DNA of 64,000 nt from Spironucleus salmonicida. Lineage: Eukaryota; Fornicata; Diplomonadida; Hexamitidae. Below the pieces are notes generated by a model. It saw nothing but the letters and a program-made list of their open reading frames with translations. It ran no database searches and had not been told where the DNA came from. This document shows, piece by piece, positions 1 through 64,000 of the stretch. Position 1 is the stretch's first letter, and each line of letters opens with the position of its first letter. The stretch lies in assembly GCA_000497125.2 (NCBI GenBank), contig CM035323.1, positions 194,001-258,000 of the forward strand. The letters are read 5' to 3'. The position numbers and the translations under genes are program-made.

Positions 1-546
1 GCAATTGCCGTCCTTTAACGCAAATGAATATCTGCATGACGTACAAACTCCCTTATTGCAGGTCTTACAACCGATGGAGCATGTTTTACAGACCATTCCG
101 CCCAGTTCGAAGCCATCGAAGCAAGCAGAACAATTATTTGAGTTCGTACATTTAACGCAGCCGGTGCTGCATTTATGGCAGTTAGGGCCACCTTCAGTAA
201 AAAATCCTGGGCGGCAAATATTGCAATCACCATACGTGTTGCAGTCAATACAGTTATCTGAGCACTTATAACAGTAACGTTGATCCAACTTATATCCTGA
301 AAGGCAACTAGTGCATTCATAATCGTTATCACATCTTCTGCATCCGGCTTGGCAAAGCTTACATGTCCAATCTTAAAGGAAATAGCCCTAATTGCAGGTA
401 ATGCATTGCGATAGCAAATTTGATAGGCAACTGGCACAGTTATAAGTCTTGCAACGAAGACACATTTTATCTTGACCACTTGATGCGTAAAATGGGCATA
501 CAGTACCGCTGGGGCATGTTTTATCAGGGCAGATATAGGATGACAT
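1..546 (-). CDS. Cysteine-rich CxxC-repeat protein (partial, C-terminus outside window)
   Basis: Read on the minus strand with TAA/TAG as Gln, this frame is open from the ATG at 546 to the window edge (about 180 residues). It is packed with CxxC pairs spaced 10-15 residues apart, with Gly/Asn/Thr-rich linkers, the pattern of variant-surface-protein and furin-like Cys-rich proteins of diplomonads. One TAG and one TAA sit inside the repeat, so a standard-code reading would break it. No convincing signal peptide follows the ATG. An upstream in-frame stretch to about 600 has no other ATG, so a leader could come from a missed exon or the protein may be leaderless. The C-terminal membrane anchor, if any, lies outside. 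Family assignment is by pattern only. Confidence 0.7.
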
Positions 547-1202
547 TTTATGAAGAAACGGAAAAACCACAATCTCAGTATTTACAGTAAACTTCAAATT
601 AAAATTTGTTCATTTCTTAATTTCTTGTACAGTTTAATATAAGGAAAGGAATAATATTTGAGGACGTATCGCTTTTTAAGCTTAGTAATATTAACGATAA
701 ATACGTAGAAGTTAGAAGAAACTAGGCGTATATTGTTAGGTTCAGAAAATGTAGTAAAATTTCAATTTATAATTTTAAACATAAATACGTAATATACAAG
801 TAAATATAAATTATTTTATTCGGGGTTTGTATAGAATTTTGAGATATTGTATAATACATTCCAAGCATAATATGCAGTCCGCACTAAAAATCTTATTTAA
901 CATACAATGTATTACTATTTAATTCATTTAGCACCAATCATAAAATAAAATATAGTAAACAAATAATGTATAAGGTAGCGAATTAACTTGAATATTTGAA
1001 ATGCATAAAATATACGATAATTTACAAGAGTTTTTGTAACCATTCATCATGAGGTTGCAGCTCATTATTTTAGTAAATTGCGTATTTACATAAAACTCCA
1101 GCTTATTTGAGAATCATTTCCTAAAGATCATCAAATACACGCAATTTTTTATTTACCTTCTCATTATTAACGCGTATTTTTACTACACCAATTCAATTAT
1201 GT
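547..1202. other. AT-rich intergenic stretch
   Basis: No supported gene. A frame without TGA runs from 1053 into the next feature, but no ATG is seen in it. Confidence 0.5.
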
Positions 1203-1475
1203 CATATATTTGGTAAATTATCAGTCGAATTTATTATATAGAATGTGAGCGCAATATAATAAATCTCTGCCCTTATAAATAGAGGCGGGATTTACTGTAT
1301 CGCCAGATACCAGTCCATTAGCCTTCCTATTTTTGAAACCATTGACTAGTCCGACCTTTATTCGTTACGGCCGCTTTACCTAATAACTGGGCTTGGCGGG
1401 ATATTGGGCGGGGTTTTTGTGGCCGGTATTCAGATATTGGTTGATATCAGGGGGTTCAAGCAGCCTAAGCAGTGA
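1203..1475 (+). CDS. Possible small C-terminal membrane protein, 5' end unresolved
   Basis: A code-6 frame on the plus strand ends at a TGA at 1473-1475. Its last 60 codons read like protein: an aliphatic segment with Leu-Ile-Thr-Gly-Leu-Gly-Gly-Ile-Leu-Gly-Gly forms one transmembrane span (about 1393-1440), followed by a basic, Gln/Lys-rich tail resembling an ER-retrieval signal. Base composition rises here relative to the flanks. There is no in-frame ATG back to the previous TGA at 1050. An ATG at about 1198-1200 followed by GTAAAT and a later TATATAG could be exon 1 of a spliced gene, but that join does not give the right frame. The opposite strand is also open, so the strand call is moderate. 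Family not recognised. Confidence 0.35.
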
Positions 1476-1762
1476 GGATGTGTAATTGTGATTTTTGCAG
1501 TTCTGTGCACGTGCGCATAGCACTGAGCCGTTCGCATATTATTTACGAAAAATTATCCATAGATTATATATAATATTTTTTAGAGTTAGAAAGTAGTTTG
1601 CTACATATTAGGTGCACGCAACTCTCTGCCTCTAAGTAGAGTGTTTTTTCTGCTAACCTTCTGCTAACCTATTCTTTCAACGAGACCCCCAGCATCTAGA
1701 TTCGGAGCTCAGGCTAACCCTACGCGGCCCTACTCGCTGGGCTCGGTATACGCCCCCCAAGA

Positions 1763-2467
1763 ATGCCAGCCTGCCGCAACATCTCCGCCCAGCCTGCCCT
1801 CGAAGTAGCCAGGGAGATCGCCGCCGTGATCCGCGCCAAGCCCGACGCCGTGCTCGGCCTCGCGACTGGCTCCACGCCCATCCCGGTGTACCAGGAGCTC
1901 GCGCGCATGCACCGCGAGGAGGGCCTCGACTTCTCCAGCGTACGCTCCATCAATCTGGACGAGTACTACGGCCTCTCAGGCGACCACCCCCAGTCCTACC
2001 GCCACTTCATGCACGAGCACCTGTTCCGCCACGTGAACATCCGGCGCTGCAACACGCACTTCCTCGACGGCTCGGTACCACAGGACTGCATCGACCGCGA
2101 GTGCGACCGCTACGAGGCGCTCGTGTCCAGCTGCCCTCCGGACATATGGCTCCTCGGGATCGGCCTCAACGGTCACATCGCCTTCAACGAACCGGGATCC
2201 GCCTGCGAGTCCCGCACCAGGTTCGTGAGCCTCACTCCCTCCACCATCGAGGCCAACCGCCGCTTCTTCGGCGTCGATGAGCAGGTCCCCACTTCCTCCC
2301 TCACGGTGGGCATCTCCACCATCCTCAAGGCCCGCAAGCTCGTCCTCCTCGCAACCGGCGACGCCAAGAAATGCGCGGTCGACGCCGCCTTCGCCAGCGT
2401 GTCGTCCGACTGCCCGGCCTCCTTCCTTCAGGGCACCGACTGCGGGTTCTGGGTGGACTTCGAGTGA
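1763..2467 (+). CDS. Glucosamine-6-phosphate deaminase/isomerase
   Basis: A 234-residue enzyme that interconverts glucosamine-6-phosphate and fructose-6-phosphate plus ammonia. Visible NagB signatures are the phosphate-binding LGLATGSTP near residue 31, the active-site NLDEYYGL near 63, the GIGLNGHIAFNEPGS catalytic block near 134 and SRTR just after it. It ends about 30 residues before the bacterial C-terminus, losing the lid tail, as in short protist forms. In cyst-forming diplomonads this enzyme starts synthesis of cyst-wall aminosugars, so a role in encystation or amino-sugar metabolism is likely. The frame stays open upstream of the ATG through TAA/TAG codons, but residues before Met1 do not resemble the family. 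The gene is very GC-rich and has no TAA/TAG codon, unlike most neighbours. Confidence 0.93.
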   Translation: MPACRNISAQPALEVAREIAAVIRAKPDAVLGLATGSTPIPVYQELARMHREEGLDFSSVRSINLDEYYGLSGDHPQSYRHFMHEHLFRHVNIRRCNTHFLDGSVPQDCIDRECDRYEALVSSCPPDIWLLGIGLNGHIAFNEPGSACESRTRFVSLTPSTIEANRRFFGVDEQVPTSSLTVGISTILKARKLVLLATGDAKKCAVDAAFASVSSDCPASFLQGTDCGFWVDFE

Positions 2468-2631
2468 TTCTTTCGCTTGTTTACAAGGCCAATTTTCTCA
2501 TAGTATCATATTACGGTTACTTGTACAATATATATTTATATATTCTCACGCTGTGCCATATTATTAGGGATAATAATATTATTTCTCAGAATAGTGGTAC
2601 AGTACACATAGGGTACAAAGCGATAAATACT

Positions 2632-2934
2632 TCAACCAAGCTCTAAAATGCTTGGGAATGCCTGATATTAGCTATACATGATTGGTATAATACTAAATGT
2701 CGCAGCATTCCAGTGCTAAATTCTAAAGACTATCGTATAACGTGTTTCAATAACGAGACTTCCCTACATCCATAAATTAGGACTGTATAGCGATGATGAA
2801 ATATTGGTACTAACGCTGCAACTACACACCTCCCTGGCCACCTTTAGGAGGATCTAAAGTAAGCAATCATCCTGTCCACTCTCGCGCAGAGGCCCATCGC
2901 ACTCTATAGTAGGAGATCTTTTAAAATATTGCAT
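2632..2934 (-). CDS. Hypothetical protein, about 100 aa
   Basis: Minus-strand code-6 frame from an ATG at 2934 to a TGA at 2632-2634, with four TAA/TAG codons. The frame stays open upstream almost to the tRNA gene (about 23 protein-like codons), so the true start could be earlier or spliced. Composition is more balanced than the flanks. The plus strand is also open over part of it, so coding strand and reality are uncertain. No family recognised. Confidence 0.3.
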
Positions 2935-3020
2935 ATGCCTATTTGGATCGCTGGCCACGGCAATTATTATCGAAGGCGGATCTGGATACAGGTAAATATA
3001 CCGTGCGCTAAAAATGTACA

Positions 3021-3093
3021 GGGCTGGTAGCTCAGTTGGGAGAGCGCATCCCTAGCATGGATGAGGCCCGGGGTTCAATCCCCCGTTAGTCCA
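3021..3093 (+). tRNA. tRNA-Ala (anticodon AGC)
   Basis: Full cloverleaf. The acceptor stem GGGCTGG pairs with TTAGTCC and the discriminator A is at 3093. The D arm is GCTC/GAGC. The anticodon stem CATCC/GGATG encloses a 7-nt loop with AGC at the anticodon. The T arm is CGGGG/CCCCG with TTCAATC. The G3:U70 wobble pair, the universal alanine identity element, is present. No intron and no encoded CCA. A T-rich run follows as probable Pol III terminator. Confidence 0.96.
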
Positions 3094-3195
3094 AATTTTC
3101 CAAATTGCAGAAGTACATACGGAAAGCAACTATGATTTTTTGATTTGTCATAGTAATATATTTCTATGTATATCAAGGAATACCCAGGCCTGAAC

Positions 3196-3468
3196 TCACT
3201 CTATTCCTAGCTCCCGCTTAAGTAGGTCACTAATCTCGACCCCATTCCTCTTAAATTTACCATCTACTAAATCAAAATGAGATGGTCCAGAAACTGGAGA
3301 CGATAGCCATAACTACTAGGTAGGGTTTTGTTTGTTAAGGACATACTGACCATTGTTCGCCGGAAATTAAAGAACTCCATATGACAGCTATGTATCTACA
3401 TTAAGCGCTTTCTCGACAAGACTCTAGATATTGTTTAACACGGATGTTACCTGAAGTGAGTACGTCAT
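3196..3468 (-). CDS. Frataxin (CyaY family), short form
   Basis: A 90-residue protein, read with four TAA/TAG codons as Gln. The family core is clear: [19 protein letters not shown] at residues 40-58, then SGP, Phe-Asp and a C-terminal helix with Glu-Leu-Leu-like spacing. It matches the conserved beta-sheet of frataxin including the invariant Trp (54). Frataxin assists Fe-S cluster assembly with the IscS/IscU complex, so a mitochondrion-related organelle with an ISC pathway is expected. The N-terminal helix is short and lacks most acidic-ridge residues used for iron binding. No long targeting presequence is seen. Family assignment is firm; organelle location is inference. Confidence 0.9.
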
Positions 3469-5388
3469 TTTTATAATAGTATACAAATACTATTTTATAT
3501 ATAATATTAAAATAAATTTGTAATAATACAGTGCTACAAACATACTTTTACTTGGATACAAACTATTGTAATATTGACCAGTATGCTACACAAAGGGGTA
3601 GAGCTGATATTCTGCTGAAAAATATATTAATAATCAGCTGAAACTTAAAAACTAGTAGTATTATTATGAGTTATTATAAGTTATAGTATATAATACATAT
3701 TACGAACCTATTTAGACCAACGTAATTATTTTATCTACTATGCGGCAATTCCTCAGCTTTCTAGCTGCTATATAACCATCTCCCTCTTTATCTCCCACAC
3801 CTAACCCTAACCGTAAACCCTTCCCTCAGCCACTAATTTTCACTCCACTTAAAAACATAATTTACACTAATCTATGTACTATTTATCAGTAATTTACATT
3901 TTCCCTTCCATTTCACCAAAAACAAGACTGGCAAACCTTCTCTGAAACCATCCAAAATTACATTATTATACCATTTTATCATAATATAATAATCACCCTG
4001 TTTTACTTTTCCCCTTTCAAATTTAACCACTCCAATTCATCCCCTTCCACAAATTTCCTTTCCTTTCCTTTCCTTTTTCACTCCACTCCGCTCCACTTTC
4101 TCCAAATTCGTTCCTGCAGGCCACACAGAGTGAAGAATACACCGGCGTATACCCACTGCAATTCAGGATTTCCGTTAGGGAAAGGACGTCGGGAAGGCTA
4201 AAATTTTGTAGAATTTGATTAGCATATTTGTCAATTCAGAGCTTCGCGGAATGGAGCAATTTTAGTTTTTATTTGGCGGGTTTTGTTGGATCATATGGTG
4301 AAGAAATTTTGCTTCGTTATATCACATGAGTAGAATTTTTTTTGCTAATTTGACACTGAAAATTTGCAATAGAAATTGAATAAACTACTTTTCCTTGGGT
4401 TTATAAGACTATTTTAGCGGAATATAGAGCTTTATTCTGAGGTAGAAACCGAGTAATCATTCCGCGCAAATTTTTCGGATCGTTATATCATATGAAATAA
4501 TATTTATAAACTATTATATCGTAAATAATAGATTTAATCCAGAATAATTCTACAGTGAAACGCTATTTTCCTATTTTTGCAAATTCTGGCATCTGTTTCA
4601 TCGCAAAAGTTACACTTTGGGAGGGAAAGGACGTCCGTTTCGCACTCGCTTTTCAGCTCAAATTTGGTCAAAAAATACATAATTCTGGCTTGTTGGATCA
4701 CACGTAAAGCAGTTTTTGTCATCAATTTTTCTGTTATTTTGACATATATAGCACATAATATACACTATATAATCAATATTCACTTATATCAGGAGTTTTC
4801 GTCTCTGTAACAGCAATTACACCTTTTTAGTGCACTGGCCATCTGATCTAACTGCTTCGGTGCGGTCAACTTCGAACTGTTCTAAAATAATTGTGAAGTA
4901 GAGAATGCTGGAGGTAGGGTGCTAGTCTGTGCATCTTTCATAGTAGAATTTATTTTCGTGGCATAAAATTTTTGGTGGAGAGAGAAAAAAGGAGAGGCAA
5001 GTAAGAAGGGGGTAAATGAGTGGTTTAAATGGCGATATTAAACGGTGTAAACTATTACTTGTAGAATATTAGTTGAGAAAGTGATTGTGTGGAAGGGAAT
5101 TTTGTAATAATGTATATTAAAAGATATAATAATATTAATAATAGAAACCTTAATCTAAAATTCCAATTTTAGATAAATTTGGTGGTTGAAGTTGAAGACT
5201 GTTGAAAATATAGTTAGAAATTAGCAGAATAAGTGCAAAATATAATTTGTGATTTTTATAATTTGGAAATGTGAGTTAGCATAGAATAGTGGAGTAATAG
5301 TTTTCAGTAGCAGTTTTATTGTAGTATTTATAGGATTAGGCATAATACTACAACAATTATAGCCAATCCTGGCCGATTATATCAGCCA
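3469..5388. other. AT-rich intergenic region with weak internal duplication
   Basis: No supported gene. 3780-4110 has pyrimidine-rich runs including two tandem CCCTAA-like units at 3801-3812 and several CCACTCC-like words near 4078-4095. Short elements recur about 400 bp apart: GGGAAAGGACGTC at about 4188 and 4622, and TTGTTGGATCA at about 4286 and 4693, suggesting a decayed direct duplication. 4100-4250 is less AT-rich and open on both strands but has no in-frame ATG. Confidence 0.5.
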
Positions 5389-8300
5389 GGTGCTCTGGAC
5401 CAGGTCTGGGTGGCCGCAGCCAAGTGCTCTCGAGCTGACCGAGGGTGGCCGCAGCCAGGTGCTCTCGAGCTGACCGAGGGTGGCCGCAGCCAAGTGCTCT
5501 CGAGCTGACCGAGGGTGGCCGCAGCCAGGTGCTCTCGAGCTGACCGAGGGTGGCCGCAGCCAAGTGCTCTCGAGCTGACCGAGGGTGGCCGCAGCCAGGT
5601 GCTCTCGAGCTGACCGAGGGTGGCCGCAGCCAGGTGCTCTGGACCAGGTCTGGGTGGCCTCAACCAGGTGCTCTCGAGCTGACCGAGGGTGGCCGCAGCC
5701 AGGTGCTCTCGAGCTGACCGAGGGTGGCCGCAGCCAGGTGCTCTGGACCAGGTCTGGGTGGCCTCAACCAGGTGCTCTCGAGCTGACCGAGGGTGGCCTC
5801 AACCAGGTGCTCTCGAGCTGACCGAGGGTGGCCGCAGCCAGGTGCTCTCGAGCTGACCGAGGGTGGCCGCAGCCAAGTGCTCTGGACCAGGTCTGGGTGG
5901 CCTCAACCAGGTGCTCTCGAGCTGACCGAGGGTGGCCGCAGCCAGGTGCTCTGGACCAGGTCTGGGTGGCCTCAACCAGGTGCTCTCGAGCTGACCGAGG
6001 GTGGCCGCAGCCAAGTGCTCTGGACCAGGTCTGGGTGGCCTCAACCAAGTGCTCTCGAGCTGACCGAGGGTGGCCTCAACCAGGTGCTCTCGAGCTGACC
6101 GAGGGTGGCCGCAGCCAGGTGCTCTGGACCAGGTCTGGGTGGCCTCAACCAGGTGCTCTCGAGCTGACCGAGGGTGGCCGCAGCCAGGTGCTCTGGACCA
6201 GGTCTGGGTGGCCTCAACCAGGTGCTCTCGAGCTGACCGAGGGTGGCCGCAGCCAAGTGCTCTCGAGCTGACCGAGGGTGGCCGCAGCCAGGTGCTCTGG
6301 ACCAGGTCTGGGTGGCCTCAACCAGGTGCTCTCGAGCTGACCGAGGGTGGCCGCAGCCAGGTGCTCTGGACCAGGTCTGGGTGGCCTCAACCAGGTGCTC
6401 TCGAGCTGACCGAGGGTGGCCGCAGCCAAGTGCTCTGGACCAGGTCTGGGTGGCCTCAACCAAGTGCTCTCGAGCTGACCGAGGGTGGCCTCAACCAGGT
6501 GCTCTCGAGCTGACCGAGGGTGGCCGCAGCCAAGTGCTCTCGAGCTGACCGAGGGTGGCCGCAGCCAGGTGCTCTGGACCAGGTCTGGGTGGCCTCAACC
6601 AGGTGCTCTCGAGCTGACCGAGGGTGGCCGCAGCCAGGTGCTCTCGAGCTGACCGAGGGTGGCCGCAGCCAGGTGCTCTGGACCAGGTCTGGGTGGCCTC
6701 AACCAGGTGCTCTCGAGCTGACCGAGGGTGGCCGCAGCCAGGTGCTCTGGACCAGGTCTGGGTGGCCTCAACCAGGTGCTCTCGAGCTGACCGAGGGTGG
6801 CCTCAACCAGGTGCTCTCGAGCTGACCGAGGGTGGCCGCAGCCAAGTGCTCTGGACCAGGTCTGGGTGGCCTCAACCAGGTGCTCTCGAGCTGACCGAGG
6901 GTGGCCGCAGCCAGGTGCTCTGGACCAGGTCTGGGTGGCCTCAACCAGGTGCTCTCGAGCTGACCGAGGGTGGCCGCAGCCAGGTGCTCTGGACCAGGTC
7001 TGGGTGGCCTCAACCAGGTGCTCTCGAGCTGACCGAGGGTGGCCGCAGCCAAGTGCTCTGGACCAGGTCTGGGTGGCCTCAACCAAGTGCTCTCGAGCTG
7101 ACCGAGGGTGGCCGCAGCCAGGTGCTCTGGACCAGGTCTGGGTGGCCTCAACCAAGTGCTCTCGAGCTGACCGAGGGTGGCCGCAGCCAGGTGCTCTGGA
7201 CCAGGTCTGGGTGGCCTCAACCAAGTGCTCTCGAGCTGACCGAGGGTGGCCGCAGCCAGGTGCTCTGGACCAGGTCTGGGTGGCCTCAACCAGGTGCTCT
7301 CGAGCTGACCGAGGGTGGCCGCAGCCAAGTGCTCTGGACCAGGTCTGGGTGGCCTCAACCAGGTGCTCTCGAGCTGACCGAGGGTGGCCGCAGCCAAGTG
7401 CTCTGGACCAGGTCTGGGTGGCCTCAACCAGGTGCTCTCGAGCTGACCGAGGGTGGCCGCAGCCAGGTGCTCTGGACCAGGTCTGGGTGGCCTCAACCAG
7501 GTGCTCTCGAGCTGACCGAGGGTGGCCGCAGCCAGGTGCTCTGGACCAGGTCTGGGTGGCCTCAACCAAGTGCTCTCGAGCTGACCGAGGGTGGCCGCAG
7601 CCAAGTGCTCTGGACCAGGTCTGGGTGGCCTCAACCAGGTGCTCTCGAGCTGACCGAGGGTGGCCTCAACCAGGTGCTCTCGAGCTGACCGAGGGTGGCC
7701 GCAGCCAAGTGCTCTGGACCAGGTCTGGGTGGCCTCAACCAAGTGCTCTCGAGCTGACCGAGGGTGGCCGCAGCCAGGTGCTCTGGACCAGGTCTGGGTG
7801 GCCTCAACCAGGTGCTCTGGACCAGGTCTGGGTGGCCTCAACCAGGTGCTCTGGACCAGGTCTGGGTGGCCTCAACCAGGTGCTCTGGACCAGGTCTGGG
7901 TGGCCTCAACCAGGTGCTCTCGAGCTGACCGAGGGTGGCCGCAGCCAGGTGCTCTGGACCAGGTCTGGGTGGCCTCAACCAGGTGCTCTGGACCAGGTCT
8001 GGGTGGCCTCAACCAGGTGCTCTCGAGCTGACCGAGGGTGGCCGCAGCCAGGTGCTCTGGACCAGGTCTGGGTGGCCTCAACCAAGTGCTCTCGAGCTGA
8101 CCGAGGGTGGCCGCAGCCAGGTGCTCTCGAGCTGACCGAGGGTGGCCGCAGCCAAGTGCTCTGGACCAGGTCTGGGTGGCCTCAACCAGGTGCTCTCGAG
8201 CTGACCGAGGGTGGCCGCAGCCAAGTGCTCTCGAGCTGACCGAGGGTGGCCGCAGCCAGGTGCTCTGGACCAGGTCTGGGTGGCCTCAACCAGGTGCTCT

Positions 8301-10360
8301 GGACCAGGTCTGGGTGGCCTCAACCAGGTGCTCTCGAGCTGACCGAGGGTGGCCGCAGCCAGGTGCTCTGGACCAGGTCTGGGTGGCCTCAACCAAGTGC
8401 TCTCGAGCTGACCGAGGGTGGCCGCAGCCAGGTGCTCTCGAGCTGACCGAGGGTGGCCGCAGCCAAGTGCTCTGGACCAGGTCTGGGTGGCCTCAACCAG
8501 GTGCTCTCGAGCTGACCGAGGGTGGCCGCAGCCAAGTGCTCTCGAGCTGACCGAGGGTGGCCTCAACCAGGTGCTCTCGAGCTGACCGAGGGTGGCCGCA
8601 GCCAAGTGCTCTCGAGCTGACCGAGGGTGGCCGCAGCCAGGTGCTCTGGACCAGGTCTGGGTGGCCTCAACCAAGTGCTCTCGAGCTGACCGAGGGTGGC
8701 CTCAACCAGGTGCTCTCGAGCTGACCGAGGGTGGCCGCAGCCAAGTGCTCTGGACCAGGTCTGGGTGGCCTCAACCAGGTGCTCTGGACCAGGTCTGGGT
8801 GGCCTCAACCAGGTGCTCTGGACCAGGTCTGGGTGGCCTCAACCAAGTGCTCTCGAGCTGACCGAGGGTGGCCTCAACCAGGTGCTCTCGAGCTGACCGA
8901 GGGTGGCCGCAGCCAAGTGCTCTGGACCAGGTCTGGGTGGCCTCAACCAGGTGCTCTGGACCAGGTCTGGGTGGCCTCAACCAGGTGCTCTCGAGCTGAC
9001 CGAGGGTGGCCGCAGCCAAGTGCTCTCGAGCTGACCGAGGGTGGCCGCAGCCAGGTGCTCTGGACCAGGTCTGGGTGGCCTCAACCAGGTGCTCTCGAGC
9101 TGACCGAGGGTGGCCGCAGCCAAGTGCTCTCGAGCTGACCGAGGGTGGCCGCAGCCAGGTGCTCTGGACCAGGTCTGGGTGGCCTCAACCAGGTGCTCTC
9201 GAGCTGACCGAGGGTGGCCGCAGCCAAGTGCTCTCGAGCTGACCGAGGGTGGCCGCAGCCAGGTGCTCTCGAGCTGACCGAGGGTGGCCGCAGCCAGGTG
9301 CTCTCGAGCTGACCGAGGGTGGCCGCAGCCAGGTGCTCTGGACCAGGTCTGGGTGGCCTCAACCAGGTGCTCTCGAGCTGACCGAGGGTGGCCGCAGCCA
9401 AGTGCTCTGGACCAGGTCTGGGTGGCCTCAACCAGGTGCTCTCGAGCTGACCGAGGGTGGCCGCAGCCAGGTGCTCTCGAGCTGACCGAGGGTGGCCGCA
9501 GCCAGGTGCTCTCGAGCTGACCGAGGGTGGCCGCAGCCAGGTGCTCTGGACCAGGTCTGGGTGGCCTCAACCAGGTGCTCTCGAGCTGACCGAGGGTGGC
9601 CGCAGCCAAGTGCTCTCGAGCTGACCGAGGGTGGCCGCAGCCAGGTGCTCTGGACCAGGTCTGGGTGGCCTCAACCAGGTGCTCTGGACCAGGTCTGGGT
9701 GGCCTCAACCAAGTGCTCTCGAGCTGACCGAGGGTGGCCGCAGCCAGGTGCTCTGGACCAGGTCTGGGTGGCCTCAACCAGGTGCTCTCGAGCTGACCGA
9801 GGGTGGCCGCAGCCAAGTGCTCTCGAGCTGACCGAGGGTGGCCGCAGCCAGGTGCTCTGGACCAGGTCTGGGTGGCCTCAACCAGGTGCTCTCGAGCTGA
9901 CCGAGGGTGGCCGCAGCCAGGTGCTCTCGAGCTGACCGAGGGTGGCCGCAGCCAAGTGCTCTGGACCAGGTCTGGGTGGCCTCAACCAGGTGCTCTCGAG
10001 CTGACCGAGGGTGGCCGCAGCCAGGTGCTCTCGAGCTGACCGAGGGTGGCCGCAGCCAGGTGCTCTCGAGCTGACCGAGGGTGGCCGCAGCCAGGTGCTC
10101 TGGACCAGGTCTGGGTGGCCTCAACCAGGTGCTCTCGAGCTGACCGAGGGTGGCCGCAGCCAAGTGCTCTGGACCAGGTCTGGGTGGCCGCAGCCAGGTG
10201 CTCTCGAGCTGACCGAGGGTGGCCGCAGCCAGGTGCTCTCGAGCTGACCGAGGGTGGCCGCAGCCAGGTGCTCTGGACCAGGTCTGGGTGGCCTCAACCA
10301 GGTGCTCTCGAGCTGACCGAGGGTGGCCGCAGCCAAGTGCTCTGGACCAGGTCTGGGTGG

Positions 10361-12208
10361 CCGCAGCCAGGTGCTCTCGAGCTGACCGAGGGTGGCCGCA
10401 GCCAAGTGCTCTGGACCAGGTCTGGGTGGCCTCAACCAGGTGCTCTCGAGCTGACCGAGGGTGGCCGCAGCCAAGTGCTCTGGACCAGGTCTGGGTGGCC
10501 TCAACCAGGTGCTCTCGAGCTGACCGAGGGTGGCCGCAGCCAGGTGCTCTGGACCAGGTCTGGGTGGCCTCAACCAGGTGCTCTCGAGCTGACCGAGGGT
10601 GGCCGCAGCCAAGTGCTCTGGACCAGGTCTGGGTGGCCTCAACCAGGTGCTCTCGAGCTGACCGAGGGTGGCCGCAGCCAGGTGCTCTGGACCAGGTCTG
10701 GGTGGCCTCAACCAGGTGCTCTCGAGCTGACCGAGGGTGGCCGCAGCCAGGTGCTCTGGACCAGGTCTGGGTGGCCTCAACCAGGTGCTCTCGAGCTGAC
10801 CGAGGGTGGCCGCAGCCAAGTGCTCTCGAGCTGACCGAGGGTGGCCGCAGCCAGGTGCTCTGGACCAGGTCTGGGTGGCCGCAGCCAGGTGCTCTCGAGC
10901 TGACCGAGGGTGGCCGCAGCCAGGTGCTCTGGACCAGGTCTGGGTGGCCTCAACCAGGTGCTCTCGAGCTGACCGAGGGTGGCCGCAGCCAGGTGCTCTG
11001 GACCAGGTCTGGGTGGCCTCAACCAGGTGCTCTCGAGCTGACCGAGGGTGGCCGCAGCCAAGTGCTCTGGACCAGGTCTGGGTGGCCGCAGCCAGGTGCT
11101 CTCGAGCTGACCGAGGGTGGCCGCAGCCAGGTGCTCTCGAGCTGACCGAGGGTGGCCGCAGCCAAGTGCTCTGGACCAGGTCTGGGTGGCCTCAACCAGG
11201 TGCTCTCGAGCTGACCGAGGGTGGCCGCAGCCAAGTGCTCTGGACCAGGTCTGGGTGGCCTCAACCAGGTGCTCTCGAGCTGACCGAGGGTGGCCGCAGC
11301 CAGGTGCTCTGGACCAGGTCTGGGTGGCCTCAACCAGGTGCTCTCGAGCTGACCGAGGGTGGCCGCAGCCAAGTGCTCTGGACCAGGTCTGGGTGGCCTC
11401 AACCAGGTGCTCTCGAGCTGACCGAGGGTGGCCGCAGCCAGGTGCTCTGGACCAGGTCTGGGTGGCCTCAACCAGGTGCTCTCGAGCTGACCGAGGGTGG
11501 CCGCAGCCAGGTGCTCTGGACCAGGTCTGGGTGGCCTCAACCAGGTGCTCTCGAGCTGACCGAGGGTGGCCGCAGCCAAGTGCTCTCGAGCTGACCGAGG
11601 GTGGCCGCAGCCAGGTGCTCTGGACCAGGTCTGGGTGGCCTCAACCAGGTGCTCTCGAGCTGACCGAGGGTGGCCGCAGCCAGGTGCTCTCGAGCTGACC
11701 GAGGGTGGCCGCAGCCAGGTGCTCTGGACCAGGTCTGGGTGGCCTCAACCAGGTGCTCTCGAGCTGACCGAGGGTGGCCGCAGCCAGGTGCTCTGGACCA
11801 GGTCTGGGTGGCCTCAACCAGGTGCTCTCGAGCTGACCGAGGGTGGCCGCAGCCAGGTGCTCTGGACCAGGTCTGGGTGGCCTCAACCAGGTGCTCTCGA
11901 GCTGACCGAGGGTGGCCGCAGCCAAGTGCTCTGGACCAGGTCTGGGTGGCCGCAGCCAGGTGCTCTCGAGCTGACCGAGGGTGGCCGCAGCCAAGTGCTC
12001 TGGACCAGGTCTGGGTGGCCTCAACCAGGTGCTCTCGAGCTGACCGAGGGTGGCCGCAGCCAAGTGCTCTGGACCAGGTCTGGGTGGCCTCAACCAGGTG
12101 CTCTCGAGCTGACCGAGGGTGGCCGCAGCCAGGTGCTCTGGACCAGGTCTGGGTGGCCTCAACCAGGTGCTCTCGAGCTGACCGAGGGTGGCCGCAGCCA
12201 AGTGCTCT
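10361..12208 (+). repeat. Higher-order repeat copy 1 (2,280-bp period)
   Basis: About 1.85 kb compared line by line and base-identical to the segment 2,280 bp downstream (12641-14488). The 2,280-bp period is three 760-bp blocks of 22 units each (twelve 35-mers, ten 34-mers). A diagnostic doubled 35-mer with CCAAG starts the blocks near 10806 and 11566. Confidence 0.88.
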
Positions 12209-12640
12209 GGACCAGGTCTGGGTGGCCTCAACCAGGTGCTCTCGAGCTGACCGAGGGTGGCCGCAGCCAGGTGCTCTGGACCAGGTCTGGGTGGCCTCAA
12301 CCAGGTGCTCTCGAGCTGACCGAGGGTGGCCGCAGCCAAGTGCTCTCGAGCTGACCGAGGGTGGCCGCAGCCAGGTGCTCTGGACCAGGTCTGGGTGGCC
12401 GCAGCCAGGTGCTCTCGAGCTGACCGAGGGTGGCCGCAGCCAGGTGCTCTGGACCAGGTCTGGGTGGCCTCAACCAGGTGCTCTCGAGCTGACCGAGGGT
12501 GGCCGCAGCCAGGTGCTCTGGACCAGGTCTGGGTGGCCTCAACCAGGTGCTCTCGAGCTGACCGAGGGTGGCCGCAGCCAAGTGCTCTGGACCAGGTCTG
12601 GGTGGCCGCAGCCAGGTGCTCTCGAGCTGACCGAGGGTGG

Positions 12641-14488
12641 CCGCAGCCAGGTGCTCTCGAGCTGACCGAGGGTGGCCGCAGCCAAGTGCTCTGGACCAGG
12701 TCTGGGTGGCCTCAACCAGGTGCTCTCGAGCTGACCGAGGGTGGCCGCAGCCAAGTGCTCTGGACCAGGTCTGGGTGGCCTCAACCAGGTGCTCTCGAGC
12801 TGACCGAGGGTGGCCGCAGCCAGGTGCTCTGGACCAGGTCTGGGTGGCCTCAACCAGGTGCTCTCGAGCTGACCGAGGGTGGCCGCAGCCAAGTGCTCTG
12901 GACCAGGTCTGGGTGGCCTCAACCAGGTGCTCTCGAGCTGACCGAGGGTGGCCGCAGCCAGGTGCTCTGGACCAGGTCTGGGTGGCCTCAACCAGGTGCT
13001 CTCGAGCTGACCGAGGGTGGCCGCAGCCAGGTGCTCTGGACCAGGTCTGGGTGGCCTCAACCAGGTGCTCTCGAGCTGACCGAGGGTGGCCGCAGCCAAG
13101 TGCTCTCGAGCTGACCGAGGGTGGCCGCAGCCAGGTGCTCTGGACCAGGTCTGGGTGGCCGCAGCCAGGTGCTCTCGAGCTGACCGAGGGTGGCCGCAGC
13201 CAGGTGCTCTGGACCAGGTCTGGGTGGCCTCAACCAGGTGCTCTCGAGCTGACCGAGGGTGGCCGCAGCCAGGTGCTCTGGACCAGGTCTGGGTGGCCTC
13301 AACCAGGTGCTCTCGAGCTGACCGAGGGTGGCCGCAGCCAAGTGCTCTGGACCAGGTCTGGGTGGCCGCAGCCAGGTGCTCTCGAGCTGACCGAGGGTGG
13401 CCGCAGCCAGGTGCTCTCGAGCTGACCGAGGGTGGCCGCAGCCAAGTGCTCTGGACCAGGTCTGGGTGGCCTCAACCAGGTGCTCTCGAGCTGACCGAGG
13501 GTGGCCGCAGCCAAGTGCTCTGGACCAGGTCTGGGTGGCCTCAACCAGGTGCTCTCGAGCTGACCGAGGGTGGCCGCAGCCAGGTGCTCTGGACCAGGTC
13601 TGGGTGGCCTCAACCAGGTGCTCTCGAGCTGACCGAGGGTGGCCGCAGCCAAGTGCTCTGGACCAGGTCTGGGTGGCCTCAACCAGGTGCTCTCGAGCTG
13701 ACCGAGGGTGGCCGCAGCCAGGTGCTCTGGACCAGGTCTGGGTGGCCTCAACCAGGTGCTCTCGAGCTGACCGAGGGTGGCCGCAGCCAGGTGCTCTGGA
13801 CCAGGTCTGGGTGGCCTCAACCAGGTGCTCTCGAGCTGACCGAGGGTGGCCGCAGCCAAGTGCTCTCGAGCTGACCGAGGGTGGCCGCAGCCAGGTGCTC
13901 TGGACCAGGTCTGGGTGGCCTCAACCAGGTGCTCTCGAGCTGACCGAGGGTGGCCGCAGCCAGGTGCTCTCGAGCTGACCGAGGGTGGCCGCAGCCAGGT
14001 GCTCTGGACCAGGTCTGGGTGGCCTCAACCAGGTGCTCTCGAGCTGACCGAGGGTGGCCGCAGCCAGGTGCTCTGGACCAGGTCTGGGTGGCCTCAACCA
14101 GGTGCTCTCGAGCTGACCGAGGGTGGCCGCAGCCAGGTGCTCTGGACCAGGTCTGGGTGGCCTCAACCAGGTGCTCTCGAGCTGACCGAGGGTGGCCGCA
14201 GCCAAGTGCTCTGGACCAGGTCTGGGTGGCCGCAGCCAGGTGCTCTCGAGCTGACCGAGGGTGGCCGCAGCCAAGTGCTCTGGACCAGGTCTGGGTGGCC
14301 TCAACCAGGTGCTCTCGAGCTGACCGAGGGTGGCCGCAGCCAAGTGCTCTGGACCAGGTCTGGGTGGCCTCAACCAGGTGCTCTCGAGCTGACCGAGGGT
14401 GGCCGCAGCCAGGTGCTCTGGACCAGGTCTGGGTGGCCTCAACCAGGTGCTCTCGAGCTGACCGAGGGTGGCCGCAGCCAAGTGCTCT
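12641..14488 (+). repeat. Higher-order repeat copy 2 (2,280-bp period)
   Basis: Base-identical by eye to 10361-12208. Block starts recur at about 12326, 13086 and 13846. The last block is 138 bp (two dimers) shorter than the others, after which order changes at about 14489. Confidence 0.88.
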
Positions 14489-14944
14489 CGAGCTGACCGA
14501 GGGTGGCCGCAGCCAGGTGCTCTGGACCAGGTCTGGGTGGCCGCAGCCAGGTGCTCTCGAGCTGACCGAGGGTGGCCGCAGCCAGGTGCTCTGGACCAGG
14601 TCTGGGTGGCCTCAACCAGGTGCTCTCGAGCTGACCGAGGGTGGCCGCAGCCAGGTGCTCTGGACCAGGTCTGGGTGGCCTCAACCAGGTGCTCTCGAGC
14701 TGACCGAGGGTGGCCGCAGCCAGGTGCTCTGGACCAGGTCTGGGTGGCCTCAACCAGGTGCTCTCGAGCTGACCGAGGGTGGCCGCAGCCAGGTGCTCTG
14801 GACCAGGTCTGGGTGGCCTCAACCAGGTGCTCTCGAGCTGACCGAGGGTGGCCGCAGCCAGGTGCTCTCGAGCTGACCGAGGGTGGCCGCAGCCAGGTGC
14901 TCTGGACCAGGTCTGGGTGGCCTCAACCAGGTGCTCTGGACCAG

Positions 14945-15458
14945 TTAGTGAATATTCTATGCTAGATTGTTGTTTATGTAATCAAAGGTTCTTATTAGTT
15001 TTTCATTGAACTAAGAATGGATAATATTATTATAAAATGGCAATTGTATTTATTATAGTTTAATTTGTTCAAATTTTAAAATCTAGGACTAATAAATAAT
15101 AGTATGGCTAATATTATTATTACGATATATTCTCAATATTAATTTTTTCGAATATTGTTTTATGATAGATACATTATTCTAATTTTATCTTTTTTTAAGA
15201 ATTTTACAGTTTATTTTTGCAAATAAATAGTTAATCAATATAGTTAATAAATTTCATTTATTTTAAGAAAAATGAAAAAACTTTAATATAATAAGCGAAT
15301 AGAGGGTTTCAAAAAGCTATGTCAATAAAATATTGCTACTCTTTAATTGTAAGATAAATAAGGATAGATTATAGCTGAGGTTCAAAAAATAGATAGGCAT
15401 TAAAATAAAGATTAACTCACTATCGTTGAACCGCTATAAACAAATATTTGGTTCTAAA
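14945..15458. other. AT-rich array flank, no gene seen
   Basis: Unique, strongly AT-rich sequence between the satellite and the next candidate gene. No frame with protein-like composition was found. Confidence 0.5.
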
Positions 15459-15587
15459 ATGCAAACTAATGATAAATCTGTTTCACTCCCAATCAACAAT
15501 AATTCTATTCTTAGTATCAATGAATTCATTGATACTACGTCTAGCGACTTAGTATTTTGTACGCCAAGTTCTTCCAACGGGCGGTGA
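15459..15587 (+). CDS. Small hypothetical protein (42 aa)
   Basis: ATG at 15459 to TGA at 15585-15587 with a Ser/Asn/Thr-rich, acidic composition and no TAA/TAG codons. It stands out from the surrounding AT-rich DNA, but its length makes it weak. The stretch 15588-16404 after it is AT-rich with no gene seen. Confidence 0.35.
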   Translation: MQTNDKSVSLPINNNSILSINEFIDTTSSDLVFCTPSSSNGR

Positions 15588-16404
15588 GCATCTTCTTTAA
15601 TTTTCCGCTTATAGAACTATTTTGTCTGTTTCAAAAATACATGCTTATGGGATAAACTACTTTCTATCATAAAATTCATCTTTAATTGCAGAAAGAGGAT
15701 TTGATTTTTTTTTAAAGATTGGATTATATAGACCTCTTCTAAAATTTAGCACATTCTCATGTTTAATATAAATAACAGGTTCTAATGCCTAGTATACCTA
15801 TGTTGAATTTTTTAATGGGTTTCTACTTTCTGTTTAAAGTTAGAAATTCATATTATATCCTAGAATTTTAAGTATAAAATATTTATATTTATAATATTTT
15901 TTACAAATTTATAATTAGTCTATAAAATTGATATATTTATAGGTTTAGAAAAATAAGGTATAAATAACGAAATATACTTTTTAAGATAAAGATAATATGC
16001 TTTATATCAATCTTCCATGCTTATAATTGTTTGGATAGATTCAGAATTATACTTAATTAAAATTATTTACTTCTCGTCAATAGGATGCTTTTATAAAGTA
16101 ACTAGTATATGCGGAGGATTAATTCAGTTTAAACTAAGATAGGGGCCATAAATTTGGTGTAATAGCATATTGTGAGTATTATATGAGAAATATTTCAACA
16201 TCTATCTAATTAGGAAGGATCAGATAAAATGAATTAGTTTCTTCTACCAAATTTCGTATGATAGTTCCTTACTGTATTTTATAATAAATATATTAGAATA
16301 ATTTATCTAAAATATTATTGCAAGTTAAAATTTATTTCTCATAAACTATAAACAAAATTTATTATAGGTATAATATATAATTAATATATAATTAAATTTT
16401 ATTA

Positions 16405-18078
16405 ATGAAGTAAAATATGTATGGCTCTAGGCCAACATCTACTAGTTAAAAAACTACTCTTAATTCAGCAAAATCTCAATCAGAATCCTAAATTGCTAAA
16501 GAGAATGCAGAACGAAGGAAAAGATAATAAAATTTATAAAAAAGACTTGAAGATGAAGAATAGCAAAGAATATAAGATGCTTTACTAAAGAAAAAATAAC
16601 AATAATAACAAATTACATAGATAGCAAGATAAGCAGTAAAATCTACTCCAATTTCCTAAAAAAAGTAACATATACGATCTGAGTCGCCAGATCCTAAGTA
16701 GGAAGCACAATAAGATTTTTAAAAATTTCTCAGCAAGGTTAAGGAAGCAGCTGGTGCAACGAATTTAGATTTTTTAGAAAAAAATCTATCATAAAGTAAA
16801 TCTCGAATTGCCTCAGCAAAAGCTGAGCCAACACCTCTTGATTAATCAAGATAGAGAATCAATGATTTACCAAAATAAAAAATAGACCCATTAAATGATA
16901 TGTATAATGATGATAAAACTCTTATAGATACGTCAGATGATTAAGAGTATGAAAATGAATATGATAGGAAAATTTTTGTTTAAAAAGAACAATTACAGAT
17001 TGAAATGCTTAGTAACAGTTCAGATGATGAAGAAGAAGTATCTAGACGGTAGTTAAGTATTAGATAAAAATAGAATGAACTTCGTGAGTTAACAGAAAGT
17101 AAGAAATTAGACAGAAGTGTAATAGAGTAAGTCAAATAATTTAAAGAATCATAATAGAGAGCTTTAAAGGTATAAGAGACTCTTAAAACTAAAAATAAGC
17201 AAGACATATAGAAGCCACCACCAGCTCGTAAACATCCTGGTTAGTAAGAATAATCAAGATTATCATTAGAAATAAAAAACTATACATCTTAGGAAAAACA
17301 ACTTGAAAATGAGTTAAACCAATTAGATTAGAAATTATACAAACTTGATTAGCTTTCTGTTATCAATTTAGAAAATATATAATAATATAATTCTAACACA
17401 GAAGCATCCGTTTTTGATAATTTTAATTCAAGAATTGATGATTAAACTTAAATTGAGTTATTAGCTCTTAATTAAGCATAATTGGATTCTGATGGAAATA
17501 TTACCAATAAAGATGAAGTAGCAGCTATTTAACGTAAGTTGCGAGCTGAACTCAGTAGAAAAATTATTTCATAATCAACAGCTGGTAAAGCAAAAAAATA
17601 ACTATAGGTTGTTAATATAATTAGTTAAACACCTATTATTTCCAATTAACTTATCGAAGATAATACTCCCAAAAAGCTTGAGCGTAAAATATAACCTGTA
17701 GATTAGAATGCTATTAATGCTATGTTCATGAACGAATAACCATCAAATAGTAAAGAAGATCTATTTAGGGCTATAGTTTAATAACAAGAATTTCCAGTTA
17801 GAAAAATATAAAATTATGAACCAATTTAGTAAAATATTTATGATACTGCTCCCGCTGTTGAACTTTCTATGGCTGCATAGGAAGCATTATCTAGATATGA
17901 TGGATCTCTAAATGAAAATTTTTAGGAAAAGGAAATCAACGATGAAAGTGATATGGATGACTTATATGGAAATATGTAAGAAGTAAATTTTAAAAGAGGT
18001 AGTGTTGAATATAAAGGCGAAATTTATGAAGCTGATGATGATGATGAAGATTATGATTTTGGCGGTATTTCAGAATGA
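16405..18078 (+). CDS. Large charged, Gln/Glu/Lys-rich protein, probable coiled coil (557 aa)
   Basis: A continuous code-6 frame with several dozen internal TAA/TAG codons, ending at TGA 18076-18078. The N-terminal third is basic and Gln-rich. Residues about 120-330 alternate Lys/Glu/Gln with Leu in coiled-coil style. Acidic clusters of Asp/Glu occur mid-protein and the C-terminus is a poly-Asp/Glu patch followed by Tyr-Asp-Phe-Gly-Gly. No catalytic motif seen. Two in-frame ATGs (16405 and 16417) are close together; the first is used. The gene converges on the next one with 3 bp between stops. It is a strong local witness of the reassigned code. Family not recognised. Confidence 0.85.
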
Positions 18079-18081
18079 GTT

Positions 18082-18321
18082 TCACAAATATTTCACTTGC
18101 TAAATTAAAGACATTATATCATCGTCTAATTATTCTAACTAAACGAAATCACCAGGAGGTAAGCTATTAAGTTGAATTTCTAAATTAATATTATTTATCA
18201 TTCCAGTAAAATCTTTACTATTTAAGCAATCTTTTGGATAATTAAATTACATAGAAAAAACCGGCTCCTTCTCAGGTAAGATCAGAGGAGGAAGAGTATC
18301 TGGATAAGGTAAATTAGACAT
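18082..18321 (-). CDS. Small conserved-looking acidic protein (79 aa)
   Basis: ATG at 18321 to TGA at 18082-18084, with four TAA/TAG codons read as Gln. The N-terminus is Pro-rich (two PP pairs and a Leu-Pro-Glu-Lys-Glu-Pro segment) and the C-terminus is acidic with Asp-Asp-Asp then a hydrophobic helix. No domain recognised. It sits between two larger genes with 3 and 72 bp gaps, so it is probably a real independent gene. Confidence 0.6.
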
Positions 18322-18393
18322 ATTAATGAAATGAAAGATTAATTATATTAATTGGTATAATGGTATATAAATTTAAATATGAAACATCGAAAA

Positions 18394-20568
18394 TCAGATC
18401 ACTAAATCATCTAGTAAGTCCCCGAAAACATTTATACCCTAAAATATTTCTAATATCTCATGTTTCTCGAAAATTTAGAACAAGCTGCTTTAATGATAAT
18501 AGTTGATGTCCTTATTATCAACATTCCTAGAAGATCTTATTTTACTAGAGTTTAATTAATATTAATGATAAAACTAACTAACATCATAACTACTACTATT
18601 TTATGGTTATATTCTAATTAATTATGGCTTTTGTTTCGGTGTAAAAACATACCTTGAATCGTTCTTGCGTTGAGATATAAATGAAATAAATGTTCTGAGA
18701 AGTATATCCAGAATGCTCTTAATTTCGTGAGGTTAGTTATCTAAGTTCAGCTATGATTTTAGAGTATCAAGCTATTTTTCTAATAAATTTTACTCTAGTA
18801 AGAATAAATGATGATACTGGTATCCTAAGCCTAATATTGTTACGAATAACTTTGCATTAACAATAGGTTTCACATTTAGGAGTTGTTATTATATAATTTA
18901 AGATGTAGGACGCTCAAGCTTTTCCTAAGTTTTTTATACATCATCAAGAATTTATTAGTGTTAAGCTGAAATTGATGGTTTTTAGCTCGATGGTGGAGAG
19001 CTTATAGGCTAACTAATCACTGGCGGATGGAAAGGTGTTGTAATAGGAGGAGAATTAGGTGGAATGTTATGCTAAATAATTTACTATGGTGGAGGTTACT
19101 ACTATGGCTTCGATTATGGTATTCCTTTATGCTTTTCTACAATCGATTTTAGTTACTCAAAAATTTTAACACTTTGCTACTGCTGTAAAATACTTTACAT
19201 TTATTGAAAATCATAAATTTTAACCGTAGATTTAAGTTATCCTTTTACTTTTAAAAGTAGCATAAGATTTTCCTAGTAGTTAAATTACTAGTGAAATTTT
19301 TTCATTTCTTAATCATTAACGCATTTCTAGTGCATATCCTAAGACCTTTCATATAATTTTAATATTTTTTCACGGAAAAGCTGATTGTCTGAAGTAATTA
19401 ATTGTGTTTTTGCTTTTTTCTCAATAATATTAGCATTCCATACTTGCAAAACTCTCGTTAATATTCCTTATAATTAACTTTCTTATATAGAACTTCGTTC
19501 TTTTTCTTTGAATCTAATTGTATTCATTTCTTAAGCCTTAAATGACATCCGGTAACCTACAGATCCATGTATTGGTAGTTAAGAAGGCAGTTGTCCATGA
19601 AGCAATTTTGATACGGCATCAGGTGATAGCTATTTAAGCACTGACATGACTTACTTAACTTTATCATCAGTTTAATTAACAGTTGGTTAATGAGTTTAAA
19701 CAGGTTACGGTTATTATTATTAAGGTATATGAGGTTTAAATGGTACTTATTATACTTCCTTTTTGATAACAGGTACTTACATAACAGGAACAATAACAGG
19801 TGGCTTAATTTATGGCTTTTATACTTTTTATAAAATTTCTATGACTTTCTCCTTTAATTCACCCTCAAAAGGAATTCCTCTAATTTTCTTAATCTATTAA
19901 TCAATTGGAAGCTGTAAAATTTTCTCAGCAGCAACTTTACAAAGTTTTTATATACTGTCTTTATCATTGGATACAGCGGCAACACCAGTTTGATTGACCA
20001 TTTCGGATATAAATGTATGATTCTTTGAACAAAGCAAAATAAGTGTTTATATTGGTTTGAACAATTAATCTTCAATAACATGTTAGGAATTATTTTATTA
20101 TGGCGGAGGCTGTGGTGTTTAAGTAGGCTGTGGTGACTAAATCATATGTGGTGGTTTTTACTGTTAAAATGTGAGATTTTAAGGAGGTGGAAGCATGGGC
20201 GGTAACATAGGTGGCAACTTAAGAGGCTGTGGTTATAAAGTTTATTTTTACAAATTTAGAACCTCTTAAACTGGCATAATTTCAGTAGTTATAAATGTGC
20301 GGCAAAGATTACTTTATGGCAATAGAATGCGAAAGTCTGTAGTATTAGACATACCTTCAACAAATAAAGGCTATGCCATTTTATAAGCGCAAATTTCGCG
20401 AGTATACAATGAAAGCTCAGCGTGAATTTCAGAGGATACCTACTCTTAAGATTCTGCACTAAGGTGTTCTTACAATATTTTAGCTACTTTCACCGCCATT
20501 TAAAATGATTCGAATACAATTTAAATTGGTTCACCTTGAATAGATAGAGAAATTGAGTGTGGAGGCAT
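18394..20568 (-). CDS. Pro/Gln-rich protein with several helical domains (724 aa)
   Basis: One uninterrupted code-6 frame from the ATG at 20568 to TGA 18394-18396. Helical, ordered-looking segments (about residues 1-100, 165-245, 300-460 and 580-724) are separated by Pro/Gln-rich linkers (about 115-150, 250-290 and 465-520) with PPP and QQQ runs. This architecture is typical of scaffold or RNA/transcription-complex proteins, but no named domain was identified. Many residues in the linkers are TAA/TAG Gln. A CCACTCC motif lies 7 bp upstream of the ATG and supports this start. Glycine- and proline-coding bias made the plus strand look Gly-rich; the minus frame is the coherent one. Confidence 0.85.
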
Positions 20569-20575
20569 TCGGGTT

Positions 20576-20582
20576 GGAGTGG
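20576..20582 (-). promoter_or_regulatory. CCACTCC promoter/initiator motif
   Basis: Exact CCACTCC on the minus strand 7 bp before the ATG at 20568; one of eight such placements in the window. Confidence 0.6.
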
Positions 20583-20843
20583 TAAAGTGAAAAGTAGGTT
20601 TTATACTTAATATTAGTATACTTTCCTAACTTAAAAAATAAATCTTACTTCACAAAAGTGATATTAAATAATGTACACCATAGTATTTTATAGATTAATT
20701 ATTATTAGTAGTATACGTATTAATTATTATATAATTCTACTAATTCCATATTTTAAATTTTGATTTAAGTTCACTCCCAATTTTCCTCAAATTATATATT
20801 TTTCTATTTAACATTATTATACATAATCTACTATATCCCATCA

Positions 20844-20850
20844 CCACTCC
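20844..20850 (+). promoter_or_regulatory. CCACTCC promoter/initiator motif
   Basis: Exact CCACTCC 9 bp before the eIF2-beta ATG at 20860. Confidence 0.6.
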
Positions 20851-20859
20851 TTTAATTCG

Positions 20860-21582
20860 ATGTTCGACTCCACCATTAAAAAGCAAACAACCGTCAAAAA
20901 AGTAGTCAAAAAAATCGCCAAAAAGCAGTCTGCACCAAATATCTACGATAAAACGCAGATCGGAAAGCTCATTATCCTGACACCGAAAGAAGACTCCACC
21001 GCCATCCTGCAGTCGCTCTAGGAGCGCGCAATTGCGCGCCGGACCGCCGCACCTACGCCCGCGGCTTCAGACTTTTCGAGCCTCCCGAAGCACCTGAACG
21101 CCCCCGCGGAGGAGGTGGCGCTTCTGTGGCCCCTGAAAGCAGCCATCCAGTCGCAGGGAACCGACCAGCAGGCGGAGACATCGTATAAGGCGCTCCTGGC
21201 CGCACTCCGCGCTGCCCTCAACACTGGTCACGTCCATCAGGCTGAAATCACGCCGGAAACGCAGAAAATCGGCTCGCTACGCACCAAAATCACCAATTTC
21301 CAGGCAATTTGCGACAGCCTCAACCGCGCCAAAGAGGTCGTCAGCAAGTTCATCTCGCATCAGTTCGAGTGCGACTGCGCCGTCAACGACACCGACGGCG
21401 CTCTGCTCATCAAGAAACGTCTCCCAAACGACCAGATAGTCGGTATAATCAGGCGCTTCAAGAGCGAGTTCGTGCAGTGCGTGAGTTGCGGGAGCCTGAA
21501 CACGATTATCAGCAAGAACGAGGGCCTGAGAGATCAGCTTTTGAGCTGTGAGGAGTGCCAGGCGCAGAGGCACATCAAGTGA
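20860..21582 (+). CDS. Translation initiation factor eIF2 beta subunit
   Basis: A 240-residue protein. The C-terminal half is diagnostic: a helix-turn-helix region, the NDQIVGIIRRFKSEFVQC segment and a C4 zinc ribbon with CVSC at about 206-209 and CEEC at about 230-233. The N-terminus is Lys-rich, as in eukaryotic eIF2-beta where Lys blocks contact eIF5 and eIF2B, but it is shorter than in fungi or animals. eIF2-beta is part of the ternary complex that brings initiator tRNA to the 40S subunit. The gene is GC-rich yet keeps an internal TAG (Gln), showing the same code. Start chosen at the first ATG after the CCACTCC motif. Confidence 0.93.
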
Positions 21583-21873
21583 GCGAGAAAATGTTTATTT
21601 TGAGCGTTTTTGAAGCGAAAATATTAGCTCGAGTATGCTATAATAGTACTTCTGTGATTGCAGAATTTATGAGATGGAGATAAGATAAATTTCACGGTAA
21701 AATGTTTTGGGTGATCTGGCAGAGCGAGATACATATTATTAAGTGATTGAAAGGTAATAATTTTTATAAATAATGTCGAACATGTAAGTATCAGTGAGGG
21801 TCGACGTTCTCAATTACAGGATTTTTTCATAATAATAAAATTAATAATAATATATAAAATTAATGTATTAAAA

Positions 21874-22200
21874 ATGGGTTGTGGACTGTAAGTTTCTGCT
21901 CAAAATTAGAAGTTACCCCTTGAGGAATCTGAGATTGCACAGTTAAGTTCACGTAAATCTGACAAATTAGTCGCTTTGGTTGATACTGACTCGCAACATC
22001 CTGATTTTGGATGTTCCTCTATGTGGGACTAAGGGGACGAATTATCTCAGTCAAATATATCTATTTAAAACACGAAATACAGTTAGTTTACAAATTATAC
22101 AGCATTCTTGCATTGGTAAGAAGGGGTATTATTTTAGAAAGATGAGGAATTCATAAAACCAGACTAATTTTAAAACGAAAATGTTGAAGGGATATTTTGA
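21874..22200 (+). CDS. Small Met-Gly-Cys N-terminal protein, likely lipidated (108 aa)
   Basis: ATG at 21874 to TGA 22198-22200 with numerous TAA/TAG Gln codons. It begins Met-Gly-Cys-Gly, the classical N-myristoylation site with an adjacent palmitoylatable Cys, implying membrane association. The remainder is acidic and Ser/Gln-rich with no known domain. GTAAGT-like words occur near the start (21784 and about 21889), but splicing is not needed to keep the frame. The 291 bp before it hold no supported gene. Confidence 0.6.
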
Positions 22201-23760
22201 ATTATTTGGTCATCAAATTATTAGTAACGAATTAGTATTCGCTATGTTAGTATCTATTTTACTTGTTTATTGTCAGAATACATATAGAATGAATCACTTG
22301 CATTAAATGTAATTTAATGGTTAAACTATCACTATTACACTCTTTTGTTACTTATTATTAGTATATCCAACCATTCATTAGGTAACAAATAAATTAAAAA
22401 AGTTACTAAGAAAATCTTCTAAATACTAAACTATTAAATAATTTATTATCATAAACTAGGTTAATCATAGAAAATTATCATACTCGCCGTAATCACTGTC
22501 ATCAAACTATGGGTAATTCCAGTAGAACAATTAATCAGTGACTATCAAATTTTATTTCGGTAGTAATGTTTTTTTGTCTTAAAAATTATATATGAGAACA
22601 GTGGGTAATGTTGATGGAGTGATATGTTAAAATGTAGGTAATTAATTAAAAGGCTTGAGACTTTTAATAATTTTATAGTATTTATTTTTAAGGGAGTAGT
22701 AATCGATATTAGGGAAATATATCTCAGCAATTAGCTACCATTCGCAGCCTAATTCCGCACATGCGTCAAGAAGAGTTGTTTCTAGCTCAATGGTCCATAT
22801 AATTTTTTTTGGCATTAACCATAAAAATTTAACTATACAATATATTATAATATACTTATTCCAGTAGAAACTATCTATGCTGCTTTATAAGTTATGTATT
22901 ATTGAATCATATAATAGTATATTAATAATTTTATCTATAAATCAATTTATTTAAATTCTAAATATATGATGGATAAATTATTTTTCTGCATATCAATATT
23001 AAATTTGTATTTGTGTATTCATTTTACTTAAATATTATATTATTAACACTAATATTTATGCTACTTTTTAATTAAGAAATCAATAATTATATATTATGAG
23101 ACCTATGTGGAATTATCTATTATAATACTATAAATGATTTAATATAGGTATTTCATAATTGAAAGTTCTACTATATATAATGTAACTTTAAAAAGTATTT
23201 AAAACCCATAGATATTTAAAAATATTACTAATGGAGAATATTAATACATATTCAACTAGGTATGACTTTTTTAAATAGTTAAAAGTACTAGCTAGAGTTT
23301 TAATTCACTAAATATTAAATATTAAAGTTAGAACATATCTATTATAAATTTAAACTATTAGAAGTATTCATCATATTTTAAATAACATGCATTCATTTTT
23401 AGTACTTACTGTTTTGTTTTTAGTATAAATAGAATACCTTAATCAAAATAAATCATATTTTATGAATACATGTACAGTCTATACCTTAGTTATAATGTAA
23501 GAATACTGAATTCATGATATTTAAGGGAATTTATTAGATGGAAACATATTTAGTCAACTGCCGTTTAATAAAATACATATAAAATTTTTATCATGATGAA
23601 ATATATTATATTAATAAATCTTAAATAAATATATAACTGATAGTCACTCCACAGTATTTAAAACTAAAGCAATAACTATATAAGTAAAATTTAATAGTAA
23701 TTAGAGCTATCATAATTTATTATCATATAATATTAATTATATTGTTTTATTCCGCAAAAA
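22201..23760. other. AT-rich intergenic region
   Basis: 1.56 kb with no supported gene. A less AT-rich patch at 22735-22800 contains TAGCTCAATGGT, resembling a tRNA A-box, followed by an eight-T run, but no B-box or cloverleaf is present. A minus-strand open frame at 22545-22800 lacks an ATG. Confidence 0.5.
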
Positions 23761-24006
23761 ATGGCACCGCCTAAAGCAACTGAATATGACTAAGTGTAAC
23801 AAGATGTTAATTGGCGTTCCCGTATTTAGTCTGAAGAAAAATCTCAGTTTAGTGCTTAAAGAGAAAGACTTTATAACTTAGTTGAAACTGAAGAAGGTAA
23901 GTGGAGACCATAAAAAAAATTATTTTCAAGCAGAGATTGTGTACCTCTTCCTGAGTATCCTATGCCACCAAAAGAGAAGAAATAGAATCCCGATTTTTAT
24001 GGATGA
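23761..24006 (+). CDS. Small basic protein (81 aa)
   Basis: ATG at 23761 to TGA 24004-24006, with about eight TAA/TAG Gln codons. Starts Met-Ala-Pro-Pro-Lys and has a charged helical middle with Arg/Glu/Gln, then a Pro-rich C-terminal third (Pro-Leu-Pro-Glu-Tyr-Pro and Pro-Pro-Lys-Glu). Balanced protein-like composition in very AT-rich surroundings. No family recognised. Confidence 0.65.
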
Positions 24007-24079
24007 TGAGTAAGCCAATGAGGTCATATCTAGCAACTTATATATATTTCTTTTGTATATTTTTGACTTTCCTTAAATA

Positions 24080-24307
24080 ATGAAAACCAACCTCAATTAG
24101 TATAACTAAGTTTTAGAAGCTGAAGTATCATCTTATTAGAGAAAGTAAGAGATACTACGTATATCTAGTTAGATATACGATAAAATACATAGTAAATTCT
24201 GGTTTTAAGCTCCGTATCTAACCAAAAAGGCAGCAGAAAATGGGGCAAAATTGTATAGCTAAGTCTACGGAATTGTATCATAGGAGATAGTAAAATCTTT
24301 GAAATGA
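24080..24307 (+). CDS. Small hypothetical protein (75 aa)
   Basis: ATG at 24080 to TGA 24305-24307 with eight or more TAA/TAG Gln codons. Gln/Ser/Lys-rich helical composition with a central Lys-Phe-Trp-Phe aromatic cluster. Converges on the ESCRT-III gene with 25 bp between stops. No domain recognised. Confidence 0.6.
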
Positions 24308-24332
24308 AAAATTTTCTCACTTAATATTCGCA

Positions 24333-24911
24333 TCAGAAAATATCATCCATGTTCTAGTCGTGCTCTATAATTTCAGGCTATTTTTATATCTAAACACTAA
24401 CATTTTCACCTTTCATCTCAGCTTATAAGGCGGCTAAATCTTGATCAACTTCGTACTAATCAACTCCGTCTTAAGCAAACATAGCAAACTACTAGTCGAT
24501 TTATTATACTGCCATACTAAGCTACTACTACTCCATTTAGACTTCTTAGAAATCTTACATTAGATCTGTAGGGTCTCCAATTTGTTTAATAGCTTCTTTT
24601 TAAACTTCGATAACCTGTTTCGTTGTTTAGGCAATTTGAACTTAGCCTTAAACCTTTTGAATGGCCATCATTTAGTTCTAGAGACCTTTTACTTACTGTT
24701 CATAAGTTTTCTACATTTATAGAGACTATTATGCACCTGCGGGATTGTTCGATGCCAGTTATTACTTAGCTCGATTTCTTGCTTCCGAAGCTAAATTAGT
24801 ATAGTTGTTAATTTGAGCATTAAGTTTTTCTATCATAGCCTATTATGTTAATTTTGGTGGCTAGTTTGAAGGTGGTGGAGGAGGTGCTTGCTATTTCTTC
24901 TTGAAAAACAT
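24333..24911 (-). CDS. ESCRT-III subunit, SNF7/CHMP family
   Basis: A 192-residue all-helical protein. It begins MFFKKK plus a Pro-rich linker and then shows the SNF7 pattern: a long Ala/Gln/Leu helical hairpin, a Gln-Met-x-x-Ile-Gln-Lys region, an acidic second half with Asp-Gln-Asp-Leu-x-x-Leu-Gln-Ala-Glu-Met, and an acidic C-terminus ending near Met-Asp-Asp-Ile-Phe as a MIM-like tail. ESCRT-III polymers cut membrane necks in multivesicular-body formation and cytokinesis. The paralogue (CHMP4/Snf7 versus CHMP5/Vps60) cannot be settled by eye. About 30 Gln codons are TAA/TAG. A CCACTCC motif lies just before the ATG. Confidence 0.8.
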
Positions 24912-24918
24912 TGAATGT

Positions 24919-24925
24919 GGAGTGG
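24919..24925 (-). promoter_or_regulatory. CCACTCC promoter/initiator motif
   Basis: Exact minus-strand CCACTCC 7 bp before the ESCRT-III ATG at 24911. Confidence 0.6.
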
Positions 24926-25231
24926 GATGCTAAAGAGAGGATTTATTCATGAGGAAAGAAATGATCAAATTAAATTATTATATCTTATATATTCTTTATA
25001 TGAACTTTAAACAGAGGATTTATAAAGATTTTATCTATACATATCTAGTATCCCAGCTCGTTCCACTGTCAGTTTCGACTCTAAATTTCGCAATTCCCAT
25101 TTATACCTACAATAATGCTAACATTTACCTAAAATTAGCCTTTATAACTGCACCATAAAATTTTCATCACACCAACTCCTACATTTTTTCCACACAAAAT
25201 ATTATTATTATATCATAATAACGATATTTTT

Positions 25232-25238
25232 CCACTCC
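25232..25238 (+). promoter_or_regulatory. CCACTCC promoter/initiator motif
   Basis: Exact CCACTCC 15 bp before the ATG at 25254, followed by AAATTTT. Confidence 0.6.
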
Positions 25239-25253
25239 AAATTTTATCAAAAA

Positions 25254-26444
25254 ATGGAGTCACCGCTATCGCGCTCCGTGTCGAACTCGCTCTCCCAGTC
25301 GGGCCGTAAGCGCGTGATCAAGCGTGTGGTTGTGCGGAAGGTGCGTCAGACGCCCTAGAAGGGCCAGCTCTCGCCTGCCTTCAACGGCGAGTTGTTCGGC
25401 AACGGCTCTGTCCTGCAGGACGGAGCCCTCCAGGCGTCTCCCGTGGCGTCCCCAATTGCTGTAATCAATCCGCTGGCGATCTCCTCCCGCGAGGTCTCGC
25501 CGCTGAACTCGCGCGCGCTCTCGAACTCGCGAAAGCCAACCGCAGTCACGACCTCCCGGTCGCGTCCTATTTCACGCTCACGCGCGCGTGGGGCGCAGCA
25601 GAAGAGCGTGAATTAGCCTGACCGCTTCGGAACGGCCATTTTTGCGGTGAAAGCGCCGCAAACGCCGATAAAGCACGAAAAGCTGCCCCTGGACCCGCTG
25701 CAGACCGAGAGGAACCTGACGCGGCAGCTATAGTAGCAGATAGACTTTCTGTGCGATCGGGAGCTGTTTGACAAGCTGAACACCCAAATCGCGCAGCTTT
25801 AGAGCAGCTTGAAGGAGAAAAATAACGATATTTCGGGCCTCAGAAAGCAGCTGAGTCTGCGCGAAAAATCAATTAAAAGCGCAAGCTGCGAGGACCAGTT
25901 CGGAAAGTCGCTTTTCGAGAAGTTGCATGACGAAATTAAGTACAAAAACAAGGAAAATTAACACCTTAAAGAGCATATAAAATCGCTATAAAATTAAAAT
26001 GACAAACTTGAAAAACGGGAGCGGGAGCTGAACACAAAACTACCGCTCCTTTTCTACAAATTGACTGGAGAGAACTGCGAAATCGACGAAATGGTGAATG
26101 CTCTAGATAACATATAATAATAGGAAATATCTAAAAGGATGCAGTGCGCGAACCTTTTAAGCGAAAACGACGAAAAAGGAAGCGAAATACGTATGCTAAT
26201 CGCAGAAAAAACGAGTCTGAAAAAGATTATTTCACAAAAGGAGCGAAAATTCGAATTTGATTTGCGAAATTTACAAGTAAAAAACGAAAGCTTAGAAGAG
26301 AAATTGAGCCAGTTCAGCGCTGATTACGAGGAGCTCATTAAGGAGTATAAGAACGTCGTGTTGAGGGTTTAGAACAATGGGAGTATTTGTGCTGAGGAGA
26401 GCTTCGATTATGGGTAGTTTGCAGAAGATGGAGATGATATGTGA
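25254..26444 (+). CDS. Coiled-coil protein with basic Ser-rich head (396 aa)
   Basis: A continuous code-6 frame. Residues 1-120 are basic and Ser/Arg/Pro-rich, including an Arg-Lys-Arg-Val-Ile-Lys-Arg cluster and SR/SP repeats resembling a phosphoregulated microtubule- or DNA-binding head. Residues about 150-375 are a heptad-like Leu/Lys/Glu/Gln coiled coil. The C-terminus is acidic. The 5' half is GC-rich and the 3' half AT-rich within one frame, a sharp internal composition gradient. Function unknown; a cytoskeletal role is a guess. Confidence 0.82.
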
Positions 26445-26796
26445 GAGAGTTTTTATGGAATGGAAAATTGCATTCATAAATATTCATTTTAAGTATATAA
26501 TAATATATATAATTTACGACTACATTTCCGTTTCCTACAAAATTATTAATAACTGATTATTATATGTAATATAATATTTAATCTAGGTAAAACTAAAAAA
26601 CGGAGTGAAATTCAGATTTGTACTGAGAAACACAATTATCCTCTATATTACTCAATTAAATAGTATAATAATCGCTTAAGAAACTCTACTTACCTACGAA
26701 TTTTCCTCAAATTCCATCAAAATATTTTCCCAACTGATATAACAAATTCGCAATATTCAATTTCCACATATAATAATATAATATAATAATAATACC
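26445..26796. other. AT-rich intergenic region between convergent genes
   Basis: 352 bp with TATAATA-type runs and no gene seen. Confidence 0.5.
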
Positions 26797-29700
26797 TCAC
26801 TCACCCCCCTCCCGCATCGCCTTCACGCAGCGCATCAACGCAGCCGGCAGCACCTCGCTCCGGCGCTCATCGCCCGCGTCCATGACGTTTCTGACGTGAC
26901 ACAAAAACGCGAGCGTCACATTATCAGTTTTTGAGGAGTGGAAATTCAAATTCAAAGTGACTTTTTTGCAGTTCAAAAGCAGCTCATTCGTCAAGTCTGA
27001 GCGCTAAATAACCAGCGACGCGAGGATCAAAATCTGAGATTTTTCGACCTCAGAAACTGTAAAATACTTCATAATTGCATCGAAAACGAAGTTGTGCGGA
27101 ACGACGATTTTGCGCACGTAAAAATCAGTATTGTTCTGCGCTCTAAAAATGGATATAAGCACGTCAATTCCGTTTATATCAAGTTCGTCGATTCCCAATT
27201 TGAGTAATTCCTGCGCGAATCTGCTAATCGTTTCCGGCGCCTGAAATTTTATAAAATTTTCGTAAATTGTCCAGGAAGTTTTTTGATATTGTTATTATTA
27301 TATAATTTAATATAAAAATTCCAAAAAAATTTTTTCGTTTTTAAATTCTCGGAAAATTGTTTTGAAGTACTTGAAAGTCAGAAATTTTTCGAAAATTTGG
27401 AAGTTGAGGTTTTCGGCACAAAATTCAGCGAATTTTGCGGTGAATTTGCCGCGTTGCGTGCTTCGCGTGGAAATGCAATTCTCAGAAATTACGAAATTTC
27501 GGTCTTTTTCGAATAAAAAGACGAAGATGTCGCAATAAATGGCCTGCTAGGAGCTACTTTTCGCTTAAAAATACAGCTCCTGAAAAACGAGTTTATATAT
27601 TAATATTATATCAATTGTTAGCTATTTTGGAATTTAATGAACACAAAATTCTATATTTTAGTGTATATTATTGATAATATCCAAAATTTCGCCGTAGAAA
27701 TTAAAAAACTACATTTTTAATTTTATTATCACATTTAATATATTTTAATATATTATTAATAATTCCGAATTTAGTTTTTATTATTTAACATATATATTAA
27801 TATATATTAATAATGTTTTTGCATTTTCTGAAGTTAACAAAACAGATCCCGAAAACCTCAAAATGTCCTCCAAATTGACCGTTTCCGGCGCAAATTTGTT
27901 GAAATTGAATATTTTCATCAAATTGAAGTAATTTCCATTGTTTTCGCCCATGTCTCTGAGCGCCAATTTTTGCAAAACATGACCATAAATATTGCAAAGA
28001 TTTTGACTTTTCATTCCTTCTCCGTATTTTACGAGAATTTCGATGTACAAATTCGTCGTTTTTTGCGTCAAATTTTTGTCTTTTTGCATGTTTAAAATGC
28101 CGTTTGCGAAAGATAAAATTCCAGCTTTCGCTTTGAATTCGATTTTCCACTCCTTTTTGATAAAATCGTTGAAAATTGTGAGCATTCGATGAAAATTCGC
28201 TGTAGACGTTAAAGGCGCAGTATAATTACATTGGAAATAGTTGAAAATTTCGATATTTTTGGTCCATTTAATGAAATTCCGGAATGAAAAATTAAGCATA
28301 TTATGATATATTATTTCAGTATTACTTTACGGTAGAATTTTTTGCATTATGATATCTTGAATTTCGTGTTTGCCAAAAATGAAATTTGGAAAACGCTGAA
28401 AACTGAGCCTTTGGGATAGCAGTAGAGCCAGTTGGATGTTTTCGTTCGTCTCTTCAAACTGGTAAAAGGACTAAATTTTTGAGTCAATTTCGTTGCTGAT
28501 CCAGGACATTTACTTTGATGTGAGGCCTTTGTTAATGTTGATTTCTAGGCCCGAAAAGGCCAAAACTTCGTCTTTCAAGCAGTTCAAAACGGTGCTTCTA
28601 ACGTGCGAGTTTTCGCTAAAAATTGGAATGAAAAATTGAATTTAATTCTATATTTGATAGCAAAGGGTTAGCGAAACTGGAAGTTTCAAATTAAAACTTT
28701 CTCTCATGAATTTAAAAATCAAAATAATAAGAATATGAGGGGCAGAGAGTAGAAAATGAATTTAAATTGACGAAAGTGTTGCTTGTGATGCTAATATTGT
28801 GAAAAATTTGTCTCTTAATTAAGCAATTTGAGATTATTCTAACATACTAAAGTGCGTGAATACTACATTAAAAGAATTGAAAAAGTGACTATTAATGAAA
28901 TCTTAGTCCGTATCCAAATCTAATAATTCTTCTAATTCCATATTCAAAAGAACGATTATTGCTTCTTCAAGAGTTTCTTATTATTGACCATCTTAAATAA
29001 TATATTCATTTAGTTCAAATACTTCATCTAAATCAGTAAGTTATGGAATTCCTGGAAAATCTTCAAAAATAAGATCATTTAACAGCGAGAACTAAAGCTT
29101 ATTAATTACTATCTCTCGTTATGATTCATTAAATAGAGAAAAAATAAGATGAAAGTAATTAAGATGCTCGCATTTCATACCTTCTACTTCTAAATCATTC
29201 TACGATTTGTGGAAATTATCTAGTGTATTAACATCCCTAAATTATGTGTACAATATCGGAAGTAAGCCAAAATAATTTCTGAAAGATCTCTCTAATTTAT
29301 ATGGTTAGTTTTCTAGACTACTATCTATTATTTTAGAATTTCGTCTATTTGGTGGGGCATATTGCCAAAACTACGGAAATGGATAGTTTAATTGAAGCTG
29401 AACATTAGCATATGTTAATAAGTATATTATTGGATCAAAATTTAATAAATTAATTAATTTTTAGTCTAATTTTTAGACCTATATTTTGTTTACTAATCCT
29501 TCCTTTTATATCTCTATATGTTAAAGATTAATATTATTTTTTTATAAAAATATTTAAAATAAATCTGGAAATGACTTGATAGATTATTTAAGTAAATTAT
29601 TAGTAAATAAGAAATCATATAGAACTATTATATCTTAAGAATTAGAAAGCAATTCCAGAGATGGATAGTAGCTTGATACTTCTAATATTTATTTAAATGG

Positions 29701-30171
29701 ATCTACAATAATATCTGGGTAAATATATGTTAATATATCTTCGGCTAAATATTTGAAAATAGATTTCTGAGAAAAATAGAAATTTTTGAAATGGGAATGA
29801 AATATTAAATTCTTTTAGTCAAAAACACAGAATAAAGATAGGGTTTCCAATGTAAAATCTTTGGTTTGAATAAATTTTAAAAGAGCAGCTGATGTAGGTG
29901 AATTTTGAGAAAATAAAAATAATGAGGTCTCCAGTCTGGATTTCTACATAGGATTAACAATTATTTTCATTAATTAGTTTTACAGTTGATTTGGAATAGG
30001 GTTCATATAAAATAGTGGCAATAAAGAATTTTTAAGTTCTATATCTTAATCAAAAAATGATAAATGCATTAATAATTCTTATGGCTCTATGATAGAAGAC
30101 TCTAACATAAAAAATAACTTTAAATAAAATTAGTCTTTCGAGGTTTCATATAAAGGTAGCAGCTAGTTCAT
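26797..30171 (-). CDS. HEAT-repeat nuclear transport receptor, exportin-7/RanBP16-like
   Basis: A single unbroken code-6 frame of 1,124 residues, the length of exportin-7. It is built of repeating amphipathic helices rich in Leu, Ile, Phe and Asn, as expected for HEAT repeats. The segment near residues 660-720 (Thr-x-Pro-Leu, a helix, a Phe-Ile-Lys-Lys turn, then Gly-Ile-Leu-Ser-Phe-Ala) resembles the exportin-7 block in which a Leu/Phe/Glu helix precedes Asn-Gly-Ile-Leu-Leu-Phe. Exportins carry folded cargo through nuclear pores with RanGTP. The N-terminal importin-beta motif is not obvious. The exact subfamily is uncertain: HEAT architecture is fairly sure, exportin identity moderate. A degenerate ATTCCAAATTT element precedes the ATG. 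The 5' end overlaps the upstream gene's last codons by 26 bp. Confidence 0.6.
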
Positions 30172-31216
30172 TATAGGAAATTTGGAATGAAATAATTACG
30201 TATATATTAAAATAATATTATAATAATACAATCAGATTTTATCCATTATCATATGAAATATCTTAATCATTAAACAATATATAATTGAATGGTTATTTAC
30301 TTACTTCCTTTATGTAGTGCCCGATTTGTAATGCAAAGCTATCGAATAATTTACTAGAAAATGATATATTATCATAACATTGGAGATAGGGATAATGTAA
30401 TTATTCTTAATTTACATTAGAAACGTTAGATTTATATTAATTTTTCGTAACTGACGTTCTTCTTCTTATCAATACAATTATTAAACTACCAAAAGTAAAG
30501 CACATATTTATATCCTTACCATAGTCGAAAAAGACATCAAATTTAACATATATACGATCTTCCTCCTCATATTAAGATTTTTTAAACTCGTCATTTTTTG
30601 ATAATGTTTTGTAAAAATTTGGATTTACTAGTACAAGTTCGTAGGATATACCATTCTTGAAGCTTACATCAATTTAATGTTTGCTTTAAATACCATTTGA
30701 AGAAATTAATAGACAAAATTTAGCTATTTAACTAAATGGGAAAACATAGCTTATTGATATAAATGAGGTTTTATAAGACTCAAAAATCTATTTAGATAAA
30801 GAAATATAGATGAAAAGATTGATGTAAACTCCAATTTCACCGTCACGGTCTCCATAACTTATCGAAACTGTGGAATCCAAATCTGCAGGAACTAGTTTGA
30901 CATCTTTTCTGAAAGGCATTTTAATTTCTAAACCAAATACACCTGAACTAAATGAATTTTTTCATAATTTACCGTAAGCTGTTAAACGACGTAATTAGGT
31001 AATTTTTCTAAATCATAATTTGCAAATGTTAGTTTCTTGTTTATTACCATCGATTGAAACATTAGATGGTTAAAAGCTACCATTAAGAAAAGAAGCAGCT
31101 AAATTTTGTATGAAAAGATATTCTTTTCCACATAAAAATATGTTTCCTATATAAGTTTCGAAAAAATAGGTTAATTTAGTTTCAAATTTTCTTTAAAATA
31201 TTGGTTTTTAAAACAT
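30146..31216 (-). pseudogene. Gene interrupted by two in-frame TGA codons (or TGA read-through)
   Basis: One frame runs from an ATG at 31216 to a TGA at 30146-30148 (357 codons) with TGAs at 31013-31015 and 30962-30964. Protein-like composition persists before, between and after both stops: a 67-residue aromatic-rich first part, a 16-residue basic middle, then about 270 residues with alternating hydrophobic strands. Both stops share the context AAATTATGA. A downstream ATG at 30919 could give an independent 257-residue protein. Alternatives are two recent nonsense mutations, recoding, or unrecognised introns; an ACTAAC branch-like word and TTTAG lie near the first stop, but that splice does not restore the frame. 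Strand-rich pattern suggests a beta protein; family unknown. Confidence 0.5.
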
Positions 31217-31361
31217 TTAGTATCAATAAAAATTAATTTTAGGTAATACATTGGACTATTGCTTATTAAGGTCTGCTATTATTTCTAAGTAATCTGTACA
31301 ATATCCTTTTAAGTTAAATAATTTTAATTTCTAATATGATATTCTCAAAACTTAAAAAGCT

Positions 31362-32234
31362 ATGATTATGGATTCAATATAAAACCCAAGAATACTTAGC
31401 TTAACAAATTAATCTAGTATTAATAATACTGGTAATTTTTAGCTTAATTATGACAATCTTGAACAAGAATATGGATAATATGTTTCTATTGATGTTTATA
31501 ATGATATTGTTTATATCGGAACATAAAAAGGATATATAATAGAGTTAAACTGTTTAGTTTCATATGTGGAATAGTCTAATATTATTGTGCAAAAATTTGC
31601 AGATTATGAGATCAATAATCTTTAAATTATTGACTAAAAGCGTTGGTATTCAACCTAAAATAAAATTTTATGTGAAAAAGAACTGGTAACTGAAATTAAA
31701 CCATAAATATAAAATATTTCCAATAGTTTACTAATTACAGAAAAAGGTATCTATAAAAACGAACAGTTAGTATATCCTAACGCAATATCAGCTACATCTA
31801 CATAGTTATTTGATATTACATCCAATTATGATGGATATATTTAATTTTATACTGGCTCTAACCTTATACATGAGTAAAAAGTATCAGATAATCCAATTAT
31901 AAAATTATTTATAAATAAATAAATTCTCGTGGCTGTTGATGTGTTTGGATGTATATTTTCTATAAATATTATAACAAAGTAGATAATTGGTTAATATATG
32001 GTTAAAATAAAATGTTTCTGTGATATTCAAATATCATTTTTTGGTAGAAGAATCATAGCGTGTTAGGAATCTAAAATATGTATTTTTGAAGTTGATTTTA
32101 GATTATTTAGGGAGATATTTATAGAAAAGAAGATAATAAAAATTAAAGATATTGATGAAGGGAGTTTCTGTATGATTCTTTAAGGTGCAGATTAAGCAAG
32201 AGAGGTTGTAGTAGTAGACTTAATGAGAGAGTGA
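31362..32234 (+). CDS. Beta-rich repeat protein, possibly a beta-propeller (290 aa)
   Basis: ATG at 31362 (a second in-frame ATG is at 31368) to TGA 32232-32234. The protein alternates short hydrophobic strands with Asn/Asp/Gly turns roughly every 40 residues: segments such as Val-Tyr-Ile-Gly-Thr, Gly-Tyr-Ile-Ile-Glu-Leu, Tyr-Asp-Gly-Tyr-Ile-Gln-Phe-Tyr and Cys-Ile-Phe-Ser-Ile. This resembles diverged WD40/propeller blades, but classical GH...WD pairs are absent. About 25 Gln codons are TAA/TAG. Its ATG lies 146 bp from the divergent interrupted gene. Assignment is structural guesswork; coding status is solid. Confidence 0.65.
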
Positions 32235-32281
32235 AAAGGTGACTATATTTTATTATTGATAAGCAAAGTTTCAGACAGATA

Positions 32282-32875
32282 TCATAATAATTCATCGATA
32301 TCTAAATCTCCAGGTCTTTTAGGGTTCACAACAGACGAAATAACGTCACTTTAAGATACAGAAACTGGAACAGATAGTATCCCATATTCATAGCCTTGTG
32401 ATTTCAGCTTCTCATCTAATAGTTAGCTTGATATTTGGTCGTCTAGATTATGTCGCATATTCTGAAAAAATACTATTGATTAAACAATATATAAAATAAA
32501 TTATACTATAACAAACTATAAATACAAATTATACTATATCACAATATAATATTTCTGTTTAAATTTACTAAATGTATGGCTAATTAAAAATAATTCACTT
32601 ACATAAGCATTATTATCAAACTTATAATTTAGTAAAGCCAATATATGTTTCATGAATGGAAAAATAACACGATATTTAAATGTAGCAGATAATTTGAAAT
32701 TTAGGAATAAAACACCCTTAACATTAATAGTTGTATTAGGAATCTGCAGAATTTTCATGAAATTTTGTAATTATAACTTTAATTATAAAAAAGAAGTTTT
32801 AAACAAATATCTTACCGCTGTTACACTTTTTACTGATTACGATACTATATCATATAACGTTAATTATTTACTTGT
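32282..32875 (-). CDS. Candidate spliced gene with two introns (5' end unresolved)
   Basis: A code-6 frame on the minus strand ends at TGA 32282-32284. The last 58 codons (from an ATG at 32458) look coding: charged helix then an acidic tail. Upstream, protein-like exons at about 32603-32743 and 32816-32875 join in frame if two spliceosomal introns are removed: 32744-32815 (donor GTAAGAT, acceptor TTCTGCAG) and 32462-32602 (donor GTAAGTG, acceptor TTTTTTCAG). Both candidate introns are AT-rich and T-rich before the acceptor. Both are multiples of three without TGA, so retention also keeps the frame. No ATG was found in the first exon. Without splicing, the minimal gene is 32282-32458. Family unknown. 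Confidence 0.45.
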
Positions 32876-33369
32876 ATAGAAGACAAAAACTTGATAATTT
32901 TAACCTAAAATAGACTTTAAATACGTGTACGCTAACTAGTATTTTAAATACAATCTACTACTCAACCATATAAAATAGATAATATAAACATTATTATGAT
33001 TCAAATATATTTCTTTTATTTTTACTAACCTTATAATTGTGGTAAAGTTAGTTTGTAGTTGTATTTATATTAAAGAAAAGCAAGATTCTACATATATATA
33101 TTAGTTATAAACTGTTAAACGTATAGAATAATAAAATGTATATTTTTTGCTAATATGTTAATTGAAGTTAATATAGAAATAATTTCTTGCTGTTTTTCTG
33201 ATTATTAGTTATACTATTCATAATATTTGCATTTTAAATAAAAATAGAAGAAACTTATTTTAGTTTTTATTAATATATCAAAAGTTATTAATCTTAGTGT
33301 TTATAGCAGAATTTTAAAGTACCCAATAGACTACATTAAAACATTATATAGTTATTATAAGATTTAAAA
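32876..33369. other. AT-rich intergenic region
   Basis: 494 bp, very AT-rich. May hold the missing first exon of the spliced candidate; no gene seen otherwise. Confidence 0.45.
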
Positions 33370-33594
33370 ATGCGACAAATTAATACAAAAAAGAAAATGA
33401 AAAGTAAGATGTCAAATGATAGTCTATTAAAACCTATCACTCTCAGTTCACTTGCATCTGATAGTTTTGCTATACCTAGTAAAATAGATGGAGAATGTAC
33501 AAGTATGTTTTTTTGTTATATGGATTAACTAGATCTATGTGGGCTAAGCGAAGAAAGTTCAAAAGATTAAAATTTGTAATTGGTTTAAGAGTGA
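33370..33594 (+). CDS. Small hypothetical protein (74 aa)
   Basis: ATG at 33370 to TGA 33592-33594. Lys-rich N-terminus followed by a Ser/Leu/Asp-rich region and an acidic Gln-rich tail; four TAA/TAG codons. It converges on the LRR gene with 10 bp between stops, which supports both ends. No domain recognised. Confidence 0.55.
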
Positions 33595-33604
33595 AAATAC
33601 AACA

Positions 33605-35332
33605 TCATTCACGTTGTTCTAATTTAAATTTTCCTTTCTTCTTATTAGAAATATCATTAACTTCGATCCTCCCAAAATCGCTAAGACTGCCCACTCGCTC
33701 GCTTTAGTCTGTAAAGAAACTGAATTCATTCATCCTATCGACTGCACCTATAGTTCCAATACCACCTACTAATTATAAACTCCCTACTCGGCTTACATCA
33801 CAAAGCTAACTGCCTATGGAATCAACAGGGTGAAAATCTAGCATTAGATCGATTTCATCACAACTTTTTACTCTACCATCGGGAACAACAATGACCTCAG
33901 CATTTTATTTAATTCTTTAGTCAATTCTAGCTTTAACATTTTTACTCATAACGTTCCCATTTTCACCTTAACCTCCAAAAGCCATCTATATAATTGTAGT
34001 GTTACTATCCAATCCTGCTAATATACCATTCATTCCATTTTCTTTTATCCCACAATCCGTTAAAAATAATCTTTAAATAGATTTGTTTTGAGATAATAAT
34101 CCACCTAGAGCAATACCACCAGCATCATAAACTTCATTTCCAGAAACATCTAAATGGCGAATTCTAGTTTTTTATGATGTTAAAATCTACGAAAATTAAC
34201 GAAAACCAGATGAAGTGAATGCATTATGTGATAAATTAAGTGACGTCAACTATCCAGTGCAACTAAGCTATCCCAGTGCAATAAGCCCGGAATCTGATAT
34301 AAAGTTTTTAGATAAAGAAATGCCTGAAAGAGAAATATATTAGGACTATTGTATAATTATTATTATATTGGTTATGCCTAAGTTAGAGATCTTAGTATCA
34401 TCTAGATTTAACGTAGTTAAATTTCTACAATTAACTATGACCTGAGCTATAAACACACAACTCTCATCAGTTAAATCATTTTAAGCTAAATTAAGTGCAT
34501 GAAGTGAGAAGTTACCCTCTAGATTTGCGGCTAACAATTCAATTGATTAGTGATTTAGCTTAGCATTTTAAAGTTCTAAAACGCGTAAGTATTGATTTGT
34601 TCTTAAACTCTTAGTAAAATGATATATTGTATTACTAAGTGTATTCTTCCTCATCTATAAGTCTTATATTTATGAATTTTCTAATAATATATTGAGCTTC
34701 TCGGCAGCTTATACAGATATTCCTGTATTTCTTAACCCAAGTGAAACAAGACTATTTTAATTTGCCAAAATTTCTAAAGCTTCTTCTAAAGTATCATTAA
34801 TTTAATTTCCTCCTATATGAAGGGTTTTTAGTTATTATGCTTAATTTATAATATCAAGTATTCTTTGTCCTATAAGATTATCTGAAATTTTTAGAGAAAT
34901 TAAATTTTAAGTAAATGTTGCAATTTATACAGCATCCGAATCATTCAACTAGCAAGAAAATAATTCACATGACTGTAATTGTGATAAAGTACTTAATACA
35001 TTTGAAAACAATGGAAAATTATCAATATTTGAATTTGAAATATGAATTTCTTTCAAGTTTATTGCATATTTTAAAGTTTAATAAATAGCTTTCCATTGTA
35101 GCGGAACTAAAGTATTAGCTGATGTTAATCTAAATTAAACTAATTCAGTGATATTAGATCTAAGTTCTTATATAAATGATTCATTTTTCTCATTTAATTA
35201 TTCAACTAGATTTAATGATTTAATTGATGATGTTTAACGCTATTTTTTAGAGATTTTAGTAAGTTATTGTGTTTAAAGTTGTTTACATTATGTATTGAAT
35301 ATGAAAGTAAAAGAATTTTCATGTGGTTTCAT
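33605..35332 (-). CDS. Leucine-rich repeat protein (575 aa)
   Basis: Continuous code-6 frame from ATG 35332 to TGA 33605-33607. From about residue 60 to 430 it carries RNase-inhibitor-type LRRs of about 28 residues: repeated Leu-x-x-Leu-x-Leu/Ile-x-x-Asn blocks such as LKTLHIGGNQI, LTTLNLDDTKI, LTSLNLSHNAF and RHLDVSGNEV. The last 130 residues are a non-repeat tail rich in Asp, Gly and Ser with a basic end. LRR domains bind protein partners; no catalytic domain is present. No signal peptide, so probably cytosolic. An exact CCACTCC lies 8 bp before the ATG. Confidence 0.88.
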
Positions 35333-35340
35333 TATTATAT

Positions 35341-35347
35341 GGAGTGG
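35341..35347 (-). promoter_or_regulatory. CCACTCC promoter/initiator motif
   Basis: Exact minus-strand motif 8 bp upstream of the LRR-gene ATG. Confidence 0.6.
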
Positions 35348-35527
35348 ATTTAGGGCCATATTAACTAATTATCATATATAGAATGAATATAAATTGTTAT
35401 AAAACAGTAAAATAAAGTATATTTCTCGTTGTAGTAATTTTCTATTCACTAAGTAGAATCATGTGACGGTAAAATTACTATTTAATATTTAATAAAAATA
35501 TAAAACTATTAAAATTAAACCATTAGA

Positions 35528-37318
35528 TCATTGCATTGCAACACTATCTCTATTAAGTTAACTAACACGAACAGTGCTTTACCTACTATCTCCACCTTAT
35601 AATGTTTCTCCTCCAACGCTCTCTCGGAGACTCATAAATTGTTTAGAACTTCTAAGTGCAACGTTTTTGTTGAAAAGATTAGTAACAGACTATCTTTCCT
35701 TCGTTTTCTTATCTTCTTCTTCCTGATCAGCCGTTTTAGTAAGTTCAACCATAACGCTCTATCTGATTTCATCATTGGCAGCAGCCTGAGCGGCTACAGT
35801 ATCTTAAGTAGGGTCTTTACGATTCTTATTAAGTTTATGGAGCTTAGAATATTTGATGAAATAGAAAACAATAAATCCATAACCAATAATAGCATTTATT
35901 ACTTCAGCTAAAGCAATAATCAAATACAATGGTGAATTATCTGCTATTTCATACAAAGTGTAATAAAGGTAACCACAACCGAAAACAAGCATTGGAAGTT
36001 ATAATAAAGCTGACATAAGAGATTTAGATTCTAATTGCATGAAAGCTATAGAAAGATAATAAGGAATAGGCAATAGCATACACCATGCACCCGCCATTGC
36101 AGCAGAAACAGACTGTTTAATATTGTAATAAAAGAACGGAGTCTTTTCTTCAGGAGGAATAGGTAGAATTCCTTCGGCCAAAAACTGAGAAACATAAATT
36201 GCAATCAAACAAATTGGTATTGTGATTGCATACTAATAAATAACAGTCCAGACAAAAGTTTCATATATTCTAGTAACCTTTTTAACACCCATATTATAGC
36301 CGGCAAGTTGAGCAAACACATCTCTGAAAGCAAAATGAAGAGACTGTAAAAGCGCTTTTACACGAGTAAAAACAAGCAAACGAACATTCTAAATAAGCTT
36401 ATAATCTTCCTATTTGACCAAGTATTGAACAAACAAAACAGCCTCCAACATCAAAATTGAATCGGTAGCAACGTTCAAGAGTGGAGTGAAGCAATTTGCA
36501 ATAATTTAAAGCAAAATCTTAGGCCTTATAGGACTCAATCTCTTGAATTAAAATTTCAAAACCCCCCTATATTCTACATCTAAAAAGTTATATTTCATAA
36601 TAAGAATGAACATCCAAATCGTTATTATACCATTACTTACAATATAAGCAATGGCAGCGTTAGTTAAACTGATGCCTATATAGGTTGAATTAACATAGCA
36701 ATTAACTAGGAAACCTATAAATAACAACTATTCTGTAATATCGCGAATTAAAACTACGAAATACCTGCTTTCTGATTTCAAAAATGGTGTCAAACTGCGC
36801 GAAAAAATATTTGTAATAGAGGCCACACCAGCACGGATAAGCAAGTATTGACCAACAATTTCGCTAGTAAAGAACGTCTAAAGAGCAGCAAAATAGAGCA
36901 CGATTGCAATCATTCCCCATACGAAAGCGGCCACGAAGTAATGAGCGAAGTATATATTAGCTGCCACAATTTAATTTTTAGAAATGTTCCTTGAAGCAAA
37001 AATATTGGCCGAGGAGGCGAGAGCAAAGCTTATATGCATGGAAATCAGCTCATATATGGGTTGTAGGAGGATCATTGGTTGCACGGCCTCGATCCCAAGA
37101 AAGCGTGTAACTACAGCAATTTCGATCGTTTTAGATATCTGAGGAAGCAAGTGTGAGACCAGGTGCACGGGGTACGATCGTGGGATTAGTTGCTTGATTG
37201 GGTCTGTTCCCATTCTGAGTGTTATCTCATCAACCTGAGCATGTTTGGATGCCGATGAGGAACCTGAGGAGGAACCAAATGACATCTCTGAACCGCGATC
37301 TGCGTTGTCACCATCCAT
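35528..37318 (-). CDS. MATE/MVF-superfamily multidrug or lipid transporter (596 aa)
   Basis: A polytopic membrane protein of about 12 hydrophobic spans between residues 55 and 490. The N-terminus is Ser/Gly-rich and cytosolic, then Pro-Ile-Lys-Gln-Leu-Ile-Pro leads into the first helix, as in MatE proteins. A Phe-Leu-Gly-Ile-Glu-Ala and Gln-Pro-Ile-Tyr-Glu region matches the conserved MATE helix 2 area. The C-terminal 100 residues are charged and Gln/Ser-rich. MATE carriers export cationic compounds in exchange for H+ or Na+. About 15 Gln codons are TAA/TAG; read with the standard code it falls into four pieces. A CCGCTCC variant of the promoter motif lies 10 bp before the ATG. Confidence 0.75.
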
Positions 37319-37570
37319 TAGATTATACGGAGCGGTTTTATATTAAGATTATTATTATATTATTATATTAATATACAAAAATTAGTTTTTTTTAAATAAG
37401 AAAGATCAAAATAATATTATATAAATACAAAGATCAAAAAATAAAAATAGTTAAAGTATAAAATTGTATTTTACTTTTAATGAAGTAATGTGATTTTTTA
37501 GCTTTGTTTGTTGACAAATAGTATACGTTTAGGATTTAAACTCCTAAAATTACAACCACCGTAATTCATC

Positions 37571-38617
37571 TCACTATTCCACCCTCTGGCCCATTGTTTT
37601 ACCTAAACCTCTAGTCATTGCTCTCATTACTTCGTTTTCTACTTCAAATTTAGTCACTATTTCATGTTATTCCTCAATAATAATACTCTTTGACTGCAGC
37701 TCTTTTTTTAACTTTTCGCACTCAACAGATTTTAAAAATAGTCTCTCCCTAATCTCTTATAGACATTTTTCCATTGCTTATATCTGTTAATTCACACATA
37801 TTTATCCCGTCTCTGGCAAATTAACAACACCGAAACACCCATTAATATTATTAATCTAAAATGATAATTTATCAATAACTTTCTATTGTTATTCGTTTTC
37901 AATACTTATCTCGTACACTAGCTTCTAATACCCTGTTAGAACCTACAAAAAATCACGTGGGGCTGAGAAATCGTATTCATCAACATTAATTGTCCTGATA
38001 AATTTTTCTTGGATTTATACTTATTATAGAAGCTCATTCCCAGCTACTTTATGTGCTGCTATCTCTGCCTTATGGTTCAGTATCTCTACGTCTTTTTCTT
38101 CTAACATAAGAGAGAATTCGATTTCTTATTTGTTTATTATATCTTAGTAGTAACAAATTTTTTATGCATAACCTTTTTTCTCTTTGTCTTGCAATAGTTA
38201 TATGTGCTCCAGAGCTTAATTAGAGTGTAGACGACCTGTCATTTTGGCATTTTCTATCTCATTTTAGAGCCTAAAATTTGTAGCCTTTTCACCATCCAGA
38301 GCGTCGATTAGGTCCTTTTTAAGTACTTCGAGACGCTGTACGCGCGCTTACAGAAGGTCGCTTTGTGTACTCACAGAAACGATCTTTTACCTAAATGTTG
38401 CATTTTCAGCTGTAAGTTTTTCAGTCTTTAAAGTACTTTCCTCCAACTGCTACTTTAGCACATTCTGTGTACGTGCTGATGACAGCTGTAGCTCGTGTAA
38501 CGCCTAATTTAGGAGTGTTATTTGATTATTCTATGAATTTAATGCTAGATCTGGTACTTTTATAGGCGGATCGTCCTTCTAGATCGAGTGAAATAAGAAA
38601 GAAGAAATATCTGTCAT
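37571..38617 (-). CDS. Coiled-coil protein (348 aa)
   Basis: Code-6 frame from ATG 38617 to TGA 37571-37573. Residues about 40-200 and 265-330 are heptad-patterned Leu/Gln/Glu/Lys coiled coils, broken by a less helical segment around 200-260. The C-terminus is basic. Many heptad Gln are TAA/TAG. No catalytic motif; a structural or cytoskeletal role is plausible only by analogy. Confidence 0.78.
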
Positions 38618-39024
38618 TTTTGGCGGAAGGTATTATAATGTTGTATTACTATATATATTAATATATAGTAAGAAAGTTCTATTTTCAATTTTGTTATTCT
38701 AAAATTCCGATGTTACTTGAAATAAAAAGACTTTATAAATCCACAATCACTTAAGATATGTAGTAAAGCAAAATTAGAATACTTTTAAGTTTTCAAGGAT
38801 GCTTCCAAATAGTGCTTCTATTATACTTTTATATGAAATATAATAAGAGCAATTCAAAAGTGGTAGTTCAATCATACAATAACATTCATCAAGATATTGT
38901 AATTCAAATTGTTTAAATATGAAAAAGTATCACTATCATTAATCACTATCTAACAGAACATGTTATAAACTATAAATTTTTTTGTGCTTTACAAATGTGT
39001 AACACATATTATTCACTATTCTCA
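38618..39024. other. Intergenic region
   Basis: 407 bp, AT-rich, no gene seen. Confidence 0.5.
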
Positions 39025-39531
39025 TCATATTAAATCAGAGTCTGATCCCATATGTAAATTAAGCGAGAATGCAAGTCTATCTATATTTTCACATTTCTAG
39101 CTAGCCTTGACTGGTGGCCACTGTTTATTAAATTCATAGCTTCCCTATCGTTGACTTTTTCGCTGCTCATATCGGGTAAAAACACCTAGAACGGCTTCAT
39201 TCAGTGCGTAAATGTCAGATGCAAGTCTCTAAGATCTTGGTATCCGTATCGGCGAAAGTGCAGATTTTTGTAATCTCGCTACAGTATCCAGTTCTTCTCC
39301 AACTGTTCCTCGTTAGATTCGTGCTCGGGTTAGACTCCTTAATTATTCTAGCTGCAACTCTCTTGTGGTGTTCGTTTTTTATGATTTCTTGGTGTAGGAG
39401 TTCGATATTTTCTTCGCATTGGCTGTCGTTATAAGAAGTGGGTATGTACTTAAATCCTTGCTGTATGCTGGTGTGAAGCTGAGCAGACTACGCTGTTGCA
39501 GGTTTTTGTTAGTTTTAAGTGCGAAATCCAT
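39025..39531 (-). CDS. Basic hypothetical protein (168 aa)
   Basis: ATG at 39531 to TGA 39025-39027. Rich in Lys, Arg, Ser, Thr and Leu with eight TAA/TAG Gln codons and balanced codon composition. Mostly low-complexity basic with scattered helices (Arg-Glu-Leu-Gln-Leu-Glu, Ala-Arg-Leu-Gln-Lys). No known domain. Nothing is seen in the 335 bp to the next gene (39532-39866). Confidence 0.65.
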
Positions 39532-39866
39532 TTTCCAGTTTTAAATATTATTTATTAGAAAGTAAAAATATGATTAATAAATTTAAAATACATAGAATAA
39601 TGATTGTATATAAATAATAATTGCAGAAACAAAAAAATACAATAGCAGTATATTAAATTATTAATCATGGATATACGATTAAGCCTTAGCGGATATAAAC
39701 CACAACTTTTATTAGATATATAATTATATATTGTTAAACCTTCTTTTGTCTTTGTTTTGATTTAAAAACATGCAGTGAATCGTTATAAAAATAAAATGGA
39801 ACAAGCGATATCAGATAACTGCTGTTGCGCCCAAAATTCTATTAATCTAAAAAAGACATGCTTCAC

Positions 39867-41507
39867 TCAAAAGATGTATAAAATATCATCAAGACTGAGC
39901 CCGTCGCGCTCAATAGCTGTAACTGCCCCGTCCTGCTTTTTGGGTTAGATAAAGTGCTTTTTGGCGCTCTTGCCGTAAATTTCTGCGAGGAGTCCCTCCA
40001 CATTCTTGGCATTCAGATTCTTGAAGCTGATAAGCTCCGTGATCTTGTACTTGTTGATGAGGTAAACATTCTTTCCCTCCTTTCTGAGCTTTTCATAAAG
40101 CTCGTAGACTTCCTTGATAGTCTCTTTGGATGCGAAGAAAGTCGGAATAAAAAGTGCTGCATCGAACAGTTTCTCGTCATTGAGCACCTAGGAGTTACAC
40201 TTATCAATTGCAGCTGTTGGAACGTCTCTTTCGAGTACCTATGTAGCGCAGTGCAAAGAACCGTACATGGACGTAATTGACCTGAACGGAACGTACTCCA
40301 CTACAATACGTATATTGTTTTTCTGGCAGTAAGTTTTGAACACTGGGTGGCGCTCGATAAAGAGCTTGGATTCTTCGTGGACAGTTAAAATATGGAATGC
40401 CCCATCTGTGAATCCCAAATGGAGCATATTGCAACCGTATGCGAGCTAGTACTTATGAGGGATGGCTATGATGCTGTATCCGGATTATTCTAAATATTGC
40501 TTCAGTTCTATGTTCGTCCTCTTTTCATTGAGTGCGTAGAAGCTCTTATGCTCATCTGAATATCCGCCCAAGTGAACCCACTCGTCCACATATCTGAGCT
40601 TATCCGGATTGATCAAAATTTCTTCATCGATCAAAATGAGTTTGTCGTGCAATGGGCTGCAAGTACAATCAAGGTGCATTCTATCCTAATCCTGGTCGAA
40701 TGTATCTTTTACAATGATGAACTTGTCAGTTCCGAGGAGGTCGTGCTCCATAAGATGGATTCCAGCGGTATAAGAGCTTCTGAGTCCAACACCAAGTGCG
40801 CCGATCCCGTTGTTTAAGGCTATGAAATCACCACCTTCAATAGTGGCTTTAGGAGTTAACTTGTTTGCACCACCGCAGATGGGGATGTGTCTCTCGTAAG
40901 TGAACTCTCCAATTCTACCAATTGGTCTAATTCCAATCTTTTTTAATACGAATTCCATCAATGCGTTCTCACCTAGACGCTATTCAGCTGAAAAATTTCC
41001 TATTACCACACCCTTTGCAGTAGTAATCTATTAATCCCGCGTAAACACGATGTTACCAAGAGCGCGCATTTCAGTCTTTGTAGTGATAACGTTAGTGTTG
41101 TTCGTAGTGGCTTCAAGATACACTACAGGAGCTGTTAAAATTACCTTTACAAGCGACTCCGGAGAGAGTGATTTGATAACTTTCATCTTGTAGTCATCAC
41201 TTGCATACTCTTCTGGGCCGATATATGTGAGCTACTATGCTGCGTATTCCTCCAACTCTAGACGCTGAGCAGGATCAGTAGTGTTGGAGCGCAATATTTC
41301 ACAAACTTCCAATACGTTAATACCATGTGATTAAAGAACTTTTTGGAAATTACGATGTTGGGCTAGGGCTGACTCAGGGTTTATTGGGCACTCATAGAGC
41401 GAGCCAGCAGGATGAAGGCAATTTACAAAAACAGCGAGCTCAGGTTCGTATACTAATATAGTCCTAGCGGTGGCATGTTCTGAATGTTACTAGGGTTTTA
41501 TCTACAT
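39867..41507 (-). CDS. Arginine deiminase
   Basis: A 546-residue enzyme converting arginine to citrulline plus ammonia, first step of the ADI pathway that yields ATP in anaerobic protists. Signatures: FTRD near 165, EGGDF near 223 (Asp), LGVGLRSSYTAG soon after, MHLDC near 277 (catalytic His) and GCNMLHLG near 358 (nucleophile Cys). After the Cys, about 185 residues form a C-terminal extension much longer than in bacteria, as in the Giardia enzyme. The enzyme is split by several TAA/TAG in the standard code. It is divergent from ubiquilin with 173 bp between ATGs. Its presence is a strong pointer to an anaerobic metamonad. Confidence 0.95.
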
Positions 41508-41680
41508 TTGATTTGTTGAAGGAAAGTAAAATAATTATAAGTATTCTCACATTTCTACTAGATACTTTTAAATTTGTGAGAATTTTAACAGGTTTTATAA
41601 TATGTTATAAAATAATTATAATGCTAACTAACATTATAATATTATACTACATAATAATTATAATACATAAAACCTCTAGA

Positions 41681-43051
41681 ATGAAAATCATAGTTAAAAT
41701 CCTAAAAACGAAAGAAACGCTTTCAGTTGAGGTTCCTTAAGAAGCCAATATCCAGGAAATTATCAGTTAACTTAATTCTGTCCATAATATTAATGGAGAG
41801 ATTAGGTTAGTGCATAATGCAAAAATGTTAAAACCTGATTAGTCTATTGCATCTGCACAACTAATTGATGACGTAGTTTTATATGCAACTATAAAAGAGG
41901 TTAAAAAGGTGGTAATAGAAGAGACAAACATGCCAGAACTTTAAGTTTAATAGACTCAATCGTAACCATAGTAACCGTAGCAGCAAGTACAAGGTAAAAT
42001 CCCATTTTAAATGCCTCATTTGAATTAAGACCCAAAAGAAATGATGTAAAATCCGTTTGTTTAATAAATGATGTAAGCTCCTGGATTTATGGAATCCATG
42101 ATGAATAATCCTATGATGCAGTAGCTTAAGGAAAAGAATCCATAAATAGCTGAATTGTTAGAAGATCCAGAACTGCAAAAATAAATGGCTGATACAATGT
42201 CTGATCCAGTTAAACTCGATGAAATGTTGAGATAGTAAGACGCGATGATGAACACTGTTTAAAACACACCAGGGGCAATGTAGATGTATTAAAAATTATA
42301 ATATGATATGGAAGAAATCTAAAATGACTTTATGCAAAAATAAGGATCAACAGCTGGCAATGGATTTTTACCAGATGATGATAACAAAAATTAACAGGCT
42401 GGAACTGGTGCTTACCACACAAAAAATATAAAAGTAGATGAATTTTCATTAAATTTACCAAGATCTTATACAGATACTCTTTAAGGCTTTTATGGTGACT
42501 AAGCTGGAACAAAACCTTAAAACTAACAAAATTAATAGTATCAAGCTCCTTAAAATAATATGTTTGGTGGAATTCCTGATTTTGCCAACATGCCTAATAT
42601 GCCTAATAAACAGTAAATGGATACTTTAATGAATGATCCTCAAATGCAATAAATGATTGACGGCATGATAGACAATCCAGAGATGTTTAACATGTATATG
42701 TAAAATCCTATGATTAGATAGTAACTAGAATAGTCAAATCCTATGATGGCCCAGATGCTTGATAACCCAGAATAAATGCGTAATATGATGATTTAGGCTA
42801 GAAATATGATGAGAAATGGTGATATGTAATAAGCTCCATAAATACCTAAAAATAATGGTTTTGCCCCCAGAGCTGCTGTAGCTTAATCATAAGAAGAAAA
42901 GTTATAGGATCTCAAGTAAAGATTTGGTGCTTAATGTACAATGATTAAAGATATGGGCCTTGACTTTTAGGAAAACGAAATCTTGCTTGCCCTGGATTTC
43001 TGTAATGGAAATGTGGAAACTGCAATTAATTATCTGCTTGATAATTAGTGA
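41681..43051 (+). CDS. Ubiquilin/DSK2 shuttle factor (UBL-STI1-UBA)
   Basis: A 456-residue protein with the full ubiquilin order. Residues 1-75 form a ubiquitin-like fold (Lys-Ile-Ile-Val-Lys-Ile start and Leu-Val-His-Asn-Ala-Lys-Met-Leu). Two STI1-type Met/Asn/Pro-rich blocks follow at about 110-210 and 285-370, with repeated NPxMxxQ and DPxMQ words. The last 45 residues are a UBA domain with Met-Gly-Leu-Asp and Ala-Leu-x-x-Cys-Asn-Gly-Asn-Val-Glu-Thr-Ala. It ferries ubiquitinated clients to the proteasome and chaperones membrane proteins. Linkers are Gln-rich, mostly TAA/TAG. Confidence 0.92.
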
Positions 43052-43297
43052 TGAAAAGGAGATCAATATAGTTTTTTATAGTATAGAGTATAATTAAAGT
43101 CTGTGCGGCCTTTAATAACACCTCTAGTTATTTAATTCAACCACAGTTCTACAATGACCACCCAACGCTAATTTCATTTTATTACCTACTCCTAAATGCT
43201 AATATAATTTTCTTTCTTACATGAGGTATTAAACGATATCTAATATGTAAAATTTTTATTTTTATAACTTAGTGTATTTATTATTTTTACGTCTAGG

Positions 43298-43552
43298 ATG
43301 TCAATCTACTCAAATATCGGCCCATTTATGGACTTGGATCCGCAAATATCCCTATCTAATTATGGTAGCCATATCAGAAGTCAAATAACTATTATTTAGT
43401 ATTAAAAAGCTATCCGTAAATTCTATAATGGAAAGTTCATAAATAATCCATTAAAATAACACATTTAAAGTCGATTTATTTTTAAGCGACTTAGTAAACG
43501 CAGTAATATTTTAAAACCCATACTCTTTCCTAGACGAACTCTCGAAATTTGA
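43298..43552 (+). CDS. Small basic hypothetical protein (84 aa)
   Basis: ATG at 43298 to TGA 43550-43552 with six TAA/TAG codons. Begins with Ser/Pro/Asp-rich residues and ends very basic (Lys-Arg-Leu-Ser-Lys-Arg and Pro-Arg-Arg). Converges with the next gene, 30 bp between stops. No domain recognised. Confidence 0.5.
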
Positions 43553-43582
43553 AATCAGTAGCTTAAAATTAGTTGAATTTTC

Positions 43583-43762
43583 TCACTCTAACGAAAGTTA
43601 TATTTTGCAGCTTCCCAACTCGAAATCACCATCTTCTTCTCCTACACTCTGAAGATACGAAAAGATAGTCTGGGATTCTGAAGCAATTGGAACCTCCTCA
43701 ATAACAGCCAACCTGTTCTTTTTTGCACCCGTTCGGTGCCTAAAGGACTGAATTTTTTTCAT
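43583..43762 (-). CDS. Small PIAS-motif protein, copy 1 (59 aa)
   Basis: ATG at 43762 to TGA 43583-43585. Basic N-terminus (Met-Lys-Lys-Ile-x-Ser-Phe), then Glu-Glu-Val-Pro-Ile-Ala-Ser-Glu-Ser-x-x-Ile-Phe and an acidic tail. The core and spacing match the neighbouring 44021-44215 gene, so the two are tandem paralogues. An upstream in-frame ATG near 43836 would add about 25 residues, but paralogue alignment favours 43762. Confidence 0.6.
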
Positions 43763-44020
43763 TAGCAACACTGTAGACACTCGCAGATAAAATTAATAGA
43801 GCCAAAGTTTTTCAAATATTTAATAATTATACATTTATCTATGTTAATTTTTACTCCCTTTAAACTTAATTGGAACGAACTTTATTATTAATATATAATA
43901 GTATATATATTCTAAAATGCTGGAAGAAAACTGGAAAAACACCAAATTAATTTGATTCTTACAGGAATGGCGTACTCACTCGGTTGAATTAACTCTATTC
44001 TTCTTTTTACACCAATATGA

Positions 44021-44215
44021 TCACATCTCAATGTCATCTAGGAGGATAAGTACTTCCGAGCACAGAACGAGGTCGCTAGACTCAGAATTGTCGAGATAAA
44101 TCTATGTAAAAATAAACCTGGAGTCCGAGGCGATCGGTGCCTCCTCCATCTTAATGTACTTGATCTTTGGTGTGCTCGTACGTGACTTGTTCTTTAGCGA
44201 GTTAATCCGCCTCAT
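44021..44215 (-). CDS. Small PIAS-motif protein, copy 2 (64 aa)
   Basis: ATG at 44215 to TGA 44021-44023. Basic start (Met-Arg-Arg-Ile-Asn-Ser-Leu), central Glu-Glu-Ala-Pro-Ile-Ala-Ser-Asp-Ser-x-x-Ile-Phe, and an acidic, Leu-rich tail. Paralogue of the gene at 43583-43762, same strand, 258 bp apart. No known family. Confidence 0.6.
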
Positions 44216-44317
44216 TTGTAATTTAAAATGAAAGTGATGTTTACAATTAATTAATAATATACGTTAATATTCATAATAAAAAACCGAAATTCTTTACTTT
44301 CCGCCCACTGAATTTGA

Positions 44318-45817
44318 TCACAAAAGTTTGTCTGCACCATTCCAGTCCACTCCTACAACAGGTAGCAGCGTCTAGAGTAGATTCTCAACGAAGCTATCCA
44401 TTTCGTTCCTCTCGTACCCTTCTCTGTCATATTTTACACTCAACTGATACAACACTTTCTGGTCGTCCAATTAATCGAAATATACAAATTCCAATTTACC
44501 ACTTTCCAAATTTCTGGTTTTCCACTTCTAACAAAAAAGAACTGTATAATGCGCTTCGTTAAAGCACACCCAAATGGGGAATTTGACGCCACTTTTGAGG
44601 TTCTTTCCGACTTTCAAGTAATCGAAAAACTCAAAAATTGTGACGATTCCAACGTCAGAAACTTGGTGCGCCCCCTTCAAAATCATCCCTCCAACGTCCA
44701 AGTCGCCGTCGTGGAGTGATGCTGTTGCTCGGCCGATCAGCATCAAATTTACCAATTCTTGAGAGCAATTGTTAAAATTCGAGAATAAACTAGATGAGTT
44801 GAAGCCTGTCTGGTCAAAATCCTGAGCCAGGATGTTGTCTATCCCGCGTGACAAAATAAAGGTAACAACCATGCAAGGGATGAACGAAGTGATTTGGGCC
44901 GAAAACGCGAAATTTAAGAAAGATTTTGACGATAAAAATAATTTTAAATTGTCGTTTTATATAGTGCATACTTAAAAATTCTACATATCTTAGACCACAA
45001 AATCAAGTTGTATTTATGGTTCATCAAAAGAAAGTGGAAGAACAAAATTAGTGGATTTCGGGTTTATTATATATAATATATCAAAAAGTGCAGACAAAGC
45101 GGCGCTTTGAAAATTATTTTCTGTTTTGATTTTGTAAGGTTCGCCAAAAAACTGATATTTTAGCATTCTAGCCTGAACGACCGCCAAAAAACCACAGGGG
45201 CCACCGTTCGACTAGTGCAGACCCCACGTTTGTGGGTTTTCGAGAGTCTGAGGCTTCTCGCTCAGCTTGAAAAGCGATTAGTACCAGTTATCAGAAATAT
45301 TTTTCACGCGCTTTTCAGCGAATAGAGTTTTGAAAAAATTGTTCAAGTTTGATGTTTATGAGATATAAGAGCTTAGTATAGTGAAACTTGAGTGTTTTTG
45401 TGACGCTGATGTGGGGAGTGCTTTTTTAAGCGTTTACTGCTTGGATGGCTAAGACCATATTGAGGCAGAATTTGTGGTTGCAAACAGGGTTTCTGGGTCG
45501 ATGGAGATTGCTTTTTTGGTAGTTTTCTTTGCGGATGACGGGCGTGATTTTAAGGGCCTTTGGGAGCTTAGTGATTGAATATAGCCGTTAATTAGGAGTT
45601 CTAATGTTGATTTAATATATGGTTGCCCTGCATCTTTTTTATCTTTCTCTTCTAGAGCTTGCTTACGCAAATTAAGTGCATCGATCATTTCTGAGCGTTT
45701 TGAAATTGCAGTCGATGGTAGTTCAACCTATAGTTATTTTTATGTTTCTCTGAAGTTGTTTACAAGCAAGTATTCTTTGAATAGCGCTATAATTAAATCG
45801 TCATTGGAAAACGACAT
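44318..45817 (-). CDS. MINDY-family deubiquitinase (MINDY-4-like) with LisH domain
   Basis: A 499-residue protein. Residues about 4-36 form a LisH-type dimerisation motif. A Lys/Ser linker follows. The catalytic domain has NGGPCGFLAVVQA near 203-215 (nucleophile Cys), SRGIDNI, the CSQELVNLMLIGRAT block near 357-371 and FPIWVCFNEAHYTVLF near 410-425 (catalytic His), then WNGADKLL at the end. These match MINDY-3/4 (FAM188), which cleave K48-linked ubiquitin chains. The gene is AT-rich in the middle and GC-richer at the 3' end. Its ATG faces that of IFT54, 75 bp apart. Confidence 0.9.
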
Positions 45818-45876
45818 TGTAAAATTTTAAAAAATAAATACGATGGTATTATATAGTTTATATAAATACTTTAAGT

Positions 45877-45883
45877 CCACTCC
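45877..45883 (+). promoter_or_regulatory. CCACTCC promoter/initiator motif
   Basis: Exact CCACTCC followed by AAATTCAT, 9 bp before the IFT54 ATG. Confidence 0.6.
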
Positions 45884-45892
45884 AAATTCATA

Positions 45893-47596
45893 ATGTCTGA
45901 AGTACCGCACGAGCTCATTGAACAGACTTTCCAGCTCTACACTGACCTGTCCCCCGAATACGTTGTTGCAAAAGAGAAGCTGCAACGTCCCCCTGTGAAA
46001 GCTATTTTAGATGCCTTTAAAATTGCATCTGATTTTACTCGAGGCGCATTTCCTCCCGCGAACCTGATCAGAACAGAGTTCCCAGCTGAACAGAAACAGG
46101 AACGGTAAGATTACATCGCATAGATGATCGATATTGTTAAAAGTGAATCTGGGCGTGATATTCAAGCCTCCGCAAAAGCAATAACTGGTGGAAAGGAGGT
46201 AGAATTCACTCTCCACATGCTCATTGCACTGTTCGAAACAGCTAAGAATATGCCTCCCCCAAGCTAGAAATAGGATACAGAGATTGTAGAAGAAAGGAAT
46301 GTCGTTTAGGAGGTGCCCCAGCAAGCATATTAAGAGCCTGAACCAGTTTTTGAGACACAAAAAGCTTAATTCTCTGATGATTAATTTAGTTCTGAACCAT
46401 AAAATGAGGACCCAACTGAAGAGCTTATATAATACACTTTCGATTTACTTGAAAATGTAATCAACCTCCCTTAAATATCAAATAAAGCACTCTTACGACC
46501 CCCTGTTAAAATTTTATAAGAGATTTTTACTGCTTTTCATGACTGTACAAACTCAAAATTCCCAACAGCTGAGGTTACAGTACGTGAAGAATTTTCAAAG
46601 GAGCAGAAGGAGGAACGTTAATCTTATATTGAATCTATCATTAAATAGGTTATTCAATACTCTGGTGAAAATTTGAGTGTTTAAGCCAAGGCTATTACTG
46701 GAGGAAAATAGGTTGCTTACACATTATACTTATTAATTACTATGTGCAGAATAGCAAGAAAGATTAATAACGGGACATTTTAAGAACCAGTTAGTTAATC
46801 TTAATAAAATGTATAGGATATCTTCTCTCAGCCTTCTCCTTAAATTCCAGACCCTATTTAAGAATAAGAATAACCGTAGGGTTTTGCATAAGAACCAGTA
46901 GCATAATAGTAAATATATGAGATAAAACATGACGATTAGTCTGAAAAGTAACGTTAGATAGATGAAGAAGAAGATTAAAGAAGATATGCTGAAGCTAGAA
47001 GAAAGTAACAAGAAATTGAAGAGGAGTAGAGCAGAAGACTTACAAATGTATTCTCTGAAGCATAGACATAAAAAGCTACTTTTAATCGTCCACCACCTTC
47101 CCAATAAACTAAGAGACAATAAAACATTGAAAGTAATGTTGTTATTACTAAAAAATATATTGAAGATTCTGATTCTGAAAAAGAAGAAGAGCTACCTGAG
47201 TAATAATAACACGCGACTGGATTTGGCGCTTTTACAGATGCTGCTTAAACTGCATAAAATGAGTTTTAAAATGCCTTAGGTACTGATTAAGCACCAACTA
47301 AATAAATTAACTCATCAAATCAAAAACTTGTCAATGCTATTTCTGATTCTATTAGAAGAATTATTCCATTTTCAAAAGCAACTAGTTTTTTGGAAGAGCA
47401 CTTAGTTAGAATGAGATAAGACTTAGTAGCTGCTAGTGATGATGTAGATTTTTAGATGAAAAATTTAAATAAAGCTGTTAATTTAGAAGGAAAAGGAAAG
47501 AGTGTTTTAGATGCTAAGGTTAGGAGTTTATCCGATCAGGGTGAGTAAATAAGAGCTAGCTTTAACGAATTATACAGTTAAGGATTTTTGATGTGA
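45893..47596 (+). CDS. IFT54/TRAF3IP1 (MIP-T3) with duplicated N-terminal CH-like domain
   Basis: A 567-residue intraflagellar-transport protein. Residues about 5-120 show the MIP-T3 N-terminal domain: Glu-Lys-Leu-x-RPPVK, a Phe-Thr-Arg-Gly turn, Glu-Gln-Lys-Gln-Glu-Arg and the AKAITGGKE signature. A second copy follows at about 160-275, with Leu-Leu-RPPVK and AKAITGGKQ. Then comes a Gln/Glu/Arg-rich low-complexity region, and the MIP-T3 C-terminal coiled coil (Ser-Ile-Arg-Arg-Ile-x-Pro-Phe-Ser-Lys ... Phe-Leu-Glu-Glu-His) to the end. IFT54 is an IFT-B subunit binding tubulin and motors, so flagella are expected. The domain duplication is unusual. Dozens of TAA/TAG codons occur. Confidence 0.88.
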
Positions 47597-47709
47597 AAGG
47601 TTTTGGTATTTAATAATTTTTTCTCTAATAATATCAAACACTCTCTTAGTTATTCTAGTTATTAAATTAGGAACGCATCACAATATTGCTTAAAAATTAT
47701 AACCATCTC

Positions 47710-47940
47710 TCACTCATTAGTCATACACATCTATTTAAATTATTAGGTATAATTTGTCTTTGATGATAGTATGCTTATTTGACTCCTCTGGCTTGATTTT
47801 GTATTAAAAATAAATCCATCATTATGTTATATACTCAAGGCAGGTAAATTATAATCTTACGAATATTACTTTTCTCGCATGAATAGTGATGGAAGATGCT
47901 GTTTAATTGTCATTTTATTTTTAGATCTTAATTTTTTCAT
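47710..47940 (-). CDS. Small hypothetical protein (76 aa)
   Basis: ATG at 47940 to TGA 47710-47712, Lys/Ser/Gln-rich with six TAA/TAG codons. Basic N-terminus, polar C-terminus. Weakly supported by composition; no domain. The 356 bp beyond (47941-48296) are AT-rich with no gene seen. Confidence 0.45.
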
Positions 47941-48296
47941 TTTTATAGATGAAAAAATATTTGCTATAATTTATTATTTAAGTACATTCAAACTTTAATA
48001 CTGTAATGTAAATTTAAAGATTAATATTATATATTAACCGTATTATTAAATAATTAGACTTTTCAAATTAAAAACAAAAATTTATTATTAAATAAATAAT
48101 ATATTAATTTAGAAGATATTTTTAATTCAACTAGTAAGGCTCATTAAGCCCGAATAACAGCTTTACAACATGATCTTCAATTTAAAGTAAACTATAATAC
48201 ACTATTAGTAGAAACAACAAAATAAAAGGGAAAATAACAAATATTAAGATAATATTATATACAATATACAATAAAATTTGAAAATTTCCCTTCTAA

Positions 48297-49655
48297 ATGA
48301 AATCTCCCCCATCCTCTTTATTATCTTTATTTACAGCTCCTTAGATAATATCATCTACAGTTATTTCTGGCTATCACAATCAAACAAAGCTATATGCAAT
48401 AACAGCTGATAGGGACTTACTTACTGATAACTATATAAAAATATTTTCAGAACTAATTTCATAGGATATTTTTATTATAAATAAGCTATTTAAGCTAAAA
48501 TCTAATTATATTGTAACATTTCCAACATAATTTTCACCTCTTAAAGAGTATGTAACCGAAACTATTCTTTCTAATTAACAAACTAATATTATCATTATTT
48601 AGCTATTAAATTTAGTCAATATGACACATTGTAAAAAGTTTATTCACGGTAATATTAACACAAATAATTTATATTATATCCAGAATAAGCTTTACTTAGG
48701 TTTATGTGGTCCCTGGAGCGATAATTATTTTGAAATACAAATTAATGATATCAGCCAGAAAAATGATTTAATTTCCTGTGGGAAAGTTATATTAGAGCTT
48801 ATTGCCAATAAATAAACTTTAGGTGTAGGCGAATTTCAAGTAGCTGCAGATATGCTTATTTAAGGTGAAAGATGCGGAAAAGTTCTTGATTTCCTAGAAC
48901 GAAAAGGCAATAATACCACAAAATAGTACAACAACGATTTTATCAAGCATACAAGAAAAAAAGACTTTAATGATAAGATAAGCGAGCTCAAAAATTTGGA
49001 AAAATAAATTTCTTTAGAAGTGGAATTTCCAGATATCATTAATATACAATAAGACGAATATTGTCTAAAAATTTTATAACTAAAAAATTAAGCCAAAGAA
49101 GTGGAAATTGATTATAAAACAATAATTGATGGTGTTAATAACAAATATAATACTATATTAACACAATATGATAAACTTGATCGTCTTTTTAAAGAAACTG
49201 ATGAATTAACATATAATAATACTAATAGTAAGAAAAAAATTATTATTCAACAGAATAAGTCTAATAATTCGTAAATCGACCGAAAACCTACGAAAAAGGA
49301 GTTTGCTATTGAAATTTTTAAAATTTCCGCTAATTTCAACACACAAATGGAAATTGATTTTGCATTTTCGCTTTAATTTGACAATTTTATTTTTTCTGGT
49401 GAATCTGGCAAGCAATTTGTCCCCAAAACTGACAAGAAACTTATTAATTTCAAGGCATAAATTGACGTTTTTGGCGAAAAAAGTGAAGGAGCGGACGAAA
49501 AATTTGGTATCATTATTATGTGTTGTAAATACTAAAAAGTTAAAGAATTTTACAGCTTCAGTGTGAAAATTGGAAGCGGGGAGGGCCGTTTTTGGATACT
49601 ATCTTCTTGTGGAAAAGTTAGTTTATATATTTAAATAGATGGGTGGGATAATTGA
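48297..49655 (+). CDS. Pseudokinase-like protein with coiled coil and C-terminal beta domain (452 aa)
   Basis: ATG at 48297 to TGA 49653-49655. Residues about 80-175 resemble a protein-kinase C-lobe: a His-Gly-Asn-Ile-Asn-x-x-Asn catalytic loop in place of HRDLKxxN, Leu-Gly-Leu-Cys-Gly-Pro-Trp where DFG would be, and Asp-Leu-Ile-Ser-Cys-Gly-Lys-Val-Ile-Leu-Glu-Leu like helix F. The catalytic Asp and the DFG Asp are both missing, so activity is unlikely. A charged coiled coil covers about 215-310 and the last 120 residues look beta-rich. The fold assignment is inference from the spacing of these motifs; coding status is strong. Confidence 0.6.
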
Positions 49656-49909
49656 GTGAATTTTTATATATTATTATTATTATTATTATTTATTCATAAT
49701 TATAAATCTAGAACACGGGTATATTCAATAAATAGTATAATAACTTATTTTTATAACTCGAAAAAGATATAGAGATACTAAATAAATATATTATGATGTT
49801 TCTGTGGTTTTTAATATAACTGATAATAATTAGCCTTTATAATCGTAGAGTAAAATTTAGATTTAATTTATCAATATTTTATCGTTAAAAAATACAATAG
49901 TTTGAGACA

Positions 49910-50104
49910 ATGAAATTGGTTAACAAAGCTAAAAGCACGAATAAGCTACCTAAGGTATCTGCACGTATTTCTGTATAAGCTTAAGAGAGTGTTATTCCAG
50001 ATTTAGAGGTGAGCGTCTTATCTCGATAAAGTACTGTCGAAGAGCTTGATGACCTATTATAAATGGTGTCTGACTGGTCGGACTTGGACAATTGGACGAA
50101 ATGA
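49910..50104 (+). CDS. Small acidic-tailed protein, left paralogue (64 aa)
   Basis: ATG at 49910 to TGA 50102-50104. Starts Met-Lys-Leu-Val, basic head, then Glu/Leu helix and the terminal Val-Ser-Asp-Trp-Ser-Asp-Leu-Asp-Asn-Trp-Thr-Lys. Its last 13 codons lie inside the left inverted-repeat arm; the rest is outside yet still recognisably homologous to the gene at 55789-55980. Stop is 1 bp from that of the convergent neighbour. Confidence 0.65.
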
Positions 50105-50105
50105 G

Positions 50106-50600
50106 TCACTTCCTGCGGGCCCTGAGCAGCAGCGCCTCGCGTGCCCTGCGGAGGTCGGTCGCCCGCTGGCGCTGGACGGCGTAGCGCTCGCCCATGGCCC
50201 GGAGCTGGGCCTGCTGGCGCTCCATCTTCGCCTCGATGCCGGCGACGACCTGGTGCAGCCCCAGGAGCTCGGCCACCGCGACGGCGATCTGCTCGCGGAA
50301 CATGCGGCTGTCCTCGGTGACCTCGCTGCAGGTGCTCTCGCTCACCTCCACCATCAGGAGGGACCGCGACACCTGCCGCACGAAGGAGGGCTCGGGCGAG
50401 CGGGCGGAGAGCAGCAGGTCCTCCCTCGCGCCGAGCGCCTTGGGCCGCAGGGACAGCGCGGGGTACAGCGCGTCCGCGAAGGCCTTCGCCGCCTTCTGGG
50501 CCCGCGGCGTGCACAGCGGCGCCAGCACCGGCGGGGTGGTGGGCCGGTCTTCTGCAGCAGTGCCTTCATTCTGGTTGGACGAAGTAGTTTGCCCTACCAT
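50106..50600 (-). CDS. IR protein D, left copy (164 aa)
   Basis: ATG at 50600 to TGA 50106-50108. N-terminal 30 residues are Ser/Thr/Pro-rich; residues 30-80 are Ala/Leu helical; residues about 95-164 form a Gln/Arg/Glu amphipathic helix ending in a strongly basic tail, typical of a coiled-coil subunit. Very GC-rich with no TAA/TAG codon. A TTCACTCC element lies about 30 bp before the ATG. Differs from the right copy by Thr versus Ala near residue 21. Unknown family. Confidence 0.75.
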   Translation of the reverse strand: MVGQTTSSNQNEGTAAEDRPTTPPVLAPLCTPRAQKAAKAFADALYPALSLRPKALGAREDLLLSARSPEPSFVRQVSRSLLMVEVSESTCSEVTEDSRMFREQIAVAVAELLGLHQVVAGIEAKMERQQAQLRAMGERYAVQRQRATDLRRAREALLLRARRK

Positions 50601-50719
50601 ATGGCTAACTGCCAGAAATGTCGGCGGAGTGAAAACGTAAACTTAACAGCACTCAGATCGCACCCATGGTTTCAGTGGTCTCGTCTCCGCGCCAGCTCGC
50701 GTCAGAAGGCGGCGTCCTG

Positions 50720-51043
50720 TCAGCACACGGTGTAGCCGAAGCGGTCCTCGAAGTCGAAGGCCTGCACCACCGCGCCGAGGAGGGTCACACCGGCCAGCGC
50801 GGGGGCCTGCAGGGAGAGGCAGAGGCGCGCCGAGGGCGGGATGTCCAGCAGCGCGCGGTTGCCCACCAGCGGCACCGCTATGTCCCCGGCGGCGGTGTGC
50901 ACGAGGCAGGACCCCACGGCGCAGGGCGCGGCCAGCACTACCTCCCGCACCCTCACGATCGCGTCGAAGGCGAAGTGCAGGGGCTGCCCGCTGGCGTCCA
51001 GAGGGAACTGCGGGCGGGCGAGCAGGAGCGGGCCCAGGTCCAT
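50720..51043 (-). CDS. IR protein B, left copy (107 aa)
   Basis: ATG at 51043 to TGA 50720-50722. A compact beta-rich protein: alternating Val/Leu/Ala strands with Gly/Pro/Asp turns, starting Met-Asp-Leu-Gly-Pro and ending Phe-Gly-Tyr-Thr-Val-Cys. GC-rich with no TAA/TAG codon. Divergent from protein C with 16 bp between ATGs. Differs from the right copy at one residue (Asp/Asn). Unknown family. Confidence 0.7.
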   Translation of the reverse strand: MDLGPLLLARPQFPLDASGQPLHFAFDAIVRVREVVLAAPCAVGSCLVHTAAGDIAVPLVGNRALLDIPPSARLCLSLQAPALAGVTLLGAVVQAFDFEDRFGYTVC

Positions 51044-51059
51044 TCGAAGTCCGCTCCGA

Positions 51060-51437
51060 ATGCTCACTCCACGGCGGTCCGTCATCTTCGACGCGAACCC
51101 CGCCCTCACGCGGCTCGCGCGCTCCCAGCTGCTGGGGACGCAGATCGTAGACCTCGGCCAGGCGGTGGCGGCCCTGCAGGCGGAGCAGGACGCCCTGCGC
51201 ACCGAGCAGTGCCAGCTGCGCTACGACATCGCGGAGCTCACCGCCCGGCCCCCCGCGGTGCGCCATGCCCCCCTCCTGCACTTCGAGGCCTTCTACCCTA
51301 CCGAGGCGCGCGGCAACGCCCCCCTCCTGCGCACCGAGCTGGCCCGCCTCCGCGCCGAGATCGGCCAGCTGGGCGCGCTCCTCACCACAGCACCCGGCCC
51401 GCCTGCGCAACCTCCGCCGCCTGCCACAGTGCCCTGA
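51060..51437 (+). CDS. IR protein C, left copy (125 aa)
   Basis: ATG at 51060 to TGA 51435-51437. Begins Met-Leu-Thr-Pro-Arg-Arg; residues about 20-65 are a Leu/Ala/Gln/Glu heptad coil, residues 90-110 another short helix, ending in a Pro-rich tail. GC-rich and free of TAA/TAG. Its 3' end overlaps the convergent gene by 56 bp. Proteins C and D both carry helices suitable for pairing. Confidence 0.7.
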   Translation: MLTPRRSVIFDANPALTRLARSQLLGTQIVDLGQAVAALQAEQDALRTEQCQLRYDIAELTARPPAVRHAPLLHFEAFYPTEARGNAPLLRTELARLRAEIGQLGALLTTAPGPPAQPPPPATVP

Positions 51438-51885
51438 GCTGCAGGTCCAGGTACGCCGCGCTCCAGTGCTGCTCCGCGCCCTGCTGGCGAAGGGCGTCCG
51501 CCTGCTGCGCCGCGTTCCGGCTCGAGATGTCGCTGAAGTTCGCCAGCGAGTCAGTCATTAGGGGGATAGATCGATCCAACTCAGGAAGCTCGCGCACTCG
51601 GAAAATCTACTCAATTGGATCGACCTTTCCGTCCTCAGTGAGCGCTTTCAGCACACCCTTATAGTCGGCCAAAGAGCAGTAATTTTTGCCTTTGACCAGC
51701 CCTGTATATTTTTTAACCATCTCGATGGTGAGCATGTAGTGGTTCTTCATGCCACTGCGCATTTGCTTTAGGTTGGAGTGCCGGTTGTGGTTACAGTCAA
51801 ACCAGTAGAAGATCGCCAGCAGCTCAATATGTCTAATTTTCCACCTATAGACACTACCAGCTATATAGCAGTAGAATTTTTTCAT
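51382..51885 (-). CDS. Truncated left copy of the MGC-type protein (167 aa)
   Basis: Shares the C-terminal 145 residues with the protein at 53582-54511, starting at Leu-Ala-Ile-Phe-Tyr-Trp-Phe-Asp. The first ATG after an upstream TGA is at 51885, giving about 22 residues that are only distantly like the right copy (Val-Tyr-Arg-Trp versus Val-Phe-Tyr-Arg-Phe). About 140 N-terminal residues including the Met-Gly-Cys lipidation site are absent. It may be a non-functional fragment or a short soluble version. Confidence 0.6.
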
Positions 51886-52032
51886 TTTTTAATCGATTCA
51901 CCTCGCTTTTAGTGAAATCTACATTTTAATCTTAAATCAATTCGCGTTTAATGACAATAATTTATTCACTATTTACGTCATATTCCCAATTATATACAAA
52001 AGTATTACATACCACCCTTCCACATAGAAAAA

Positions 52033-53409
52033 ATGCAAATCCCGGAAACGACCCAAAAGTTCTCAGCGCTGAGCACAATCTCTGGAAACTAGGTTTCCAC
52101 TAAAAATATCAATCTAAAGTCCAAAACCCCACTTCCGCACGTGATGCCCTCAGATTTTGAGATTGTAGCGCTTTTAGGGGCTGGCGATGCCGGCCGCGTG
52201 TACCTCGCGAAGAACCTGAAAGCATTCATTCCGCAGGCAAAGAACCAGAAAATCTTCGCCCTCAAAGTCCTCTCAAAGCGCGATTTGGTGGAGCGGAACA
52301 AAACGAAGCGTTTCGTATAAGAATACGAAGTATTGTCGCAGTTGGATCACCCTTTCCTGGCGCGCATGTACGCCGCATTTTCGGACCAGCGCAACTACTA
52401 CCTGCTAATGGAATTTTGCGAGGGCGGCGAGCTGGCGCAAATCCTCAAAAAACAGGCATTTTTGCAGGAAAATGTCGCAAAATAATACGTTTCTGAGCTC
52501 CTGACGGCGCTCGAATATCTGCATTTCCACGGCATAATTTACAGGGATTTGAAGACCGAAAACGTCCTAATCCGCAACGATCACGTGAAACTCACGGATT
52601 TTGACCTCGCGAAACAAGTGATATAAGCGCAGCAAATCGCTTCATTTGAGCCCAAAATGTACAAGAAAAAACTGCTTTTTCCCACTCCAATTCACCAGTC
52701 CTCGACGTCGTTCGTCGGCACTGCGGAGTACCTCTCGCCGGACGTCATTTCGGGCCAGCACTCGCAGGCAGCGGATTTCTGGTCCCTCGGGATTTTGATT
52801 TACGAGCTTTTGTACGGAAAAACGCCTTTTTACACTCCAAATTCTGGATTTCAGGCGATTTCGCGTCGAATTCAGGCCGGAATTTACGCGTTTCCGGCGT
52901 TCCCGAAAGTGAGCGAAAACGCGAAGGATTTGATCAAAAAATTGCTCACTTTGAAGCCCGAAAATCGGCTCGGATTTCAGTTCGGAATCGCAGAAATTAA
53001 GGCCCATTTGTGGTTCAAGGGCGTCAATTTCGCGAGAATTTACGAAAGTGAAAATCAAATTCAAATTGATTTTCCACTCCAATAATTTAGGGAGCTTCCG
53101 CGGGCGCTGGAAGTGATGAGCCGCGATTTCGCGGGAACGGGCTTTTCGCTGCCGGCGGGGGCGCATGAGCTGTGCGAGAAGATGATATAAGCGTACGAGA
53201 AAAACGGCCTTATCGCGCGGCCGAAAGCGTGCAATTTTGACGAGGAAATGGGCGTGGAAAACGTTAATTTGAACGCCAACGGAATCGGGACCATCAGCGG
53301 TGCGAAAACGGAGGCGAAACGCGTCGGTCTGAGGGATTTGTTCGCGCGGCGCGAGGGCCAGCGGGCGAGTTTGAGCGCCGCGAGGGGCGAGGGCGACGTT
53401 GAGGAGTGA
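52033..53409 (+). CDS. AGC-family Ser/Thr protein kinase, DFD type (Fpk1/Nrc-2/AGCVIII-like)
   Basis: A 458-residue kinase in the spacer between the inverted repeats. Features: Gly-rich loop [10 protein letters not shown] near 49, ALKVLSK lysine near 78, an alpha-C Glu, YRDLKTEN near 171, TDFDLAK near 188 (DFD instead of DFG), an insertion of about 30 residues, then [13 protein letters not shown] activation segment near 228, [19 protein letters not shown] and ENRLGF. DFD plus an insert before a Ser-Phe-Val-Gly-Thr segment typifies plant AGCVIII and fungal Fpk1/Nrc-2 kinases, known regulators of flippases, polar growth and auxin carriers. Four or more TAA/TAG codons are internal. After the TGA the same frame stays protein-like for about 42 codons. 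Confidence 0.93.
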
Positions 53410-53581
53410 ACGGTTTGGGCACGCGTTGCAAATTATCGCATAACGGGCGCTGGGGGAAAATCGCTAGTCAGCAGATCAAAATATAGGGGTGGGGTGAAGC
53501 CGTTTGGGACTCGCGAAAAGGAAGTGAAAATTTTCGGTAAATACTATTATTATATAATATAATATGTTTTTGATTTCAAAA

Positions 53582-54511
53582 ATGGGTTGTGCAGGCGCAG
53601 ACGAAATAGACGACGAGCTGAAGCATGCCGCGCCAGATTTTGAGCTGCAAACCAATCCTGCCTATACCGCATACTGCTAGGCAGATTTCAGGTGCCAGTT
53701 CAAGCCGTTTGAAATGGCGGATTTGTTTTTCGAGGACTTCGAAATCGCGTAATGCGACCCGCCAGAGGCGAGTAAAAAGGCGAGTAAAAAGAAAGGCGAC
53801 GACTCAGATTCAGAGCCTGAGGAAAGGGAGTTCAAGCAGATGCACTATCGAAGCGTCAGGATGCGCTTCAGTATTTTTTCTGAAAAAATGCGATAGATTT
53901 ACGATTTCCTAACGCCGCAGGACGTGTGCGCAAGTCATAATTATATCAACTTTAGACACGGTTTTCAGCTGAGGCGCATGGCGGAATTCGCAGATGTTCA
54001 TATTTCCGTTGAGGAGTTCATAAACTATGGATATGTGTTTTATAGGTTTAACGAAATTCTCAAGAATCCAGCGCTGGCCATCTTCTACTGGTTTGACTGT
54101 AACCACAACCGGCACTCCAACCTAAAGCAAATGCGCAGTGGCATGAAGAACCACTACATGCTCACCATCGAGATGGTTAAAAAATATACAGGGCTGGTCA
54201 AAGGCAAAAATTACTGCTCTTTGGCCGACTATAAGGGTGTGCTGAAAGCGCTCACTGAGGACGGAAAGGTCGATCCAATTGAGTAGATTTTCCGAGTGCG
54301 CGAGCTTCCTGAGTTGGATCGATCTATCCCCCTAATGACTGACTCGCTGGCGAACTTCAGCGACATCTCGAGCCGGAACGCGGCGCAGCAGGCGGACGCC
54401 CTTCGCCAGCAGGGCGCGGAGCAGCACTGGAGCGCGGCGTACCTGGACCTGCAGCTCAGGGCACTGTGGCAGGCGGCGGAGGTTGCGCAGGCGGGCCGGG
54501 TGCTGTGGTGA
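53582..54511 (+). CDS. Met-Gly-Cys lipidated protein, full right copy (309 aa)
   Basis: ATG at 53582 to TGA 54509-54511. Met-Gly-Cys-Ala start predicts N-myristoylation and palmitoylation. An acidic/Lys linker occurs near 65-80. Residues about 100-250 are ordered, including an EF-hand-like Phe-Asp-x-Asn-x-Asn loop near 180. The last 57 residues, from a Met-Thr-Asp, switch to very GC-rich codons and Ala/Gln helix, suggesting fusion of a separate small gene. The 3' 432 bp lie in the right repeat arm. A GTAAAT at 53536 and TGTGCAG near 53594 would splice upstream sequence into codon 5 in frame, an alternative 5' structure. No family recognised. Confidence 0.65.
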
Positions 54512-54833
54512 GGAGCGCGCCCAGCTGGCCGATCTCGGCGCGGAGGCGGGCCAGCTCGGTGCGCAGGAGGGGGGCGTTGCCGCGCGCCTCGGTAGGGTAG
54601 AAGGCCTCGAAGTGCAGGAGGGGGGCATGGCGCACCGCGGGGGGCCGGGCGGTGAGCTCCGCGATGTCGTAGCGCAGCTGGCACTGCTCGGTGCGCAGGG
54701 CGTCCTGCTCCGCCTGCAGGGCCGCCACCGCCTGGCCGAGGTCTACGATCTGCGTCCCCAGCAGCTGGGAGCGCGCGAGCCGCGTGAGGGCGGGGTTCGC
54801 GTCGAAGATGACGGACCGCCGTGGAGTGAGCAT
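54456..54833 (-). CDS. IR protein C, right copy (125 aa)
   Basis: Identical by eye to the left copy at 51060-51437. Its last 56 bp overlap the 3' end of the convergent MGC gene. ATG lies 16 bp from that of protein B. A CACTCCA word falls inside its codons 3-5 rather than upstream. Confidence 0.7.
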   Translation of the reverse strand: MLTPRRSVIFDANPALTRLARSQLLGTQIVDLGQAVAALQAEQDALRTEQCQLRYDIAELTARPPAVRHAPLLHFEAFYPTEARGNAPLLRTELARLRAEIGQLGALLTTAPGPPAQPPPPATVP

Positions 54834-54849
54834 TCGGAGCGGACTTCGA

Positions 54850-55173
54850 ATGGACCTGGGCCCGCTCCTGCTCGCCCGCCCGCAGTTCCCTCTGGACGCC
54901 AGCGGGCAGCCCCTGCACTTCGCCTTCGACGCGATCGTGAGGGTGCGGGAGGTAGTGCTGGCCGCGCCCTGCGCCGTGGGGTCCTGCCTCGTGCACACCG
55001 CCGCCGGGGACATAGCGGTGCCGCTGGTGGGCAACCGCGCGCTGCTGGACATCCCGCCCTCGGCGCGCCTCTGCCTCTCCCTGCAGGCCCCCGCGCTGGC
55101 CGGTGTGACCCTCCTCGGCGCGGTGGTGCAGGCCTTCAACTTCGAGGACCGCTTCGGCTACACCGTGTGCTGA
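54850..55173 (+). CDS. IR protein B, right copy (107 aa)
   Basis: Second copy of the compact beta-rich protein at 50720-51043, differing at one visible codon (Asn for Asp near residue 99). GC-rich, no TAA/TAG. Confidence 0.7.
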   Translation: MDLGPLLLARPQFPLDASGQPLHFAFDAIVRVREVVLAAPCAVGSCLVHTAAGDIAVPLVGNRALLDIPPSARLCLSLQAPALAGVTLLGAVVQAFNFEDRFGYTVC

Positions 55174-55292
55174 CAGGACGCCGCCTTCTGACGCGAGCTG
55201 GCGCGGAGACGAGACCACTGAAACCATGGGTGCGATCTGAGTGCTGTTAAGTTTACGTTTTCACTCCGCCGACATTTCTGGCAGTTAGCCAT

Positions 55293-55787
55293 ATGGTAGG
55301 GCAAACTACTTCGTCCAACCAGAATGAAGGCACTGCTGCAGAAGACCGGCCCGCCACCCCGCCGGTGCTGGCGCCGCTGTGCACGCCGCGGGCCCAGAAG
55401 GCGGCGAAGGCCTTCGCGGACGCGCTGTACCCCGCGCTGTCCCTGCGGCCCAAGGCGCTCGGCGCGAGGGAGGACCTGCTGCTCTCCGCCCGCTCGCCCG
55501 AGCCCTCCTTCGTGCGGCAGGTGTCGCGGTCCCTCCTGATGGTGGAGGTGAGCGAGAGCACCTGCAGCGAGGTCACCGAGGACAGCCGCATGTTCCGCGA
55601 GCAGATCGCCGTCGCGGTGGCCGAGCTCCTGGGGCTGCACCAGGTCGTCGCCGGCATCGAGGCGAAGATGGAGCGCCAGCAGGCCCAGCTCCGGGCCATG
55701 GGCGAGCGCTACGCCGTCCAGCGCCAGCGGGCGACCGACCTCCGCAGGGCACGCGAGGCGCTGCTGCTCAGGGCCCGCAGGAAGTGA
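55293..55787 (+). CDS. IR protein D, right copy (164 aa)
   Basis: Second copy of 50106-50600, with Ala for Thr near residue 21. TTTTCACTCCGCC lies about 30 bp before the ATG. The TGA is 1 bp from the TGA of the convergent gene. Confidence 0.75.
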   Translation: MVGQTTSSNQNEGTAAEDRPATPPVLAPLCTPRAQKAAKAFADALYPALSLRPKALGAREDLLLSARSPEPSFVRQVSRSLLMVEVSESTCSEVTEDSRMFREQIAVAVAELLGLHQVVAGIEAKMERQQAQLRAMGERYAVQRQRATDLRRAREALLLRARRK

Positions 55788-55788
55788 C

Positions 55789-55980
55789 TCATTTCGTCCA
55801 ATTGTCCAAGTCCGACCAGTCCGACACCTGCGACAATATGTCAGTTAATTGATCTGCTGACCCTTCGTAGCAAAGGCTTCGTGAGTCTTAGGGAATGATC
55901 TGCTCAATTACAAGCTAAGTTTATACCAGTCGGTGCTGGGGCAAATTTTTGTTCTTTGTTTATCGCTTAATTAATTTCAT
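55789..55980 (-). CDS. Small acidic-tailed protein, right paralogue (63 aa)
   Basis: ATG at 55980 to TGA 55789-55791. Starts Met-Lys-Leu-Ile with a basic head containing Asn-Leu-Pro, and ends with the same Val-Ser-Asp-Trp-Ser-Asp-Leu-Asp-Asn-Trp-Thr-Lys as the left paralogue. Outside the arm the two proteins are diverged but alignable. The 340 bp beyond (55981-56320) are AT-rich with no gene seen. Confidence 0.65.
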
Positions 55981-56320
55981 TTTTATTTACTTAACATTAA
56001 TAGTAATTTAAAGGAATTATAAATTTATCGAATCATCACTTGTTGAGAATTTAACTATTTCTGTTATTTACATTCTATCAGTAACATTTATTATCGCTGA
56101 CAAAGCAATACCATATGAAATATCCAACTAATTAACTTATTATCAGCTAAGAACAAACTTCTCTCCTCGACTATTACTTATTTACGTAAATAAATGAGTA
56201 TATATGTATATTTGTAAAAATATGTAAATATATATTCATTTATATAATTAACTCTTATAAAAGTGCATTCCAAGCAGCCATAATGCATTTTTAAGCTAAA
56301 TCAGCAACTCAGCAAATCGA

Positions 56321-57451
56321 TCACTCGCCTTCGGCCTCTGCTTCTACCTCCCCGCCCTCTGCGATTTTCTTCTTGTACCCGCTGAAAAACTGGTCCATCT
56401 CCCCACCTTCTATTTCACCGCCTTATTCCTCGCCGTCGCCTTCAGCTCCGGCCCTAAACATCCCCTTCGCGAAAATGATCTTTCCGGTAAAGCCGATCTT
56501 TAGCTCCTTCTCGGCCTCGGCCTTTTCGGCCTCTTCTAGCTGCTGTTGCACCCTCTTCTGCTTCCACACGGCGAAGGTCTCCTCGTTCACCGGTGTTCCC
56601 TGCGTTATCGCGTTCCGCTTCCTTTCGATTTCCTCCTCGAACTGCTCGTTGTCCAAATCCTCGTCGAAGTCCTCAGGCTTCTCGAAGAGCACAAAATCGA
56701 TTGGGATGCAATGTCTGTACTGGCAATATCCCTGCTGCTTCTCGTGGGCGCAGTTCCAGCCAAATCCGATGACGTTCTCTCTGCACGCCTGGATGAAATT
56801 CTTACAAATGAGGTCAGAGTAGTTATGCGTTCTCGTGCGGTCCTGGAAATCAGCGAGCATTTCGCTTAAGACTTCGTCGTAGTCTTTTCCGTTTTTGAAG
56901 CTTTTTTGTTTTGCTCTGTATTCGATGATTTGGTCGCGCATTTCTCTATAGATATCCAGCTTACCCATGTCTTCTGAAACGTAATCCTTAGCTTTATCAA
57001 GCTTTTCCTGCTCTTTGCGCATTTTTTCTTCTAGTATTTGCTGTGGCGTCATAATTTCCACTTTCTCACCGTGTGAATATTTACATTTCTCAGCTTTGTC
57101 GCAGCAGCCGTATTGGTGGAGAATACAGGGGTAATTTTTAGGATTTTCGCCTTCGGGGACAGGGGGTTGCTTCAAAGTCGATCTAAGCATTTAAAGCTAT
57201 TGTAAACGCTTTTCGTCCTCTTTTTACTTCTTAAGGATGTCAGCCTGAGATTATTAAAGCTTGCTTGGTAAAGCATTCTTTATAACAGTATCAACTTTGT
57301 TTTAAACTTATTTTTATACAGCCTATATCTGCTACTGTACTTTTTTGGATTTATTCTTGTTTTTCAGACCAAAAGTAGCATCTTCTATCGTCTGCTTTGC
57401 CTCTTTTTATAGTGCTTTCTTGGAAACATCCAATTGCTTCTTTGGTGGCAT
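56321..57451 (-). CDS. ZC3H15/DFRP1/Tma46 translation-associated zinc-finger protein
   Basis: A 376-residue orthologue of DFRP1. It begins Met-Pro-Pro-Lys-Lys and has the conserved Thr-Phe-Gly-Leu-Lys-Asn-Lys-Asn block near 26-33. A first CCCH finger (Cys x Cys-Cys-Asp-Lys x Cys x His) lies near 103-121, and the second near 213-245 with ICKNFIQAC ... GWNC ... GYCQYRH and Pro-Ile-Asp-Phe-Val-Leu. The GKIIFAKGMF element follows near 325, then an acidic Gly/Glu tail. The protein binds and stabilises the DRG1 GTPase on ribosomes. The 5' third is AT-rich and full of TAA/TAG; the 3' two thirds is GC-rich. Divergent from NOP2 with 94 bp. Confidence 0.93.
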
Positions 57452-57528
57452 TACGACTCAAAGTGGAATGGAAAATGGACAGGATTAATAAATAATTTAT
57501 ATATCATAATGTTATTAAAAGAATCTTT

Positions 57529-57535
57529 CCACTCC
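57529..57535 (+). promoter_or_regulatory. CCACTCC promoter/initiator motif
   Basis: Exact CCACTCC 10 bp before the NOP2 ATG. Confidence 0.6.
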
Positions 57536-57545
57536 CCATTCCATA

Positions 57546-58913
57546 ATGTCACTAGTTTCACTGTCATCTAAAGCTTAAATGGTTGATAACGAGCCAATTG
57601 AAGAACAATTCTGTAATGAAGAGGAAAACTATGAAATAGAAGAAGTCTAAAACTAACCTAGAAATCTTCTTGAACTATCTGATTCTGTATCTATTGACGA
57701 AGAACTTTTAGCTCATCGTAAGCTTCTTATTGAATAGAACATACCCGAACCAGCACCAGCACCATAGAATACTCAATATGATCCCAGATCAGATCTACCA
57801 AATTCACCTGAACAGACTTTAGCTCGCCTTTCTAGAGTAAGTTATATCCTATCAAACTTCAAAAATGAAAGAAACCCATAGGTTCCACGTCCCACATATG
57901 TTTAAATCCTAAAATAAGATGTCATCAATCTCTATGGATATTCTGATGATGTTGCTGAAATTTTACTTGGAGTTTTCGGCCCAGTAGAGTTCCTTAGTTT
58001 TGTATAAGCTTCTGAAAAACCTAGACCACTCACAATCAGGGTAAATCCTTTGAAGGCAAAAAGAAGAGATGTTGCCGCCGCACTACTTTCTAGAGGAGTG
58101 GAATTGGAGCCCATAACTTGGTCTCCTGATGGTCTTACTGTGTTTTCATCCTAAATACCCCTAGGTGCAACTCCTGAATATCTGAAAGGTCTTTATATGA
58201 TATAAGATGCTGCTTCTATGATGCCAGTTTTGGCTCTTCGTCCCCAAGCTAATGAAAAAATTATCGATATATCAGCAGCACCAGGAGGTAAAACTACACA
58301 TATCGCTTCCTTAATGAAAAACACTGGCGTACTTATTGCTAATGATTTTAACCGTTTAAGAATTGATGCATTATAGGCAAATTTAGCTAGAATGGGAGTT
58401 ACTAACACAATTGTTGTAAATTATGATGGTCGAAAGTTACCTTATGGTGGAATGGACAGAGTACTGTTAGATGCACCTTGTACTGGTCTTGGTGTTATCT
58501 GCAAGGATCCTAAAGCAAAATGTTCTAGAAACTTTTAAGACCTAGACCGATAGTAGGCTCTTTAAAGAGAGCTTTTATGGCATGCAATAGATATGGTATC
58601 TAACAAATCTAATTCTCCAAGAATGATTGTGTATTCAACATGCTCTGTAACTATCGCAGAAAATGAAGCTGTTGTCGACTGGGTATTATAAAAGCGTGGT
58701 GACTGTTAAATTGTTGAGACTGGTTTAGTATCTGGTAATCCAGGTATTGGAAATTATAGAGGTAAGAAGTTCTTTTATGGAATGGAAAAATCTCGAAGAT
58801 TCTATCCTCATACACATAACGTATAGGGCTTTTATGTTTGCTGTATCTAGAGGAAACCTGGTATGAAACCTCTAGTTGAAAAATTTAATTAGGTTGCTGG
58901 TAAGGATGAATGA
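57546..58913 (+). CDS. NOP2: NOP2/NSUN1 25S rRNA m5C methyltransferase
   Basis: A 455-residue enzyme. After an acidic N-terminus, the pre-catalytic Arg-Val-Asn-Pro-Leu-Lys-x-x-Arg-Arg-Asp segment appears near 165. [19 protein letters not shown] follows near 205. The SAM site is [10 protein letters not shown] near 240, [10 protein letters not shown] near 306 holds one catalytic Cys, YSTCSVT near 362 the second, and [15 protein letters not shown] near 418 closes the domain. All are NOP2 signatures. It methylates large-subunit rRNA and supports 60S assembly in the nucleolus. About 15 Gln codons are TAA/TAG. Confidence 0.95.
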
Positions 58914-58925
58914 TGATGATTAAAT

Positions 58926-59234
58926 TCACTTTTTATTAAGTTTTAAACCAGGTATAAATACCAGCCCAGGAATAATAGATTTTTAAACAGGTTCAACGAT
59001 CTTATTCACGTCTTTTTTCTAAGTTAAGCTAGTTGGTATAATATATGAAATATTATCACCTTTCAAAACTACTAAACCAATATCACGGCGTATGTTATTT
59101 TATTCACAGGTAGCTTATTTGAGAACAACATTCATAAAATTGTCAAATTTAAGTAGTATACCCGATATCGTAGATTTGTCATTTAGTTTTATAGATACTA
59201 GCGTATTAAGATGATGTTTAAGTTAGAAGGACAT
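58926..59234 (-). CDS. Sm/LSm core protein (SmB- or LSm-type, 102 aa)
   Basis: ATG at 59234 to TGA 58926-58928. Sm1 motif near residues 8-42: hydrophobic Val-Ser-Ile-Lys-Leu-Asn-Asp, then Gly-Ile-Leu-Leu-Lys-Phe-Asp-Asn-Phe-Met-Asn-Val-Val-Leu. Sm2 near 58-72: Gly-Leu-Val-Val-Leu-Lys-Gly-Asp-Asn-Ile, close to the LRGxxI signature. Such proteins form rings on snRNAs or on U6/decaying mRNA. The Leu-Val-Val-Leu-Lys-Gly-Asp-Asn pattern slightly favours SmB. Convergent with NOP2, 12 bp between stops. Confidence 0.85.
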
Positions 59235-59322
59235 TATTGTTAATACATTATTGTTATATTATATTAAATAAATAAACTGATTAAAAAATTAAAATTAAAT
59301 CACGCAAAATATACTCATGATT

Positions 59323-59589
59323 TCATTTTATTGATATACTCACCCTTTAACTATTAGCACTATTAAGATTTATATTTAGAAAGCTAGAAAGTCTTAAATC
59401 TCTATACAGTACTTTATAATCTTCAACTGACTAATCATTGCTAAACAGTTGGAGTAAGGAATTTGCATCCACTTGGTATGAATTATTGGGAATCTTTTAA
59501 TAAATATCTAGTGAAGGAAGTAAACCTGTGTACGATTGTTTTGTCTTAATAAAATTGAATTCTTTCGGCTTTTTAAATATTTTTTTCAT
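59323..59589 (-). CDS. Small hypothetical protein (88 aa)
   Basis: ATG at 59589 to TGA 59323-59325. Lys-rich start, then Leu/Ser/Asn-rich with an acidic centre; four TAA/TAG codons. Preferred over the opposite strand, whose long open frame has no ATG. No domain recognised. Confidence 0.5.
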
Positions 59590-59849
59590 TTTTATTCTAT
59601 TACTTATTCATATTATCAGGAAATATAACAGTTACAACCCGCAGGTTAATCAGTTTCTAAAGACTATTTTGCTAACTATCATTATATATAGAATAAATAC
59701 TTTATTGGATTATTTATTGATCAACAAAACTATTGTGGTTTCATGGAAGAGGAAACTTGTTACTTACATGTATCTTACAGATAATTATTGACTTAAAATA
59801 TAAAGTAGAATATAAACTGATAATATTATATTAATTCTTATAACTTGTC

Positions 59850-61053
59850 ATATCATCGAGTACGCATCTTCAGCAATGCCATTACTACAAATCCAATCAT
59901 TATATTAACTGCACAACGGCTTCGTCATGAAGATACTCATGAGCGAATTGTTCTCAGAATCACACATTTTCATACCAAAGATACCGTCCAAAGTGATGGG
60001 GTTCCACTATTTTTTGATCTATGCTAGACGCCCTAGATAACCCACTCAGCTCTTTCTTAGCGGATAATTTCTCCCAAAATACTGTTAAATCAGTTAGTTC
60101 TGATCTACTTCCCTATTTTCCTTGATAAAGACCGGGAACGCTCCTCCGAGGCCCGCCCTAGGAGAAACAGTCTAATCCACTGCTCCCAGTGCATGTACCG
60201 TCATATAAACAACCAACGCTCGATCATGGAATCCAATACCATAAAACTAGTTGAGCAGTGAGGGCGTAATCCAGCAGAAGTTGGCGCGGGAGTCGGGGTT
60301 GTATGGCTCCTCCGGCAAAATAAATCCACATTTGAAGATGTTATTGATCATTTCCGTTTTGTACATGAATACTGCATTGTGTTTTATGGCAGTGATCATT
60401 GATCATGTAAGCGAGAATGTGGATAAGCGCATCGATGAAGCTATTCTCCTGCTAGTACCAGGACAGCTTCGGACATGAGTGAATAATCAAGACGATCAGG
60501 AAGCAGTGCAGGTAAAATAACTATTATTTTTTGTACTGTGCATCTTCCAGGAAGAACCTGCCACATTTCTTCTCAGACCTAGTGACAGAAATAGTCAAAG
60601 CATCGTAAATAGACAGGGCCACTGCTGTGGTACTAGATTCCTCGTAGAACTCCCAAACTATGGATACAGGACTTCAGCTGATAGCTTGGCTCCGGAGTGG
60701 ATGCCCTTTCTGTAATCGAAACAGGTGTTACCACCGACACATAGAATATTCAAGATGCTGTATTTTCTGCAGACTTCAACTTGGGAAATGACCAGCTTAA
60801 TCTCTGAGTTCGGACGCATGTCGTATAACTCAAAAAATGCGATATTTTGAGTCTGTAAAGCGGTGGTAATTTTGACGGAAAGATAAATTTTGTTAACGAC
60901 AGTTATTACGGCCAGCAGAAAAACGCATTTTATGGTATTTAAACTAGTTACTCCATTATATAAGAAGATCCATATTTTTATATGATCAGTTTTTTGAATT
61001 ATAGAATGTGGCCTCCTGCGATCACCTAGAAAAGCTTTACTTTTAACTTTCAT
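59850..61053 (-). pseudogene. Degenerate gene; intact 5' part encodes a single-pass membrane protein
   Basis: From an ATG at 61053, 131 codons read as a type-II membrane protein: basic head, one transmembrane segment near residues 42-62, then an ordered region with Asn-Ile-Leu-Cys-Val-Gly-Gly-Asn. That frame passes one TAG and ends at TGA 60595-60597, but protein-like sequence continues in a shifted frame (to TGA 60224-60226) and again in a third frame further on. This suggests frameshifts. The plus strand is also partly open and carries a GTAAAAT...CTTCCAG intron-like interval near 60511-60556, so an opposite-strand spliced gene is an alternative. Not resolved. Confidence 0.4.
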
Positions 61054-62551
61054 TTATATTATATACAACCACCAAATATTAAAATTATCTCGCAGCTAAA
61101 TTTTTATATTTAATTACTATATTATGCGATTTAGCCATTTTGTTAAAAGTGTAGATATGTTCCACCCATAAAACCCAAAATGTCGCATTCCCTCACTCCC
61201 CCAATTCACCATTTTCGCCCCTCTCCCCCCTCTCGCCCAGCAGCTCCCTCAGCCGCTGAATCTCCAGATCCCGCTCCCGCACGACCCCGAGCCACTCCAT
61301 CCGCTCGAAATTGACCTCAATTTCGATCATTTGCTTCATTTCTTCTGCGAAATCGCTCCTGGCGCTGAAAATGTCATTTTCGTACTCATTTTCGACCTCT
61401 TATAGCTGCTCGCTCACGTCGTACAACTGCTATAAGACCCCTTCCCACTCCTTCTACCCAATTTGCACGACCGAACCCTCAATTTCGACCACAGAATCTC
61501 TCCCAACAACACTCCCCACCATACTCCCGCAAACGCTCCTAACGCTCCGATTTACGCCCTAAATCCGACTGGGCGTCTTCGCGTAATTTCTAATTTCCTT
61601 AGTCACGAGCCCCAACTGCAAAGTCTCTTTATTCGACTGGAAGCCATCAACGCATTAATGCAAGTTCAGGAACATGCAAATTTGCGCTGCGAGGCGCTTG
61701 TTCCGGAGCTGCAAAAACGGCCGCAGGGCCATTGTGAGCGCAGACGAGCGGAACGACGTCGCCAGGGAAGACGTTTTGGCGGCGTTTCTGAGCTCCTTGA
61801 GGGAGCGGTCGAGCATGAGGAGCGACGTGCGGATGAAGGCGCCCTCCTGCTAAACCTGCTTAGAGGCCTCCTGCTGGTGCGGCTCGGAGCCCGCGAGGTC
61901 GACGAAGCAGATCGTCGAGGAGCGAATTCGCACGAAAACGAGGCAGTGGGAGCGCGAACTCGCGGAATTTAACTTCGTGGAGGCGACTTCGCGATTTTGC
62001 AGAATTTGCGAAAGCTGCGATTGGAGCGATTCGGTCGTTATCGCCTTCCAGGCCCGCGCCGGAAGCGGGTCGCTGCCGGTCCCTATGATGCGCAGAATGC
62101 TGCCCGTGATCAGGTCCTGCGCCTGGTTCATGTAAATTTGCACGGCCGAAATTTCCACTTCGCTGGACTGCAGGAGGTGGAAAACGGCCATTTGGAAGAC
62201 TCCGGGCTCGTTTTATGAGCCGAATAGCGTGTGCGATTTTCCGGCCGACGTGACGCCGTATGAGAGCTCCAGGAGCGGAAATCCCTGTTCTGCGGCCGAA
62301 AGGAGCGGAAATAGCGCCTCAAACGCGTCGGAATTCGTCGAATTTGACGGTAGCGCTGTATCGAACTCGTGGGACGTTTCAATTCCGGTGATCGGGTCGT
62401 GCGTGATGACAAAATTGCCTTCTGCGCGGATGCAGGGGACGTCGGAAACGCGCTCTTTGGGGAATGCCGGGCGGACGCGCGCAATGACCGAAATCGGAGC
62501 GGGCGGTGCTGCGGAGACAGAAGAGGTCAGTTGTGACGCTGTAAGGTCCAT
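61022..62551 (-). CDS. Kinesin motor protein, possibly kinesin-6-like (509 aa)
   Basis: The motor domain is recognisable: PISVIARVRP near 20, P-loop YGVTSAGKSHT near 105 (GKS rather than GKT), switch I SASSRSHCL near 215, switch II FVDLAGSEP near 232 and a Ser-Leu-x-x-Leu-Asp-Arg helix. The Tyr-Gly-Val-Thr P-loop start recalls kinesin-6. Loops are compact, and residues from about 385 form a Glu/Gln/Arg coiled-coil tail. The tail frame passes the point where a one-base shift would give a TGA after Gly-Glu-Leu-Gly at about 61197, and reads on into AT-rich DNA to TGA 61022-61024, overlapping the next gene by 32 bp; the last 58 residues are doubtful. CCACTCC lies 10 bp before the ATG. Confidence 0.88.
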
Positions 62552-62561
62552 ATTCAAATTT

Positions 62562-62568
62562 GGAGTGG
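62562..62568 (-). promoter_or_regulatory. CCACTCC promoter/initiator motif
   Basis: Exact minus-strand CCACTCC followed by AAATTT, 10 bp before the kinesin ATG, in the 47-bp gap after the upstream gene's stop. Confidence 0.6.
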
Positions 62569-62598
62569 ATAAAAATTTAGTGACTATTATACATAATT

Positions 62599-64000
62599 TC
62601 ACATTTTGCTGCTAATAAGTTCCATGTCAGTAGCTAAAGCTTTTAGTTTTTCGAATTTGTTGGCGCCTTGGTGCTTAATAGTATTTTAGAATCTTGCGAT
62701 ATCTTTTTGTAAATCTACTTTGTCTGAGCAGACTTTCTTGTTTAGCGAATTTATGCTATTTCGCCATGCAATGAGCCGGAAATGGTTTATTTTCGTACTG
62801 TCTGGTAGATACTATTCAAAGGAATAATTCCGGATAGTACTGCTGTATTAATTGATCAAGTTTTTAATTTCAACAACGTTCTTAATGTAAGCATTATTGC
62901 AGTCTTGGTTATAATACACTTGCTCATTTTTATCTTCAATTTTTATTTTTATTTCTTATATCTTCTACTTAAGATAACTTATATCGCTTTTTGCTTATAA
63001 TTGCTGTTCTTTTAATCTAGGTAGTTGTGCTATCCCATTATTATAGTTTCTAATCATCATATCTAGTTTATTTTTTTGAATAACATCATTATGTGAATTC
63101 TTCTTATCAGAAAAGCATGCATTTAAAACCTATCGAACTCTATCTTCTATGGTGTAATGCTCAGAAATCTTAAAAACCATCTCTTAAAATATTTACTGTT
63201 ATAACCTGTCTGACATTTCAGCTTACTTCTCTATTATCTTAAAATAATTTTCAGTTTTGATATTCCAGCTAAGGTTAGATTTCCCAGTCCATTACTTGTT
63301 TATCTCTGCTTCATACTTTTCAAAATTTTCTTTAAGTTTAAATTCACTAAAAACCAATCTTTCATTAATTTATGAAATAACGGTATTTGTGCGATTTATT
63401 AGCTCCTAAATATACTGATTTTCAATCTAACCCTCTATATTACTTAAGTTTATTTTAGTTAAATAAAAATTAGAAGATTCCAGTAAGCTAAGTGTCTAAA
63501 AACGCTCCTTTTTGACCTAAAAAGTTACCTTTTAGTCTTTCAGTTCACAGTGTGTAAATGTTAACTATTCAAAATGCTTAGCAGTCAATGTATCAAAGAA
63601 ATACATAACTTGCTAACTTTTAATTTTAAAATTACGTAATGTAGCAATTTTCTCAAACTACTACAGTTCTTCATTTACAAAAATTTAGAAAGGAGTGGTG
63701 TTGATTAAGTTTAACAGTAAATTTTAGGGGTTGTAATTATTTTATGATTTGTTTTAATAGGCCTTCATTGACTTAAAATTTACACGATTCTGCTTCAAAA
63801 AAGTGAAATAATTTTCCATTTCTAGCGAGTCAAACAAGTAGTATGACTATATGAAATTAATAATTGTGGAAATATCAATTCCATTTTCTGCATGGATAAA
63901 GAAAGTTCTCGAAATCTTGTTGTTATTGAAGGTCAAAATTTCGTAAATTTGAAGAAAACATGAATCCTATGACTAGTTCTTAAGATCCTGTATTTCGTGC
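62599..64000 (-). CDS. Large coiled-coil protein (partial, N-terminus outside window)
   Basis: A code-6 frame with no TGA from the right edge down to TGA 62599-62601 (over 460 codons). The first visible 60 residues look globular (Phe/Ile/Tyr-rich with Asn-Asn-Asn-Lys). The remainder is long Lys/Glu/Gln/Leu/Asn helix with heptad character and many TAA/TAG Gln. No motif recognised. It lies immediately upstream of the kinesin on the same strand, 47 bp apart, but each probably has its own promoter. Confidence 0.75.

Follow-up and report, generated by a model that had tools for sequence, protein, structure and literature searches.

A kinase gene on a nuclear chromosome of Spironucleus salmonicida, a fish-parasitic diplomonad, is enclosed by two facing, nearly identical arms, and the history that we consider probable, on balance, is that of an old inverted duplication whose centre has been homogenised by arm-to-arm gene conversion, perhaps GC-biased; this view is drawn from the sequence of one genome. 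The host is binucleate and is not known to have regular sex, and its genes are read with TAA/TAG as glutamine. If confirmed, the locus would place palindrome-style, possibly GC-biased gene conversion among the forces that shape diplomonad genes, far from the mammalian cases, and would offer a reason why duplication and high GC go together in this genome, as has been published. Being small, with genes split at each edge, it also lends itself well to measurements of conversion and inversion.

Architecture and gene content of the inverted repeat

Within the window, i.e. the whole 64-kb stretch of DNA that was analysed, repeat detection returned one long inverted pair (50050-51820 and 54073-55843, 99% complementary) and listed no other inverted pair of at least 150 nt. 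Arm 1 (50065..51819, + strand) and arm 2 (54074..55828, - strand) are each 1755 b long with 67.4% GC and, when arm 1 is compared base by base with the reverse complement of arm 2, they are 99.77% identical. The 4 differences among 1755 bases (arm 1/arm 2) are 50071 T/G, 50540 T/C, 50755 C/T and 51814 C/G, two of which lie no more than 7 bases from an arm end. The original prediction had described a near-identical inverted repeat of about 1.75 kb, with arms of equal length and a kinase gene between them, and had called for the arm differences to be counted; the lengths, the identity, the count of four and a Pfam Pkinase match within the spacer bear this description out. The predicted spacer (51814-54079) also exists, its limits having been counted from the last mismatch; counted from the last shared base, it extends from 51820 to 54073 (2254 b, 46.9% GC). 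High-identity inverted arms around a unique spacer, as looked for in a palindrome maintained by gene conversion, are present, and the part of the spacer from 52033 to 53580 was found once in the genome. Chance origin of the arm pair is excluded by its length and identity. With arm 1 as query against the non-N sequence of the whole assembly, the only matches were the two arms themselves, with no third copy, and no Pfam or NCBIfam family was found above cut-off in the arm ORFs; a dispersed repeat or transposon was rejected on these two grounds.

The spacer carries the protein kinase gene (52141..53409, +, translated with code 6; Pkinase E 4.3e-64, GC3 0.64, start approximate), which is simply enclosed between the arms, together with the first (5') half of another gene, here called gene A, that continues into arm 2. 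Gene A (53582..54511, +) encodes a full-length protein of 309 residues beginning MGCA, and arm 1 holds a truncated copy of its C-terminal part (51382..51885, -); a possible new ATG for this copy lies beyond the arm. Each arm further contains at least three small predicted ORFs, named here by their first residues: MLTP (125 aa; 54456..54833, -, in arm 2 and 51060-51437, +, in arm 1; GC3 0.90), MDLG (107 aa; 54850..55173, +, and 50720-51043, -; GC3 0.95) and MVGQ (164 aa; 55293..55787, +, and 50106-50600, -; GC3 0.93). The MDLG copies have Asp in arm 1 and Asn in arm 2, and the MVGQ copies Thr in arm 1 and Ala in arm 2. None of the three matched a Pfam or NCBIfam family above cut-off; MLTP gave weak, sub-cut-off matches of coiled-coil type (best E 0.0045). 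Gene A likewise had nothing above the Pfam cut-off and no NCBIfam family, and its AlphaFold model (mean pLDDT 61.7) returned no match at E<=0.001 among 427 in a PDB search (best E 0.023). Neuronal calcium sensor and calmodulin chains made up most of the matches listed on top (TM-scores at most 0.36), and an EF-hand-like fold may be entertained as a low-confidence lead only. Complete relatives of gene A are encoded elsewhere in the genome, two on C6, one at C8:697 kb and one on C4.

Arm edges and the history of the repeat

Both outer edges of the repeat fall within small genes, again read with TAA/TAG as glutamine: one encoding 64 aa crosses the outer edge of arm 1 (49910..50104, +), and a strongly diverged paralogue encoding 63 aa crosses that of arm 2 (55789..55980, -). 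Their products are identical at 12 of 50 aligned residues outside the arms and at 12 of 12 inside. The similarity outside the arms has a global alignment score of 40, against -6.8 +- 9.2 for shuffled sequences, and was reached by 1 of 20000 shuffles; p is 3e-4 when the MKL start is left out (20000 shuffles) and 0.003 by local alignment (2000 shuffles). These two genes alone were found in a genome search for further relatives at E<=10. That the genes crossing the boundaries are paralogues, diverged outside the arms and identical within them, had been proposed from the outset, and their alignment confirms that they are related rather than unrelated neighbours. Since both outer boundaries lie inside old paralogues, the duplication would predate the age that the identity of the arms suggests, and its subsequent homogenisation by gene conversion is the economical reading.

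The inner edges are asymmetric. Arm 2 holds the end of the complete gene A, and the 5'-truncated copy in arm 1 lacks about 164 residues; the arms share six bases at their very inner ends. No homology past the inner edges was detected by anchored alignment (p 0.34), and the three frames upstream of the inner edge of arm 1 likewise yielded nothing above shuffles, so that a symmetric old duplication is rejected at these edges. In the originally predicted history of an older inverted duplication followed by conversion, the placement of the outer edges in old paralogues is supported and the symmetry is not, and the outer-edge paralogy that may point to an age beyond that of the arm identity extends over 50 residues.

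As we reconstruct it, the old inverted duplication would have extended at least over the small outer gene, as its diverged paralogues suggest. Recombinational repair between the facing arms would then overwrite one with the other, so that the central 1.75 kb stayed or became identical, and sequence outside this tract would keep diverging, in line with the step in identity. The outer limit of copying would lie within the small gene, and the inner limit would be set by the loss of homology where arm 1 is without the first half of gene A. Copying would probably favour G/C, which is the weakest step of the explanation; such a preference would account for the very high GC seen in the arms, at their third codon positions and in their non-coding gap.

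We regard as unlikely, though worth weighing, the alternative that arm 1 suffered a break and was mended with arm 2 as template in one recent ectopic copying event, with the high GC already present and no continuing conversion. Repair of this kind would have started in the small paralogous gene and ended at non-homologous or micro-homologous sequence, which agrees with the sharp inner edge, the truncated copy of gene A and the six shared terminal bases, and 99.77% identity, taken alone, is compatible with one young event. By itself, however, such an event leaves unexplained both the GC3 of at least 0.90 in the arm ORFs and the recurrence of mirror pairs with GC-rich genes described below. Whether an old duplication was homogenised by conversion or sequence was copied ectopically just once, recently and from an anchor in the small paralogues, the resulting picture would be the same.

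An improbable further account is that the 2.25-kb spacer is reversibly inverted by way of the arms, which would switch the kinase and the 5' end of gene A relative to the flanks and change which arm bears full-length gene A. The geometry is suitable, with near-identical facing arms and gene A lying across one inner edge; against this, among 83 phased chromosomes examined for the human palindrome P6, conversions numbered 56 and inversions 3 (PMC3723533).

Base composition of the arms and of other repeats

Base composition changes steeply at the repeat, from 30% and 37% GC in the 5-kb flanks to 67.4% in the arms and 46.9% in the spacer. The arm ORFs have GC3 values of 0.90-0.95 vs 0.22, 0.23, 0.26 and 0.55 in four genes measured outside the repeat, and within gene A the GC3, 0.55 in the part outside the arm, rises to 0.67 and 0.94 in the part that lies in it. 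Non-coding DNA follows the same course: GC is 56% in a 119-b gap of arm 2, and 17% and 24% in intergenic DNA lying outside the arms. The enrichment of both GC3 and non-coding DNA relative to the flanks, as looked for under GC-biased conversion, is found at this pair; a comparable pair on C3 is not uniform in this respect.

High GC and duplication are not coupled by a simple rule. Duplicated DNA has an overall GC of 0.410 vs 0.353 in nearby single-copy DNA when a 69-b array is included, a difference that is not significant without the array. In C8:1-258000 without this array, 10 of 23 high-GC windows lie in repeats (Fisher p 0.51), a count reached by 140 of 342 circular shifts, and the difference in mean GC was reached by 107 of 342. 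That all repeats are GC-rich is ruled out locally by 97-99% identical repeats of ordinary GC, namely, on the same chromosome, an inverted 4.4-kb pair (99.4% identical, blocks of 33% GC) and a direct 14.7-kb pair (97.3% identical, 31% GC). The converse, that all GC-rich islands are repeated, is ruled out by islands that were found once, at 61401-62500 of the window and twice within 20801-26000. Counting likewise against such a coupling, GC3 is 0.55 in a DFRP gene found once and 0.64 in the kinase gene, which is not duplicated.

The composition might suggest GC-rich DNA from another organism, present twice, and this we consider very improbable. The arms do differ from their flanks, and protein searches returned none of 530 candidates for MVGQ and none of 620 for gene A at E<=0.001, in a database from which the organism's own proteins were not returned either. 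Foreign origin is opposed by the portion of gene A that lies in the arm, where TAG serves as glutamine and whose family includes an AT-rich member, and by the comparable C3 pair, which holds a TRAPP-domain gene with a GC3 of 0.98. TRAPP is a eukaryotic trafficking family. An assembly artefact, whether a missed adapter or a misjoined repeat, is scarcely credible: assembly errors are known to produce inverted repeats, but the four flanks all differ, the arms carry four differences and, if this is the published assembly, its PacBio reads (N50 14.6 kb at 161x, as given in the part of the source covered) can span the 5.8-kb structure (PMC9509377).

Other mirror pairs and known palindromes

Mirror pairs have so far been seen on C1, C3, C5 (twice), C6 and C8, three of them examined by sequence and three known from match coordinates alone. 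The C6 pair (6.9 kb, 98.3% identity) carries GC-rich genes, and its GC in 250-b windows is 0.48-0.69, save at the ends (0.21-0.46). The C3 pair (at least 6.4 kb, 98.1% identity, spacer of about 3 kb) also carries GC-rich genes, and in 400-b windows its GC ranges from 0.29 to 0.77, with AT-rich outer arm parts and 28% GC over 400 b of non-coding sequence within the arm, which counts against a simple GC rule. Relatives of gene A show a GC3 of 0.92 in the C6 pair, and of 0.54 and 0.21 in the two for which no mirror pair was seen. The C3 arm differences at three-way aligned sites (n=38) comprise 13 AT>GC, 16 GC>AT and 9 other changes; with a paralogue as outgroup, the 29 informative differences give a GC* of 0.59 (p 2e-4 vs 0.25, 0.006 vs 0.335 and 0.08 vs 0.44). 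Genome GC is about one-third overall, as against the 0.98 at third positions of the C3 TRAPP-domain gene. We tentatively suggest, as a possibility short of the probable, that gene-bearing mirror repeats across the genome are under strong GC-biased arm-to-arm conversion that may serve the upkeep of selected genes.

A literature search for diplomonad palindromes of this kind showed none; GC-biased palindromes are known in mammals. For S. salmonicida itself, the parts of the genome paper covered report 44.7% GC in duplicated regions vs 30.7% elsewhere and propose gene conversion around cysteine-rich surface-protein genes (PMC9509377). The present pair resembles these regions in being duplicated and GC-rich with conversion proposed, and falls below the published definition of a duplication, which needs 2000 b; the mirror arrangement and GC3 described here do not appear in those parts of the paper (PMC9509377). 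Mammalian X/Y palindromes with GC-biased conversion, in the portions of the sources considered, share near-identical facing arms, a spacer, arm genes and arms that are GC-richer than their flanks (PMC8981503, PMC3723533). The S. salmonicida pair differs in its 1.75-kb arms, its protist host, its large GC step (67% vs 30% and 37%) and in that conversion is deduced from one genome. Palindromes of the parthenogenetic Folsomia candida (and of Adineta vaga, cited there) are likewise inverted duplicated gene blocks for which conversion is discussed, and in the part of that paper considered their Ks values range widely and concerted evolution is not supported (PMC5490193); in contrast, the arms of the three mirror pairs examined here by sequence are 98.1-99.8% identical.

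Arm identity and the edges of the repeat

Near-identical facing arms, old paralogues at their outer edges, asymmetric inner edges and a steep rise in GC within the arms together characterize the locus. The arms (50065-51819 and 54074-55828) are inverted and of 1755 bases apiece, and the count of four differences between them upholds the original observation of equal, almost base-identical arms. By codon reading, the difference at 50540 is Thr/Ala in ORF MVGQ, that at 50755 is Asp/Asn in ORF MDLG, and two close to the arm ends are silent; MVGQ, MDLG and MLTP are small ORFs with one mirror copy in each arm. Sixteen nearly palindromic bases (54834-54849) separate the ATGs of the back-to-back ORFs MLTP and MDLG. 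The window spans C8:194001-258000. In searches of the whole assembly (14,471,397 bases, 37 contigs), arm 1 matched two places, i.e. both arms, and the spacer part 52033-53580 and the downstream genes 56321-58913 matched one place each. This genome of about 14.5 Mb has chromosome-sized contigs and AT-rich intergenic DNA, and genes in the window read TAA and TAG as glutamine and TGA as stop (code 6). The published Spironucleus salmonicida genome is given as 14.7 Mb, nine chromosomes and 42 scaffolds with 33.5% GC (PMC9509377), a mean exceeded by the C8 stretch analysed here (37.6%).

The small genes crossing the outer edges (49910-50104 and 55980-55789) end in 12 common residues that lie within the arm, and outside it they agree at 12 of 50 aligned positions, where their starts also align; they are the diverged paralogues that had been proposed, and not unrelated flanking genes. 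The outside alignment scores 40 against -6.8 +- 9.2 for shuffles (reached by 1 of 20,000; p 3e-4 without the initial MKL), and 89 of 166 nucleotide columns match (codon-shuffle p 0.0025, 2000 shuffles). Against the whole genome, at E up to 10, the small-gene protein found only these two loci. Together with the outside similarity, this suggests a kinship older than the arm identity, with the two sides probably long related before the arms came to match; the 50 residues behind this reading form a significant but short alignment.

The inner edges differ. Gene A (53582-54511, + strand) starts in the spacer and ends within arm 2, and arm 1 carries only its end, in a frame that stays open for 66 bases past the arm, up to an ATG in A-rich context. 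Residues beyond this edge are unlike gene A (anchored score -4 vs -6.4 +- 6.1, p 0.34), and the duplication is therefore asymmetric. The older inverted duplication originally proposed agrees with the outer paralogues and is not matched at the inner edges. Relatives of gene A, with 23-26% identity across the four, lie at C6:1038964 (+), C6:1071406 (-), C8:697455 and C4:1407423; complete family members start with MGCG in four of five cases, the window member with MGCA.

Base composition of the locus

GC content is 67.4% in the arms, 46.9% in the spacer, and 30.3% and 36.7% in the 5 kb to the left and right. Third-codon-position GC (GC3) is 0.93 in MVGQ, 0.95 in MDLG and 0.90 in MLTP, a position-specific pattern that supports these predicted ORFs as real genes. 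Along gene A, GC3 climbs from 0.55 outside the arm to 0.67 between the arm edge and the SDIS motif and to 0.94 in the tail; it is 0.64 in the spacer kinase, 0.29 and 0.44 in the small genes outside the arms, and 0.22, 0.23, 0.26 and 0.55 in four genes farther out. Codon selection alone as the cause of high GC is disfavoured because non-coding DNA is also GC-rich: the arm gap 55174-55292 has 56% GC, as compared with intergenic values of 17% and 24% past the arms and of 40% and 35% within the spacer. An AT-rich ORF at 48297-49655 (452 residues under code 6, no Pfam match above cut-off) contains what we take, by eye, to be kinase-like fragments and is possibly a decayed kinase.

Mirror pairs elsewhere in the genome

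The C6 relatives of gene A sit in an inverted pair of 6.9 kb (98.26% identity), which touches the end of the sequence compared and may be longer; its 250-base windows have GC of 0.48-0.69, ends excepted. GC3 is 0.92 in these relatives and 0.54 and 0.21 in the two for which no mirror pair was observed. The GC-rich island C8:187701-190000 has relatives mirror-placed on C3 and C5 (20 matches, self included). The C3 pair (C3:1085001-1101000) has arms of at least 6.4 kb with 98.1% identity, a spacer of about 3 kb, and genes with TRAPP (E 4e-15, GC3 0.98) and F420_ligase (E 7e-53, GC3 0.93) domains. TRAPP-family matches number four, forming two mirror pairs (C3, C1); F420-ligase-like matches comprise three on C3 on alternating strands, one on C8 (94%) and a mirror pair on C5. 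The third C3 copy, at C3:1104715, is 100% identical. By coordinate arithmetic, the C5 pieces from the island and F420-ligase searches have one mirror centre in common. Mirror-placed gene pairs, from match coordinates only, lie at C1:1419214-1425934, C5:1012284-1020336 and C5:1060273-1069765. All these searches began from GC-rich sequence and thus give no estimate of mirror-pair frequency. Window queries 61401-62500 and 20801-26000, both containing GC-rich islands, each found one genome place, so not every island is repeated.

Proposed copying between arms and its relation to GC

The most likely explanation is that repair between the arms copies sequence non-reciprocally and thereby homogenizes them, perhaps with a bias to G/C. 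One recent copying event alone is a less likely alternative, which would also leave near-identical arms. The spacer could in principle be flipped as well; for human palindrome P6, 83 phased chromosomes are reported to show 3 inversions as against 56 conversions (PMC3723533). GC-biased conversion is described for mammalian sex-chromosome palindromes (PMC8981503; PMC3723533), palindromes are described in parthenogenetic animals (PMC5490193), and for S. salmonicida an association of duplicated DNA with high GC is reported, with gene conversion proposed around surface-protein genes (PMC9509377). Our literature searches turned up no mirror-image, GC-rich gene pairs for diplomonads; the window locus may therefore be a further case of an already known phenomenon, which a bolder reading would extend genome-wide.

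Biased copying was also examined at the C3 pair, where 3379 sites aligned three ways hold 38 differences between the arms, namely 13 AT>GC, 16 GC>AT and 9 other changes. The resulting GC* of 0.59, estimated from this small number of differences with a paralogue as outgroup, lies above 0.25 (p 2e-4; published intergenic GC is 25.4%, PMC3916229) and 0.335 (p 0.006), and is not clearly above 0.44 (p 0.08). Across C8:1-258000 (182,000 called bases), repeats have 41.0% GC and the remainder 35.3%, and 29 of 42 high-GC windows fall inside repeats when a tandem array of ~69-base units is included. This array (window 5382-14944, about 9.6 kb, 68% GC) is the window's other strongly GC-rich block. Without it, and with repeats whose partner lies outside C8:1-258000 scored as non-repeat, 10 of 23 high-GC windows are in repeats vs 128 of 343 windows overall (Fisher p 0.51; circular-shift test, 140/342). 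An inverted 4.4-kb pair (C8:154726-159147 and 179476-183897) has 99.4% identity and lies in blocks of 33% GC, and a direct 14.7-kb pair 97.3% identity at 31% GC. GC richness is uneven along the C3 arms: the outer 1.6 kb ranges over 0.29-0.51 GC in 400-base windows, and a non-coding stretch within the arm has 28% GC, whereas two other arm gaps have 65% (C3) and 58% (C6). Duplication thus does not automatically bring high GC, and a further factor (age, spacing or conversion rate) would have to play a part.
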